A stretch of DNA of 64,000 bases, from positions 11,911,395-11,975,394 of the forward strand of contig OY986973.1 in the NCBI GenBank assembly GCA_963920575.1, read 5' to 3'. Made by a program: the position numbers and the translations under genes. Each line of letters starts with the position of its first letter. Position 1 is the first letter of the stretch. Below are positions 1 to 64,000 of the stretch, one piece after another. The notes under the pieces are model-generated. The model ran no database searches. It was not told the origin of the DNA and worked only from the letters and a program-made list of their open reading frames with translations. The DNA is from Narthecium ossifragum. Lineage: Eukaryota > Streptophyta > Magnoliopsida > Dioscoreales > Nartheciaceae.

Positions 1-1578
1 CAAAAAGCCAAGCTTTTATCAAAGATTCAGTCTCGTCGCAGATCAGGGAGAAATTCATAATAAATCGTACGAAAATTCAAAAATTATGAAATAAGCGTCA
101 ATTAAAATTAGATTTGATGATCTACAACTTTGATCTTCATAACTAAACGAGATCATGCACGTACGAGCCCAGATCTGAGCTAGAACAGCTCAGCTCGTAG
201 GAAAACAGAGCTTCGGTAAAATCCGGGGAAAAACTTCCAAAAATCCGGATAAAACCCATATCAAATTGCATGAAGCTTCAATCAATTACTAAGCATGCAT
301 CAAGGGACTAATTAGAACATAGAAATCCACTAACAAGCTAATTCTCGGATTGCTACAGTAAACCACCGTTAGAGGCGACGAAAACATTACAATTCAACAT
401 CCAAACAACTTCAGATTTCAAATTAAACTTAGGCAGAAATAGGTTAACATTCTAGGAACATGCTGACCAAGAATTAGGTCTAATTGAAGTCTAATTTCCT
501 AAGATTTTACTAATCAATTTCTTAATTTCTGTTTAGCAGGAGCTTAGGAAACAATTCGCCAAAAATCTTATATAAATCAAAAAATTATGAAATCAGTTGG
601 ATTGGAGAGTAGATCCACGGATCTACAACTCTCATGCTGATGATCAGACGAGTTCATGCATGTACGAGCCAAGATCTGAGCTCGAACGGCTCTGCTCACA
701 GGAAAACAGGGTTTCGACAACAAATCCCGGAAAAGCTTACATAAATCGGGATAAAAATAGAGATAAAATCCTCTCAAACTCTAATCAGCTAAGAATCAAG
801 CCTACAAGCATCACTTAACACAAAAAAAAACTACAGATTCAACAAACAAACCCTAGATCTAGCTTAATCCAAAGATTAAGATAGAAACCCTACCTTAAAC
901 CGCAAATCCAAGCTTCAATCCTTGCTAATCCGTTGTCCCACGTCACCGCCGTTGCCTCCAGCTCGTTGGAGAGCCGCCGGAACCCTCCCATAGCCGTAGC
1001 CGTCGCCGGAGAAGGAAGAGGGATGCCGCGGAAGAGCGAGAGGGGAGGAAGGAGAAGGAGGAGGGGCCCTCGCCGCCGCCTCCAGGTCGCCGGGAAAGGG
1101 ATGGGGTCACCGCGCGAGAGAGGGAGGGTTGTCGCGGGAGAGAGAAGGGAAGGAAGGAGAAGGAGGAGGGTTGGGCACTGGAAAGGCAGGGAAAGGGAGA
1201 GGGAAAAAGAAGAAAAAGAAAGGAAAAGAAAGGAAGAGAGAGAGAAGAGAAACCTAAGCCACTCAAGTGGCTGGTCTAGCTGAGTCAACTAATCAGACTG
1301 GATCCGATTTGAACCCAAATTGCGATCTTGTCGCAATCTCATCCGGATCTGGCGAATGCTTCTACTGGATCTACTCAATCACTTACATCAATTAAGGCTG
1401 TGTGTGCACTACGCGGGTGTGAAACCGATCGCCAAGGCGCAATTTACCAAATTACCCTTGGGGTCAAAAAGCAGCGATACGATCAACCGATCGCAAACCA
1501 AGACCAACCAAGCCAAACTACAAAACCAGACCCTCGACCTACCACGGTCGGACCGGGTTTGAGGGACGGGTCCTCACA
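1..1578 (-). repeat. E1: chromovirus-type LTR, left end cut by the window
   Basis: This is the 5' part of a long LTR read on the minus strand. Its right edge ends in cctcaca, which on the minus strand is the TGTGAGGAC start shared by all Tekay/Del-like LTRs here. It contains a GA-rich plus-strand tract (about 1015-1250). Around 570-720 it has a block about a reactive 'agatctacaact' phrase that recurs in the E3, E7, E14 and E17 LTRs. It diverges much more from E3 and E7 than those do from each other, so it is an older or different subfamily. ORFs read from the GA tract are low-complexity and not genes. Confidence 0.75.
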
Positions 1579-2490
1579 ACCTATCACCCTTAAAGAAATT
1601 TCATCCCGAAATTCGATAAGAGTAGGGTCAGAAACAACAAAACAAAAACAAGCACACCTGCACAAGACAAGAAAGGTTAGCAAGCTCGTAACCTGAGCAA
1701 CCACACAAGGCATCGGGCATCAACGCCCGCAACGGCCACACAAGACGAAGAAACACCTCGGGTGAGAACCACTTGGGACAAAATGCACATGCGCCTCCAG
1801 CGCTTCCAAGTTACCCCTACAACACCTCTGCACCTCCAGAGGACTAAAGCTGACTGAACCGTTCTGTCTCTCGAAACTGGTCTCTCCTACCAATCATCTG
1901 AACTGACTGCCCTCTTGTGTAATGGAGGTGGCCCAAGTTCAAATCATCACGTCTGATGACGCATGACGTAACTGAACGTCGGCTCCTCGGCACCTCTGCT
2001 GCCAACACTGAATGGATCTATCTTGTATCGTCTGAAATGACACTCTATCGTCAATTGTGTCTCCAATGGTCGTCGCTTCTGATCTGCACAAAGTCTTGTG
2101 TCAACTCTGACCTGATATGCGTTGATTTTCTGAAAAGTTGGGTGACGATATCTAGATCAAAGATGATGTATGTCATGCTATGACACCCACTCGGGCACTG
2201 GAAAAGGACTGCAACACCTATGTTGTATGTCGGTATTCCGTCTCTGCCTCTGACTGGTGAGATAACAAGGAAAGAACTCTCTTTTCTGACCTCTGCGCCG
2301 ATGCCAACTAAGCTGATGACGAAGTCCATGATGTATCCCCGTAGGCATCTGTGTTGTCGTCGCTCCACGTCGTCATGACTCTGGTGCAAACTATCGGAGT
2401 AGGGCTATCTCGGCCTCCACCTCGTCTGGCCTCTGTTCTCTGCCAACTCTTACTAATCCGCTGCGTAACTCTCGTCTCCTCCCTCTTTTG
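1579..2490 (-). pseudogene. E1: decayed chromovirus pol 3' end (integrase C-terminal region)
   Basis: Directly next to the LTR the minus strand shows the polypurine-like stretch that precedes the 3' LTR in this lineage (ctttaagggtgataggt, then TGTGAGG). Around 2000-2180 the minus strand aligns by eye with the integrase C-terminal part of E7 (the stretch corresponding to its ADQRRRPLEF and GDRVFLRAS segments). Frameshifts and substitutions are too many for an open frame. A second, equally decayed copy lies at 35463-36790. No functional product is expected. The assignment to integrase is an inference from nucleotide similarity to E7. Confidence 0.6.
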
Positions 2491-2680
2491 TTTTGAGGGT
2501 GCTCGGGAGAGCATGTGTTCCCTCATGTCTCGGCCCGGATGGGTTTTTTTGGGTCAGGGCGTGACAGGAAGTGAGTTAATCACCTGCACCTCCACCATAT
2601 CAAAGTCAACTTCAAACTTGTGCACTCTGCTCCAGCCTTGAACATCACATTACAGACTGTTCTCTGGCTCCATCATTCCT
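2491..2680. other. Junction zone with a short LTR 3'-end fragment
   Basis: Between the E1 pol relic and the E2 gag lies a patchwork. Positions 2526-2571 resemble the last 45 bases of the plus-strand solo LTR E8 (both run ggatgggtt, then gggtc, then gtgaca). The following 2572-2680 match nothing else I can place in the window. It may be host DNA, an unrecognised piece of E2, or deletion-junction filler. Confidence 0.4.
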
Positions 2681-2689
2681 TGAATTCGT

Positions 2690-3211
2690 TCAGGAACAAG
2701 CCAACGCGGCGTATGGTTTCACTAAACCTGAGAATAATTCGTTTCAACAAACTAGAGGAATGATCAATTATTGCTAAGAAATGATGTTAATTCTCATGCA
2801 CCATCTATATCTAAAATAGAGACACAACTAGGGCAACTGGCTAACACAATGTCAAAGAGAGAGGAGGGTCGTTTACCTAGTCCGCCTATGACCAGTCCTA
2901 GAGCCCTACGCCACATTGATAATCAGAACTTTGAAAGTGCACAAGTTGTAGTAATTTTAAGGAACGGTAAGCAAGTTGACACACGACCTGACTCTGCCCC
3001 TAGCGACCGATCGGTCTCAGAAACGACTGATCGAAATGAGTCCGACCAATCGGACTTAGTCCCGACCGATCGGTCTTTGTCCTCACAGCCACATTATGAC
3101 ACTCTTGATCGAGTGGATCCAAATTCAATTGATCAAAATGAACCTGACCCACGCACATACACACCTAAAGTTCCTATTCTTGAAGCTCTTAAGGATCCCT
3201 CCTCCAGATAG
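2690..3211 (+). pseudogene. E2: gag C-terminal / gag-protease linker
   Basis: The readable frame carries KIETQLGQLANTMSKREEGR, the gag C-terminal heptad-like segment typical of Athila/Tat gag; compare LEHQLGQMATAISKIEAQ in the E11 ORF. It is followed by a Ser/Asp-rich linker ending at a TAG at 3209-3211. No genuine start codon or retrotransgag core is present, because the 5' half of gag is lost. The linker DNA at 3002-3078 is an array of ccgatcgg-type palindromes, which makes the repeated translated phrase TDRS. In the intact element this protein would help form the virus-like particle in the cytoplasm. Confidence 0.75.
3002..3078 (+). repeat. Palindrome array inside E2 coding DNA, copy 1
   Basis: Four boxes of the form ccgatcgg or a one-to-two-base variant start near 3007, 3027, 3045 and 3066. 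They are embedded in the gag-protease linker frame. The last two spacings (18 and 21 bp) are repeated in copy 2 at 4007-4086. Confidence 0.75.
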
Positions 3212-4074
3212 CCCAAGAAGAAAGTTGTAGAAGAAATTTTAGAGACCTTTAAATAAGTTAACATCAACATACCCTTATTAGATGTCATCCGACAGATTTC
3301 TTCTTATGCCAAATTTCTTAAAGATCTGTGTACACACAAACGTCAATCAAAAGCTAAGGTATCCAAAAAGATTTTCCTCACTGAGCAAGTCAGTTTGATT
3401 CTTAGACATGACACACTGCCAAAACTCAAAGACCCTGATACCCCAACAATACCCTGCTGCATAGAAGATTATCATATTAATAGTGCTCTCCTAGATTTAG
3501 GTGCCAGTGTGAATCTTTTACCATACTCACTGTATAAACAATTCGGTATGGGGAGCTTAAACCTACACATGTGACTCTACAATTAGCTGATAGATCCATT
3601 AAGACACCGAGAGTTGTATTGGAGGATGTAATAGTTAAAGTGGATAATTTCTTCTTTCCTGTTGACTTTATTGTCTTGGAAATGGAGCCTGCTATTCACT
3701 GCAGAAAATCTGTGCCAATCATCTTAGGTCGACCCTTCTTAGCCATGGGGAATGCATGCATTAATTGTAGAACTGGTGTAATGGATGTGTCTTTTGGAAA
3801 CATGCGTATGCATTTGAATATTTTCAAAACTGCAAATATGCCTGAGCCAGATGATGACTGTTATGCTATTGATATGTTGACTGATTGTGTTGATACATCT
3901 TCACATGCTATGATTGTTGATAATATAAATGACATTCTGAATGAATATTATAATATTGAGAATGACATTGCACAATCAATTGATGACATTGGAACATACA
4001 TGCTGTCTGGACCGATCCATCACTCCTCTGAGCGACCGATCGCACTAGTTTCGACCGATCGGACTCTGTCCTGA
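3212..4074 (+). pseudogene. E2: retroviral-type aspartic protease, frameshifted
   Basis: Shows LLDLGASVNLLPYSLYKQFG, the Athila-type aspartic protease active site (DLGAS in place of DTGAS), at about 3490-3545. Downstream comes the IILGRPFLAMGNACINCRTG segment, the conserved protease C-terminal flap/ILG region. A stop near 3254 and a frameshift near 3550 break the frame. The second frame runs from 3571 to a TGA at 4072-4074. The product would cut the Gag-Pol precursor. The last 25 codons are made of the second palindrome array. Confidence 0.8.
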
Positions 4075-4086
4075 CCGATCGGTATG
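4007..4086 (+). repeat. Palindrome array inside E2 coding DNA, copy 2
   Basis: Boxes of the type ccgatcgg start near 4012, 4036, 4054 and 4075. The 18- and 21-bp spacings match copy 1. The array lies at the 3' end of the protease frame, where a stop (TGA 4072-4074) falls within it. Confidence 0.75.
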
Positions 4087-5310
4087 GTTGCAGAGGGCTA
4101 CAACGAGGCTGTGCCTTGGGTGGTTGATTCGCTTCCGCGTCTCTCTTCCAGCACTGCACCTACTTCACTAGAATCACCACCTGAACTTGAACTTAAACCA
4201 CTTCCAACAACACTAAACTACGTTTTCCTAGGATCAAACTCTACTCTTCCCGTTATCATCTCTTGAGCATTATCTTCCAATCAGGAGAGTCAACTTGTTA
4301 AGATTTTAAAAGGTCATAGGAAAGCAATAGGTTGGACAGTTACTGATTTAAAAGGTATCGACCCATCGATTTGCATGCATAGAATCCATTTAGAAGATGA
4401 GTCCAAAACCATTAGAGAGATGCAATGCCGCCTTAATCCCCACATGAAAGAGGTAGTTAAGAAAGAAGTGGTGAAACTTTTAGATGTGGGCATCATATAC
4501 CCGATTTCTGACAGTAAGTGGGTCTGCCCTACCCAAGTAGTTTCCAAGAAATCAGGACTCACAGTTGTGGACAATGAGAAAGGAGAGCAGGTCCCGACTC
4601 GCCAAACTACGGGATGGCGAGTTTGCATTGATTATAGAAAACTCAACGCCCTCACTAGGAAAGATCACTTCCCTTTACCATTCATTGATAAGATCCTTGA
4701 ACGTCTTTCTGGTCAAAGCTTTTATTGTTTCCTCGATGGCTATTCAGGGTACAATTAAGTTGTAGTTGATCCAAAAGATCAAGAGAAGACAACTTTCACT
4801 TGCCCTTTTGGTACCTTTTTGTACCGAAGGATGCCGTTCGGCCTATGTAATGCACCTACGACTTTTCAAAGCTGTATGGTGGCCATCTTCTCTGATATGC
4901 TTGATAAATTCTTAGAGGTCTTTATGGATGATTTTTCTATGTTCGGCCCTTCTTTTGACACTTGCCTTGCCAATCTGACAAAAGTCCTTGACCGATGCAA
5001 TGAAACTAATTTGATTTTAAGTTGGGAAAAGAGTCACTTTATGGTTCAAGAGGGAATAGTGCTTGGACACATTGTATCTAAAAGAGGTATTGAAGTTGAT
5101 AAAGCTAAAGTGGATTTAATTCAAAATTTGCCCCCACCTTTTTCTGTGCGTCAATTTCGGTCCTTTTTAGGTCATGCAGGATTCTATCGTCGATTCATCA
5201 AAGATTTCTCAAAAATTTCAAAACCCTTGTGTGAGCTTCTTGCTAAGGATGCTCCTTTTGTCTTCGATGATATTTGCTTAAATGCTTGCAAAACAATTCA
5301 TGACCTTTTA
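4084..5310 (+). pseudogene. E2: reverse transcriptase, interrupted by E3
   Basis: The frame carries the N-terminal RT phrases MKEVVKKEVVKLLDVGIIYP and WRVCIDYRKLNALTRKDHFP, then FYCFLDGYSGYN. A TAA stop follows at about 4756-4758. It resumes with TTFTCPFGTFLYRRMPFGLC and the catalytic FMDD box (about 4921-4932), then the RT-connection phrases VLGHIVSKRGIEVDKAKVDL and FLGHAGFYRRFIKDFSKISK. The sequence breaks off at 5310, where E3 entered. The RNase H continuation is found at 11788. The family match is unambiguous, but the internal stop makes it non-functional. Confidence 0.9.
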
Positions 5311-7710
5311 GGTCGCGCACCGACCCGCGAAAGCCCAACTGGGCCGGGCGACGCGAACCGGAACCTAACGAAACGCGAAAAACAAAGCTGGCGAGGGTTC
5401 CCTCTAACCTATTGGTCTCCCTAACAGTTTACCAAAAGCACCCCCAATTAAAAGATAATAATTTAATAAGCCTCGAACCACAGATTACAAACCCAAGTGA
5501 ATTTAATATACATATCCTCGGAGAGGGGAAGATTTAAATACAACATTACTCCCGTAGGAGACTATCTAACATAGGGTAAAAACAGTAAACGATCACCACC
5601 TTTCAAAGTCCACCAGGCACCGCCGAACCACCGACCAACTGCCCGGTAGGGGCCACAGAAGGAGAACTGATGCCTGCACCTGCAAAACGCAGCCCCGGGT
5701 AGGTGTGAGCACTAAGCTCAGTAGGGTTCTACACTACGTTACACAGAAGGAAGAGGGAAACGCAACAGTGTCGACCTCAAGCCAGACTCGAGTGTGCTGC
5801 AAGGGTCCCATAACCCTTCACCGGTGTCTCTGGGCATATCCAACCATGGTCACCCCAACGGACTGGGCCCATCTTGGATACACCTAGTGTCGCAGGGTTC
5901 CAGCGGCGGTCACCCAAAACGGACTGGGCCCACACTGATTCCCTACTGGCAGGAACAGACACTGCCTGGGCCGGACTAACCCTCCCGGCCCCCCAAAGAA
6001 CAAGACCCGACACCGGCGGCACCCTCAACACCTGCCTCGAGGCCGACACGACCTCTAATCATCATCAAGCAACAGGTGTACCATTCCTCTAGGACTATCA
6101 TCAAGTTCGACTGGATACCACAATTTGAACCGGGTCCAAACTACCCAACCCCGGTCCTAGGGCTAAGTCCGAGCTTCCAGTCTCGGGTCGGTGACCCATA
6201 AATCACCCACACCCTAACCATGCAACTAATGCACAACAAAGAATGCATGCTATGACACACACAAACAGGAGATAGTTATGCAACAGTATGATCAGGCATC
6301 ATATAAGTCAACTGGATCGCTGCAGCGGTACTACAGACCGCTGCCAGCCGATCCGCAGCGAGTCCCGGCATTACGACGGTACCGCGACCGTCAACCGCAG
6401 ACTCCTGGAACGGGGTGCAACCCCGAAAACCACTGATGAACAGTAAGCATATAATATTATAATCCGACATATAATATTATATTTAAAACACCAAAAGTAC
6501 TCTACTAGAGGCTATTTGACCCCGTCGATCCGACGTCCAAACGACGCGGATTTGAGATCCAATTTAGCCACCAGTAGATCTACATGCCTAGAGCAACATA
6601 TCCAAAATCCATAAACATCCAATGGTTGGATTAACGGGAAAACACTAATCAAAACCGCTAATCAAAACTAACTTACCATCTCTTGCTGCAACGCAGCCCC
6701 TCCGTACGAAAATCATAACAATTCATAGGAAAATCGGAAACATATAAACTCAGTTGAGTTTGAGCTTAGATTCAAAGATCTACAACTCTTATGTTCAATA
6801 CAACTCAAGATAAGGCACGTACCGGCCGGCAAACTCGCCGGAAGCCGGCTGTTCTTCAAGAACAGCAGAAACCGGAAAATCCGAGATTAAACATGCATAA
6901 ATTCTACTAAAATCTCAACCAAAGATCATGAAACTTATATCAGAAATTCTACTAGGCAAGAGGAAGGCAACAACACAAAGATCAACAAGATCCAATGGCT
7001 AGATTAGGAGAAACCCATTAAACACTCTCGTAGGTAGAAGAACCTACCTAACAGCGCTTTCCTCGGTTGATCCCTCACAAACCAGCCACCAACAAGGTTC
7101 CAAACCACTTCAGGGATCTTCCTCACGTCGCCACGAATCCAACAAGCTTTCAAGCTCCTAAAAAGGTGGTTGGAGGAGGGAGAACGACGAAGAGCAAGAG
7201 GGCTGCCGGGAGAAAACAGAGTAAGCAGAGCACCGCGGGAAGAAGAGAAAGAAGGAAGAAGAAGAGAAGAGAAGAGAAGGAAAGAAGAGGAAGGAAAGCC
7301 CGGGGGAAAGCCGGGAAAGCCGGGGGAAAGGGGAAGGAAAGGAGGGAAAGTCCTCCCCTTCTGACAAGAGAGAGCGACGGCCGGCGGCCGTCCTCGCGAA
7401 AGAGAAAAAGCCACCGACTCGCTCACGAGTCCAATCGATCGCTCCTAGGAGCGATCGATCGCTCAAGGGCCGTAAGCTGTCCAAAAGCAAGCTTCCGAGT
7501 GCCCGAGCTGGGATTTTCCGATCCCGGGTCCACCTAACCATTCTAATCAAGCACTAACACAAACAAGGTCAGTGTGTGCACACGCGGGTGTGAAACAAAC
7601 CAACAAGGTGTAATTTACCAAATTGCCCTTGTGGTCCAAGAAACAATACGATCCACCGGATCGCGCGCTCGACGCGAAGCAACCCAAGAGTAGAGGGACG
7701 GGTCCTCACA
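5311..7710 (-). repeat. E3: 3' LTR (left copy)
   Basis: The minus-strand LTR starts TGTGAGGAC at 7710 and ends near 5311 with GCGCGACC, where the other copy ends GCGCGACA, so the last dinucleotide is mutated. It contains the CT-rich tract (minus strand, about 7170-7360), a 26-bp perfect palindrome (7434-7459), twin TATAATATTATA palindromes (6450-6481) and the conserved TTTTGCAGGTGCAGGCG segment near 5675-5695. No gene is present; long ORFs here are low-complexity. Confidence 0.9.
7434..7459. repeat. 26-bp perfect palindrome in the E3 LTR
   Basis: The stretch reads the same on both strands across 26 bases, centred on CCTAGG with ATCGATCG arms. The other E3 LTR (about 11486-11512) and the E7 LTRs (near 22995 and 31510) keep the CCTAGG centre with one or more arm mismatches. 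Confidence 0.9.
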
Positions 7711-7937
7711 TCCTAATACCCTTAAAGGAAATCTCGTCCTGAGATTTGATAAGGGTAGGGCTCGGAAAAGAAAACAATGCCTATAAGGATACTACAAAGT
7801 GGTAAAGGGTACCTGCTGGTGTGACGCTGATGCTGAAGCCATCCAGGCCGCCTCTACTGGCCTCCACTGCCACTGCCACGGCCTCCGCCTCGCAGCGTCG
7901 TGCACTCACGACGAAGGTGACCCAGCTGGCCACACTG
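7711..7937 (-). other. E3: 3' non-coding tail and polypurine-like end
   Basis: Between the gag stop and the 3' LTR the minus strand carries the tail also seen in E4 and E7: a cgagccctacc stretch, then ttcctttaagggtattagga directly before TGTGAGG. This is the expected place for plus-strand priming. Its survival beside a missing pol shows that the deletion ran from the gag end to the pol end. Confidence 0.7.
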
Positions 7938-9161
7938 TTAGCACGAACCCGGCACTAGGCCTGCCTGCATCCTGTCCCGCCTGGTCCACGCTCTCCGCAA
8001 GGGGCAGTCTCTCCGGTAATACCCCAGCTGCCCGCACTCAAAGCACGTGACAGGTCTCTGCTCTGCATGCTTGATCTGACCAAACCCTGCGAACTCCTCC
8101 TCCTGAGGCTCCTCCTCCGGAAACCGCTCGTCCGGATCATCCTCCGCGAACTCCTCCTCTGCCTCCGAGAGGGGCTGGTCCTCGTCGTACTCACCGACTG
8201 ACTGCTCCAGCTGCTCATCCTTTGAGAACTGCTGATCGGGATCATCCTCGTCATTCACCCCCTCTGCCTCTGGACTGACTCCACTGACGTCCTCTGGCTG
8301 GTGCTGATAGGGCTGATGATGTCGTGAACAGGCCTCCCCCCGCCACGGTCCTACTCCACCCTGAGCCTGCTGCGGCTGCCCGGCGCGCCCTGAACTCGAG
8401 AGGAACACTGGCTGAATTGCCCTAGGCCCTGCCTCTAGCAGTATGGCCTCCACTGACAAGGCACAGTTCACCACCTCCCTGAGAGCGCTAGCAAACTACG
8501 CCACCATCAGAAGCCTAATCTCGGGCCGTAGTCCCCACTGAAACTGCCGCGCTCTGGCAAGAGGATCGCTCGCCACTGGACCGGCGAACCTGACGAGCCT
8601 GGTGAACCTAGCTGCATACTGTGCCACTGACTGCGTATCCTGGGAGATGCTGAGGAACTCCCAAACCAAGGCCTAACGCACACTCTGAGGGAAGTACGCG
8701 TCGAGAAAAGAGGAACGGAACATGTCCCACGAGGGGTCACTCCCGCTCCGAACGGCCAAGACAGTACTCCACCAGTCCAAAGCGTCCCCGTCGAGCTGGA
8801 ACGCCGCCAGTTTGACCCGAACCCGGTCATCCTGGATGAACAAAGCGTCGAGGACACGACTGACTCCTCTCAGCCAGTCATCCGCTACTGCCGGATCACC
8901 CTCAGCGCCACTGAACCTGGGCGGGTTCAGCTCCTGGAAGGTGATCACCGCTGCCGTCACAGCGTGTTCGCCAAGTGGCAGAAGAACCCTCTCGGCGAAA
9001 AGAGAGGCGTTTTCCCCCACAGCGAACTCAACACTCGTCTGTGGTGCTGGTGCAGAGTCTCGAGGTAAACCTGCCGCGGCTACTAGATCCAGTCGGGCGG
9101 TGCGCTGCACACGCGACCGGCCACGACTCACAACGGAACGACGTACCCGACTCCTCGGCAT
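7938..9161 (-). pseudogene. E3: chromovirus gag with acidic linker and altered zinc knuckle
   Basis: The start chosen is the ATG at 9159-9161 (MPRSRVRR), matching the MSGARGRP start of E7 gag. The retrotransgag core (LNPPRFSGAEGDPAVADDWL, then a DALDWW-containing segment) is clear. Two in-frame TAG codons break it, at 8673-8675 and 8496-8498. Downstream is a stretch of about 75 residues very rich in Glu and Asp, then a knuckle CFECGQLGYYRRDC in which the usual His is Tyr (E7 has CFLCGQPGHYRRDC). The frame stops at 7938. Gag would build the particle and bind RNA. This copy cannot do so unless stops are read through. Confidence 0.85.
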
Positions 9162-9348
9162 CTGCACACTCACCAGAAACAACAAGTATCCACTTGTCAG
9201 AAACCGCAAAACATCCAGTACAAACAGGAAGCGAAAAGCACAACACATCACAGAAGAGCATGCACGCATGTTCTAGACATAGAACTAACCCATTCCATGC
9301 TCAATTTCAACCGAATCCTAATCCTAAACCCTGGGATCTACAACCTAT

Positions 9349-9360
9349 GCTCTGATACCA
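9349..9360 (-). promoter_or_regulatory. E3: primer-binding site, tRNA-iMet type
   Basis: The minus strand reads TGGTATCAGAGC three bases after the 5' LTR end. This is the standard complement of the 3' end of plant initiator tRNA-Met used by chromoviruses for minus-strand priming. Confidence 0.9.
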
Positions 9361-9363
9361 AGC

Positions 9364-11787
9364 TGTCGCGCCCTGACCCGTGAAAGCCCAACCGGGCCGG
9401 GCGACACGAACCAGAACCTAACGAAACGCAGAAAACAAAGCTGGCGAGGGTTCCCTCTAACCAATTGATCTCCCTAACAGTTTACTAAAAGCACCCCCAA
9501 TTAAAAGACAATAATTTAATAAGCCTCGAACCACATATTACAAACCCAAGTGAATTTAATATACATATCCTCGGAAAGGGGAAGATTCAAATACAACATT
9601 ACTCCCGTACGAGACTATTTAACATAGGGTAAAAGCAGTAAACGATCACCACCTCTCAAAGTCCACCAGGGACCGCCGCACCGCCGACCAACTGCCCGGT
9701 AGGGGCCACAGAAGGAGAACTGACGCCTGCACCTACAAAACGCAGCCCCGGGTAGGTGTGAGCACTAAGCTCAGTAGGGTTCTACACTACGTTACACAGA
9801 AGGAAGAGGGAAAGACAACAGTGTCGCCCTCAAGCCAGACTCGAGTGTGCTGCAAGGGTCCCATAACCCTTCACCGGTGTCTCTAGGCATATCCAACCAT
9901 GGTCAGCCCAACGGACTTGGCCCATCCTGGATACATCTAGTGTTGCAGGGTTCCAGCTGCGGTCACCCAAAATGGACTGGGCCCACACTGATCCCCTACT
10001 GGCAGGAACAGACACTGCCTGGGCCAGACTAACCCTCTCGGCCCCCCAAAGAACAAGACCCGACACCGGCGGCACCCTCAACACCTGCCTCGAGGACGAC
10101 ACGACCTCTAATCATCATCAAGCAACAGGTGTACCAGTCCACTAGGCCTATCATCAAGTTCGACTGGACACCACAATTCGAACCGGGTCCAAACTACCCA
10201 ACCCCGGTCCTAGGGCTAAGTCCGAGCTTTCAGCCTCGGGACGGCGAGCCACAGATCACCTATGCCCTAACCATGCAACTAATGCACAACAGAGAATGCA
10301 TGCTATGACATACACAAACAGGAGATAGTCATGCAACAGTATGATCAGGCATCATATAAGTCAACCGGATCGCTGCAGCGGTACTACCGACCGCTACTAG
10401 CCGATTAGCAGCGGGTCCCGGCATTACGACGGTACCGCGACCATCAACCGCAGACTCCTGCAACGAGAAGCAACCCCGAAAACCGCTGATGAACAGTAAG
10501 CATATAATATTATAATCTGACATATAATATTATATTTAAAACACCAAAAGTACTCTACAAGAGGCTATTTGACCCCGTTGATCTGACGTCCAAACGACGT
10601 GGATTTGAGATCCAACTTAGCCACCAGTAGATCTACATGCTTGGATCAACATATCCAAAATCCATAAACATCCAACGGTTGGATTAATGGGAAAATACTA
10701 ATCAAAGCCGCTAATCAAAACTAACTTACCATCTCTTGCTGCAACGCAGCCCCTCCGTGCGAAAATCATAACAATTCGTAGACAAATCGAAAAAGTATGA
10801 AATCAGTTGGGCTTGAGAGTATATGCAAAGATCTACAATTCGTATGTTCAACACAACCCAAGATAAGGCACGTACCGGCCGGAACACTCGCCTCAAGCCG
10901 GCTGTTTTTCAAGAACAGCAGAAACCGGAAAATCTGAGATTAAAGATGCATAAATCCTACTAAAATCACAACCAAAGATCATGAAACTTATATCAGAAAT
11001 TCTACTAGGCAAGAGGAAGCCAACAACACAAAGATCAAGAAGATCCAACGGCTAGATTAGGAGAAACCCATTAAACACTCTCGTAGGTAGAAGAACCTAC
11101 CTAACAGCGCTTTCCTCGGTTGATCCCTCGCAAACCAGCCACCAACAAGGTTCCAAACCACTTCAGGGATCTTCCTCACGTCGCCACGAATCCAATAAGC
11201 TTTCAAGCTCCTAAAAAGGTGGTCGGAGGAGGGAGAACGACGAAGAGCAAGAGGGCTGCCGGGAGAAAACAGAGGAAGCAGAGCACCGCGGGAAGAAGAG
11301 AAAGAAGGAAGAAGAAGAGAAGAGAAGAGAAGGAAAGAAGAGGAAGGAAAGCCCGGGGGAAAGCCGGGGGAAAGGGCAAGGAGGGGAGGGAAAGTCCTCC
11401 CCTTCTGATAAGAGAGAGCGACGGCCGGCGGCCGTCCTCGCGAAAGAGAAAAAGCCATCGACTCGCTCACGAGTCCGATCGATCGCTCCTAGGAGCGATC
11501 AATCGCTCAAGGGCCGTAAGCTGCCCAAGAGCAAGCTTCCGCGCGCCCGAGCGAGATCTTCTGATCCCGGGTCCACCTAACTATTCTAATCAACCACTAA
11601 CACAAACAAGGTCAGTGTGTGCACACGCGAGTGTGAAACAAACCAACAAGGTGTAATTTACCAAATTGCCCTTGTGGTCCAAGAAACAATACGATCCACC
11701 GGATCGCGCGCTCGACGCGAAGCAAACCAACGAGCCACGGGCCCGACCCAGCCGGTCGACCCAGGAGTAGAGGGACGGGTCCTCACA
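9364..11787 (-). repeat. E3: 5' LTR (right copy)
   Basis: Same LTR as 5311-7710, with its TG start at 11787 and its CA end at 9364. It is 24 bp longer through small indels. It carries the same internal landmarks: twin TATAATATTATA near 10503-10534 and a CT tract on the minus strand near 11228-11400. ORFs in the GA-rich plus strand are artefacts. Confidence 0.9.
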
Positions 11788-11792
11788 TTTTA

Positions 11793-12334
11793 GCTTCTGC
11801 TCCCATAGTTCATGCACCTGATTACTCCTTACCTTTCGAACTCATGTGTGACGCTTCTGATTCGGTGTTAGGAGCTGTTCTTGGACATCGGTGAATTAAA
11901 GTCCTCATGTGATTTATTATGCTAGTAAGACTCTTTCTGAATCGCAATTGAATTACACTACAATGGAAAAGGAATTATTAGCTGTAATATTCACATTAGA
12001 GAAGTTCAGACTCTATCTCTTAGGTTCCAAAATCCTGATTTATACTGATCACGCCGCTTTGCGGTAACTTTTAGCTAAAAAGGATGTGAAACCTAGATTG
12101 ATTAGATGGATCTTACTTTTTCAAGAGTTTGACATAGAGATAATGGATAGGAAGGGTTCTAAGAATGTTATTGCTGATCACCTTTCACGCCTTCCTTTGG
12201 AACACATAACTGATAGGATCCTTATTAGCGCTTCTTTTCCAGACGAGGATCTTTTTCAGATAACTCGCATCTCGCAACCCTGGTACACATATATAATCAA
12301 TTATCTTGTTTCGGGAAAAATCCGGGACTCTTGA
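11793..12334 (+). pseudogene. E2: RNase H, continuing after E3
   Basis: Begins in the same domain where E2 broke at 5310, with FELMCDASD (the first RNase H acidic block) near 11840. Frameshifts follow around 11890-12070. The open part runs 12086-12334 with [20 protein letters not shown] and the conserved [10 protein letters not shown] end. It stops at a TGA where related elements have Trp. RNase H would remove the RNA template during cDNA synthesis. Confidence 0.85.
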
Positions 12335-13576
12335 TCTAAAGACAAGAAAGATAGATTCTTCTCTCAGATTCGATATTATACTTGGGAAGACCCTGAGCTT
12401 TTTAAATATTGTTCCGATCAGATTTTTCGACGATGTGTTTCAGAACCTGAAATCCATGATATTTTAACATTCTGTCACATGCTTGCGTGTGGTGGTCACT
12501 TCTCTACAAGGAAAACTGTTGCAATTGTTTTGCAGTGCGGCTTTTATTGGCCTTCTATATTCAAAGATTCCTATGCCTTCCGTAAATCCTGTCTTTGATG
12601 CCAACAAACTGGAAACCAATCACGCCGTGATCAAATGCCACAAACTCCGATTTTAGTTACAGAAATTTTTGATATCTGGGGTATTGACTTCATGGGTCCC
12701 TTTCCACCTTCTTTTGGCTTTCAATATATTTTAGTTGTTGTTGATTATGTTTCAAAATGGGTTGAAGCCATAGCAACCAAATCGAATGATCATAAGGTTG
12801 TGATTCAATTCCTTCAACGTAACATTTTTTCTCGATTTGGTTTTCCTCGTGCGATCATAAGTGATGGCGACTCTCATTTCTTAAATCAACACTTTAAGTC
12901 CCTTCTTACAAAGTATTCTATCACTCATAAGGCAGCGACCACATATCATCCGCAAATTAGTGGCCAGGTAGAACTTTCTAATAGGGAAATTAAGCGTATT
13001 CTGGAAAAGACTGTCCGTCTAGACAGAAAGTATTGGGTAAACAAGCTTGAGGATGTACTCTGGGCATATAGAACGGCGTATAAAACACCGATTGGTATGT
13101 CACCGTATCGATTAGTGTTTGGTAAAGCTTGGCATCTGCTTGTGGAATGGGAACATCGTGCTTTGTGGGCTATCAAGACATTAAACTTTGATTCAAATGA
13201 GATAATGGCACATAGAAAATTGAGCATAGTTGAACTCGAGGAAATTCGCAACGATGCTTATATAAACTTCAAAATTTACAAGGATAGGACAAAGGCTTTT
13301 CATGATAAGCATATTTCAAGGAAAACCCTTGTCGTCGGACAGAAAGTTTGGTTGTTTAATGCAAAATTACGTCTTTTTCCGGGTAAATTACGCTCAAGGT
13401 GGACTGGACCCTATATTATCACACAAGTATTCTTACATGGTGCCATAGAAATTCAAGACCCAAGCACAAATGAGATAACTAAAGTTAATGGGCATAGATT
13501 GAAGCCTTATTTTGAGAACATTCAACACGGAGACATTATTAAGTCCGTTATTTTGACGGATCTAGGCGATAACTGA
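12335..13576 (+). pseudogene. E2: integrase
   Basis: The N-terminal zinc-binding part can be read from 12335 (CHMLACGGHFSTRK, later CL, stop, CQQTG). It is broken by a stop near 12598. From 12635 an uninterrupted 313-residue frame holds the catalytic core: first Asp in [10 protein letters not shown], second in [10 protein letters not shown], Glu in [11 protein letters not shown]. It ends with the basic C-terminal part [15 protein letters not shown]. All three DDE residues are present, but the zinc domain is severed, so the enzyme is not expected to be made whole. It belongs with the Athila/Tat integrases, which lack a chromodomain. Confidence 0.88.
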
Positions 13577-14455
13577 GTTTTTAGGGACGTCTAGCGAAAG
13601 TCATAAAACAACGCACTCGCTGGGAGGCAACCCAGTTTGCTATCTCTAGTTATGATCATATCTTAGTTTAGGTTCTTTCTAATCTTTTAGATTTTTTTTT
13701 TCGTTTGAAAAACAACACCGACCGATCGACTACTTATCGACCGGTCGGTATTGAGCATTCCCTCAAAGCCTATGACCCCACCTGTCACTCTCTTGTCCCC
13801 ACATTTTTATTTCCTCCTTCCGATCCGTCGCTGCTCTTGTCTGGGCGATTCCGGTAGGCCTCCGCGCGTTTGCACCGGCGAGAGGCGATGAGATCCGGCG
13901 ATCCAACCTCTGGCGTGTCCAAGCACTTGATCTCATTGTTTTCCAGTGAGTTTTCCCTCTATTTCCCTCAAATCCACCCGTTCTCCTCCCCTCGGCCTTG
14001 TCCTCCTCTCACTGAGCGGCGGATCCATGCTTTGCCATGGATTCTGACCACGTCGCCGGTGGCCTATGTCGGCGTCCTCCTCCTTGCGTCACCTCCCTCA
14101 CTCTTTCTCCTTTTAGGAAACCCTTTCTCACCGAAACTGGCCTTCGCCATTTCCTCTCCATCCTCTGTTCTCCTTTCGCCACCACTTTCCCCATTAGCCG
14201 CCATCAATTTCCTCGACGGTGCTTCGCCGCCGGTGAGCCGCTACCTAGGTGGTTGGTTGTCTCTCTATCTCTCTACAACCACCCTCAACCTAGCCTGAGA
14301 CCAAGCTATCGCTAGTGCTTTGCCACCGGCGCGCACCCTCTGTTTTCCCCTTCCAACCTACCCTGGCCTCAATCCAACCTGTCCTTCTCTTAAAAATTTG
14401 ATTTTTATCGGGCTTCCTCTCCGGAGCACCCCTAATTTGTGCAGGATTGGCGACC
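13577..14455 (+). other. E2: post-pol spacer with conserved hairpin
   Basis: Non-coding. Soon after the integrase stop comes acgcactcgc followed by the small inverted repeat tgggaggcaaccca (13621-13634), which also occurs in E11 in a matching position. A palindrome pair (ccgatcga near 13722, ccggtcgg near 13741) follows. From 13780 to 14440 the plus strand is rich in C and T. The frame 13870-14298 found there is Pro/Ser/Leu-rich and not recognised. I regard it as untranslated leader for the accessory ORF. Confidence 0.55.
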
Positions 14456-14956
14456 ATGTCTAGTAGCGACGAGCCGCAGGAGTCCGCTGCTTCTATCAGG
14501 AAGCGCAGACGAACCTCTTCCCGCCCAGTTACTAGATCTTTGGGTCCGCAGTGGCGCACTCATGGTTTTGATCTCAAGCAGCGGTTTGACTTGGAAATTT
14601 TTCACGATATTGACGGTACCCAACCCGGGGTTGAGCTCTTGGAGCAGCGGGGGTGGCAGTGTTTAGCTGGACCTTGGCATCATATTTTTCCTACCCTAGT
14701 TCACCGTTTTTATGAGACGGTGACATCTCATAGTATAGAGCCACCATATTTGTCTGCCACTCTTGCTGGCTTTTCGGTCAGAGTTGATAGAGCCTTGTTT
14801 GCTGAGATCCTTGAGCTTATTGATGATGTCGATCTTCCTGAGGATCCCGAGCCTACACAACTATCGAGATCGATATATCCCATTCTATCAGTCCAGAGCC
14901 GCATGCTGATGTTATCCACAGGGCGCACCTACATCCTGATCACAGGGCGCACCTAA
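14456..14956 (+). CDS. E2: accessory ORF downstream of pol (plant-transposon protein-like)
   Basis: A 166-residue frame starting at ATG 14456 (MSSSDEPQ). It is basic at the N-terminus (RKRRRTSSRPVTRS), then has a folded-looking segment with QRGWQCLAG, HIFPTLVHRFYETV and LAGFSVRVDRALFAEILEL. The RGW, then FY, then V-V-R layout resembles the 'putative plant transposon protein' domain often found in Athila/Tat elements. This is my recollection of the family and was not searched. It is not an evident envelope protein: no signal peptide or membrane segment is visible. The end looks truncated by a short repeated phrase before the stop. Role unknown. Confidence 0.5.
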   Translation: MSSSDEPQESAASIRKRRRTSSRPVTRSLGPQWRTHGFDLKQRFDLEIFHDIDGTQPGVELLEQRGWQCLAGPWHHIFPTLVHRFYETVTSHSIEPPYLSATLAGFSVRVDRALFAEILELIDDVDLPEDPEPTQLSRSIYPILSVQSRMLMLSTGRTYILITGRT

Positions 14957-15599
14957 AACGGTTGAATTTCCTAGAATAAAAAAATAAGGGTTTCATACTT
15001 AGTAACCGGGCAAGGTGCCTAACAAGGTGTGTTATTCACGTAAAATAGTTGAAATTCCTGTAGAAAAAAAAGAATAAAAGAAAAATGAATAAAAGCAGAG
15101 ATTGTTATGTGATAAGTGGAAAATATGTCCTGAATAGGATTGTGATCTTGAATGGTTAAAGTGTTTAGATATGATTTATACTCTGAAGCATGTGGAACCC
15201 CATTCACACATAGGAGTGTTGCAGTTATTTTTAATCATGATTAAATATGTTGAAATGTTGAAAATATGTTATGACATATTTTGACTTACTATATTTTTAT
15301 GTGACTATGAGTTGATGAATATTGTTCATGGATAGTATTTCTATTTCATGCATTAGAGTTGATGAATATTGTGATTGATTTCTAATGGTATATTCAAGGG
15401 AATGTATAGATGTTTATGGGTATCGTCACTGAAAACCCTCAGGAGACTATAACTCCTCCACTGGGGTAACTCAGGGGTTAAAGGCTTGTTACACATGCTA
15501 AGTGCAATTGTGAGACCTACGAAAGTGGCTTGTTAGATTTATTGCTTTATTTTTATCTTTTCTTTGCTCGAGGACTAGCAAAGTGTAAATTGGGGGGTG
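14957..15599 (+). other. E2: 3' non-coding region and polypurine tract
   Basis: AT-rich and without coding potential. It contains the phrase agtaaccggg (about 15001) that E10 also has near 51241 and 51336. The end reads gctcgaggactagcaaag, a short gap, then ttggggggtg directly before TGATAAGTC. This G-run is the polypurine tract. The E12 LTR is preceded by the same arrangement on the minus strand. Confidence 0.7.
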
Positions 15600-16969
15600 T
15601 GATAAGTCACTAATTATTCATAACTAAACCCCTTAGGCCTAGAGTAGGTGTATTTGATATCCTATTATTTGATTTCAGGTTTAAGTAGTATTTGAAAATA
15701 AATACAAGAAATTCGGTCAAAAATCACTAAATTCTGCAAAAAGACTACTTCGTCTACTGTTTGGAAATAAATAACCAGAGCTTCTAAAGACCTCCAAATA
15801 TTCTAAAATTCTGGGAGATGAAAGAAGACTTCAAAAGCTACAACTTTCATGTTGAAGACCTTCTAAGATTCTGTATACATTGGCGCCAATGTTGAGGCAA
15901 TGTTGGATCTATGAAAGTTGAAATTTGAGAAAGACTAAAATTAATTAATGACGTGGTAGTGAAGACCCAGTCAAACCGACTGGAGCGCGATGGATCGGAT
16001 TTGAATCCGATCGGTCGCTCGGAACGTCAGCAACCTGGAATTTAGGAAAATTAGAGGTTAAGTTCAACTATAACTCCTAATTCCGGGATGAAGGATTTCT
16101 AATACATACGGGGGTTATTCCAGCCGAAAATTACCATCTTTTGAAGCACTTTTGGAGGAGAACGCTAGGGTTTTGAAGGTGGGATCAATGGCTTCATCTT
16201 CTACACCGATTCATGATTTCCAAGAGATGAGTGGCTAGATTTCTTGTTCTTAGGAATACCATGAAACCCTACTGTAACTTTTGATCTTTCTTAGTTGCAT
16301 TTTTGTGAACTTCTCTACGTATAATCTCATGAATATGTTTTTAATTATTATAGAGTTGAAGGAACAGAGTTTCGTTGACATATTCTTAGTCCTACATGAT
16401 GGTTGTATTTGATTGTAGAGATTCATGAGATAGTTTTCATGTGGTTTGTGATTTGCCTTTGAGATAATCTATGCTACGTGAAGATAAGTCATGCTAAGGT
16501 CATTAGGAGTAGAATAACTTAAGATAATGGTAGGACCGAAGATGATTTATGCCAAACAAAGATAGATTATGTCGTAGGAAACATAAAACCTTCTTTTAGG
16601 GATTCGTGTGAGATTGTAGCCATACGGTCCATAATGCTTAGAGAAGTGATCAAGATGATAATTATGGAAGATTAAGGGTGAAAATAGGGTGGATTGTGTA
16701 TTTCCTAAGACATCTTTTCCAATTGATTAAAACTTTAATATTTTCTTTTGCTTTCTTAGATAGTTTCAGTTAGATCAATCTATCGTTGAAGTTGTTGGCT
16801 TAGATCTAAAGTTTTGAGAATTGATTTTGTTTTTCCTGGTAATTCCCAATGGTCTGACTCCAGATTTCACCGCTAGTCTACATAGTAGTATTACTGATTG
16901 AATATGAATATAAATTTAAGATTTGATTGAGGTTAGCAACGTTTTAACGATGATGTTTTCGAGCGATCA
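15600..16969 (+). repeat. E2: 3' LTR
   Basis: Starts TGATAAGTCACTAATT right after the polypurine tract and ends gagcgatca at 16969. The same LTR family is present as E12 (minus, 51542) and E18 (plus, 61755). It is 1370 bp long and lies head to tail with the integrase of E4. Confidence 0.85.
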
Positions 16970-17345
16970 GTCCTCGATGCCGGAGGCAGCTGGGAGTAGC
17001 ACGTTGATAAGTGCATGAAAGTGCACTCTGAACAACCTTAAAACCATCTCAATTGCTATATCTTCACCCTTAATCAACTTCTTTAGCACTATTTTTATGG
17101 TATATGTTACTTCACATAGTTGCTTGGAAAATGCAGGAAATTGGAGCTGAAAGAAGCTGAAAAGATTATATGGGTCGACTTGGAAGATGAACCTGTACCT
17201 GATGATGAAGAACCAGATAATGTGCCATATATGGTTGGAAAGCTCTTGAAGTCTAGTTTCTGGAGAATTTTACCGTTTGTGATTCAGAGTTTTCTAGAGG
17301 AGGTTACAACATTTTTCGTACCAGTGCGCAGTGCTGAGTGAATAG

Positions 17346-17630
17346 TGACGGTCGACCGTCAAATCCTCACGGTCGACCGTCGCATCATCCGTGGCATCGA
17401 CCGTTGCGCTCAAAAATCCTCACGGTCGACCGTGGAGCCCGAAAATCCTCATGATCGACTGTCAGATGCTCACGGTCGACCGTCGCATCGACCGTGGCAT
17501 CGACCGTCAGCCTCTGTCAAGGAAAATACTTCGCAGGGTCGATGCGAAGATCGACCGCCGCTTGTCAAAATAAATTATGCATCTCATGATCGACCGTCAG
17601 GGTCTCACGGTCGACCGCCAGATCAGCCAG
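17346..17630. repeat. Palindrome array in the E5 LTR (GTCGAC type)
   Basis: Boxes GGTCGACC or close variants start near 17350, 17371, 17395, 17424, 17452, 17474, 17486, 17498, 17537 and 17549. The stretch 17474-17556 has the module of three boxes 12 bp apart, a 39-bp gap, then two boxes 12 bp apart, which is also seen in E8 and E15. Confidence 0.9.
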
Positions 17631-17680
17631 GGGTGTATAACGGGTTTAACCTTAACCCGAGTTTGCTAATTCTTGGACCC

Positions 17681-17688
17681 TATAAATA
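17681..17688 (+). promoter_or_regulatory. E5: TATA box of the LTR promoter
   Basis: tataaata lies about 50 bp downstream of the palindrome array and is followed by gaaaacttagg. The position fits a Pol II core promoter with U3 to its left. Confidence 0.7.
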
Positions 17689-18032
17689 GAAAACTTAGGG
17701 TTACTCAAGGGGGACTTCTTGGACGTTTTTGGAGGCTCTTTCTGGACGTTTTCTAAGGGAAGAAGATGAAGACATCTCCATCGATGGTCGAGTAATCCGC
17801 GGGCATGGCGGACGAATGATCTAGCGAGGACTAGGGCTTCTTCTCCAACAATGGTTCATAGTTTTTAATCTTCATTGTTAAACTCTTTTCTATGTCTTGG
17901 ATCTTCAAATATTATTTATAGATTATAGATTTCTATGTGGATGATTAATATTATGAATCCAGTCATGCTTCTTTCATTATCTTATAATCCAATAGTCTTC
18001 TCTATTGATTCTCCTACCGAGTCTTGCGAGAC

Positions 18033-18290
18033 CTTTGCTATGCATTGCCCGTAGTGACAACTGGTATTGTGTATTCTTAGGGATCTTGTAAGACAAGGTT
18101 GGAGCTCTATCCCGAGGAATCTTTGCTATGTATTGCCGATTGTGAGAGTTGATATTGTGTATTCTTAGAGATCTGGTTAGATAGAGTTAGGGCTTTGTCC
18201 CGATGAACTTTTGCTGCGCGTTGCCTGTAGTGACAGCCGGTATCGTGTATTCTTAGGATCTGGTAGGACGGAGTTAGGGTTACAACGAGA
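18033..18290 (+). repeat. Three tandem units of about 88 bp in the E5 LTR
   Basis: Units begin near 18033, 18121 and 18208 with ctttgct, continue with tgcc, gtagtgaca and tggtattgtgtattcttag, and end with gggctctatccc-like sequence. The E10 LTR has the same units; E11 interrupts them at the ctttgct junction. Confidence 0.8.
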
Positions 18291-19385
18291 AGAACCAACC
18301 ATAGAAAGAGACATTTATATTTTATCAGATTCATAATTCTATATCTTTCGGATAAGGTGATTGGGATGTGAATCCCTTAACTGAGTATTATATGAACCAT
18401 TGAGAAGAGAAGAACCTAAATCCGAGTGAAGTGATTCCTGAAGTCTAGCCTCATTCAAATCTTGATTTCTTTCATTAACTTTATCTTACCATTACATCTT
18501 CGTTCTATTTTCTTAACTTTTATCGCTCTTGATTGTTTTCAATTCATTGTTATTTGTATTTCTGGATCTTTCCTGCTTGTCTCTCTATGGGATTCGACCT
18601 CTCTTATGCTATACTGCACTGTGACCGCTGTGCGTGACACATTTGAGCGACATCACACGTTCCCTTGGTGGAGTTCGCCTACAACATCAGCTACCAGTCC
18701 AGTTTTGGAGTAGCACCTTTCTTGGTGTTGTACGATAGGCCATGCCATTCCCCAGTGTGCTGGATAGAGGTTGGAGAGCCACCACTCACCGGTCCAGACA
18801 TCGTCAGGCGGTCGTCAGAGAGACTAGCTCAGATCAGGCAGAGACTTCTGATGGCTCAGAGCCGGTAGAAGAGTTATACAGATCAGAGGCGACGACCGTT
18901 AGAGTTTGCAGTCGGTGTCAGAGTGTTCCTGAGAGCATCACCGTACAGAGGGTCATTCAGGTTTCGCAGAGGTGGTAAGTTGGTGTCGAGGTTCGTCGAG
19001 ACGTTTGAGATCCTAGAGAGGATTATCGAGGTAGCTTACCGCCTGGATCTTCCTCAGCACATGTCGATGCTGAGGAAGTATAACCCAGACCCGTCTCATG
19101 TCATCAAGGTGGATGATATTGAGCTTGAGACAGACGCGACGTTGATTGAGCAGCCAGTTCAGGTATTTGACCGGAGGGATCAAGTCTTGCGGGCCAAGAC
19201 GATTCCCTTGGTCAAGGTACTATGGAGGCACTGAGGCGTCGAGGAGATGACCTGGGAGCGCGAGGCGCGCATGCGGCAGGAGTATCCGCACTTGTTTCCT
19301 TCTCGAGGTAGCCTCTTGTCCTATCTTCTAGTGTAGCTGCTTTTCTGTTTTCGAGCCCTACCTTTATCGAATCTTGGGACGAGAT

Positions 19386-19824
19386 TTCCTTTAAGGGTAT
19401 TAGGATGTGAGGACATGTCCCTCTACACCCGGGTCGACCGCTAGGGTCGGGCCCGTGGCTCGTTGTAGACCGTAAGGGCAATTTGGTAAATTACTCACTT
19501 GTCGGATAGTTTCACACCTGCGTAGTGCACACACAACCCCTTTTGTTTTATTTATGTGTTTGCTAGAACCCTAGGCGGGCTTGGGATCGAAAGATCAAAC
19601 CTCAGGTGAACAGAAGCTTGTTTTTAGGACAGCTGATGGCCCGTGTGTGATCGGTCGCTTGGACCTGTGTCGGTTATCGGCGCAGCCGACGTGTCCGGAT
19701 AAGGACGTGAACCGACTTAACCCGGCTCAGTCCGACCGATCGGTCCTGGGACCGATCGTTAGGACTCGAGCCTATAAGTAGCCCGAGACCTCCTCTGTTT
19801 TTCCGGTTATTCCTTCTTCCTTCT
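19386..19824 (+). repeat. E4: polypurine tract and first part of the 3' LTR
   Basis: ttcctttaagggtattagga immediately precedes TGTGAGGAC at 19406, the LTR start. The LTR contains ccgatcgg boxes (about 19736 and 19752) and TATAAGTA at 19773-19780. It is broken at 19824 by E6 and appears to resume at about 33743. Confidence 0.8.
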
Positions 19825-20844
19825 TGTGAGGACCTACCCCTCTACCCATGTGGCTCGTTGTAGACCGCAAGGGTAATTTGGTAAATTACGCCTTGTTGGT
19901 TTGTTCCACACCCGCGTGTGCACACACTGACGTTGTTTGTGTTAGCGTTTGATTAGAAAGATTAGGTGGACCCGGGATCGAAAGATCCAGGCTTTGGCTT
20001 AAGTTTTAGCCCAAGTCTAGCATTCTGCACTTGAAGGATCGATCTTTCCTTGCTAGAAGGATTGATCTTTGGAGCCAGAAAGTCAAGGCGCAATCGTCAT
20101 GAAGGATCGATCTTTCCTCAAGGAAGGATCGATCATTCCTAGGTCGGTTCGTTTATCTATAAAACGGACGTAACGCTCTTCCTTGAATCCTTTTTGAAAC
20201 CCATGTTCTTGAGCTCAGAGCTGTCGAATTTTGAGGAGATTTGGGACGATCCAAGGCATAGCAGCTGGGATTGAAGTAGCTATTGCTTAGGTAGGGATCC
20301 TGCCTATGTTTGTTTTTCGGTTTTGTGAGTTTTGAGTTGATTGTGTTTTGTTTCGCTTGGATCTCACTGAATACATGTTAGTTTGTAGTATTTCCACCGG
20401 TTTTGGACTCGTGGTCCTTCGTACTACCAGATCCCAGAGTTTTGTGGCATTTGGTGGAGTTTTTCGATGGTATTTCTCGCCGGAGAACCCAACAAGATCG
20501 ATCTTTTAGGGAGAAAGATCGATCCTTCATTGTTGGTCATGCTGAACTCGAGCATGATCGATCATCGGTTGAGGATGATCGATCATCGGTTGAGGATGAT
20601 CGATCCTTGTGCCTTGGGTAGCATGGGATCCCCCTTGTCGCGAGGAGGATCGATCTTCCTGGGAGTAAGGATCGATCTTCCTTGGCGTGGCAAAGAGGAT
20701 GTCCTCTATCGCGAGGATGATCGATCTTTCTGGGAGGAAGGATCGATCATCCTTGGCACGATATGGAGGAATGCTCTCTGTCACAATGATGATCGATCTC
20801 CCTGGGAGGGAGGATCGATCATCTTTGGTTCGAGATGGAAGGAA
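19825..20844 (+). repeat. E6: 5' LTR, first part
   Basis: Starts TGTGAGGAC inside the LTR of E4. It has a TATA-like TATAAAA at 20158-20164, directly preceded by GATCGATC boxes (20035-20140). From 20496 a large GATCGATC array follows. E7 interrupts the array at 20844, and the LTR resumes at 31754. Confidence 0.85.
20496..20830. repeat. GATCGATC array with about 71-bp units in the E6 LTR
   Basis: Eleven GATCGATC boxes. From 20648 on they come in pairs 22 bp apart (20648/20670, 20719/20741, 20791/20813), with unit lengths of 71 and 72 bp. The pair at 20719 forms an inverted repeat with 13-bp perfect arms. The array continues past E7 with a decayed pair near 31774 and 31797. Confidence 0.9.
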
Positions 20845-23231
20845 TGTCGCGCCCCGACCCGCGAAAGCCCAACTCGGCCGGGCGACGCGAATCGGAACCT
20901 AACGAAACGCGGAAAACAAAGCTGGTGAGGGTTCCCTCTAACCTATTGGTCTCCTTAACAATCTATCACAAATCACCCTCAGTTAAAAGACAATAATGAA
21001 ACCTCGAATCACAGATTACAAACCCAAAAAGTGTTTAATATACATATCCTCGGAAAGGGGAAGATTCAAATACAACATTACTCCCGTAGGAGACTAACTA
21101 ACATAAGGTATAAAAGCAATAAAGATCGCCACCTCTCAAAGTCCACCAGGCGCCGCCGCACCGCCGACCAACTGCCCGGTAGGGGCCACAGAAGAAGAAC
21201 TGACGTCTGCACCTACAAAACGCAGCCCGGGTAGGAGTGAGCACTAAGCTCAGTAGGGTTCTACACTACGACACACAGAAGGAAGAAGGAAATGCAACAG
21301 TGTCGCCCTCGAGTAAGACCTGGGTGTATACAGGGGTCCCACAACCCCACCGCGTGTCGCTGAGGCCCACGATAATGGTCTTTCAGCGGGGCTGGTAACA
21401 TGTCAGGTCACACTCAGTAGCAGAAAACAACACTATTGACTCTCAACAAGACACATAACACTGTTTGGTGGGAAGAGACACCACTGATTAGGCAACTCCT
21501 CTACTCAAGAGTTTAAGAACACCGGACACCGGCTACACCTGAGATCCGACTCGAGGCCGACACGACCTCTACAATCATCAAGCAACAGGTGTACCAGTCA
21601 TCTAGGCCTATCATCAAGTTTGACTGGACACTGCAATTCAAACCGGGTCCAAACTACCCAACCCCGGTACTATGAATATACACAAACAGGAGGTAGGCAT
21701 GCAACAGTATGATAAGGCATCATATAAGTCAACCGGATCGCTGCAGCGGTACTACCGACTGCTGCCAGCCGATCCGCAGCGGGTCCCGGCATTACGACGG
21801 TACCGCGACCGTCAACCGCGGACTCCTGCGATGGGAAGCAACCCCGAAAACGATGATGAACAGTAAACATATAATATTATAATCCGAAATATAATATTAT
21901 ATTCAAAAGACCAAACCCTCTACTTAGAGGCTAATTGATCCCGTCGATCCAACATCTAAAAGAAGTCGGATTCAAGATTCAACTTAGCCAACAGTAGATC
22001 AACATGCCGGAATCAACATATCCAAAATCCATAATCATCCAACGGTTGGATTAACGGGAAAACACTAATCAAAACCGCTAATCAAACTAACTTACCAATT
22101 AATTGCTGCAACGCAGCCCTCTAGCAATAAATTCATAACAAAGCGTAGGAAAATCGGAAAATTATGCAATCAGTTGGGTTGGAAAGTAAATTCAAAGATC
22201 TACAACTATTATGTTCATCACAACCCAAGAACATGCACGTACTGGCCGGAAATCTCGCCGCAAGCCAGATGTTCTTCAAGAACAGCAGAAACCGAAAAAT
22301 CCGAGATTAATCATGCATAAATCCTACTAAGATCTCAACTAGAGCTTATGAAATTTATACCAAAAATTCTACTAAGCATGAGGAATCAAACAACACCAAG
22401 ATCAACAAGATCCAACGGCTAGATCTAGAGAAAACCTAAAAACAACACCAGTAGGTAGAAACCTATCCGAAACGCACTCCTCGGCTGATTCCCCGCGAAC
22501 TGGTCTGCAACAAGGTTCCAAACTACTTCAGCGATTTTCCCCTCGTTGCCACGGATCCAACGAGCCTTAGAACACCCAAAACGGTGGCCGGAGGAGGGAG
22601 AACGGATGGGAAGAAGATGGCTGCCGGAAACAGGGGAAAAACAGAACCGCGGGAGGAAGAAGAAGAAGGAAGAAGAAAGGAGAAGGAGGAGGAGGAGAGG
22701 AAGAAATGGACGGAAAAGGGGAAGGGGAAAGCCGGGGGAAGGGGGAAAAAGGAGAAGGAGGGGAGGGAAAGTCCTCCCCTTTTGACAAGAGAGAGCGACG
22801 GCCAACGGCGGCCGTCCTCTCGAAGCAGAAAAGCCACCGACGCCGAGTCCGATCGATCGCTCCAAGGTGAAATCGATCGCTCGCGAAAGAAAAGCCAGCC
22901 CGGATCGATCCAACACCAAGTTGGATCGATCCGAGACAGGCTAGATTGATCCAAAACATTTGGATCGGTCCGAACGGGTCAAAAACCCACCAACTCGCTC
23001 CTAGGAGCGATCGATCGCTAACGGGCCGTCAGCTGCCAAAAAGCAAGCTTCCGCGCGCCCGAGCTGGGATCTTTCGATCCCTGGTCCACCTAACCATTCT
23101 AATCAAGCACTAACACAAACAAGGTCAGTGTGTGCACACACAGGTGTTAAACAAACCAACAAGGCACAATTTTACCAAATTGCCCTTGCGGTCTACAACG
23201 AGCCACAGGAGTAGAGGGACAGGTCCTCACA
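20845..23231 (-). repeat. E7: 3' LTR (left copy)
   Basis: LTR start TGTGAGGAC on the minus strand at 23231 and end GCGCGACA at 20845. Contains GATCGATC boxes near 22903, 22924, 22944 and 22963, spaced 19-21 bp. One pair forms a hairpin with 13-bp arms around a 5-base loop (22902-22932). Also present are a CT tract on the minus strand (22585-22785) and twin AT palindromes (21868-21900). Confidence 0.9.
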
Positions 23232-23304
23232 TCCTAATATCCTTAAAGGAAATCTCGTCCCGAGATTCGATAAGGGTAGGGCTCGGAACAACAAAACAGC
23301 TACA

Positions 23305-24384
23305 CTAGAAGACATGACAAGAGGTATCTCGAGAAGAAAATAGCTGCGGAAACTCCTGCCGCATGCGCGCCTCAGGCTCCTAGGTCATCTCCTCGGTGCC
23401 TCTGTGGCTCCACAGTACCTTGACCAAGGGAATCGTCTTGCCCCGCAAAACCTGATCCCTCCGGTCAAGTAGCCGAACCGGCTGCTCAACAAAGCTCGCG
23501 TCTGCCTCAAGCTCAATGTCATCCACCGTGAAGACATGAGACGGGTTTGGGTGATACTTCCTCAGCATCCACACGTGAAAAGTCGGGTGCACAGCAGACA
23601 TGTGCTAAGGAAGATCCAGGCGGTAAGCTACGTTGCCGGCCCTCTCTAGGATCTCGAACGGCCCGACGAACCTCGGCGCCAACTTGCCACCTCTGCCAAA
23701 CCAGACTGAACCTCTGTACGGCGATGCTCGCAAGAACACTCGGTCGCCGACTGTAAACTCCAACGGTCGTCGCCTCTGATCTGCATTACTCTTCTGCCGG
23801 CTCTGAGCCGTCAGAAGCCTCTGCCAGATCTGCACTAACCTCTCTGACGACCGCCTGACGATGTCTGGAACAGTGAGTGAAGCCTCTCCAACCTCTGTCC
23901 AGCACACTGGGGAACGACACGGCCTACCGTACAACGCCTCCAAAGGTGCTACTCCAAGATTGGACTGGTAGCTGTTGTTGTAGGCGAACTCCACCAAGGA
24001 AACGTGCTCCTCCCAGCTGCCTCCTGCGTCGAGGACACATGCTCTCAGCATGTCCTCCAAGATCTGGATCGTCCGCTCTGACTGCCCGTCTGTTTGTGGA
24101 TGAAACGCCGTACTGAAGGTCAGAAGTGTGTCGACTGCCTCCTTAAAGCCCCGCCAGAACCTACTGGTGAACATGAGGTCACGGTCTGACAAAATAGAAA
24201 CTGAAACCCCGTGTAGTCTAACTACCTCTCAGACATACAAACCGCCCAACCTGTCAGTCGAGTCTGTCGTCCGCATAGGCAGGAAGTGTGCCGATTTGGT
24301 CAATCGATCAACGATGACCCAAATCACGTCATTCCGCCTAGGAGATCTCGGTAGCCCGGTCAGGAAGTCCATCGTGATGTGCTC
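23305..24384 (-). pseudogene. E7: integrase core, C-terminus and chromodomain
   Basis: The minus-strand frame starts abruptly at EHITMDFLTGLP (first catalytic Asp) next to E8. It continues with SILSDRDLMFTSRFWRGFKE (second Asp), TDGQSERTIQILEDMLRA (Glu), ALYGRPCRSPVCWTEVGE and VGDRVFLRASPYRGSVWFGR. After a stop near 23604 the chromodomain region follows: VFTVDDIELEADASFVEQPV and IPLVKVLWSHRGTEEMT. All three DDE residues remain. The zinc-binding HHCC domain is absent. Stops and small shifts prevent a full protein. The order and the VCWTEVGE phrase point to the Tekay/Del clade. Confidence 0.9.
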
Positions 24385-24669
24385 TGTGAGGGCCCGTCCC
24401 TCTGACCTGGCTCAACCGCGTGGGTCGAGAGCCGGATTCCTGTTGGTTTGGTTCCGCGTCGGGCACGATCGGGCGATCGTGTGGCGGTTTGGACCCCGAG
24501 GGCATTTTGGTAAATATGCCCTCTGGCGGTCGGTTTCACACCCGCGTTCCACACACTGACTTTGATTGATGTATGTGTTTCATTAGAACCCCTAGGGTGC
24601 GTCCGATCGGAGGATCGGAGCTCGATCGAGAAAGATCGAATCGGACGGCTGAGATAGATCTGGATTTTC

Positions 24670-24677
24670 TATATAAG
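24670..24677 (+). promoter_or_regulatory. E8: TATA box of the LTR promoter
   Basis: tatataag follows a run of cgatcgg/gatcgag words (24600-24650) and precedes a CT-rich leader, as expected for transcription start in these LTRs. Confidence 0.65.
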
Positions 24678-25206
24678 CCAAGTCCCTTTCTTCTCTTTCC
24701 TTCTCTCCTTCACCTGTCGTTCTCTCTTCCCTTCTCTCTCCTTTGGCTGAGGTAGGGTTTGGAGACTTGGGCTTCGGATCGCGGATCTTGACGGCTTGAC
24801 CAGCGGGACGCGTGGAGGAGCTACCCTACTTGCTCAAGTAGGTGTTTCTACCTCGATCCTTGGATCGGGTTCTCCTAGGATATGTTTCATGTGCTTTCGT
24901 TGTAGGAATACATGTTAGAATGCTTTATAACTCCTTGCATGTGTAGGGTGGTTCATTTCCGGTATTCCTACGTTGCGATTTCAGTATTCTAACGGTTGGT
25001 TTCCGTATTATCGCCGTTTTGTCGGTTTTCGTTCATTTGGACCTAGATAGGAGATTTAACCGTCAAAAACTGGATTTCTTCATTCCATTAGCTTCCCCAC
25101 TGATAAATACACTTGCTTGCGAAATTTCATCTTATTCCAACGTGATTTGATACTTGAAATCCAAAGAAACGGATTTTCGGCACTGTTGTGATGAACTGTG
25201 CCAAGG

Positions 25207-25600
25207 CTCGACGGTCGATCGGTGCATCGACCGTCGAGTGTTATTTTACCCTTTCTGGGCCTGACGGTCGACCGTCGGATCGACCGTTGGATCGACCGTC
25301 GCATCGACCGTCGGGCTCTGTCGGGAATTTGGACTCCCACGGTCGATGGATGGATCGACCGCGGGATCTTCTCTTTTTGTCATTTACCTGACGGTCGACC
25401 GTCGAATCGACCGTCGCATCGACCGTCAGGCGCTGTTTGGTTTTTGGGCTTCTCAGGGTCGATGGGTGGATCGACCGTCGCCCTTGGTTTTCTTCGCTTG
25501 GGTCTCACGGTCGATCGCCGGATCGACCGTGACATCGTCCGTGATCTCACGGTCGATCCTCGGATCGACCGTGACATCGTCCGTGACCTCTTGGGTTTGG
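25207..25600. repeat. 12-bp-phased palindrome array in the E8 LTR (GTCGAC type)
   Basis: Boxes GGTCGACC, GATCGACC, CATCGACC or GGTCGATN start at 25213, 25225, 25266, 25278, 25290, 25302, 25341, 25353, 25393, 25405, 25417, 25457, 25469, 25509, 25521, 25533, 25551, 25563 and 25575. Within clusters the step is exactly 12 bp. Two clusters are followed by a gap of 39 or 40 bp and a GGTCGATG/GATCGACC pair. Confidence 0.93.
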
Positions 25601-25807
25601 TTTTCTGGTTTTTCTTGGATGGATTTGGCTTGGGTTTAGTAACTAAACATGTTGGGGAATGTGTATGTGGATTTCATGAAGTTTTCAAGGGATTTCCATT
25701 GAGATTAAGGTTTGGATTGCATGTTGTTTTTCCTTGAATAAATCGATGTTATGGTTTGCCTTTAATACATGTTTGGATGTAGTTATTTGCTTAATGGTGT
25801 GCTTAGG

Positions 25808-25836
25808 CATTAGCTAGCTATGAGTGCTAGCTAATG
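25808..25836. repeat. Hairpin in the E8 LTR
   Basis: Arms cattagctag and ctagctaatg are perfect inverted repeats around a 9-base loop. Confidence 0.85.
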
Positions 25837-26805
25837 AGAAATTGTGGAACCTTAGCCTCTTGCCGGCGAGTGCCGAGGGCTATTGTATATCTGTGGAACT
25901 TATAACTGCTGATGTTACATGTAGAGACATCTAGGATAGATGTTTGCCTAGGCCCATGCATTGTGTGCATTAGAGGCATTTGAGGTTAGGCGGGCGATGG
26001 TTTGGGTCGCCGATCCGAGGCTCTCGGGTAGCTCGAATCTAGCCTTAGGGCCGTGGCTGGGTAGTCAGGACTAGGGTGTGATTGTATGATCAAGTCTCTT
26101 GTGATTGAGGATTGCGATAGTTGACTTGAATCGGTGTTTGAGGTTTAGAGGTCGTATTGTCTTCCGAAGCCAAGTGCTAAGGATGGATGTTGATGTGTTC
26201 CCGACGTGGTTTCCCAAGGCTTGGTATTCCAGCTTGGGTAAGGGTGATCTTGCATGTTACTGTTCCTTGGCCTCCTGGTAACTTGTTCATGAGAGAGGTT
26301 TCATGACAGGAGCCCTTGAGACATCAACTGGGTTATGGGACCCGTGGCATCCGTTAGACTTAGGCTGGGAGACAACACTGTTGTTGTTTTCCTCCTTTCA
26401 GTGTGCCGTAGAGTAGAACCCTACTGAGCTTATCGCTCACTCCTACCCGGGCTGCGTTTGCAGGTGCAGGCGGCATCTCTTCTTCAGTGGAGCCGGCAGG
26501 ATCGGCCTTCGGCGGCGCGAGTACATCCAGGGGCGCTTGAGGTTGCTGGAGGATGATCTGTTGTACATTTTGATATATATGTATATGTTGTAGACTTTCT
26601 GAGGATTTTGGAATATTGTATTAAACCTGTATATGAACTGTACAACTTGATGATATATTATAATTGAATCTGTTCGCCTCTGGAATACAATTGTTTAAAT
26701 TATCCATCTTTTCCGCTTTGTATCGCGCCGATTGAAGATGAATAGTGATAGGAACCCTCACGCCCCGTCCTGGATGGGTTTTCTGGGTCGGGGTGTGACA
26801 TGCTC

Positions 26806-27480
26806 CCACGAACCGCCTGTAGTACCCCGCCAAGCCCAGAAAACTACGGACCTCGAACACTGTCCTTGGTCTCTGCCACTGTACCACTGCCTCGACCTTG
26901 GCGGGGTCGACTGAGATCCCTGCTGCCGACACCATGTGTCCAAGGAACCCCACCTGGGCAAGCCAGAACTCGCACTTGGAAGCCTTGGCGTAAAGTCGAT
27001 GCTCCCGAAGTAGCTGCAACATTGTCGCCAAGTGTCACTCGTGCTCCGCCTCTGACCGGTAGTAGATAAGGATGTCGTCGACGAACACCACCAGGAACTC
27101 GTCTAGAAAGGGCCGGAAGATCCTCTACATGAGATCCATGAACGCTGCTGGTGCGTTTGTCAGCCCAAACGGTATTACCACGAACTCGTACAAACTGTAC
27201 CGAGTCCGGAATGCCGTCTTCGGGATGTCGCAATCCCGAACCCTCAACTGATGGTAGCCAGTGCGGAGGTCGATTTTCAAGAACACTGAAGATCCTCGCA
27301 ACTGGTCAAACAGGTCGTCGATCCGCGGCATCAGATACCAGTTCTTCACCGTCACCCTGTTGAGCCGCCTGTAGTCTATGCAAAGTCGAAGGGTACCATC
27401 CTTCTTCTTTGCGAACAACACTGGCGCCCCCCAGGGAGACATGCTGGGACGGATGAAGCCTCTGCTGGTCAGCTCGTCTA
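26806..27480 (-). pseudogene. E7: reverse transcriptase
   Basis: Shows [20 protein letters not shown] and [14 protein letters not shown], then [20 protein letters not shown]. After a stop near 27125 come the catalytic FVDD at 27073-27084 (followed by ILIY) and the connection phrases [20 protein letters not shown] and [14 protein letters not shown]. The sequence ends at the E8 target site. RNase H, expected next, is absent. The chain is joined to the protease by a frameshift near 27470. Typical chromovirus RT. Confidence 0.9.
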
Positions 27481-28052
27481 GCTGGGAGAGAGATCGGTGC
27501 GGTACCTGGTACTAGGTCGATCTCGAAATCGACCTCTCTGGGTAGTGGAAGCCCTGGCAACACCTCGGGAAACACGTCGGTGTAGTCACACACGATCCTG
27601 GGAAAACTGCGCTGCTGCACTCCCTCAGAACCGGACAGGGACAGGCTGGCCAACAAGGCTGAGAGCTCGCTGCCACGCCTCCCTACACCATAAGAAAAGG
27701 AATCGGCGGAAAACCGATCCCCCAACAACACAAACCGTGTCCCATCGGGTGTCCAAGTGACCACCCTCCGGCGACCACAGTCGATGACGGCCCGGTATGC
27801 TGCCAACCAGTCCATACCGAGTATCACGTCAAAGCCGGTCATGTCTAGCACCCGCAGGTCTAGACAGACCCGGAGGCCTCCAACCTCCAACGAACACGAT
27901 CGGCAGACCCGATCTACCCTGACTGCCCCGCCGATCGGTGAGTCTACAAACTGTGCCACCTCTAGCCGACTCGTCTCTAACCCTAGCGATGCCACGCACA
28001 TGCTAGCAATGTAGGAGTGAGACGCCCTTGAATCTATCAACACATCTACTAC
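27481..28052 (-). pseudogene. E7: aspartic protease
   Basis: The active-site motif reads LIDSRASHSYI at 28010-28043, with Arg where the essential Gly of D-S/T-G-A is expected. The C-terminal ILG block is present as FDVILGMDWLAAYRAVIDCG. The downstream linker DYTDVFPEVLPGLPLPREVD joins it to RT. The Gly-to-Arg change should abolish activity. Confidence 0.85.
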
Positions 28053-28364
28053 GGAACTAGAAAGCTGAAAGATACCTCTGAGGACGGATGGCTCTGCCGC
28101 TGCCTGCTGATACTGCTGCGGCTGCTGGTACTGCGGTGGCTGCTGGCACTGTAACGGCTACTGGTACTGTGGTGGCTGCTGATATTGCGGTGGCGGCTAA
28201 TACAGATGGACGGTGTCCTGCCGCTCGCGAACTAGGAGGGCAAACACCTGCCCCCGCTGGCCGCCTCTGCCTCTGGGACGCCCTGACCCACGTCCACCCC
28301 CGCTCCCCTGCCAGGCACTGGACCCTCTGCCTCTACTGCCTTGCAGCATAACGCTCTGCGCTCA
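28053..28364 (-). other. E7: Gln/Pro-rich gag-protease linker
   Basis: On the minus strand the DNA encodes repeated PPQYQQP-like units between the zinc knuckle and the protease, broken by stops. The plus-strand Ala-rich frame over the same bases is a shadow. E3 has an acidic linker at the corresponding side of its knuckle, so this part of gag evolves fast. Confidence 0.65.
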
Positions 28365-29078
28365 TTGTAAAGTACAGTCTCTACGGTAGTGCCCCGGCTG
28401 CCCGCACAGGAAGCAAGTGGGTGTCGCGCCGCCAGGTTGCCGTCCCTGGTCTCCCCCTGACGAAGCCTTCCCAGATGGCCCGGCCGTCAGTAGAAATGGG
28501 GCTGGTGGGCTCGGTAGTGGCTGCTGATACTGCGGTGCACGCTGCGGCCGCTGCTGAAAGGGTCGCTAACGCCACGGCTGCCCCCTACCGAACCCCCCTC
28601 TGCCCTGGGGTCTCTGCGGTGTGCTGGTAGAGAATGCCGGTGGAACTGCCCGGCACCTCTCGTCTCGCAACTGCGCCTCAACTGCCAAGGCGCAGTCCAG
28701 AACTGCTGAGTACGTCTGTAAGCGGTAAGAACTGGTATGTCGCCTGATCTCTGATCGAAGCCCCCACTCAAACTGACGTGCACTGGTCACTGGATCTGCT
28801 GCTACTACCCCCGTGAAACGGACCAAGTGCGTAAACCGGGTGGCATACTGCTGAAACTCCAGCAAGACCACCGCAGCGGTCCACGCATCGACCGGAGCGA
28901 GAACCCCCTCCTCGGCGAGAAGGGCCTCCTCCCGTGCGACCGAAACCGTCGCTAGTGATGGCTCAGTCCGTCTAGCTCTGACCTCCCTGACAGGTGCTAC
29001 CCTATCTGGTCGGGCGGGTCGACCAAGTCGTGCCCCACCCCAACCAACAACCGAAGGTCGGCCCCGAGCTCCCGACAT
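28365..29078 (-). pseudogene. E7: gag with CCHC knuckle
   Basis: The start chosen is ATG at 29076-29078 (MSGARGRPSVVGWGG). An upstream GTG at 29111 gives a longer but less likely start. The retrotransgag part is partly preserved (VLLEFQQYATRFTHLVRFTG, RQFEWGLRSEIRRH, LDCALAVEAQLRDERCRAVP), but the segment between about residues 75 and 90 is deleted relative to E3. It ends in a canonical knuckle CFLCGQPGHYRRDC near 28376-28417. Frameshifts split it into at least two frames. It would form the particle. Confidence 0.85.
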
Positions 29079-29264
29079 CTGCGCAATCACCAACAACAAA
29101 CGAGCGTCCACTCATTCGAAACCTAAGACAAACTAGCACAACATAAAACGGAAAAGCACAACACATCAAAAGGAGCATGCACGAATGTTCTAGACATAGA
29201 ACTAACCCATTCCACGCTAAATCACAACCGAACCTGATCCTAACACCCTGGATCTACAGCCGAT

Positions 29265-29276
29265 GCTCTGATACCA
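29265..29276 (-). promoter_or_regulatory. E7: primer-binding site, tRNA-iMet type
   Basis: The minus strand reads TGGTATCAGAGC three bases inside the 5' LTR end. Confidence 0.9.
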
Positions 29277-29279
29277 AAT

Positions 29280-31748
29280 TGTCGCGCCTCGACCCGCGAA
29301 AGCCCAACCGGGCCGGGCGACGCGAACCGGAACCTAACGAAACGCGGAAAACAAAGCTGGCGAGGGTTCCCTCTAACCTATCGGTCTCCCTAACAATCTA
29401 TCACAAATCACCCTCAGTTAAAAGACAATAATGAAACCTCGAATCACAGATTACAAACCCAAAACATGTTTAATATACATATCCTCGGAGAGGGGAAGAT
29501 TCAAATACAACATTACTCCCGTAGGAGACTAACTAAAATAAGGTATAAAAGCAGTAAAGATCGCCACCTCTCAAAGTCCACCAGGTGCCGCCGCACCGCC
29601 GACCAACTGCCCGGTAGGGGCCACAGAAGAAGAACTGACGCCTGCACCTGCAAAACATAGCCCGGGTAGGAGTGAGCACTACGCTCAGTAGGGTTCTACA
29701 CTATGACACACAGAAGGAAGAGGGAAACGCAACAGTATCGCCGTCGAGTAAGACCTGGGTGTATACAGGGGTTCCATAACCCCACGGCGTGTCCCTGATG
29801 CCCACGATCATTGTCTGCCAGCCGGGCTGGTCCGGTCACACTCAGTAGTAGGAAACAACACTGCTGACTCTCAACAGGACACAGAACACTGTTTGGTGGG
29901 AAGAGACACCACTAACTAGGCAACTCCTCTACTTAAGAGTTTAAGAACACCGGACACCGGCTACACCTCAGATCCTACTCGAGGCCGACACGACCTCTAC
30001 AATCATCAAGCAACAGGAGTACCAGTCATCTAGGCCTATCATCAAGTTTGACTGGACACTACAATTCAAACCGGGTCCAAACTACCTAACCCCGGTCCTA
30101 GGGCTAAGTCTGAGCTTCCAGCCTCGGGACGGCGACCCACATATCACCCACGCCCTAACCATGCAACTAATGGACAAATCAACAATGCATGCTCTGACCA
30201 TACACAAACAGGAGGTGGCATGCAACAGTCTGATAAGGCATCATATAAGTCAACCGGATCGCTGCAGCGGTACTACCGACCGCTGCCAGTCGATCCGCAG
30301 CGGGTCCCGGCATTACGACGGTACCGCAACCATCAACCGCGGACTCCTGTGACGGGAAGCAACCCCGAAAACGATGATGAACAGTAAACAAATAATATTA
30401 TAATCCGAAATATAATATTATATTCAAAAGACCAAACTCTCTACTTAGAGGCTAATTGATCCCGTCGATCTGACATCCAAACGACGTCGGATTAAAGCTT
30501 CAACATCGCCATCAGTAGATCACCATGCCGAGATCAACATATCCAAAATCTATATTCATCCAAAGGTTGGATTAACGGGAAAACACTAATCAAAACCGCT
30601 AATCAAACTAACTTACCAATTAATTGCTGCAACGCAGCCCTCCAACAATAAATAAACAATCGTAGGAAAATCGGACAATTATGCAATTAGTTGGGTTTGA
30701 AAGTAGATTCAAAGATCTACAACTCTTATGTTCATCACAACCCAAGAACATGCACGTACGGGCTGGAAAACTCGCCGCAAGCCGGTTGTTCTTCAAGAAC
30801 AGCAGAAACCGAAAAATCTGAGATTAATCACGCAAAAATCATACTAAGATCTAAACCAAAGCTTATGAAATTTATACCAGAAATTCTACTAAGCATTAGG
30901 AATCTAACAACACCAAGATCAACAAGATCCAACGGCTAGATCTAGAGAAAACCCAAAAACAACACCAGTAGGTAGAAACCTACCCGAAACGCACTCCTCG
31001 GCTGATTCCCCTCGAACTGGTCAGCAACAAGGTTCCAAAATACTTCAAGGATCTTCCTTTCGTTGCCACGGATCCAACGAGCCTTAGAACAGCCAAAACG
31101 GTGGCCGAAGGAGGGAGAACGGAGGGGAAGAAGATGGCTGCAGGAAAGAGGGGAAAAACAAAACCGTGGGAGGAAGAAGAAGGAAGAAGAAAGGAGAAGA
31201 AGGAGGAGGAGAAGAGGAAGGAAAGGAGGGAAAAGGGGAAGGGGAAAGCTGGGGGAAGGGGGAAAAAGGATAAGGAGGGGAGGGAAAGTCCTCCCCTTCT
31301 GACAAGAGAGAGCGACGGCCAACGGCGGCCGTCCTCTCGAAGCAGAAAAGCCACCGACGTCGAGTCCGATCGATCGCTCCTGAAAGAAATGCCAGTCCGG
31401 ATCGATCCAACACCAAGTTGGATCAATCCGAGATAGGCTGGATCGATCCAATACATTTGGATCGATCCGAACGGGTCAAAAACCCACCGACTCGCTCACG
31501 AGTTCGATCGATCACTCCTAGGAGCGATCGATCGCTCACGGGCCGTCAGCTGCCCAAAAGCAAGCTTCCACGCGCCCAAACTGGGATCTTCTGATCCCGG
31601 TTCCACCTAACCATTCTAATCAAGCACTAACACAAACAAGGTCAGTGTGAGCACACGCGGGTGTGAAACAAACCAACAAGGCGCAATTTTACCAAATTGC
31701 CCTTGCGGTCTACAACGAGCTACAGGGGTATAGGGACAGGTCCTCACA
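29280..31748 (-). repeat. E7: 5' LTR (right copy)
   Basis: LTR start at 31748 and end at 29280 on the minus strand. It carries a ggatcgatcc-type hairpin near 31397-31430, a CCTAGG-centred palindrome near 31515, a CT tract on the minus strand (31105-31300) and AT palindromes near 30391-30422. It shares the overall layout of the left copy apart from several indels. Confidence 0.9.
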
Positions 31749-31753
31749 AGGAA

Positions 31754-33156
31754 GCTCTCTATTACTTGGAAGATTGATCTTTCCTTAGGAAAAGATCGAT
31801 CCATTGATGGCAGAGAGGGATTTTCTTGATTTTGCCCGTGAGGCTTTGTATATACAGTTTTCCTTACAACCTTATTATCTTGTACATACTCTTAAGCATG
31901 CTAGCCCCATATTAGGGGCAGTGGTGAACCAGGAGAGTATTGACTCCTGGGGTGTTTAGGATAAGCTGGCTAGTAGCCCTATTGCTTTCCTTAACCTTGC
32001 ATGCCGGCGTGTGCCGAGGGCTTTTATCTGCGTGGTTTATCTCTGTTGTTTGCGGAGCTGCTTCCTGATGCAGGTTGCTGGTGGACTGGCTAGTAGTTGG
32101 TGGTGTACCATTGCAGCAGTCCCAGACCTTAAATATATGTTCACCACCCCGAGCCGGCAGTGTGCCGAGCCCAGACCGTGTTATGCTATCATCACATACT
32201 GCTGCATGCTTTAACTGCTTATATGTGTATGTTCATTGCATGCATCTCCGTTGTGCATTAGTTTCATGGTTAGGGTGTGGGCGATCTGTGGGTCGTCGTC
32301 CCGAGGCTGGAAGCTCGGATTTAGCCCTAGGACCGGGGTTGGGTAGTTTGGACCCGGTTTGAATTGTGGTGTCCAGTCGGACTTGATGATAGTCTTAGAT
32401 GACTGGTACACCTGTTGCTTGATGAGTGTAGAGGTCGTGTCGACCTCGAGTCGGATGCTGAGGTGTAGTCGGTGTCCACTGTGTTGACTCTTGAGTAGAA
32501 GGGTTGCCTACTCAGCGGTGCCTTTTCCTGCCTGCAGTGTCATTCCCTGCTTGTGGGCCAGCAGTGTTAGTTACTGCTACTAAGTGTGACCTGACATGTG
32601 ACCAGTTCTTCTGGAAAACCATGATCGTAGGCCTTAGGGACACGCGGTGGGGTTATGGGACCTCTGTATACACCCCGGTCTTACTTGAGGGCGACACTAT
32701 TGCGTTTCCCTCTTCCTTCTATGTGTCGTAGTGTAGTTTTCCTGCTGAGCTTAGTTCCTCACTTCTACCCGGGTTGTGTTTTGCAGGTGTAGGCGTTAGC
32801 TCCTCTTCGGTGGCCCCTACCGGGCAGTTGGTCGGCGGTGTGGCGGCGCCAGGCGGAGTTTGAGGGGTGGTGATCTTTTACAACTTTAAACCTATGTTAG
32901 TTAGTCTCCTACGGGAATGTTTAATTGTTGTATTTGAATCTTCCCCTCTCCGAGGATATGTATATTAAATTCACTTGGGTTTTGTAATCTTGGGTTCGAT
33001 GTTGTTTAAATTGTTGTTTAATTTTAAGGGTGTTTGTGATGAATTGTTAGGGAGACCAATAGGTTAGAGGGAACCCTCGCAAATTTTTCCATGTTTCGTT
33101 AGGTTCCGGTTCACTTCGCCCAACCCGGTTGGACTTTCGCGGGTTGGGGCACGATA
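31754..33156 (+). repeat. E6: 5' LTR, second part
   Basis: Continues the LTR broken at 20844. Landmarks are a decayed GATCGATC pair, tgttttgcaggtgtaggcg near 32778-32796, and the terminal ggttccggttcac ... gcgggttggggcacgata, where related LTRs end GCGCGACA. With the first part the LTR is about 2.4 kb, the normal size of the family. No coding sequence. Confidence 0.85.
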
Positions 33157-33159
33157 GCT

Positions 33160-33170
33160 TGGTATCAGAG
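33160..33170 (+). promoter_or_regulatory. E6: primer-binding site, tRNA-iMet type
   Basis: tggtatcagag follows the E6 LTR end after agc/gct-like spacing; the last base of the usual 12-mer is changed. Confidence 0.85.
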
Positions 33171-33349
33171 TATAGGTTGTAGTTCCCAGGGTTAGGATCA
33201 GGATTCGGTTGAGTTTGAGCATGGAATGGGTTAGTTCTATGTCTAGAACATCCGTGCATGCTCCTTTTGATGTGTTGTGCTTTTTCCACTTTCTGTTTGT
33301 GCTGTTTGTGTTGCGGTTTCTAACAAGTGAACGCTTGTTTGTTGTTGGT

Positions 33350-33742
33350 GATTGCGCACTCGTCGGGAGCTCGTGACCGATCTACAGCTGTCGGTCGGGG
33401 TGGGGCACGACCCGGTCCGCCCGCTCGACTGAGCAGGGAGGTCCCTGCTAGGACGGTACGAGCTAGACGAATTGAGCCATCACCAGTGACGGTTTCGGTC
33501 GCACGGAAGGAGACTCTTCTCGTCGAGGAGAGAGCTCTCACTCCAGTCGACGGCGCGGGTCGCGGCGGCGGTCATGATAGATTTCCAGCGGCTGAATCCG
33601 CCTAGGTTCAGCGGTGAGACTGGAGATCCGACCACAGCAGATGGCTAGCTCCGTGGAGTTAGGCGCGTTCTCGACGCTCTCTTCATCGAGGATGACCGGA
33701 TCCGGGTCACCCTCGCGGCGTTCCTGTTCGATGGAGACGCTT
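33350..33742 (+). pseudogene. E6: gag N-terminal fragment
   Basis: Aligns with E7 and E3 gag: RPSTAVG-like start, RRIEPSPVTVSVARKETLLV, then in another frame LRGVRRVLDALFIEDDRI and LAAFLFDGDA. The ATG used in E7 is lost. A TAG follows at about 33603. The match ends inside the DGDA codons, and the next bases belong to the interior of an LTR. E6 was therefore cut off within gag, its pol and 3' LTR deleted. Confidence 0.8.
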
Positions 33743-35460
33743 TTCTGGCCATCTTTTTGAGTGCTTGAGGGCTCGTTGGATTCGTGGCAGCGTGAGAAAG
33801 ATCTGTGGCTTGGTTTGGAGCCAATTTGGTTCTCGAATAGCAGGAATTCAACTGAGGTTTGCTTAGCTTGGTAGGTTTCTTCCTACATGAGTTTAATAGG
33901 GGTTTTCTCTTAATCTAGCCGGTAGATCTGGGTGTTCTTGGTGTTGTTATGTGTACCTAGGTTATCTTAATTACTAGTTTGAGTTTCATATGATTTCAGT
34001 GAGATTTTAGTAGGATTTTAGCATGTTTAAACTCGGGTTTTCTGATTTTGCTATTCTTAAAGAACAGCCGGCTTACGCCGTGTTTTCCGGTCTTTATATG
34101 CATGATCTTGATTTGATGATGAACATGAGAGTTGTAGATCCTTGAGCCTACTCTGAAACCCAACCGGGGCCGTAATTGTCTTATTTTAATGGTTTTGATT
34201 AGCGTTTTCCCATTAATCGAGTCGTTGGATGTTTCTCGGTTTTGGATATGTCGATACCAGCATTTTTATCTGTGTTCTTCTAAGTTGGATCTCGAATCTG
34301 ACGTCGTTTGAACATCGGATCAACGAGGTCACTTAGCCTCTAATTGGAGGATCTTGTTGATTAAATAATATTATATGTTCATTTATGTTTTTGGGGTTGC
34401 TTCCTGTTGTAGGGGTTTAGGGTTGACGATCGTGGTACCTTCGTAATGCCATGACCCGCTTCAGATTGGCTGGCAGCGGTCTTTGGTATCGCTGCAGTAG
34501 TCCAGTTGGACATGTTTGTTATTTTATCATATTGCTGCATGCATACCTCTTACCTATGCATGATCATAGCATGCATTTTGATTGCGCATTAGATACATAA
34601 GGATAGGCCATGGGCGATGGGTTGATCACCGATCCGAGGCTTTCGGGTAGTTCGGATTAAGGTCTAGAACCGTGGCGGGTAGCATGGTCCAGGTTGGATG
34701 GTAGTATTCTGTCAATCTTAATGATAGGCTTAGATGACTTGAATACATGTTGATCGATGATTTAGAGGTTGTGTCGGCCTCAAGTCGAGTTCTGAAGTGT
34801 AGCCGGTGTCCGGTTATAACGACTCTTGGGTAGAGGGTGTGCCTATTCAACAGTGCCATTTCCTGCCAACAGTACCGATTTCCTGCTTGTGAGTCAGCAG
34901 TGTTGGTTTCTTGCTTACTGAGCGTGACCCGTCGTGTGACTAACTCGGCTGGAACATCATGATTGTGGACCTCAGGGACATGTAGTGGGGTTATGAGACC
35001 CCTGTGTACACCCAGACCTTACGTGCGGGCGACACTGTTGTGTTCCCTCCTTTCTGTGTGTTGTAGTGTAGAGCCCTACTAAGCTTAGTGCTCATTCCTA
35101 CCCGAGCTGTATTTTGCAGGTGCAGGCGTTAGCTCTTCTTAAGTGGCCCCTACCAGACAGGTGTTTTGTGGCGTGGCGGCGTCTGGCAGTGCTTGAGGAT
35201 CGGTGATCGTCGTCTACCTTTTGTTCTAGTTAGCCTCGTACGGGAGTGTAATGTATATTAATGTAAACCCTTTGAGGATTTGAATATATCTTTGTTCTAT
35301 TGTTGAGGTTTGGAATTATCGTTTTAAATAAGGATTCTTATGAATCTTTTATGGAAACCAATAAGCTAGAGGGAACGCCTCGTCAAAATTATTCCGCATT
35401 TAGTTAGGTTCCGGTTCACGTCGCCCGCCCCGGTTGGGCCTTCGCGGGTCGGGGTGCGAA
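33743..35460 (+). repeat. E4: probable remainder of the 3' LTR
   Basis: Plus-strand LTR interior that begins mid-LTR (gctcgttggattcgtggc matches the minus strand of E3 near 7130). It runs through a TAATATTATATG block (34368), attttgcaggtgcaggcg (35111-35128) and an end resembling ggttcacgtcgcccg ... cgggtcggggtgcg. It does not start at an LTR edge. It fits as the continuation of the E4 LTR broken at 19824, with about 270 bp lost. The alternative is the 3' LTR of E6 itself. Confidence 0.6.
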
Positions 35461-35462
35461 AA

Positions 35463-37017
35463 ATAAGTTAGCAAGCTCACAACCTGAGCGACCACACAAA
35501 CAAAGGGCACCAACGTCCATAACAGAAGATACACTCCAGGGTAGGAACCACTTGGGACACTCTCCACATGCCCCTCCAGCGCTCCCAAGTCACCCCCACA
35601 ACACGTCTGCACCACAAGAGGACTAAAGCTGACGCAACCGTCTTGTCTCTCGAGACTGGTCTCTCCTGCCAAGAATCTGAGCTGGCTGCTCTCCTGTGCT
35701 TTACACGTAGCCCATGCTCACATCATCATGTCTGACAGTGTACGACGAAACCAAACGATGTCTCCTCGGCAACTCTGCTGCCCAAACTGACTGGATCTTT
35801 GTGTTGTATCGTCTGGAAGGACACTCTATCGCCAACTACGAAATCCAATCGTTGTCATCTCTGATCTGTACAAAGTCTTCGTCAACTCTGACCTTATCTG
35901 CGCTGATCTCCCGAAAATTGGGTGACAAAACCTCTGCAAGGCTTGTCCAACATGTAGAAAGACGGCGTGAGATGTCATACTCTGCCTCAAATAGTGCAAC
36001 GTCGGTGAGTTGTCAACTGCTGAGATAGGCGAACTCCACCATGGGACCTCATCTCGTCGTCTGACATCTTCATCAACAATACGTGCTATAAGCACGTGAC
36101 TAGAGATCTGGATGGTCCTCTCTGACCGTCTATCCATCGGTACCACGATAAGCTATGCTATAATCTGTCTATGAATCTGGAATCACGATATGAAATGATG
36201 GAAGCTGAAACATCACGCAATCTAATCACCTCTCTTACATGTGACCTGCTCTGCGGCATCTGTACTCCTCATAGATAGTATATGTGTTGATCTGGTCAAT
36301 CGGGCAATACTGACCCAAATCATGTGAAGTCTCCTCGGCATCCTCTATATCCGGTGATAAAGACTGTCATGCTATGACGTCCACTCTGGCACTGGAAAGG
36401 GGTTGTACTAAGCCTGCTGTCTTTCGGTATTCCGTCTCTGCCTTCTGACTAGTAAGGTAACAAGGAAAGAACTATGCTTCTAACCTCTGCATCTAGTGCC
36501 ACCAATGCTGATGATGAAGTCCCTAGCATATCATCATGCCTTTGGGATGAACAACCAAAAGAAAGAAGAGAATCTCACACACGATGTCCTCGCGTGACTC
36601 TGGAACTCCTTCTCGGCTTTTGGAGCACAATCAACTGTGTGTTGATGCCGTCAAGAATCTCTGTAGGCTTGGTGTCGTTGTCGCGCCATGTCATCATGAC
36701 TATGGTGCAGACTATCAAAGTAGGGTTGCCTCGGCCTCCACCTTGTCTGGTCTCTGCTCTCTGCCAACTCTGACTAATCCTTTGCGCGCATGAACCTGCA
36801 TAGCTCTCTCGTCTGCTCTGCGCCGTCAGGAGTCTTCTGCAATCTAGTGATGACCTCCGCCATGATGTGCTCCCGCCTCCACTCTGACACTGGAAGGGAG
36901 GGCTGGAATGGGTCTACCGGATCTACAACAGTGCTGATGGCTATCACCCTTAAAGGCACTGACGTCATGACTTTAAGGCAAAGAGATCCGGTTTCCTGGT
37001 CACTCTAGTCAACGGTC
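35463..37017 (-). pseudogene. E9: second copy of the decayed chromovirus pol seen in E1
   Basis: From 35468 (gttagcaagctcac) the sequence follows the E1 relic from 1677 (gttagcaagctcgt) through shared landmarks: ctccagaggact-like text, ctctcgagactggtctctcc, atctgatctgtacaaagtc and gcctcggcctccacct. The similarity ends near 36780. The last 230 bases include cgccgtcaggagtcttctgcaatct, which resembles E7 integrase DNA. Integrase-like meaning is visible only by comparison with E7. Heavily mutated, no product. Confidence 0.6.
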
Positions 37018-38288
37018 TAATGAGTGCATGAAAGTGCACTCTGAACATGACTAAGAACAGCTTATTTGCTTAGTTTTCATAATTAATATAGATGATTTTG
37101 TTCGTATATGTTGCTTCACAAAGTTATTTGTATTATGCAGGAAATTGAAGCAAAGATGGGTCTTTAACGCCAAAACTGTACCTTCTCGAAACGAACCAGA
37201 TGAAGTGCCATATATGGTTGGAAAGTTCTTGAAGTCTAGTTTCTGGAGAATCTTACAGTTCGTGATTCCGAGTTTCATAGAGAAAGTTACGGTAATTTTA
37301 GTACCAATGGCGCAGTCTGGATGGTAAAACAGTAAATACTCAGGAAAGACGGATCGATCATGTTCCATAAAAGGATCGATCCTTTTATGCATATGCATAC
37401 TTTTCATATGATCATAAAAGGATCGATCCTACTATCCATCCTACTAAGAAGGATCGATCCTTTGCTTTACAAAGGATCGATCTTAGTCTGGGCGACCCAA
37501 ATTACAGAAAATGAGGAGAAATACAGTTTCGTCGACTGATAGGACAATATTCGTAACATATTCTCTAGAAGTCCAAATATTCTGAACTTTGAATACATGA
37601 GAGACGGCTCAGAGATCTACAACTTGTATGTTGGACATTTTGTGAGATTCTGGATGGGATGATAGCAGATTGGAAGAATAGATTAAGTTACAACTTTCGT
37701 GTTGAGCAAATCTACAACTTTCGTGTTGAGCAAGTGTCCAAATTCCGGCTGGATTGGACCCAACTGCGACCGGAATAGGGCTGCTAGGATTAACTCAGGA
37801 AATCTGAGTTGCACCATAAGTCCAACTCAACTAAAACCCTAATTTCAGGAGTTCCCCTATATATACGGCTATTTTAATTTGAAAAGGAGGCAGGTCCCAA
37901 GGGGGTTTTCTACAGAGCTTTGGAGGGGAGAAAAGCAAGAAAGAAGATGAAGAAATCTCCATCCATGGTTGGGTAAGCCGCGGGCATGGCGGACGGACGA
38001 TCTAGCGAAGATTAGGGTTTCTTCTACATCATGGTTCATAGGTTTTCATCTTTATTGTTTAAACTCTATTTATGTATTGGATCTTTACAGATTGCTTTGT
38101 GGTTAAACATTATTATAAATCCAGTCATGCTTCTTTTATGATATTGTGATCCCATAGTTATCTCTTTTGATTCTCCTACCAAGTCTCATAAAACCTTTGC
38201 TATGCATTGCCCATAGTGACAGCTGGTATTGCGTATTCTTAGGGATCTGGTAAGACAAGGTTGGGGCTCTATCCCAAGTAATCTTTGC
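37018..38288 (+). repeat. E10: 5' LTR, first part
   Basis: Same family as solo LTR E5 (gtgcatgaaagtgcac near the start, atgcaggaaattg near 37136). It contains five GATCGATC boxes at 37352, 37374, 37421, 37452 and 37475, and a tatatata box at 37858-37865. It is broken inside the tandem 88-bp units at ctttgct by E11. Confidence 0.88.
37350..37482. repeat. GATCGATC array in the E10 LTR
   Basis: Five boxes with spacings 22, 47, 31 and 23 bp. The sister LTR E5 has the GTCGAC-type array in the corresponding place, so the two members of one LTR family carry different array types. Confidence 0.88.
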
Positions 38289-39936
38289 TACTTAAAAATA
38301 AATCCAATACTCTTCAAAACAAATGTAGTAGTGCGAGTACAAGTCGATCCCACGAAGAGTGTTTAGCCTAATTTTGTGCTAAGTGAACAAAGATAGGGGG
38401 GTTTTAAACGTGAGGAAAACAGTAAAGAAATAATCTAAATAAAAGAAACAAATTGAATGAAGAGAACAAACCTTGGTCTGAGTCAACATCCACCATCGGA
38501 ATCTGACAACTGATCATAGATGCAAGTATCAATCAATTCATACCATGAATATTCAACGTTCGAATTAAATTCGAATCTCTCCTCGATCATAGTTAATTAG
38601 AAACAAGCGATCTAATCAACCCTAACCACTAGACAACCGAAGACAAGCGCTGTAGATTTAATCTAGTAGCAGCGTTAAGAATAGGGAGATCGATGAAGCT
38701 AAACAACACAAGCACAAGCGGTTGCATTTAATCTAGTTGACTATTCTTCCAAAGATCTAACAAGATCTGATCAGCAGTAAATTATTAGATCCTAGTTGCT
38801 TCGCAGATCAGAGGGATCAAAAAATTCCGGATTTGATATCCAACCTAGCAGTAGATCGCCATGAATAATAAACTAGTAACGCTCCTAGTAATTAAACAAG
38901 ACAATCATGAAGATAAACACAGAAGAATACTCAATACTCATGAATAAACTGAACAATAAAAATAAATTAGATCTCACAGTTTCATTGATTCCGAGGTTTC
39001 AGTCTCCTCGACCAAGGATCAAGATTTAGCCACGCAGGGCCATCGAGAACAATCCCCAAAAGATTCCAATAAACAAGATAAAACCTAGAAAAAATATAAA
39101 GGAGGAGAAAGAGCAGCCAAAAGTGTCCAAGAATCCCCCCTCAAACCCTAGAAAGAGTACTATTTATAGCCTTCAAGTGTCTCCATCAACGGATTAGATC
39201 AAAACCGTTGATTTAATTCACTGGGAAAGTCCGATCGATCCTTCTCGGGGTGCTGGATCGATCAGTCTCATTAGAATCTTCAATTTGTAGTTACGCCTGA
39301 GTCCGATCGATCGAACTATAGGCGCTGGATCGATCGGATGCGTAAAAATCCATCTTCTCTGGCTATTTTTGAGTCCGATCGATCGAACTTTAGATGTCCG
39401 ATCGATTTGGCTCATTAAAATCTGCAATTTCTGACATTTTCCGAGTCCGATCGATCCAACTCTAGGAGTCGGATCGATCTGGCTCAGTAGGAGTGATGGT
39501 TCGATCGATCGGACCATGTTCAGCCAAAAAATATATGTTCTGTCACGATTCTGCATGGTCCGATCGATCCTACCTGGGGAGTCGGATCGCTCGGACTGTT
39601 CAGCTTATTCACTGCTCTGCCATCCAGACTGCGCCATCGGTACTAAAATTGCCGTAACTTCCTCTAGGAAACTCGGAATCACGAACCGTAAAATTCTCCA
39701 GAAACTAGACTTCAAGAGCTTTCCAACTATGTATGGCACATCCTCTGGTTCTTCATGAGCAGGTACAGATAAATCTTTAAAGTTGATCCATGCACTCTTT
39801 TCAGCTTCTTTTCGACTTAAGGACTTCAATTGCATCCTAAATCAAAATATAAGAATAATGAGTGTATTTAGGAACTAAATAAGCATAGGAGACTAAGTAT
39901 TAAGGGATAAAAATATAACATTATGCATTCTCATCA
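38289..39936 (-). repeat. E11: 3' LTR (left copy)
   Basis: LTR start TGATGAGAATGCATAATG at 39936 on the minus strand. Contains the GATCGATC array (39226-39600) and a TATA box. Its end near 38289 is eroded. Nearly identical to 42832-44496 at a constant offset of 4560. Confidence 0.92.
39161..39169 (-). promoter_or_regulatory. E11: TATA box, left LTR
   Basis: The minus strand reads CTATAAATA. The GATCGATC array begins about 60 bp upstream of it. Confidence 0.7.
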
Positions 39937-39990
39937 AATTCCCCCACACTTAGCTTTTGCTCGTCCTCGGGCAAAACTAAAATTCACTCT
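39937..39990 (-). promoter_or_regulatory. E11: polypurine tract and conserved lead-in
   Basis: The minus strand reads GAGGACGAGCAAAAGCTAAG, then TGTGGGGGAATT directly before TGATGAG. This G-rich tract is the expected plus-strand primer of Athila/Tat elements. Confidence 0.8.
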
Positions 39991-41573
39991 ACTCAAGATA
40001 TCAAGGTTGCAACACCATCAACAAAGAACAATCAAGCTCTTCACAACTCATAACATATTATGAACAAACATTTTTAGACAACTTAAAAACCAATCAATAA
40101 GCATTTTCACTTGAATATGGAGCAAAATAAATAATTAGACCTCACGGAAATAAACACTCAACTCTCATGTGTTTCAAGGGTATGTATTTCACTCCAATTC
40201 ATTCCAATGAAAGTGATCTACCATAGGCTTGCATATCTTCTCATTCTCCACCACTAGAATCACATGCATAACACGAATCATAAGGACTTCAAAAGGTTGT
40301 AATGGGGTCTAGGATTAAGGTGGGAAATATTTGGGAATGTAGCTCAAAAGCCAATGGAGCTAATGGAGCAAAAATGCATCAATAAGACATGTACAACCAA
40401 TCACTCCATTAAACAACTTTCTTCAACTTGGCTTTAAAGTACTCAAACCATATAACATTACCACATTGGCAAAGAGATTGCTCAAATGAATATTTTTTTA
40501 CTGAAATAGTGAACAATCTTTTGCAAAAACTTCCACCTTTGTAGAAATCATACATAGACATACCCCTTTTTTGGAGTATTAGGAGGATTCAAAAACACAT
40601 TTTGTAACATGAGAAACAATTTCCTCCTTCACTTTCTTTTCTTCTTTTCTTGTTTTTTTTTTTCAAATATAGCGATACCACAAATCCAAACACCCCCACA
40701 CTTGAACTTTTGCACCCATACATGTCATAATGATGATCAATGCTCCACTAGTTTTATGGCTTGGGTAACGGAAATATTTTTTTTCAGGTTTAAAGTTGTA
40801 ATGTGGGTTAACAATAAAGTCAATAAAGCTCAAAGGTGTTTAGCAAAAGAAAAAATTAATTGCAAGGTAGGCTATTTGGCTTATGTAGCTTAAGACAAAA
40901 AATGGCCTTAATCATGTTCATGTCTGCATGTGTCAATGTGACCTCGAATAGAATCAAAGCAAGTTCTAGAGAAACAAATCCATGGAAGAATATCTCTCAT
41001 GAAAGAAAATAGTGAGACTGAAATGAATGTGTCAGTCTAGAGGCTCAAAATCTCACCGGCTTTTGTCTACTCATTTAGTCACTCCCATCTCAAGGAAAAT
41101 AACTCAAGTAATTAAATCCAAGTCGCAAAATTACTCATTCAATCATGTTATGAATATGTCAAGCTTAACTAGTTCTCGCTCATGGCAAATGCAACCTAGA
41201 TCTCCTCCCCCACACTTGAAACTGACATTGTCCCCAATGTAAGGTGGAATGCAAAGAAAGGCAAAAATAACTAAAATGGAAATGCGAAAATAAAAAGAGA
41301 AAGGAACGAACTCCCCTTGGGTTGCCTTCCAAGCAGCGCTTTTGTTTATTGTCATTGCCTCGAATTCACGCTTCTTCCTTGAATACTGTGGGAGTCGCCA
41401 AACTTTGACTTTCCATGATCACCGTGGCTAGGCGAATTCTTCAAGTATGATAGGGAATGCTCGATCACCTAAAGACAAAAGCAAAGCAAAGCAAAACAAA
41501 AGCAAACATGCATGCACACAACCTAAACATAATTCTAGCACTCTCAAGCACACAAGAAAGTAAATAAAACAAA
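39991..41573 (-). other. E11: long 3' non-coding region with two conserved inverted repeats
   Basis: No supported ORF on either strand; the plus-strand frame 40609-40893 lies in a T-run and is not convincing. Two motifs are shared with other elements. ACATTGGGGACAATGT (minus strand, 41225-41240) is also at 50842-50857 in E10. A TTGGAAGGCAACCCAA hairpin follows AGCGCTGC (minus strand, 41317-41340) and is also at 13621 in E2. Their retention in an element without pol suggests a cis function. Confidence 0.65.
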
Positions 41574-42725
41574 CTAAACTACTATATACAATAGAAAAAA
41601 TTTTAATCGTGCCCTCGGTGGCCGTTCTCTAGCACGATGGTATGCAAAATCACTGGGTGCTATAATCTGAATATTTAACCTCAATAATGCCACCAAGGTT
41701 AATTTAGCATAAGAGTCCAAGTGGTATTTTTCAAAATTGAGATTTAGCTTTTCCATACTAACACCAGTAAACAACATAGCTAGATCTCTCAAACAAAAAT
41801 GCATGTCATCATGGTGATCAGGAAGAAAGGAGTCAACATTCTGCTCAACTATAATCGAATCATCCGTTGAACTATTAAGAATGTCGTCGTTCGGAATGTC
41901 AAAGATGTCAAGATTACATGATCGAAAATAAATCCGTCGAGATATGAAAATATCTACTAAGGTCATCTCCTTTTTAACCACTAATGACGATGAGATAGTC
42001 ACAGGAAATATACCTCGCGACGTACTAGGAATGCTTTCAACTTCAGTCGGAGGAGGTTCATCGAATAAATACTCCTGGTCTTCTCGGCGGTCGATTGGAC
42101 TGGACTGGACAGCTTCTTCATCTGCATTTTGTAGAAATTCCCTCGAAGCATCTCCAACCGTTTGAGAGGGTAATTTTCCCGAATTTTGCGCCTCTATCTT
42201 GCTGATTGCAGTCGCCATCTGGCCTAACTGATGTTCTAATCTTTGAATACTAGCCTTCGTCTCCTGTTGAAATTGCGAAGTATTAGTAGTAAGAGATTGA
42301 ACTAAATCTTCCAAAGATGGCTCTTGATGCATTTGTGACTGAGGAGTGAAGGGGTTCTCAACTTCGTCACGTTCCCTAGGAAATCTTTCCTCCCAAGAAA
42401 TACGCATTTCTCTAAAGGAATTAATATTTTCTTCCATTTCCTTCAGAATCTCTTGCATTTGTGCTTGAAACTGCCGACTAGGGTAGGTATGACCTCTAAA
42501 ATCCGAATTATAAGAATATGAATATGAATCATAGGCCGGGTTTGGGAAACCATGAAACTGCCAACTAGGGTCGGTATGATCTCTAAAATCCGAATCATAA
42601 GAATATGAATATGAATCATAGGCCGGGTTTGAGAAACCATATATGTCATTATTGTAAACGGGTTCATAACCAAAAGACAAATCATCATTCCATATGTCAC
42701 CCGGTGGCATATTATAATTGGCCAT
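41574..42725 (-). CDS. E11: 383-residue ORF of unknown role with a gag C-terminal-like segment
   Basis: ATG at 42723-42725 (MANYNMPPGD), about 107 bases after the 5' LTR. Residues 1-90 are Tyr/Ser/Asp-rich and hold a duplicated unit: NPAYDSYSYSYDSDFRDHTD and NPAYDSYSYSYNSDFRGHTY. Residues 90-190 are charged and probably coiled, ending in IQRLEHQLGQMATAISKIEA, which is the gag C-terminal segment of Athila/Tat elements (compare E2). Residues 200-250 are acidic. The C-terminal third (LVDIFISRRIYFRSCNLDIF, then MHFCLRDLAMLFTGVSMEKL) is not recognised. No zinc knuckle, protease or RT. It could be a Gag partner that lets the element be packaged; that is inference. Confidence 0.75.
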   Translation of the reverse strand: MANYNMPPGDIWNDDLSFGYEPVYNNDIYGFSNPAYDSYSYSYDSDFRDHTDPSWQFHGFPNPAYDSYSYSYNSDFRGHTYPSRQFQAQMQEILKEMEENINSFREMRISWEERFPRERDEVENPFTPQSQMHQEPSLEDLVQSLTTNTSQFQQETKASIQRLEHQLGQMATAISKIEAQNSGKLPSQTVGDASREFLQNADEEAVQSSPIDRREDQEYLFDEPPPTEVESIPSTSRGIFPVTISSSLVVKKEMTLVDIFISRRIYFRSCNLDIFDIPNDDILNSSTDDSIIVEQNVDSFLPDHHDDMHFCLRDLAMLFTGVSMEKLNLNFEKYHLDSYAKLTLVALLRLNIQIIAPSDFAYHRARERPPRARLKFFLLYIVV

Positions 42726-42808
42726 ACATTCAAACCATAGAAACTATATAAATTTTTTTTTTAATGAAAATAAAGATCACTATAAGCACAAAAATCAACT
42801 AGAATCAC

Positions 42809-42826
42809 TCCCCGGCAACGGCGCCA
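42809..42826 (-). promoter_or_regulatory. E11: primer-binding site, tRNA-Asp type
   Basis: The minus strand reads TGGCGCCGTTGCCGGGGA, the standard Athila/Tat primer site, five bases inside the 5' LTR end (ACATCA). Confidence 0.92.
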
Positions 42827-42831
42827 AAATT

Positions 42832-44496
42832 TGATGTGCTGTCGCAGGCACTCAAAAATAAATCCAATACTCTTCAAAACAAATGTAGTAGTGCGAGTAC
42901 GAGTCGATCCCACGAAGAGTGTTTAGCCTAATTTTGTGCTAAGTGAACAAAGATAGGGGGGTTTTAAACGTGAGGAAAACAGTAAAGAAATAATTTAAAT
43001 AAAAGAAACAAATTGAATCAAGAGAACAAACCTTGGTCTGAGTCAACATCCACCATCGGAATCTGACAACTGATCATAGATCCAAGTATCAATCAATTCA
43101 TACCATGAATATTCAACGTTCGAATTAAATTCGAATCTCTCCTCGATCATAGTTAATTAGAAACAAGCGATCTAATCAACCCTAACTACTAGACAACCTA
43201 AGACAAGCGCTGTAGATTTAATCTAGTAGCAGCGTTAAGAATAGGGAGATCGATGAAGCTAAACAACACAAGCACAAGCGGTTGCATTTAATCTAGTTGA
43301 ATATTCTTCCTAAGATCTAACAAGATCTGATCAGCAGTAAATTATTAGATCCTAGTTGCTTCGCAGATTAGAGGGATCAAACAATTCCGGATTTGATATC
43401 CAACCTAGCAGTAGATCGCCATGAATAATAAACTAGTAGCGCTCCTAGTAATTAAACAAGACAATCATGAAGATAAACACAGAAGAATACTCAATACTCA
43501 TGAATAAACTGAACAATAAAAATAAATTAGATCTCACAGTTTCATTGATTCCGAGGTTTCAGTCTCCTCGACCAAGGATCAAGATTTAGCCATGCAGGGT
43601 CATCGAGAACAATCCCCAAAAGATTCCAATAAACAAGATAAAACCTAGAAAAAATATAAAGGAGGAGAAAGAGCAGCCAAAAGTGTCCAAGAATCCCCCC
43701 TCAAACCCTAGAAAGAGTCCTATTTATAGCCTTCAAGTGTCTCCATCAACGGATTAGATCAAAATCGTTGATTTAATTCACTGGGAAAGTCCGATCGATC
43801 CTTCTCGGGGTGCTGGATCGATCAGTCTCATTAGAATCTTCAATTTGTAGTTACGCCTGAGTCCGATCGATCGAACTATAGGCGCTGGATCGATCGAATG
43901 CGTAAAAATCCATCTTCTCTGGCTATTTTTGAGTCCGATCGATCGAACTTTAGATGTCCGATCGATTTGGCTCATTAAAATCTACAATTTCTGACATTTT
44001 CCGAGTCCGATCGATCCAACTCTAGGAGTCGGATCGATCTGGCTCAGTAGGATTGATGGTTCGATCGATCGGACCATATTCAGCCAAAAAATACATGTTC
44101 TATCACGATTCTGCATGGTCCGATCGATCCTACCTGGGGAGTCGGATCGCTCGGACTGTTCAGCTTATTCACTGCTCTGCCATCCAGACTGCGCCATCGG
44201 TACTAAAATGGCCGTAACTTCCTTTAGGAAACTCGGAATCACGAACCGTAAAATTCTCCAGAAACTAGACTTCAAGAGGTTTCCAACCATGTATGGAATA
44301 TCTTCTGGTTCTTCATGAGCAGGTACAGATAAATCTTTAAAGTTGATCCATGCACTCTTTTCAGCTTCTTTTCGACTTAAAGACTTCAATTGCATCCTAA
44401 ATCAAAATATAAGAATAATGAGTGTATTTAGGAACTAAATAAGCATAGGAGACTAAGTATTAAGGGATAAAAATATAACATTATGCATTCTCATCA
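42832..44496 (-). repeat. E11: 5' LTR (right copy)
   Basis: LTR start TGATGAGAATG at 44496, end AGCACATCA at 42832, both on the minus strand. TATA box at 43721-43729 and array at 43791-44156. This copy has the complete LTR end that the left copy lacks. Confidence 0.92.
43791..44156. repeat. GATCGATC array in the E11 LTR
   Basis: Eleven boxes, mostly CGATCGATCN or GGATCGATC, start near 43791, 43816, 43864, 43886, 43934, 43957, 44006, 44030, 44060, 44119 and 44141. Spacings alternate between 22-25 and about 48 bp over most of the array, a unit of 70-73 bp. The left LTR has the same array 4560 bp lower. Confidence 0.92.
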
Positions 44497-44932
44497 CGTT
44501 GCCTGTAGTGACAGCCGGTATCGTGTACTCTTAGGATCTGGTAGGACGGAGTTAGGGTTACAACGAGAAGAACCAAACATAGAAAGAGACATTTATATTT
44601 TATCAGATTTATAATTCTATATCTTCCAGTTGAAGTGATTGGGATGTGAATCCCTTAACCGTGTATTATATGAACCGTTGGTAGAAGAAGAACATAAATC
44701 TGAGTGAAGTGATTCATGAAGCCTACCCTTATTAAAATCCTGATATCTCTCGTTAATCTTACATTATCATTAATTATTTTGATCTAATTTTCTTAATTCT
44801 TAAGTTCTCGTTTGTCTTCAATTCATTGTTATTTGCGGTTTGGATGTTTTCTGCTTGTCTCTTTGTTCGTTTGACCTCTCTTATGTTGTACTGCACCGCG
44901 ACCGCTGTGCGTAACACATTTTAGCGACATCA
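44497..44932 (+). repeat. E10: 5' LTR, second part
   Basis: Resumes at cgttgcctgtagtgacagcc, the equivalent of 18220 in E5, and ends tagcgacatca at 44932. Confidence 0.88.
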
Positions 44933-44937
44933 AAAAT

Positions 44938-44955
44938 TGGCGCCGTTGCTGGGGA
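44938..44955 (+). promoter_or_regulatory. E10: primer-binding site, tRNA-Asp type
   Basis: tggcgccgttgctgggga, one base different from the site in E11, lies five bases after the LTR end. Confidence 0.92.
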
Positions 44956-45184
44956 GACGGTTCAGAAAAGCGCTAGAATCAGATTACAGTGATTGTAGAC
45001 ATCAAAAGCGGTAACTTGGTTCATTTTCTTTAGTCTTGATTTCTTTATTTCGGCTTTGATTTTCCTTCTCTATTAGGATTGTTTTCTTTTATTCGGTTTT
45101 AGTTAGTAAACTTAGTTTCAATTATTGTCTTTGCTTATTTTCTTTAGTTGGTTTGCATCTTTTGGATTGCGTGTTTGTTGGTGT

Positions 45185-45451
45185 ATGCCTCGGTATAGAG
45201 ACGAACTAGGGAGATTTGCTAGACGCCCCGAGGGTGATTCTGAAACTTCTGATAGTGAGACATATATTGCTGACCTCTTTTCTTTGATGCACAGTTACAA
45301 ACTTCACATCATATTTTCATTATGGCTGAGCGCGAGGAAGAACAACCTCCTAGGAGTTTGCAAGAATATTTACATCCCACACGCACTGCTACACCTTCAT
45401 GCATCAGGTTTCCACCTAATGCAGCACATGTTGACTTTAAACCTGGCATGA
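45185..45451 (+). other. E10: small frame overlapping the gag start
   Basis: ATG at 45185 opens MPRYRDELGRFARRPEGDSE, acidic thereafter, in a different frame from gag (45322). It may be the original gag N-terminus now separated by a frameshift, or an upstream ORF in the leader. I cannot decide which. Confidence 0.35.
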
Positions 45452-47307
45452 TTCAATTGCTTCCTAGCTTTCATGGGTTGGAAAATGAAAATCCATATGT
45501 GCATATTAGGGAGTTTGAGGAAGTTGTAGCGACCTTCCATAGCCAACCAGGTGCACTAGATATGATCCAACTTAAGTTCTTTCCCTTCTCATTGAAGGAT
45601 AGAGCGAAGAGTTGGTTATATTTCTTGAGGCCACGATCTATAGGATCTTGGGCTGAAATGACACAGATATTTTTCAACAAGTATTTCCCACAGTACAAAA
45701 CCAATGCACTTAAGAGACAGATTTCGACCTTCACACAAAAGGATAGTGAAACTTTGTATCAGGCGTGGGAACGATTTAAAGACATGTTGAATTTATGTCC
45801 TCATCATGGATATGAAAGTTGGCGTTTTGTTAGTTATTTCTATGATGGTTTGACTGTTAGAGAACGCCAATTTGTTGAGATGATGTGTAATGGTGAATTT
45901 TTGCAAAAAGATCCTGATGCAGCAAGTGAATACTTGACTGAGCTTGCTGAGAAAGCTCACACCTGGACTAGACCGAGTGTAACAGAAAGTACAAACATGG
46001 CAAGACCACCACCGCAACAACAATGTGGAGGAATTTATCAACTGCGGGAGGAGGATGCACTCAAGGCTAAAGTGGAGAGTCTAACAAGGGAGCTGGAGCT
46101 ATTAAAGACCAAAGATATGATGACTGCCCGAACCTCTCCATACAACGAACCTACAAGGCCGACTGGGCCGTGTGCGATATGTCAGGGCGTAGACCACCAG
46201 ATCGACGGTTGCCCTACTTATGTCGAGATGAGAGGTGTGTACGACGAGCATTGCAACGCTGTAGGACGATTCAGGAGGCCGTACACCCCTTACTCGGAAA
46301 CGTATAATCTAGGATGGCGAGAGCATCCGAACTTCAGCTGGAAGTTGAATGCTCTACAAAACAACGAGCATCATCAACCGCCACCTAATAAGCCTTTTTC
46401 TAACCCTCCTTATAATACATCTGGTTTTCCTAGGCCTACATTTAATGACAGTTTACAGGAACTGAAATCTATGATTGTGCAGGAATCTATGGAAAGAAAG
46501 GAGGATGTTCAAGAGATCAAGAGCCAGATTATGAAGCTGATTAACTCTTTGAGCGTGCATCAACGAGGAAAGTTCCCAGCTCAACCTCAACAGACGCAGG
46601 TATCTAGTGCTGAGCAAAATAATGTGAAGGAGATGAACGCCGTAACTAAAAGAAGCGGGAAAACAACAAAAAGCCCTTCAAAAGAGCCCACCAAACCTCC
46701 TATTGCTGTTGAAGAAGAGGACCGGATTGAGGAGAACCATGCAGAGGCCGATCATCCAGATGGCCCTTCGCCATGTGATTTTAAGGTACGTGTCCCTTTC
46801 CCTCAGGCATTGAAATCCACTAAATTGACTATGGAGCACAACAACGAGATTTTGGAGCATTTTCGGCAGGTTAAGGTAAACCTTCCTCTTTTGCATGTTA
46901 TTAAGCAAATTCCTACATATGTTAAAGTGATTAAAGATTTATGCACTATGAAGAGACGACATCATGTAAAGAAAACAACATTTTTAACAGAGCAGGTTAG
47001 TGCACTGCCTCAGCATAGGATTCCTCCTAAATATAAGGATCCTTGTTGTCCTACTATGTCTTGTTTCATTGAAGAGCATGAAGTAGGACAAGCTTTATTA
47101 GATCTTGGTGCAAGTGTTAATTTGATGCCATATTCTGTTTACTTGCAACTTGGTTTAGGACAGATTAAGTCGACATCTGTGGTTTTGCAATTTTCAGATA
47201 GATCCATGAAAACTCTACGACGAGTAGTAGAGGATGTGCTTGTTCAAATAGATAAATTTTATTATCCTTTTCTTAGTCTTGGATACTCAGGCTGCAGTAA
47301 CTGCTGA
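45322..47307 (+). pseudogene. E10: gag and protease (661 codons)
   Basis: Starts MAEREEEQPPRSLQEYLHP. The retrotransgag core covers about residues 60-190 (LKFFPFSLKDRAKSWLYFL, QISTFTQKDSETLYQAWERF). A coiled stretch at 240-265 is followed by a zinc knuckle at 284-297 (CAICQGVDHQIDGC). A linker then leads to the protease, whose active site LLDLGASVNLMPYSVYLQLG places Asp near residue 594. A deletion of a few bases near 47265-47275 shifts the frame just after QIDKFYYPF, so the protease end and pol are out of frame. Gag itself is intact and could still form particles, so this may be a donor for E11-type elements. Confidence 0.88.
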
Positions 47308-48898
47308 TTCTAGAATTCCTATTATTTTAGGTAGACCGTTTTTTGCAACTGCTAATTCTATAATTAATTGCAGGAATGGCTTAATGAAGTTAACTTTTGG
47401 GAATATGACTTTAGAAATTAATGTTTTTAATGTTGCTAAGCAGCCTGATGAGGATGATGAATGCCAGCAGACTTACCAGATTAATTTTCTCACTGAAGAG
47501 GAGTTTTCTACAACTGAAATTAATTTTCTTGAATTAGATTTGGATGAAAATGTTGATGTTGATGGTATGTGCAAAAATTTAGATCGTTCTTTTGCAGGTC
47601 CATGGAATCTAAAGTTTGAAGAACTGCCAGAAAGAGGACAGCCAGCAACGCCATTAGCAGTAAAACCGCCCAAGCTGGACCTAAAGCCGTTACCTCAAGG
47701 TTTAAAGCATGCCTATCTTGGTCTAGGTGATACATATCCAGTTATTATTTCTTCAGCATTAACTGCAGATCAAGGCGAGCGATTACTTAGCGTTTTAAAT
47801 GAGCATAAATCAGCTATTGGATGGAGTATAACAGATCTGAAAGGTATTAGTCCCTTGATATGTTCCCATAAGATTAATCTTGAACAGGGGGTTGTACCTC
47901 GTAGGGATCCTCAGCGTAGGTTGAACCCTACAATGAAAGAGGTAGTCAAAATTGAAGTGTTGAAATTATTAGATGCAGGGATTATCTATCTCATTGCTGA
48001 TAGCAAGTGGGTGAGCCCTACACAGGTTGTGCCTAAACAATTTGGTGTCACTGTTCTTAAGAATGAAAGTGGTGACTTTGTCCCCACTAAATTGGTGACC
48101 GGATGGCGCATGTGCATTGATTATAGAAAACTGAATGCAACCACCCGTAAGGATCACTTTCCATTACCGTTCTTAGACCAGATTTTAGACAGAGTAGCTG
48201 GACATCCTTTTTATTGTTTTCTCGACGGTTATTCTGGATACTATCAGATCGAAATTGCGTTAGAGGATCAGGAAAAAACTACATTTACATGCCCTTTTGG
48301 TACTAATGCTTTTCGTAGGATGCCATTTGGATTTTGTAATGCCCTTGCTACCTTTCAGCGTTGTATGATGAGTATGTTTGCTGATATGATCGAGGAATGC
48401 ATGGAAGTATATATGGATGATTTGACTGTATTTGGTAATACTTTTGATGCATGCTTGCAAAACTTAAAGAGATTCTTGGTCAGGTGTGAAGAGAAGCACC
48501 TTGTGCTTAATTGGGAAAAGTGTCACTTCATGGTGCCCTCAGGCATTGTGTTGGGCCACATAGTTTCTTCTAGAGGCATTGAGGTAGATCGATCAAAAAT
48601 CAATCTCATCTCAAAGCTTCATGTGCTAAAGACTGTTAAAGATGTTAGATCCTTTCTAGGGCATGCTGGTTTTTATAGGAGATTCATTCAGCATTTTTCT
48701 GTCATTGCTCGTCCTTTGTGTAATCATTTGATAAAGGATACCCCTTTTGAGTGGACTATTGCTTGTCAAGAGGCTTTTCAAGCCTTGATTGATAAATTGA
48801 CTTCTGCACCTATTGTGCAACTACCCGATTGGAGCCTTCCTTTTGAATTGATGTGTGATGCAAGTGATTTTGCTGTAGGAGCTGTTTTAGGGCAGTGA
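47279..48898 (+). pseudogene. E10: protease C-terminus and reverse transcriptase
   Basis: The open frame follows the frameshift and has no true start. It opens with the protease ILG block (RIPIILGRPFFATANSIINC). RT follows: WRMCIDYRKLNATTRKDHFP, FYCFLDGYSGYYQIEIALED, FRRMPFGFCNALATFQRCMM, catalytic YMDD at codons 378-381 and VLGHIVSSRGIEVDRSKINL. The RNase H start FELMCDASDFAVGAVLGQ then ends at TGA 48896-48898, where relatives have Arg. The RT itself has no internal stop. Athila-type by its tRNA-Asp primer site and motif wording. Confidence 0.9.
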
Positions 48899-49249
48899 AA
48901 AGATGATAAACCTCATGTTATTCATTATGCTAGCCGAATCTTGAATATTGCACATATGAATTATTCTACCACCGAGAAAGAACTGTTAGCTATAGTCTTT
49001 GCATTGACCAAGTTTCGTGCTTATTTGATTGGTTCACCTATCACTATTTTCACTGATCATGCCGCACTTAAGTACCTTCTCACCAAGAAGGATGCTAAAG
49101 CGCACCTAATTCATTGGATATTAATCTTACAGGAATTCGATATCTCCATCAAAGATAAAAAGGGCGTGGAGAACGTTGTCGCTTATCACCTATCAAGGTT
49201 GATGGTGAAAGTAGCGGAAAATGAGCCACCAATTATGGATCCCTGTTGA
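48899..49249 (+). pseudogene. E10: RNase H
   Basis: Continues after the TGA in the same frame: [40 protein letters not shown], and the [14 protein letters not shown] block. The conserved end reads [10 protein letters not shown], with Tyr where Asp of ADHLSRL is usual, so a conserved acidic residue is lost. The frame ends at a TGA at 49247-49249. Confidence 0.85.
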
Positions 49250-50570
49250 GCAACTCTTTTCAGTTGCACGGCTGCCCTGGTATGCGCTCATTGTTAATTA
49301 CTTAGCGACATGTGAGATCCCTTCCTTTTGGAGTGCGCAGGATAAGCGTAGATTTTTTGTTGAGGTAAAGAAATTTTATTGGGATGACCGATGTATGTTT
49401 AAGTATTGTCCTGACCAGATTATGCGTCGTTGTATCCCAGATTATGAAATAGAAAGCATCATTACATTTTGTCACTCTCATGCATGTGGAGGCCATTTTT
49501 CGATGAAAAAGACTACTTCTAAAATTCTTCAATGTGGTTTTTACTGGCCTACCATGTTTCGTGATGTTAACATTTACTGCAAATCCTGTGATAGATGTCT
49601 AACGTTAGGAGCTTTATCTAGAAGACATAGGATGCCTTTGAACCCCATTCAAGCTGTAGAGATTTTTGATTGTTGGGGTATATATTTTATGGGACCCTTT
49701 CCTTCTTCTTTTGGCTATTTATATATATTGTTGGCTGTAGAATATGTTTCTAAGTGGGTGGAGGCTATTGCAGGTAGAAATAATGATCTTTCTACTATCA
49801 TCAAGTTTCTTAAAGAGCATATTTTATCCCGGTTTGGTACTCCTAGAGTTATTATTAGTGACCAGGGATCACACTTTTGTAATCGCTCCTTTGAGGCTTT
49901 GATGCGCAGGTATGGAGTAACACATAAGATTTCCACTGCTTATCATTCAGAGACGAATGGCCAAGCTGAACTAGCCAACAGGGAGATCAAGCAAATCTTC
50001 GAGAAGACAGTGAGCCCCAACCGAAAGGACTGGTCATTGAGGCTATCAGAAGTGTTGTGGGCATATCGTACTGCTTACAAGACTACCCTGGGGATGTCGC
50101 CGTTTCGCCTTATTTATGGAAAACCGTGTCATCTTCCAGTAGAATTAGAACATAAGGCATACTGGGCTATTAAGTCATTGAATTTTATTTTGGATACTGC
50201 AGGTCAGGAACGGAAACTCCAGCTATCTGAGCTGGAGGAACTCAGGAATGATGCTAATGAGAGTTCCCGGATCTTCAAGGCAAAGACAAAGGCCTACCAT
50301 GATAAGAAGATCCTACGGAAGACGTTTCAAGTAGGACAGCAAGTTTATCTGTATGACGCACGACTGCATCTCCATCCTAGGAAGTTGCGATCACGCTGGA
50401 CATGCCCCTTTACTGTTAGCCGAGTATTTGATTATGAGGCTGTGGAGGGTGAAGATCCAAAGGATGGGAGGTTGTTTAAGGTTAATGGACAGCGCTTGAA
50501 GCCGATTCCAGAGAAAGCGGACCCTGAGGAGCACACCGTTTGTCTCGTAGACCCTGTCTACGAGGGATGA
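49250..50570 (+). pseudogene. E10: integrase with the first catalytic Asp replaced
   Basis: An open frame to TGA 50568-50570, one base-shift from RNase H. The zinc domain is complete ([15 protein letters not shown], then CKSCDRC). The core shows [10 protein letters not shown], with Tyr encoded at 49683-49685 where DDE integrases need Asp. The second Asp ([15 protein letters not shown]) and Glu ([16 protein letters not shown]) are kept. The C-terminal part [15 protein letters not shown] and KVNGQRLKP is present. No chromodomain. The single Asp-to-Tyr change should abolish strand transfer. Confidence 0.9.
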
Positions 50571-51541
50571 TCCTCTTCTTATTCAGTATTTCTGTTTTAC
50601 TTAGGTTAGCTTGCTATAGTTGTTTGTTTTCGTTCTCATTTGCTTTTGTTTACTTTTATGTTTTTGGGATGCTTGGCCTTCCGTCTTCCTTGCTTGTGAA
50701 ATTCGGCCACAATGAGGAGCCCTGTGCAAGATTTCAGATATTCTGTCAGGTGGCCTCGCTCCTATTTCGCTTTTCTATTCTTATTTATGCTACATATGAA
50801 CATTCAGCCAACACCCTTCTGCTTATTTACATGATTAGCACACATTGAGGACAATGTGAATTGCAGGTTGGGGGTGTAGGCATACATGATCTCATGCATG
50901 CTACCTTATTGAGTTTAATAGTGTTGAATTGTGTAAGTTACTAGAGATTGTACATGAGCTGAAATTTTTATTCTTATTATACATGTTGCTTTCAGATGGA
51001 TTGGTCTATACATTGATTGCATGTGTGACAACCTGAAGGTAGAACATCATGTGATTCACACACGAATACTTTATGGGCAGTAGCAATTATACTCACTAGA
51101 GGAATGAGCATGCTATTATCAATCTAGACCATGATTTCAGCATTAGCTAGTGTTGAGTATTGCATGCAGAGAAAAAAAAAAGAAGAAAAAGTTCTGGAGC
51201 TTAGTCAAGCTGTGCCTAAACAACTATTAGGTGATCTACTGAGTAACCGGGTGTTCTTGCCTCAGGAAGCGGGGAGCTCGCGTAAAAAGGTAGAACCACT
51301 AACAGCTAAAAAAAACTATTAAGTGTTTTGCTAAGTAACCGGGTCTCTGCGCCTCAAGAAGCGGAGAGTGCTCGCGTGAAAAGACAAAGTGTCTGATAGT
51401 TGAAAAGAAAAAGAAAAAGAGAAAGAAAGAGCATGTTGTACTTTAAAGTGCGAGGATTGGATGATTGGTCATGAAAATAGTAGTGTGTTTGGACTAATGG
51501 TGGGTAAAAGTTGCTTCTGTACGTAACATTTATTTGTCACG
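50571..51541 (+). other. E10: 3' non-coding region, cut by E12
   Basis: No supported ORF. Holds acattgaggacaatgt (50842-50857), then ggttgggggtgtagg, as in E11. Two copies of gtaaccggg followed by a ctcgcgt-gaaaag phrase lie near 51243 and 51336. An A-rich tract is at 51172. The polypurine tract and 3' LTR are beyond the break. Confidence 0.65.
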
Positions 51542-52994
51542 TGATCGCTCACAAACGTTGTCGTTAAAACATTGCAAACTCAATCAAATATAAATTTATA
51601 ATCCTTATTCAATCACTACACTACTAGGTAGAAATAGTGGTGAAGTCGGGAGTCGATCCACAGGGAAAACGTTGGAAATCAAAATCAATTGTCGAAACCC
51701 TAAAACTACGGAAAAGAATCAAAGATAGAATAGAGTTATCTAAACTAATAAATAAAAAAGATAAAAGGTTGATCAATTTGAATCCATGGATAAGTGACTT
51801 AGGAATTACTCAATCCGCCCTAGTTTCACCTTCAATCTTCTCTAGTTATCCTCTTGTTTCTTTCTCTCAACATTATGGATCATATGGCTACAAGCTCACA
51901 TGAATCCCTAAAATAAGATTTATGTTCCTAACGGCATAGCCTATCTTTCTTGGCATAGATTGTCTTCGGCCCTACGATTACTTTAAGTTATACTACTCCT
52001 AATGACCTTGACACAACTTATCCTAGCTTAGCATAGCCTATCTCACTAGCAAACCATAAATCACTTGAAAACCATCCTATGAATCTCTACAATCAATCAC
52101 AGAAATCATGTAGGACTGAAAATACGTCAAGGAACTCTGTTCCCTCTACTCTATTAACAATAAAAAGCAAATTCATAGGATCATGTCTTGAGAAGAATAC
52201 AAGATTCAAACCAAAGAAGATAGAAAACTATGCTTGAGTTTCATGCATAATCCTAAGTACAATAACTAATAACTCATCTTTTGGATGAAAGCCATCGGGT
52301 TGGAATAAGAAGCTGTCACCATCCACATCCTCTCCTTCTTCTTCTTACTCCTCCAAAGATTGTCAAAAAGATGAGAAATTCGGCTGGAAAAGACCTTTTA
52401 AATAGGGAAACACTTAACTTACACTTAAGAGTCCTATCTAGACTTAAACATTGGCTTTCCTCTTTTCGTATTTCAACTCCTATTCAGGATTCCGACTTTA
52501 ACTCAATTCTGGCGCTAATTGGCTTGGAACCTGAGAACGTCTGCAACAGGAAAGTTTTAGATCTTCAAGTCTTCTGTCATATCCCAAAGATTTTATAATA
52601 TTTAGACTTATAAGGAATATTTGATAAATATTCTTCTGAATGTCAACAGATCAGTTTTCCAGCAGCCATGTCTCTTGATCTTCTTCAAAACTGGAATCAA
52701 TCCATTAGGAATCGCGCAACGTGTCCAACATGAACATTGTAGCTTTTGAAGTCTTCTATCACGTACTAAAGTTCCAGAATATTTGCACTTATAAAGAATA
52801 TCTGGGGAATATTCGCCTGACAGGCGACGAAATAGTCTTTATCATATAAATTCATCATTTTAGCAGAATTTCTTGTATTTCTTCTCATATCATGATTAAA
52901 TCTGAAATCAACTAACAAACAATTAAATACAACTACTCTAGGCCTAACAAAGGTAATTTAAGGGGTTTAATTAGGAATAATAAGTGACTCATCA
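51542..52994 (-). repeat. E12: LTR of the E2 family, minus orientation
   Basis: Starts TGATGAGTCACTTATT at 52994 and ends GAGCGATCA at 51542 on the minus strand, 1453 bp. It matches the E2 3' LTR and solo LTR E18. It interrupts E10; flank tcacg on the left has no partner in view. ORFs such as 52281-52598 are not gene-like. Confidence 0.85.
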
Positions 52995-53098
52995 CACCCC
53001 CCAACTTTCACTTTGCTAGTCCTCGAGCAAAGAAAAGATAAAAAGAAAGCAACAAATCTAACTAGCCACTTTCGTAGATCTCACGATTGCACTTAGCA
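52995..53098 (-). other. E12: polypurine tract and stub of the internal region
   Basis: The minus strand reads GCTCGAGGACTAGCAAAGTG, then TTGGGGGGTG next to the LTR, the same lead-in as E2 at 15568-15599. Only about 100 bp of the E12 interior remains before chromovirus LTR sequence (E13) begins. Confidence 0.75.
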
Positions 53099-53460
53099 TG
53101 TGAGGACCCGTCCCTCCGACCCGGCTCGACCGCGTCGGTCGAGGGTCGATCTCTTCGTAGCCTGTTTCCGCGTCGAGCGCGATCGGTTGATCGCATGGCC
53201 TCTTTGCGACCCCGGGGGCAATTTGGTCAAATTGCGTCTTGTCGGGTGGTTTCACACACGCGTAGTGCACACACGGCTTTGTAATGATGTATGTGCTTGA
53301 GTAGACTCATAGGAGGGCTTTAGATCTGAAGATCGGAGTCCGATCGTGAAGATCGAGATTTTGAGCGGCCTTGATTAACTCTGGCTAATCTAGTGGTTAG
53401 GAGAGCTTAATCTCTACTCACTTGAAAATGCCTTAAACCCTCGTTAGGGTATTAATCCGC
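53099..53460 (+). repeat. E13: start of a chromovirus-type LTR
   Basis: TGTGAGGACCCGTCCCTCCG opens the fragment, followed by the gcaatttggtcaaattgcg and cacacacgcgtagtgcacac landmarks seen near the start of E8 and E4 LTRs. Similarity fades near 53450. The rest of the element is not recognisable next to it. Confidence 0.7.
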
Positions 53461-54219
53461 TCGATACGAGAGAGAGAGGGAGGGAGAGAGAGAAGAGAGC
53501 GGCGGCGGCCGACCAAGGAGAGAGAGAGACGGCATCCACGGCGACGGCGGAGGGCTAGGCGAGCTCGACGACCACGACAGAATGTGCATGAGCCTATTCA
53601 AGCAACTAGACTTAGGTGTCGCTACATGCCAATTCATCGAACAGTGGTCCACTATGCTAATGCAGCAAGATAAGGAGTTAAAAGAATAATTAAACTTACT
53701 CCGCAGCCAAAACACATCAAGAAACAATAATCATTACACCATAGGCACAGATTCGGCCCATTTAATCTAAACATTCCCAAGGGGCATCACTCCCTTGGTT
53801 AACCCACAAAAGAAATAGAAACGGGCACAGTGTCGGCCCTAGGTATAAGCATGATACAAGATACAAGAATACATAATTGGCACAATCGAAGGACACTATT
53901 CCGACATCCACTTCAAAAGGAGGGAAGCAATTTGGCGGAAACCTAAGATCGAAGCCAGAAGCTCCAACTCAATTCTAATAAACTTTTCTACATATATGTA
54001 TTACGTATATATATATATATAAGTAAAACATGCTTTGTAGATTAATAGCTAGAAAAGATAACATTGCATAAATAAAACCTAGGACTACACATGCATAAAT
54101 CTTAGCATAAACCCTTCGAAATTCCTCAGGACTTAGTGTACATGTTATCTAGCATCCCTACTAATCTTATGCGAGAAGAACGAAGTAGCTAAATCGAAGA
54201 AAACCCATATTTCAGCCAA
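53461..54219. other. Unclassified stretch with simple repeats
   Basis: GA-rich microsatellite (about 53464-53535), a GGC/CGACG-rich part, then AT-rich DNA with an (AT) run near 54007-54022. A plus-strand phrase KQLDLGVATCQFIEQWSTML near 53595-53660 looks protein-like but is short, and I do not recognise it. No boundaries or TSDs seen. Confidence 0.35.
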
Positions 54220-55691
54220 GATTCCAAGCTTTTATAAAAAAGTCCAGTTTCATCACAGATTAGGGAATAATTCACTGTAAATTATAGCAAAATCCAATAA
54301 TTATGAAATCTATAGCAATTGAAAGTAGATTCAAAGATCTACGACCTTCACGATGAAGGCTTCTTGAGATTCCTCATGGAATAGCACCAGCTTCGAGGAG
54401 AAGCTGATTGGGTGCTCAAGACAGGGGTCGAGACCAAAATCAGGGAAGATCTTTGATCAAAGCTTGATCAAAGAATCTCAAGGTATGATTGAACTTTGCT
54501 CTAATGGAATCTAAGCTCAAGGAAACATCACAGAGGAGAGGAATCCACAAAAAAATCCGGTTGAAAACCCCTCAAATCAAATCCAAAAGCTACGATACTC
54601 TAATCAGTTAAAGATCTAACACAAACACACACAAATCTGAGACTAAGCACGCCACAATCAAACCCTAGATGGCCTAATCACGGATTAGGGTAGAGATCCC
54701 TACCTCTGGATCACACGAAAACTTCTTCTCCGATCGTCAATGCCGTCGCCGTCGGTCCCCTCTAATCAGGGCCGTCATCTCTCTCTGGAAGTCGTCGCCA
54801 TGCTCCGCCTTCACAGTCGACGGGAGGGACCCAGCCGCCGCTCTCTCCTCTAGCCGCGGTTGCTGTAGCTCGGATCTCCACCCATCGCCGCTTCCCCAAG
54901 TCACCAGGCTCGTCATCGCTGAAGAAGAAGGCCCAGCCGCCATCGCTGACCTCTCGTCCGGTCACGGATCTCTCCTCTCTCTCCCCCGATCGCGCCGCAA
55001 CTCTCTCTCTCTCTCTCTCGCGCTCGGGTGCTGGCTCCCTCTCCCATCTCTATCATGAGCCCTAACGGGAGAAGAAAAAAGGTTTAAGGGGGGTTTATAT
55101 ACAAATGACTTAAAATTAGATCATGGTCGTCCGATCAGCCAAATCTGATCCCAGCCGCTTGATGCGAATGCATAATGTCATATTTTTACCCCACAATGCC
55201 TAGTCTTCTGTGCTTATTTGGTACCTAAATATACTCATTACTCTTATATTTTGGTTTAGGATGCAATTGGAGACCTTGAGTGCGAAACGAAGCCAAATGG
55301 ACAATTATGGACAGTTTTGACAACAGTTCATAATCTGAGCATAACTCTTCCATCCAAGATCTGATTGTGATGATTCAAGATGCTATGGAAAGGCAAGGAA
55401 TATTTCTACAACGTTCATGATATGTGCTTTAAGAGATTCTGGTTTATTGCATCAAGGAAATCGAAGCCAGAAGGTACGAAGAAGATTGCAAAGAAGATGG
55501 GTCAGCTTCAAAGAGTAAACTGTACCTACTCGGGAAGAACCAGATAAATTTCCTTATATAGTTGAAAAGCTCTGGAAGTCTTGTTTCTGGATAATTTTAC
55601 GGTTCGTGATTTGGAGGTTTTTAGAGAAAGTTACAGTGCTTTTACTACAACCAGTGCAGGGCAGAAACACAGAAGAAATATGCAGAAACTA

Positions 55692-55965
55692 AAAGATCGA
55701 TCTTATTTCCATAAAAGCTCGATCCTTTCTGCACCCAAAGCTAAAAAGACCCACGATCGACCGTCACATTAACCGCTGTATCGACCGTCAGCCTCTGTGA
55801 AAAATACACCTTCTCAGGGTCGATGCGAGGATCGACCGCGAGCATGAACATGAAGTCTGGAATAAAAAGATCGATCTTCTTTCCAGAAGAGATCGATCTT
55901 AGTCGGAGCGTAGCCATAATCTGGGACGAAAAGATCGATCTTCTACTACATAAAGATCGATCTTT
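55692..55965. repeat. Mixed palindrome array in the E15 LTR
   Basis: GATCGATC pairs 22 bp apart start at 55695/55717, 55869/55891 and 55933/55955. Between them the GTCGAC-type module has boxes near 55755, 55767 (decayed) and 55779, a 39-bp gap, then 55818 and 55830. Confidence 0.9.
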
Positions 55966-56026
55966 GTTAACCGACTTTGCATAATAAAGGGCTTATATTT
56001 AATCCGAGGATGGGAAACTTATGTGC

Positions 56027-56034
56027 TATAAATA
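56027..56034 (+). promoter_or_regulatory. E15: TATA box of the LTR promoter
   Basis: tataaata, about 65 bp downstream of the last palindrome box. Confidence 0.7.
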
Positions 56035-57181
56035 GGATTCTTTTTAGGGATTAAGTGGGGTGAATTCTAGAGGATTTTTGCTACTACTTTCTATTTCTTT
56101 GATATTTCTAGGGTTCTTCTTTCTTCTTTAAAGGATTTTTCTTGATGGCCTTGCGTGGCTAAACCTTAATTCATGGTAGAGGAAACTGAAACCTCGGAAT
56201 CCATGAACTATGAGATCTAATCTATTTTTATTGTTCAGTTTATGCTTTGGGTATTGAATGTTTTTCTGTGATTATGATTATGATTACCTTGTCTAATTGC
56301 CAGGAGGCCTACAAGTTTATTATTCATTGCAATCTACTGCTAGGTTGGATATCAAATCCGTAATTGTTTGATCCCTCTAATCTTCGAAGCAACTAGGGTT
56401 TAATGACTTACTGGGTTTCAGAGATTGTTAGATCTTAGGAAGAATATTAAACTAAATTAAATGCAACCGCTTGTGCTTGTGTTGTTTAGCTTCATCGATC
56501 TCCCTATTCTTAAGGCTGCTACTAGATTAAATCTACAGCGGTTGTCTTAGGTTGTTTAGTAGTTAGGGTTAATTAGATTGCTTGTTTCTAATTAATTATG
56601 ATTGAGGAGAGATTCGAATTTAATTCGAATGATAAATATTCAAGGTGTGAATTGATGTATACTTGCATCAATGATCAGTTATAAAGATTCTGATGGAGGA
56701 TGTTGACTTAGACCAAGGTTTTTTCTCTTGATTAAATCTGTTTCTTCAATTCAGATTATTTCTCATTTGTTTTCGTTATATTCAAAACCCCCATTTTTGT
56801 TCACATAGCACAAAATTTAGGCTAGTTACTCCTCGTGGGATCAACTCGTACTCGCACTACTACATTTATTTGAAAGAGTAATGGTTTTATTTTTGGTTGC
56901 TAGCAACAACACATCACCACTCAAATCTTGATCCTATCTATCAAACTCAGATCCTCCAATTTAGAGTACTCCAAAGGGTCTAGTCAAGCACATACATCAT
57001 CACAAGGCCGTGAGTCCGTAATGCATGTGTGAAACCAACTCTGCCAAGGGTAATTTACCAAATTACCCACAGAGCCGCAATGATCAAGGTAGATCGCGAA
57101 GTAATGCCGATCGAGCCAAACCAGCCGAACCAGACCCTCGACCTACACGGTCGGACCGGGTTGGAGGTATGGGTCCTCACA

Positions 57182-57480
57182 CAAACTATACTCAAACTCC
57201 CTCAAATACAGAGCCTATAACCCCCACTAGAACTCTAACAAAATAACTCATAATAACTAGGACTCAAATAAATAGGAAACTCAATTAGGAAAACTAACTA
57301 GGAAACTAACTAAGATAGCAAACCAACTAGGAATAGGATTCCCTAGTGGTCGGCCCATGCTTGTGACCGAGTCCATGGCCGAGCCCGATGTCACGATGTC
57401 CTAGATTGTAGGTTTGTTTCACGATGTCACGATGTCACGATGTCACGATGTCACGATGTCACGATGTCCTAGATTCTAGG
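57182..57480 (-). repeat. E16: piece of the 3' LTR with an 8-bp tandem array
   Basis: 57182-57384 matches 63575-63772 in the right-hand LTR of E16 (actatactcaaactccctc, aactaggaatagga). From 57385 the copies part and the left one has six perfect copies of acgatgtc (57421-57468), preceded by a related unit. It is cut on the left by E14. Confidence 0.7.
57421..57468. repeat. (acgatgtc)6 tandem repeat
   Basis: Six perfect head-to-tail 8-bp units, flanked on both sides by gatgtcctagatt, so a larger unit was also duplicated (57394-57408 and 57464-57475). Confidence 0.95.
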
Positions 57481-58022
57481 CGGCTACTAACCGTGACTTG
57501 ACATCTTCTACCGTGGTATAGAGTTGCTGATATGGCAATCCCGGTGACGTAGGTAAGGAGGGTCAGTGGAGGCCGCCCATACAACACTTCATAGGGTGTC
57601 CTCTGGATGCTGGAGTGCCGATTGGTGTTGTATGTGTCCTCCTCCCAGGTCAGCCATTGAGCCCATTGTAAGGTCGATCACCTAAAAAACATTATAAGTA
57701 CATCTCAAGGGATCGATTTACTACCTCAGTCTTACCATCAGTCTGGGGATGGTATGCTAAGGAGAATCTGAGCTGGACTCCATGGAGTCTGAAGATCTCC
57801 TACAAGAAGTTGGTGGTGAAGGTAGGATCTCGATCACATAGTATGCTGATTAGCATGCCATGGTGTTTGAACACGGTGTTGAAGAAGACTCGAGCTACTG
57901 AGTACGCCGTGTAGGGATGCAATAGAGGAGCGAAGTGTGCATACTTAGACAATCTGTCGACGACTACTAGAATTGGTATGTAACCTTTAGAAGAGGGAAG
58001 TCCGTCGATGAAGTCCATAGAA
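57481..58022 (-). pseudogene. E16: integrase core and C-terminal part
   Basis: The minus strand gives MDFIDGLPSSKGYIPILVVV (first catalytic Asp), DRLSKYAHFAPLLHPYTAYS, ILCDRDPTFTTNFL (second Asp) and, further on in other frames, TYNTNRHSSIQRTPYEVLYG and RPPLTLLTYV. This wording belongs to a chromovirus lineage different from E3/E7. A chromodomain is not found before the LTR. The upstream zinc domain is at 60538, on the other side of solo LTR E17. Confidence 0.85.
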
Positions 58023-58027
58023 ATATC

Positions 58028-60532
58028 TGTCGCGCCCCGACCCGCGAAAGCCCAACCGGGCCGGGCGACGCGAACCGGAACCTAACGAAACGCAGAAAAA
58101 GACGGCGAGGGTTCCCTCTAACCTATTGGTCTCCCTAGCAATTCATCAAAAGCACCATCAATTAAAAGACATTAATTTAACAACATCGAACCACATATTT
58201 AAAACTCAAAGTGTTTAATATACAAATCCTCGGAGAGGGGAAGATCCAAATACAACATTACTCCCGTAGGAGACTAACTAACAAAGGGTATAAAAGCAGT
58301 AAAGATCGCCACCTCTCAAAGTCCACCAGGCGCCGCCGCACCCCCGACCAACTGCCCGGTAGGGGCCACAGAAGAAGAACTGACGCCTGCACCTGCAAAA
58401 CGCAGCCCGGGTAGGTGTGAGCACTAAGCTCAGTAGGGTTCTACACTACGACACACAGAAGGAAGAGGGAAACGCAACAGTGTCGCCCTCAAGCAAGACT
58501 TGGGTGTGCAGCAAGGGTCCCATAACCCTTCGCCGGTGTCCCTGAAGGGAGGCCTCAGTTCTGGTCTTCCAGCCGAACTGGTCACATACTGGGTTGCCCT
58601 CAGCGGGGCAGGAAACCACACTGCCGTCTCACTAGCAGGCACCAACCACTCCTAGGCGGGCAACCACACCACTGGGTAGGCACCTCTCCCTCCCAAGAGA
58701 CAATGATCCGGACACCGATTTGCACCCACAACGTCTGGCTTGAGGCCGACACGACCTCTACAATCATCAAGCAATAAGTGCACCAGTCATCTAGGCCTAT
58801 CATCAAGTTTTACTGGACACTACAATTCAAACGGGGTCCAAACTACCCAACCCCGGTCCTAGGGCTAAGTCCAAGCTTCCAGCCTCGGGATGGCGACCCA
58901 AAGATCACCCACACCCTAACCAATGCAACTAATGCACAAAACAACAATGCATGCTATGACATACACAAACAGGAGATAGTCATGCAACAGTATGATAAGG
59001 CATCGAACAAGTCAATCGGATCGCTGCAGCGGTACTACTAACCGCTGCTAGCAGATCCGCAGCGGGTCCCGGCATTACGACGGTACCACGACCGTCGACC
59101 GCAGACTCCTGCAACAGGAAGCAACCCCAAAAACCGCTGATGAACAGTAACCAATATAATATCATATTCCAAAATATAATATTATATTCAAAACACCAAG
59201 ACCTCTACTTAGAGGCTAATTGATCCCGTCGATCCGACATCCAAACGATGTCAGATTCAAGATCCAACTTAGCCACCAGTAGATCTACATACCGGGATCA
59301 ACATATCCAAAATCCATAATCATCCAACGGTTGGATTAACAGGAAAACATTAATCAAAACCACTAAAAATAGACCATAAAACACCACCAGCCAACTTTGG
59401 GATCGATCCGGAATAGACCATAAAACACCACCAGCCAACTTTGGGATCGATCCGGAATGTTTGGATTGACCCGAACAGCTTCAAACCAGCTTCAGCTCAG
59501 CCTCGTCACAGGTCATGAGAAAAATCACCAAACTTCGTAGAAAAATCACGGAAAATACGAAATAAGCTGGAATGGAAAGATAACTAAGAGATCTACAACT
59601 CTTATGTTCATCATAAGTCAAAATCATGTACGTACCGGCCGGAAAACTCGCCGCAAGCTGACTGTTCTTCAAGAACAGCAGAAACCGGAAAATCCGAGAT
59701 TAATCATGCATAAATCCTACTAAAATCTCAACCAAATATCATGACACTTATATCAGAAATTCTACTAGGCAAGAGCAAGCCAACAATACAAAGATCAACA
59801 AGATCCAACGGCTAGATCTATAGAACACCCCTAAAACAACTCACGTAGGTAGAACACCTACCGGAAACGCACTCCTTGGCTGATTCCCCATGAACTGGTC
59901 ACCAACGCAGCTCCAAAGCACACCAGCGATCTTCCTCTCGCCGCCACAGTTCCAACGAGCCTTGAAGCTCCCAAAACGGTGGCTGGAGGAGGAAGAACGG
60001 CGAAGAAGAAGCGGCTGCCAGAACAGGGGAAACAGAGCCCGCAGAAGAAGAAGAAGAAGGAAGGAAGAAGAAAGAAGAAGAAGAAGGAAGGAAGAGGGAA
60101 GGGGAAAGTCGGGGGAAGAGGGGAAAAGGTGAAGGAGGGGAGGGAAAGTCCTCCCCTTCTGACAAGAGAGAGCGACGGCCAACGGCGGCCGTCCTCTCGA
60201 AGCAGAAAAGCCACCGACGTGCTACAGTGTCTGGATCGATCCAACACAAGGATGGATCAATCCAAGACAAGGATGGATCGATCCAACGCACTTTGATCGA
60301 TCCGAACAGGTCAAAAACCCCTAACAGATCTAATCGAACACAAATATCAATCAAAGGCTGTGTGTGCACACGCGGGTGTGAAACAAACCGACAAGGCACA
60401 ATTTACCAAATTGTCCTTGTGGTCCAAGAAACAATACGATCCACCGGATCGCGCGCTCGACGCAAAGCAAACCAACGAGCCACGGGCCCGACCCAGCCGG
60501 TCGATCTAGGAGTAGAGGGACGGGTCCTCACA
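58028..60532 (-). mobile_element. E17: solo LTR of the E3/E7 type inside the E16 integrase
   Basis: 2505 bp, TGTGAGGAC start at 60532 and GCGCGACA end at 58028 on the minus strand. It is flanked by atatc (58023-58027) and acatc (60533-60537), a TSD with one mismatch. It has AT palindromes near 59155-59190, a CT tract on the minus strand (59990-60160), GATCGATC-type boxes near 60234, 60255, 60276 and 60295 (19-21 bp apart), and a 44-bp tandem duplication. Confidence 0.9.
59368..59455. repeat. Perfect 44-bp tandem duplication in E17
   Basis: Two identical adjacent units (59368-59411 and 59412-59455), each ending with gggatcgatccgg. The duplication therefore doubles a GATCGATC box; it shows how such arrays can grow. 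Confidence 0.93.
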
Positions 60533-60537
60533 ACATC

Positions 60538-60912
60538 AGTCCAAACTGCCTATGGAATCGGTAGGGGCTGGAGTAGGCTGGTTGGCTTCAGAGTCTCACC
60601 CTTGTGTCGGTGATAAGTGTCGCACTGGCGGATGAAGTCCTTGATCCACTTCTGAGGTCCTTTCCAGTAGAAGGTGGTTCACAGTCGGTGCCACATCTTG
60701 ACGAAGCCTTCATGTGTCCTAGAGTATATGGTCACCAAGATGTCAGGGATGACTGGGGAGTTCTTCCTCAAGAAGATGCGATCTTTGTGGAAGATGACTC
60801 TATTGTGAAGTTGTCCAAGGTCCCTTAATTTCTCCGTTCTGGATGTCTTCTGCAAGCTTCTGCATGCATATCCGGATTGGTCCTGACATCTTCTCGGATC
60901 GGTTCGAGTCAC
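60538..60912 (-). pseudogene. E16: integrase zinc-binding domain
   Basis: The minus strand reads HKDRIFLRKNSPVIPDILVT, YSRTHEGFVKMWHRL, a stop, TTFYWKGPQKWIKDFIRQCD and TYHRHKGETLKP, an HHCC integrase N-terminus. It continues, after a stop in QPLPIP, AVWTDV, into the core beyond E17. Upstream, where RT and RNase H should lie, the gag region begins instead. Confidence 0.82.
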
Positions 60913-61610
60913 TGTGGTATGAGACTGGAGATGGAGGTCAAAGAAGGCTGGGCTGTGGTCAGAGGGACCGAAGCAGTGTTGGCTATAGGTTGGCCGCAGT
61001 TAGGGTCAGCCAAATCGGATGGGAGAGGACCAGAGACCGGTGAAGTCAGTGGTTCCTCGTCCTTGGGCTCGGTGGCTGGTAAAGCCACAAGTACTTGGCC
61101 GATCAACATACTTACCGAGGGTTCTACATGCTCAACTAGATCTTGGATCTCCTCTTCTGGTTCAGTTTCAGCATTACCCTCAAGTACCACTTCGTCAGAA
61201 CAATTGTTGATAGCTTCGATGTTGTAGAGTTGTTGGCAATGGTGCACTGGTGTATAAGGCTCTTCACACTAGAAACAGAGTCCCCATGCTCTTCATTGTT
61301 GTAGTTCAGCTAGGGATAGCTTTCTTCGCTGAGTTTGGGCTGCAATCTGAGTCTAAGTAGGAGTCCTATTCGGAGTAGGATTTGGAATCCTAATCGAAGT
61401 AGGATTGGGAGACCTAGCAGTACTCGTACTCCAATTAATGGGTGCGGTATGGGAAGCAGGGGCAGGTCGGCTCGGTAGGGGCGTTGTCCTTGCCATGGCG
61501 TGCCAGATCAGGGTTATGGGGCTATCCTGCTCCTTGAAAGCGCTCACAGGGGAAGCTCCTGCCATCGGGATAGCTTTTGGAAGGTTCTGGGGGGCACAGT
61601 CGGTGGAACG
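60913..61610 (-). pseudogene. E16: gag remnant with zinc knuckle, fused to integrase by deletion
   Basis: From the primer site inward: RSTDCAPQNLPKAIPMAGAS, then a Pro/Ser/Thr-rich part, then a knuckle-like AWGLCF, stop, CEEPYTPVHHCQ near 61225-61275 (the GLCF-x-C-x-x-x-Y-x-P-x-H-x-C form known from other chromoviruses). An acidic stretch TEPEEEIQDLVEHVEPSV follows. Protease, RT and RNase H are missing. The long minus-strand frame to 61742 runs through the primer site and is not a gene start. Confidence 0.7.
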
Positions 61611-61625
61611 GGGCTCTGATACCAA
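61611..61625 (-). promoter_or_regulatory. E16: primer-binding site, tRNA-iMet type
   Basis: The minus strand reads TTGGTATCAGAGCCC two bases after the LTR end TATATCA. Confidence 0.88.
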
Positions 61626-61754
61626 GTTGATATAACAAGCCTTCTCGTGGCCTCTCGTACTAGGTCTCTTGCTGGGTCTCGGCTCCTCTTTTGCCAAATC
61701 TATGGCTAGGTCGAGAGATACCTTTAAGGTTTTAGGAAACATACCCTAGGTATT

Positions 61755-63199
61755 TGATAAAGCACTAAATATTCATAATTAAACCCCTTAATTTACCTTT
61801 GTTAGTCCTAGAGTAGTTTTATTTAATAGTTTTATCATTGATTTCAGGTTTAATCATGATTTGCGAAGAAATACAAGACTTTTGGCTAAAACTAAGGATT
61901 TATGTGAAAAAAGACTGCTTCGTCGACTATTTAGAAATAAATCACCAGAATTCATAGAAAATATAAAAATCCAAAAATTCTGGGAGATTAAAGAATACTT
62001 CAAAAGCTACAACATTCATGTTGGACACTTTTCTAGATTCCTTATGGATTGATACCAGTTGTGAAGAATATAAAGATATACATATGCTTGAAAACTGTTC
62101 CATCGATGTTCTGAAGAATATTCATAAAATATTTCAGCTAACTCCAAATATTATGATATCTTTTGGATAAGATAGAGAGCTTCCTAATCTATATCTTTGT
62201 GTTGGGAAAGTGTTCATATTCCGAACTGAGTGGACCCAGTTGCGCTCTGAGTAAGACTGCCAAGATAAATTCAATAAATCCGAATTGTAATTGAAGTCCA
62301 ACTTAGCTAAAACTCTAATTTTGGGAGCTCTCCTATAAATAGGGTTATTCCATCCGAATTTCTCATCTTTTTAACTATCTTTGGAGAAGGAATTAAGGAG
62401 AAGACTGCGAGAATGCGGATAGTGATAGCTTCCTATTCCAACCTGATGGCGTTCATCCAAAAAAATAGTTGCTAATTGTTGTACTTAGGATTATTCATGA
62501 AACCCTAGCGTTGTTTTCTATCTTCTTTGGTTTGAATCATGTATCTTCTCAAGACATGATCCTATGAAGATGTTTTTCATTGTTAATTGAGTGGAAGGAA
62601 CAAAGTTCCTTTGACATATTTTAAGTCCTACATGATTTCTGTGATTGATTATAGAGATTTATAGTCTGGTTTTCATGTGATTTATTGTTTGCTTTTGAAA
62701 TAGGCTATGCTATGCTAGGATAGGTTATGCTAAGATCATTAGGAGTAGAATAAAGTAAGGTAATTGCATGATCGAAGACGACCTATGCCAAGAAATATAG
62801 GTTATGCCGTTAGGAAAATAAATCTTATTTTAGAGATGCATGTAAGCTTAAGAAGCAGTGAATCCATAATGTTTACAGAAGAGAACAAGAGGATAACTAG
62901 AGAAGATTGAAGGCGAAACTAGGGCGGATTGAGTAATTCCCAAGTCACTTATCCATTCATTAGAATTGATCTTTAATTGCTTTCCTTAGATAGTTTTAGT
63001 TAATTCAAACCTATCATTGATTCTTTTGCTTAGGTTTAGGGTTTTGAGAATTGATTTCAATCTTTCTTGGTAAATTCCATATGGTTCGACGCCAGACTTC
63101 ACTGCTATTCTACCTAGTAGTGTAGTGATTGAATAAGGATTATAAATTTAATATTTGATTGAGCTTGCAATGTTTTAACGACACGTTCACAACACATCA
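61755..63199 (+). mobile_element. E18: solo LTR of the E2/E12 family
   Basis: 1445 bp, starts TGATAAAGCACTAAAT and ends CACAACACATCA, with the exact TSD gtatt (61750-61754 and 63200-63204). A TATA box tataaata lies at 62334-62341. This LTR has no palindrome array of the kind seen in E5, E8, E10, E11 and E15, although E2 of the same family has a few such boxes in its coding DNA. Confidence 0.92.
62334..62341 (+). promoter_or_regulatory. E18: TATA box of the LTR promoter
   Basis: tataaata followed by gggttattcc, at the same relative place as in the other Athila-type LTRs. Confidence 0.68.
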
Positions 63200-64000
63200 G
63201 TATTCAACGAGGAAGGGACCTAACCGTGGAGGAGAGAGATTGATCAAGAAGTGAGGATGCCGTGGGCTCCTCAAGTTTCAAGGGCGTGGTCGGCGATGGA
63301 GGTAGATGGCTACGGCGTGCGGCAGTGGGCCAATTGATGGAGAGAGGAGGCCGGCGGTAGAGGGAAGGAGCTGGAAGTGGGGTGGTATTTAGGTGGAAGC
63401 TATATTACCTCTACTCCTATACTACTAACTACTCTACTCTTTACTTGATCAAATTCATCATACGTAATTACAAGCTATGGATGTCCTTTTATAGGCCTCA
63501 ATACCATCCTAATCCTTGTAGGGAAGAACCCCTTGCTTAATGAGCAAGTAATAGGATTATCCTACTATGACTCAAACTATACTCAAACTCCCTCAATTAC
63601 TGAGGCTATAACTCACTAGGATTCTAACAAAATAACTCATAATAAATAGGACTCAAATAAATAGGAAACTCAACTAGGATAACTAATTAGGAAACTACCT
63701 AACATAGCAAACCAACTAGGAATAGGAATCCCTAGTGGGCGGCCCTTGCTTGGGACCAAGTCCACGGGCGAGTCCTACCTGGAGGTGGGACTGGTCCTGC
63801 GTGGGACCCGTCTGGATCCACTCGCCCTTGGGTCCTGCCCCATGCTTGTGTTAGTCCTAGTATTATTTTGATGATGTCAAATTGTGTATGATGATAAAAC
63901 ATTATTTTAATATTAACATCCCTTAATTTTGAAAGCATTAAAATCATATTTAAGATATTTTTGTACTCGCGGTCGATGCGGCGGTTGATGCACGGATCTA

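Follow-up and report, generated by a model that had tools for sequence, protein, structure and literature searches.

A spacing-constrained array of putative dimeric DNA-binding sites, probably copied between transposable-element lineages, in Narthecium ossifragum

Arrays of short palindromic boxes are present in the genome of Narthecium ossifragum in the LTRs of four groups of transposable elements (TEs), as well as in an element with terminal inverted repeats (TIRs), all of which are otherwise unlike one another. The sequence of the boxes and the spacing between them are held, the sequence of the gaps drifts, and yet the gaps are alike between the groups. The reading that we favor, and consider rather probable, is that of a spacing-constrained array of putative dimeric DNA-binding sites that has been copied between TE lineages. 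The usual view is that LTR promoters evolve inside their own lineage, whereas the array described here spreads across TE superfamilies and classes, which suggests that TEs of quite different kinds pass a control switch among themselves.

The starting point was a 64,000-nucleotide stretch of contig OY986973.1, referred to below as the window. It contains E8, a solo LTR that is flanked on both sides by the 5-bp target duplication TGCTC and carries the following features (positions are those of the window).

24385–26800, plus strand: E8, 2416 bp, solo LTR with TGTGAG..TGACA ends that belongs to family A (Ty3/gypsy, chromovirus-like)
25207–25570, plus strand: the entire E8 array, 17 boxes
25207–25238, plus strand: first inverted pair, with 13-bp arms and a 6-nt loop; TCGA at 25208, 25215, 25227 and 25234
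25266–25360, plus strand: module 1, four boxes at 12 bp, a gap A of 33 nt and a 12-bp pair; TCGA at 25268, 25280, 25292, 25304, 25343 and 25355
25393–25476, plus strand: module 2, three boxes at 12 bp, a gap A of 34 nt and a 12-bp pair; TCGA at 25395, 25407, 25419, 25459 and 25471
25509–25570, plus strand: two more inverted pairs; TCGA at 25511, 25523, 25553 and 25565

Together with its flanks the box reads CGGTCGACCG, a palindrome with a CGG-CCG core, and boxes are also arranged as inverted pairs. All box positions that the first-pass annotation had assigned to E8 and to two further LTRs of the window, E5 and E15, were confirmed, including a decayed box at about 55767. The module of 83–95 bp that it delineated is valid as the repeat unit but not as the whole, the array of E8 being longer. 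Its description of the gap holds in part: gap A starts with 'ctctgt' in E5, E15 and module 1 of E8 but with 'cgctgt' in module 2 of E8, and it ends with ttctcagggtcgatg in module 2 of E8 and in E15 but with ctcccacggtcgatg in module 1 of E8. The 34-nt gap A of module 2 is unique among the 32 gaps of this type found in 17 LTRs of E8's family. Over its full length, E8 aligns in two pieces with the LTRs of two elements, A (L009/L010) and C (L013/L014); identity is 86–87% in the initial 240 bp and 76–78% in the remainder.

The spacings in these arrays are fixed, with 12, 39–41 and about 52 bp between TCGA palindromes. Groups of boxes at 12-bp steps lie 39–41 bp from one another, and in related LTRs, where the module period is 104 or 116 bp, two gap types alternate, of which gap A opens with a CTCTGT-like stretch. 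Among 17 arrays of the gypsy A type, the most frequent distances between neighboring boxes are 12 bp (133 cases), 41 bp (24), 39 bp (24), 40 bp (18) and 30 bp (12); the commonest spacing is 21 bp in a copia element, D, and in the array that precedes the env-like gene of a Sirevirus, B (see below). Three Sirevirus LTR arrays contain 49 boxes. The observed-to-expected ratio of CpG is 1.3–1.7 in arrays of this GGTCGACC type; four other LTR stretches have 0.25–0.85, and the window has 0.81.

The spacing pattern occurs far more often than expected by chance. In the window, TCGACC-N6-TCGACC was found 7 times and not once in 100 dinucleotide shuffles, and a TCGA spacing of 38–41 bp followed by one of 12 bp was equally frequent (7 occurrences), whereas the shuffles had 0.01 on average. 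Across the genome (379.4 Mb), the first of these patterns has 16,252 matches, compared with 137 for the reversed pattern, and the longer TCGACC-N20-50-TCGATG-N6-TCGACC has 15,088 matches, compared with 0 for the reversed control; these counts overlap, a single array yielding several matches, and cover both strands. Three matches of the pattern in viral contigs were taken as chance because the gap sequence is absent from all three. The periodicity of the box distances is mixed among lineages: a period of 10.5 bp is best for Sirevirus and copia D, 12.9 bp fits gypsy equally well, and 12.8 bp is better for Athila, so helical phasing as the sole explanation was dropped.

We identified the carriers of the array in 24 stretches around module matches in the first 6.6 Mb of contig C1, which are not a random sample. 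They contain 22 array-bearing insertions, and 21 of these could be given a TE assignment, the exception being L029: 14 are of the gypsy A type (two of them with both LTRs), two are Sireviruses, one is a classic copia element, one is Athila-like, two are MULE-like (L032 and a related piece, L030) and one is another element with long inverted repeats (L031). Of thirteen further loci, 12 are Sirevirus loci, with one LTR represented twice, and the last is an Athila LTR of E5's type.

The pol domain is RVT_1 in elements A and C and RVT_2 in elements B and D. Both A and C encode an integrase, RVP_2 is present in A, and the family of E8 has a tRNA-iMet primer-binding site (PBS); the chromodomain match of C is weak (E 0.018) and falls short of the Pfam cut-off. 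Element B (L011/L012) has the features published for Sireviruses, namely an RVT_2-type pol, the polypurine tract (PPT) AGGGGGAG-AT beside the 3' LTR, several PPT copies (four octamers) and the junction CA/ATTGG-TATCAGAGC. It also contains an env-like ORF, which matches PF20167. Directly before this ORF (L011, 8703–9052) lies a second box array of Sirevirus B, with boxes commonly 21 bp apart. In element D (L015/L016), the Sirevirus PPT and junction are absent: its PPT is AGGTGGAG and there is no ATTGG. Element D belongs to a classic copia family. In gypsy A, copia D and Athila the array runs in the direction of the element, and in Sirevirus B it runs in the opposite direction. E5, E15, copia D and B have a TATA-like match behind the array, and E15 has one before it as well. 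In E8, one TATA-like box precedes the array by 540 bp and is missing from other gypsy LTRs; another is located far behind. The position of the array relative to TATA-like boxes is therefore not uniform, which counts against the favored reading. In the window, a chromovirus-like element at 5312–11788 has 2.4-kb LTRs that are 93.9% identical; they are separated by 1.7 kb, and the element is therefore probably non-autonomous.

Pack-MULEs are defined by long TIRs, a 9-bp target duplication and a captured gene fragment. One array-bearing insertion resembles them.

L032, 980–2454: Pack-MULE-like element with 163-bp inverted ends (80%) and the 9-bp target duplication CAATTATAT on both sides

The captured gene fragment of L032 is an ORF with an AMP-binding domain, which we take to be 4-coumarate-CoA-ligase-like; the array lies near the right end of the element, and no match to a transposase was found in it. 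In L031 (1612–2728), long and partly nested inverted repeats surround box pairs that are 52 and 64 bp apart, and a gap of the CTCTGT type is absent.

Two more LTRs of the window, E5 and E15, carry the array in an Athila-like setting.

17007–18655, plus strand: E5, LTR of an Athila-like family; its 5' end is not fixed
17350–17616, plus strand: E5 array, with a 12-12-39-12 module at 17474–17556; a TATA-like box follows downstream, at about 17681
55159–56916, plus strand: E15, LTR of an Athila-like family; pieces of it match the LTRs 38290–39936 and 42850–44496 at 78–86%
55695–55962, plus strand: E15 array, a GGTCGACC-type module at 55755–55837 between pairs of a second box type, GATCGATC, 22 bp apart

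E15 combines both box types within one LTR, and its TATA-like box downstream is at about 56027. Pieces of E5 match 37020–37316, 37941–38290 and 44497–44932, and the third of these is followed at 44938 (plus strand) by a tRNA-Asp-type PBS, which we take to be a marker of Athila. The same family has ORFs for gag, RVT_1 and integrase in 45274–50570. In the family of E15, the marker is a tRNA-Asp-type PBS at 42826 (minus strand), which adjoins the LTR at 42850–44496; no pol was seen. Shortly before the array, the two LTRs have a flank of 159 bp in common (17151–17308 in E5 and 55479–55635 in E15) that is 78% identical, and with the array masked the rest of the two LTRs gave no alignment at 1e-3. 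E5 and E15 are related Athila-like families rather than one family. Because they have the PBS type and the flank in common, they are not independent, and the three lineages that the first-pass annotation had recognized in E5, E15 and E8 are reduced to two. The common flank also implies that inheritance or movement among Athila families may have involved more than the array, and the stretch exchanged between E5 and E15 may be larger than the array. A short Athila-like element of the window (38290–44496), with LTRs that are 98.2% identical and the minus-strand PBS at 42826, is nested in a larger Athila element (37020–38290 and 44497–50570); its ORF at 41574–42743 (389 aa) has no Pfam match.

Outside the array, these LTRs have little in common, which bears out the claim that the module resides in LTRs of different coding lineages whose remaining sequence is unlike. 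When one LTR of each of five kinds (gypsy A, Sirevirus B, copia D and the E5 and E15 types) was compared with its array masked, nine of the ten pairs gave no match at 1e-3, and the sole matching pair was E15 and E5 with their 159 bp. Without masking, the LTRs of copia B and gypsy A aligned over 150–280 bp at 72–76% identity and, at the thresholds used, in no part but the array; positions 17464–17558 of E5 are 84% identical to the LTR of copia D across 95 bp. Reverse transcriptase identity is 33.6% between gypsy A and Athila and 37% between B and D, and just short fragments align across superfamilies.

The gaps of the different lineages resemble one another as well. For the 26-nt interior of 14 chosen gap stretches, permutation means were 6–7 identical positions for the tested cross-lineage pairs. 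The observed identities were 17–22 for Sirevirus and Athila, 19–20 for Sirevirus and D, 16–20 for D and Athila, 14–18 for MULE and D, 13–18 for Sirevirus and gypsy, 12–15 for MULE and Sirevirus, 11–16 for D and gypsy, 11–15 for Athila and gypsy, 11–14 for MULE and Athila, and 8–13 for MULE and gypsy. In six of the ten cross-lineage pairs, the likeness was matched by at most 2 of 20,000 permutations; p was at most 0.00025 in seven pairs and 0.00065 for Athila and gypsy A, and the likeness was weak for MULE and Sirevirus (p 0.006) and not significant for MULE and gypsy E8 (p 0.069). Judging from these identities, the modules of Athila, a Ty3 element, resemble Ty1 modules more than they resemble the gypsy modules, although gypsy is the other Ty3 family. 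A tree of 47 modules places gypsy beside Sirevirus, and Athila beside copia D and MULE (94/94). In the comparison of module tree and RT lineages that the first-pass annotation had proposed, the AU test rejected neither of two groupings, with p values of 0.43 for a single Ty3 clade and 0.36 for a single copia clade; the 69 columns of the tree are too few.

What is held within a family was determined for 15 gypsy LTRs, a set in which every LTR pair is represented by a single member. Of 5653 comparisons of 33-nt flank windows, 1996 showed a difference in length, as opposed to 12 of 156 for gap A, from which two LTRs with a single recognizable gap A were left out; all 12 differences involve E8's own second gap. 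Bootstrapping over loci gave length-difference ranges of 0.295–0.403 for the flank and 0–0.213 for gap A. Substitution divergence was 0.174 for flank windows with 60% identity or more and 0.202 for the gap interior. Within E8's family, the gaps of the LTRs change in sequence at the pace of the flanks and keep their length. In the genome, 1388 matches were obtained for one gap-A sequence pattern at 33 nt and 13 for its version with a base added at one place; a base added elsewhere in the gap escapes the pattern.

In LTRs that were chosen by the pattern, box identity was 0.969, or 0.889 without the columns used for the choice, compared with 0.788 for the flanks. Since choosing loci by the pattern biased this test, it was redone on LTRs chosen by their flanks, 16 of which were taken from 40 scored among 5125 candidates. 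The array is kept at the same place in 15 of the 16; L051 has two boxes and L059 has seven. Identity in this set was 0.941 (0.865–0.978) for the boxes, a value inflated by the tendency of MAFFT to pair box with box, 0.775 (0.667–0.836) for the gap and 0.807 (0.754–0.846) for the flank. For CpG, identity was 0.945 in boxes and 0.794 in the flank, and gap A measured 33 nt in all 19 cases found. The constant place of the array is unlike that of a free satellite, the outcome by which the first-pass annotation would have been refuted; with 21 of 22 sampled insertions assigned to a TE, the arrays in the samples do not form free-standing satellite DNA.

A second array type consists of AGATCGATCT pairs, whose spacers, among the matches listed, vary and often extend the inverted repeat. 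Pairs of AGATCGATC with TCGA 19–23 bp apart have 12,318 matches in the genome, compared with 1 in the reversed control; the pattern is palindromic, and both strands give the same places. Among the matches listed, the spacing is 22 bp in most pairs. In the window, pairs of this type are found in LTRs of sister copies of the E5 and E15 families and in chromovirus-like LTRs, as follows.

37352–37482, plus strand: GATCGATC boxes in a sister LTR of E5's family, 22–23, 31 and 47 bp apart
39233–39569, minus strand: GATCGATC array in an Athila-like LTR, mostly 23 and 49 bp apart; in the mate LTR at 43793–44129
20496–20820, no strand assigned: GATCGATC array just outside a chromovirus-like LTR, mostly 21–22 and 49–50 bp apart
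22851–22931, 31368–31533 and 60234–60302: other GATCGATC arrays

Self-comparison of the window (E 1e-8, pieces of at least 80 bp) revealed no between-family match of GATCGATC arrays. In L047, about 75 bp separate a Sirevirus solo LTR (1270–2426; target duplication CTATT) from a GATCGATC array that belongs to an Athila LTR, and this insertion brings both box types together. In L039, a Sirevirus LTR adjoins Athila LTR sequence.

The feature is predicted to be a cis-regulatory array of palindromic, CpG-containing sites with the half-site TCGACCGT at fixed distances. A dimeric DNA-binding factor would read the regularly spaced palindromes, and the array would act as an orientation-independent enhancer or as an anti-silencing element. 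Palindromes, fixed spacing, held boxes, CpG, the reversal in B, and the fact that in E5, E15, B and D a TATA-like box follows the array would all fit such DNA binding. TE lineages may have received the array from one another as a DNA cassette, for example by nested insertion and subsequent recombination or gene conversion, and the TEs that took it up would have acquired a common expression window. Nested insertion gives occasion for such a transfer, as Sirevirus LTRs lie within or beside Athila LTR sequence (L047, L039); E15 itself mixes the two types of boxes. As the gap drifts like the flanks within one family, the resemblance of Ty1 gaps to Ty3 gaps, in elements whose RTs can hardly be aligned, argues for fairly recent copying rather than old common descent. 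The exchange between families that had been put forward earlier is strengthened by the unlike LTRs and by a wider host range (Sirevirus, classic copia and TIR elements) and weakened by the finding that E5 and E15 are not separate lineages; tandem duplication, which likewise produces regular spacing, also counts against it. Transfer appears to be the better reading, not a proof, the tree not rejecting a grouping by superfamily.

An alternative role would be at the level of RNA, with the arrays kept as transcript hairpins that provide a template for host small RNAs or serve a step of the element's RNA life, and with no DNA binding. The array of E8, the sole one folded, has a strong predicted RNA structure (z -9.3; none of 100 shuffles was equally good), and the palindrome clusters in maize Sirevirus LTRs are small-RNA hotspots with strong predicted RNA structure, according to the accessible portions of PMC10760457 and PMC5311732. 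Hairpins, however, need just complementarity, neither an exact spacing such as the 33-nt gap and the 12-bp steps nor a fixed box, and copia D and E5 have many boxes that form no long stems, being short palindromes at distances of 21 bp. We regard such a role as unlikely.

Convergence without exchange, in which the same host factor would reward each lineage's own array and gap likeness would reflect further selected sites, is to our mind no more likely than the RNA-level role and no less. It is in line with the near-identity of some Sirevirus motifs in distant plants despite very low homology of the elements, as given in the available part of PMC2829016, and with the occurrence of the CTCTGT-like stretch in gap A of every lineage that has this gap. 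Nevertheless, the gypsy gap interior diverges like the flanks, so that constraint would not be expected to preserve gap likeness between superfamilies for long.

A third explanation, which we consider less probable than either, is that a TE-encoded anti-silencing protein reads the arrays and families without its gene parasitize it, after the manner of VANC of the VANDALs, which are DNA transposons of the Mutator kind. VANC binds motif-bearing noncoding tandem repeats of VANDAL TEs and removes silent marks, and these repeats expand, contract and diverge rapidly (PMC10398659, from the part of the text available); in N. ossifragum, GGTCGACC and GATCGATC boxes replace each other in sister LTRs. 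On the other hand, the part of the ORFs of A, C and D that was scanned contains no extra DNA-binding domain. A neutral minisatellite, with 12-, 21- and 52-bp units that slip or duplicate, regularity as a by-product and movement by nested insertion only, is very improbable: array length does change by whole units, the two LTRs of copia D differing by one box 21 bp on, and periods of both 104 and 116 bp occur, but in the flank-chosen sample the boxes, CpG included, are more conserved than gap and flank, and gap length is held without conservation of sequence.

If dimeric sites copied between lineages are indeed what the array represents, then the box and spacing being held and the gap being free make the factor on which these TEs would depend directly testable, and the binding of one array would inform thousands of arrays in several TE groups. 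A broader proposal, which we offer tentatively and which may well be wrong, is that both TE classes use an exchangeable cis-regulatory code of two palindrome types that can replace one another, GGTCGACC with distances of 12, 40 and 52 bp and GATCGATC with distances of 22 and 50 bp; each would have a factor of its own, and both would be swapped among Ty1, Ty3 and MULE elements. If true, TE lineages would compete or cooperate for one host activator or anti-silencer irrespective of descent.

In the partial literature searched, sharing of a module by Ty1, Ty3 and class II/MULE elements was not found, nor was a description of the exchange of LTR motifs between families, as judged by title or the start of the abstract; among the matches listed for the letters of the box, no title concerned plant retrotransposons. 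Palindromes of maize Sireviruses were reportedly described as small-RNA hotspots by Bousios et al. in 2016 (Genome Res 26:226). Their sequence differs from that of the box described here, and the accessible text of PMC10760457 and PMC5311732 makes no mention of fixed spacing or of Ty3 carriers. The same maize palindrome is present in Helitrons (PMC10760457, in its available part), which is the nearest precedent found for sharing across TE classes.

Like the repeats targeted by VANC, the arrays are noncoding tandem repeats of short motifs with quick turnover and family-specific differences. However, each VANDAL carries its own VANC gene, with each VANC acting on its own family and relatives, as far as the available part of PMC10398659 goes, whereas the boxes described here are common to unlike TE groups. 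Similarly, the plastic CpG islands of Del LTRs, as portrayed in the accessible sections of PMC4029996, are variable CpG islands in the 5' half of Ty3/gypsy LTRs; the word 'palindrom' does not occur in that main text, no spacing is reported there, and eudicot Del elements are without the island.

The closest likeness is to the repeated motif (RM) boxes of Sireviruses. The repeated motif of the Vitis Sirevirus in Table 3 of Bousios et al. 2010 (PMC2829016) is CGGTCGACCG, identical to the box described here, so this kind of box was already known. In the sections of that paper available, the RM boxes are also palindromes with a CGG-CCG core, CpG-rich and of high copy number (17 in E8, the published criterion being at least 8 per element), and boxes precede ENV, as they do in B. 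RM boxes are placed before the TATA box, whereas the arrays of N. ossifragum have TATA-like matches behind them in E5, E15, copia D and B but on both sides in E15 and E8. The same sections describe the motif as Sirevirus-specific and absent from classic Ty1/copia elements, whereas in N. ossifragum it is found in Ty3 chromovirus-like, Athila-like, classic copia and class II elements as well. To the RM boxes of PMC2829016, so far as they are described there, the present array adds fixed spacing and homologous gap DNA, and it bears on the role of Sirevirus repeated motifs.
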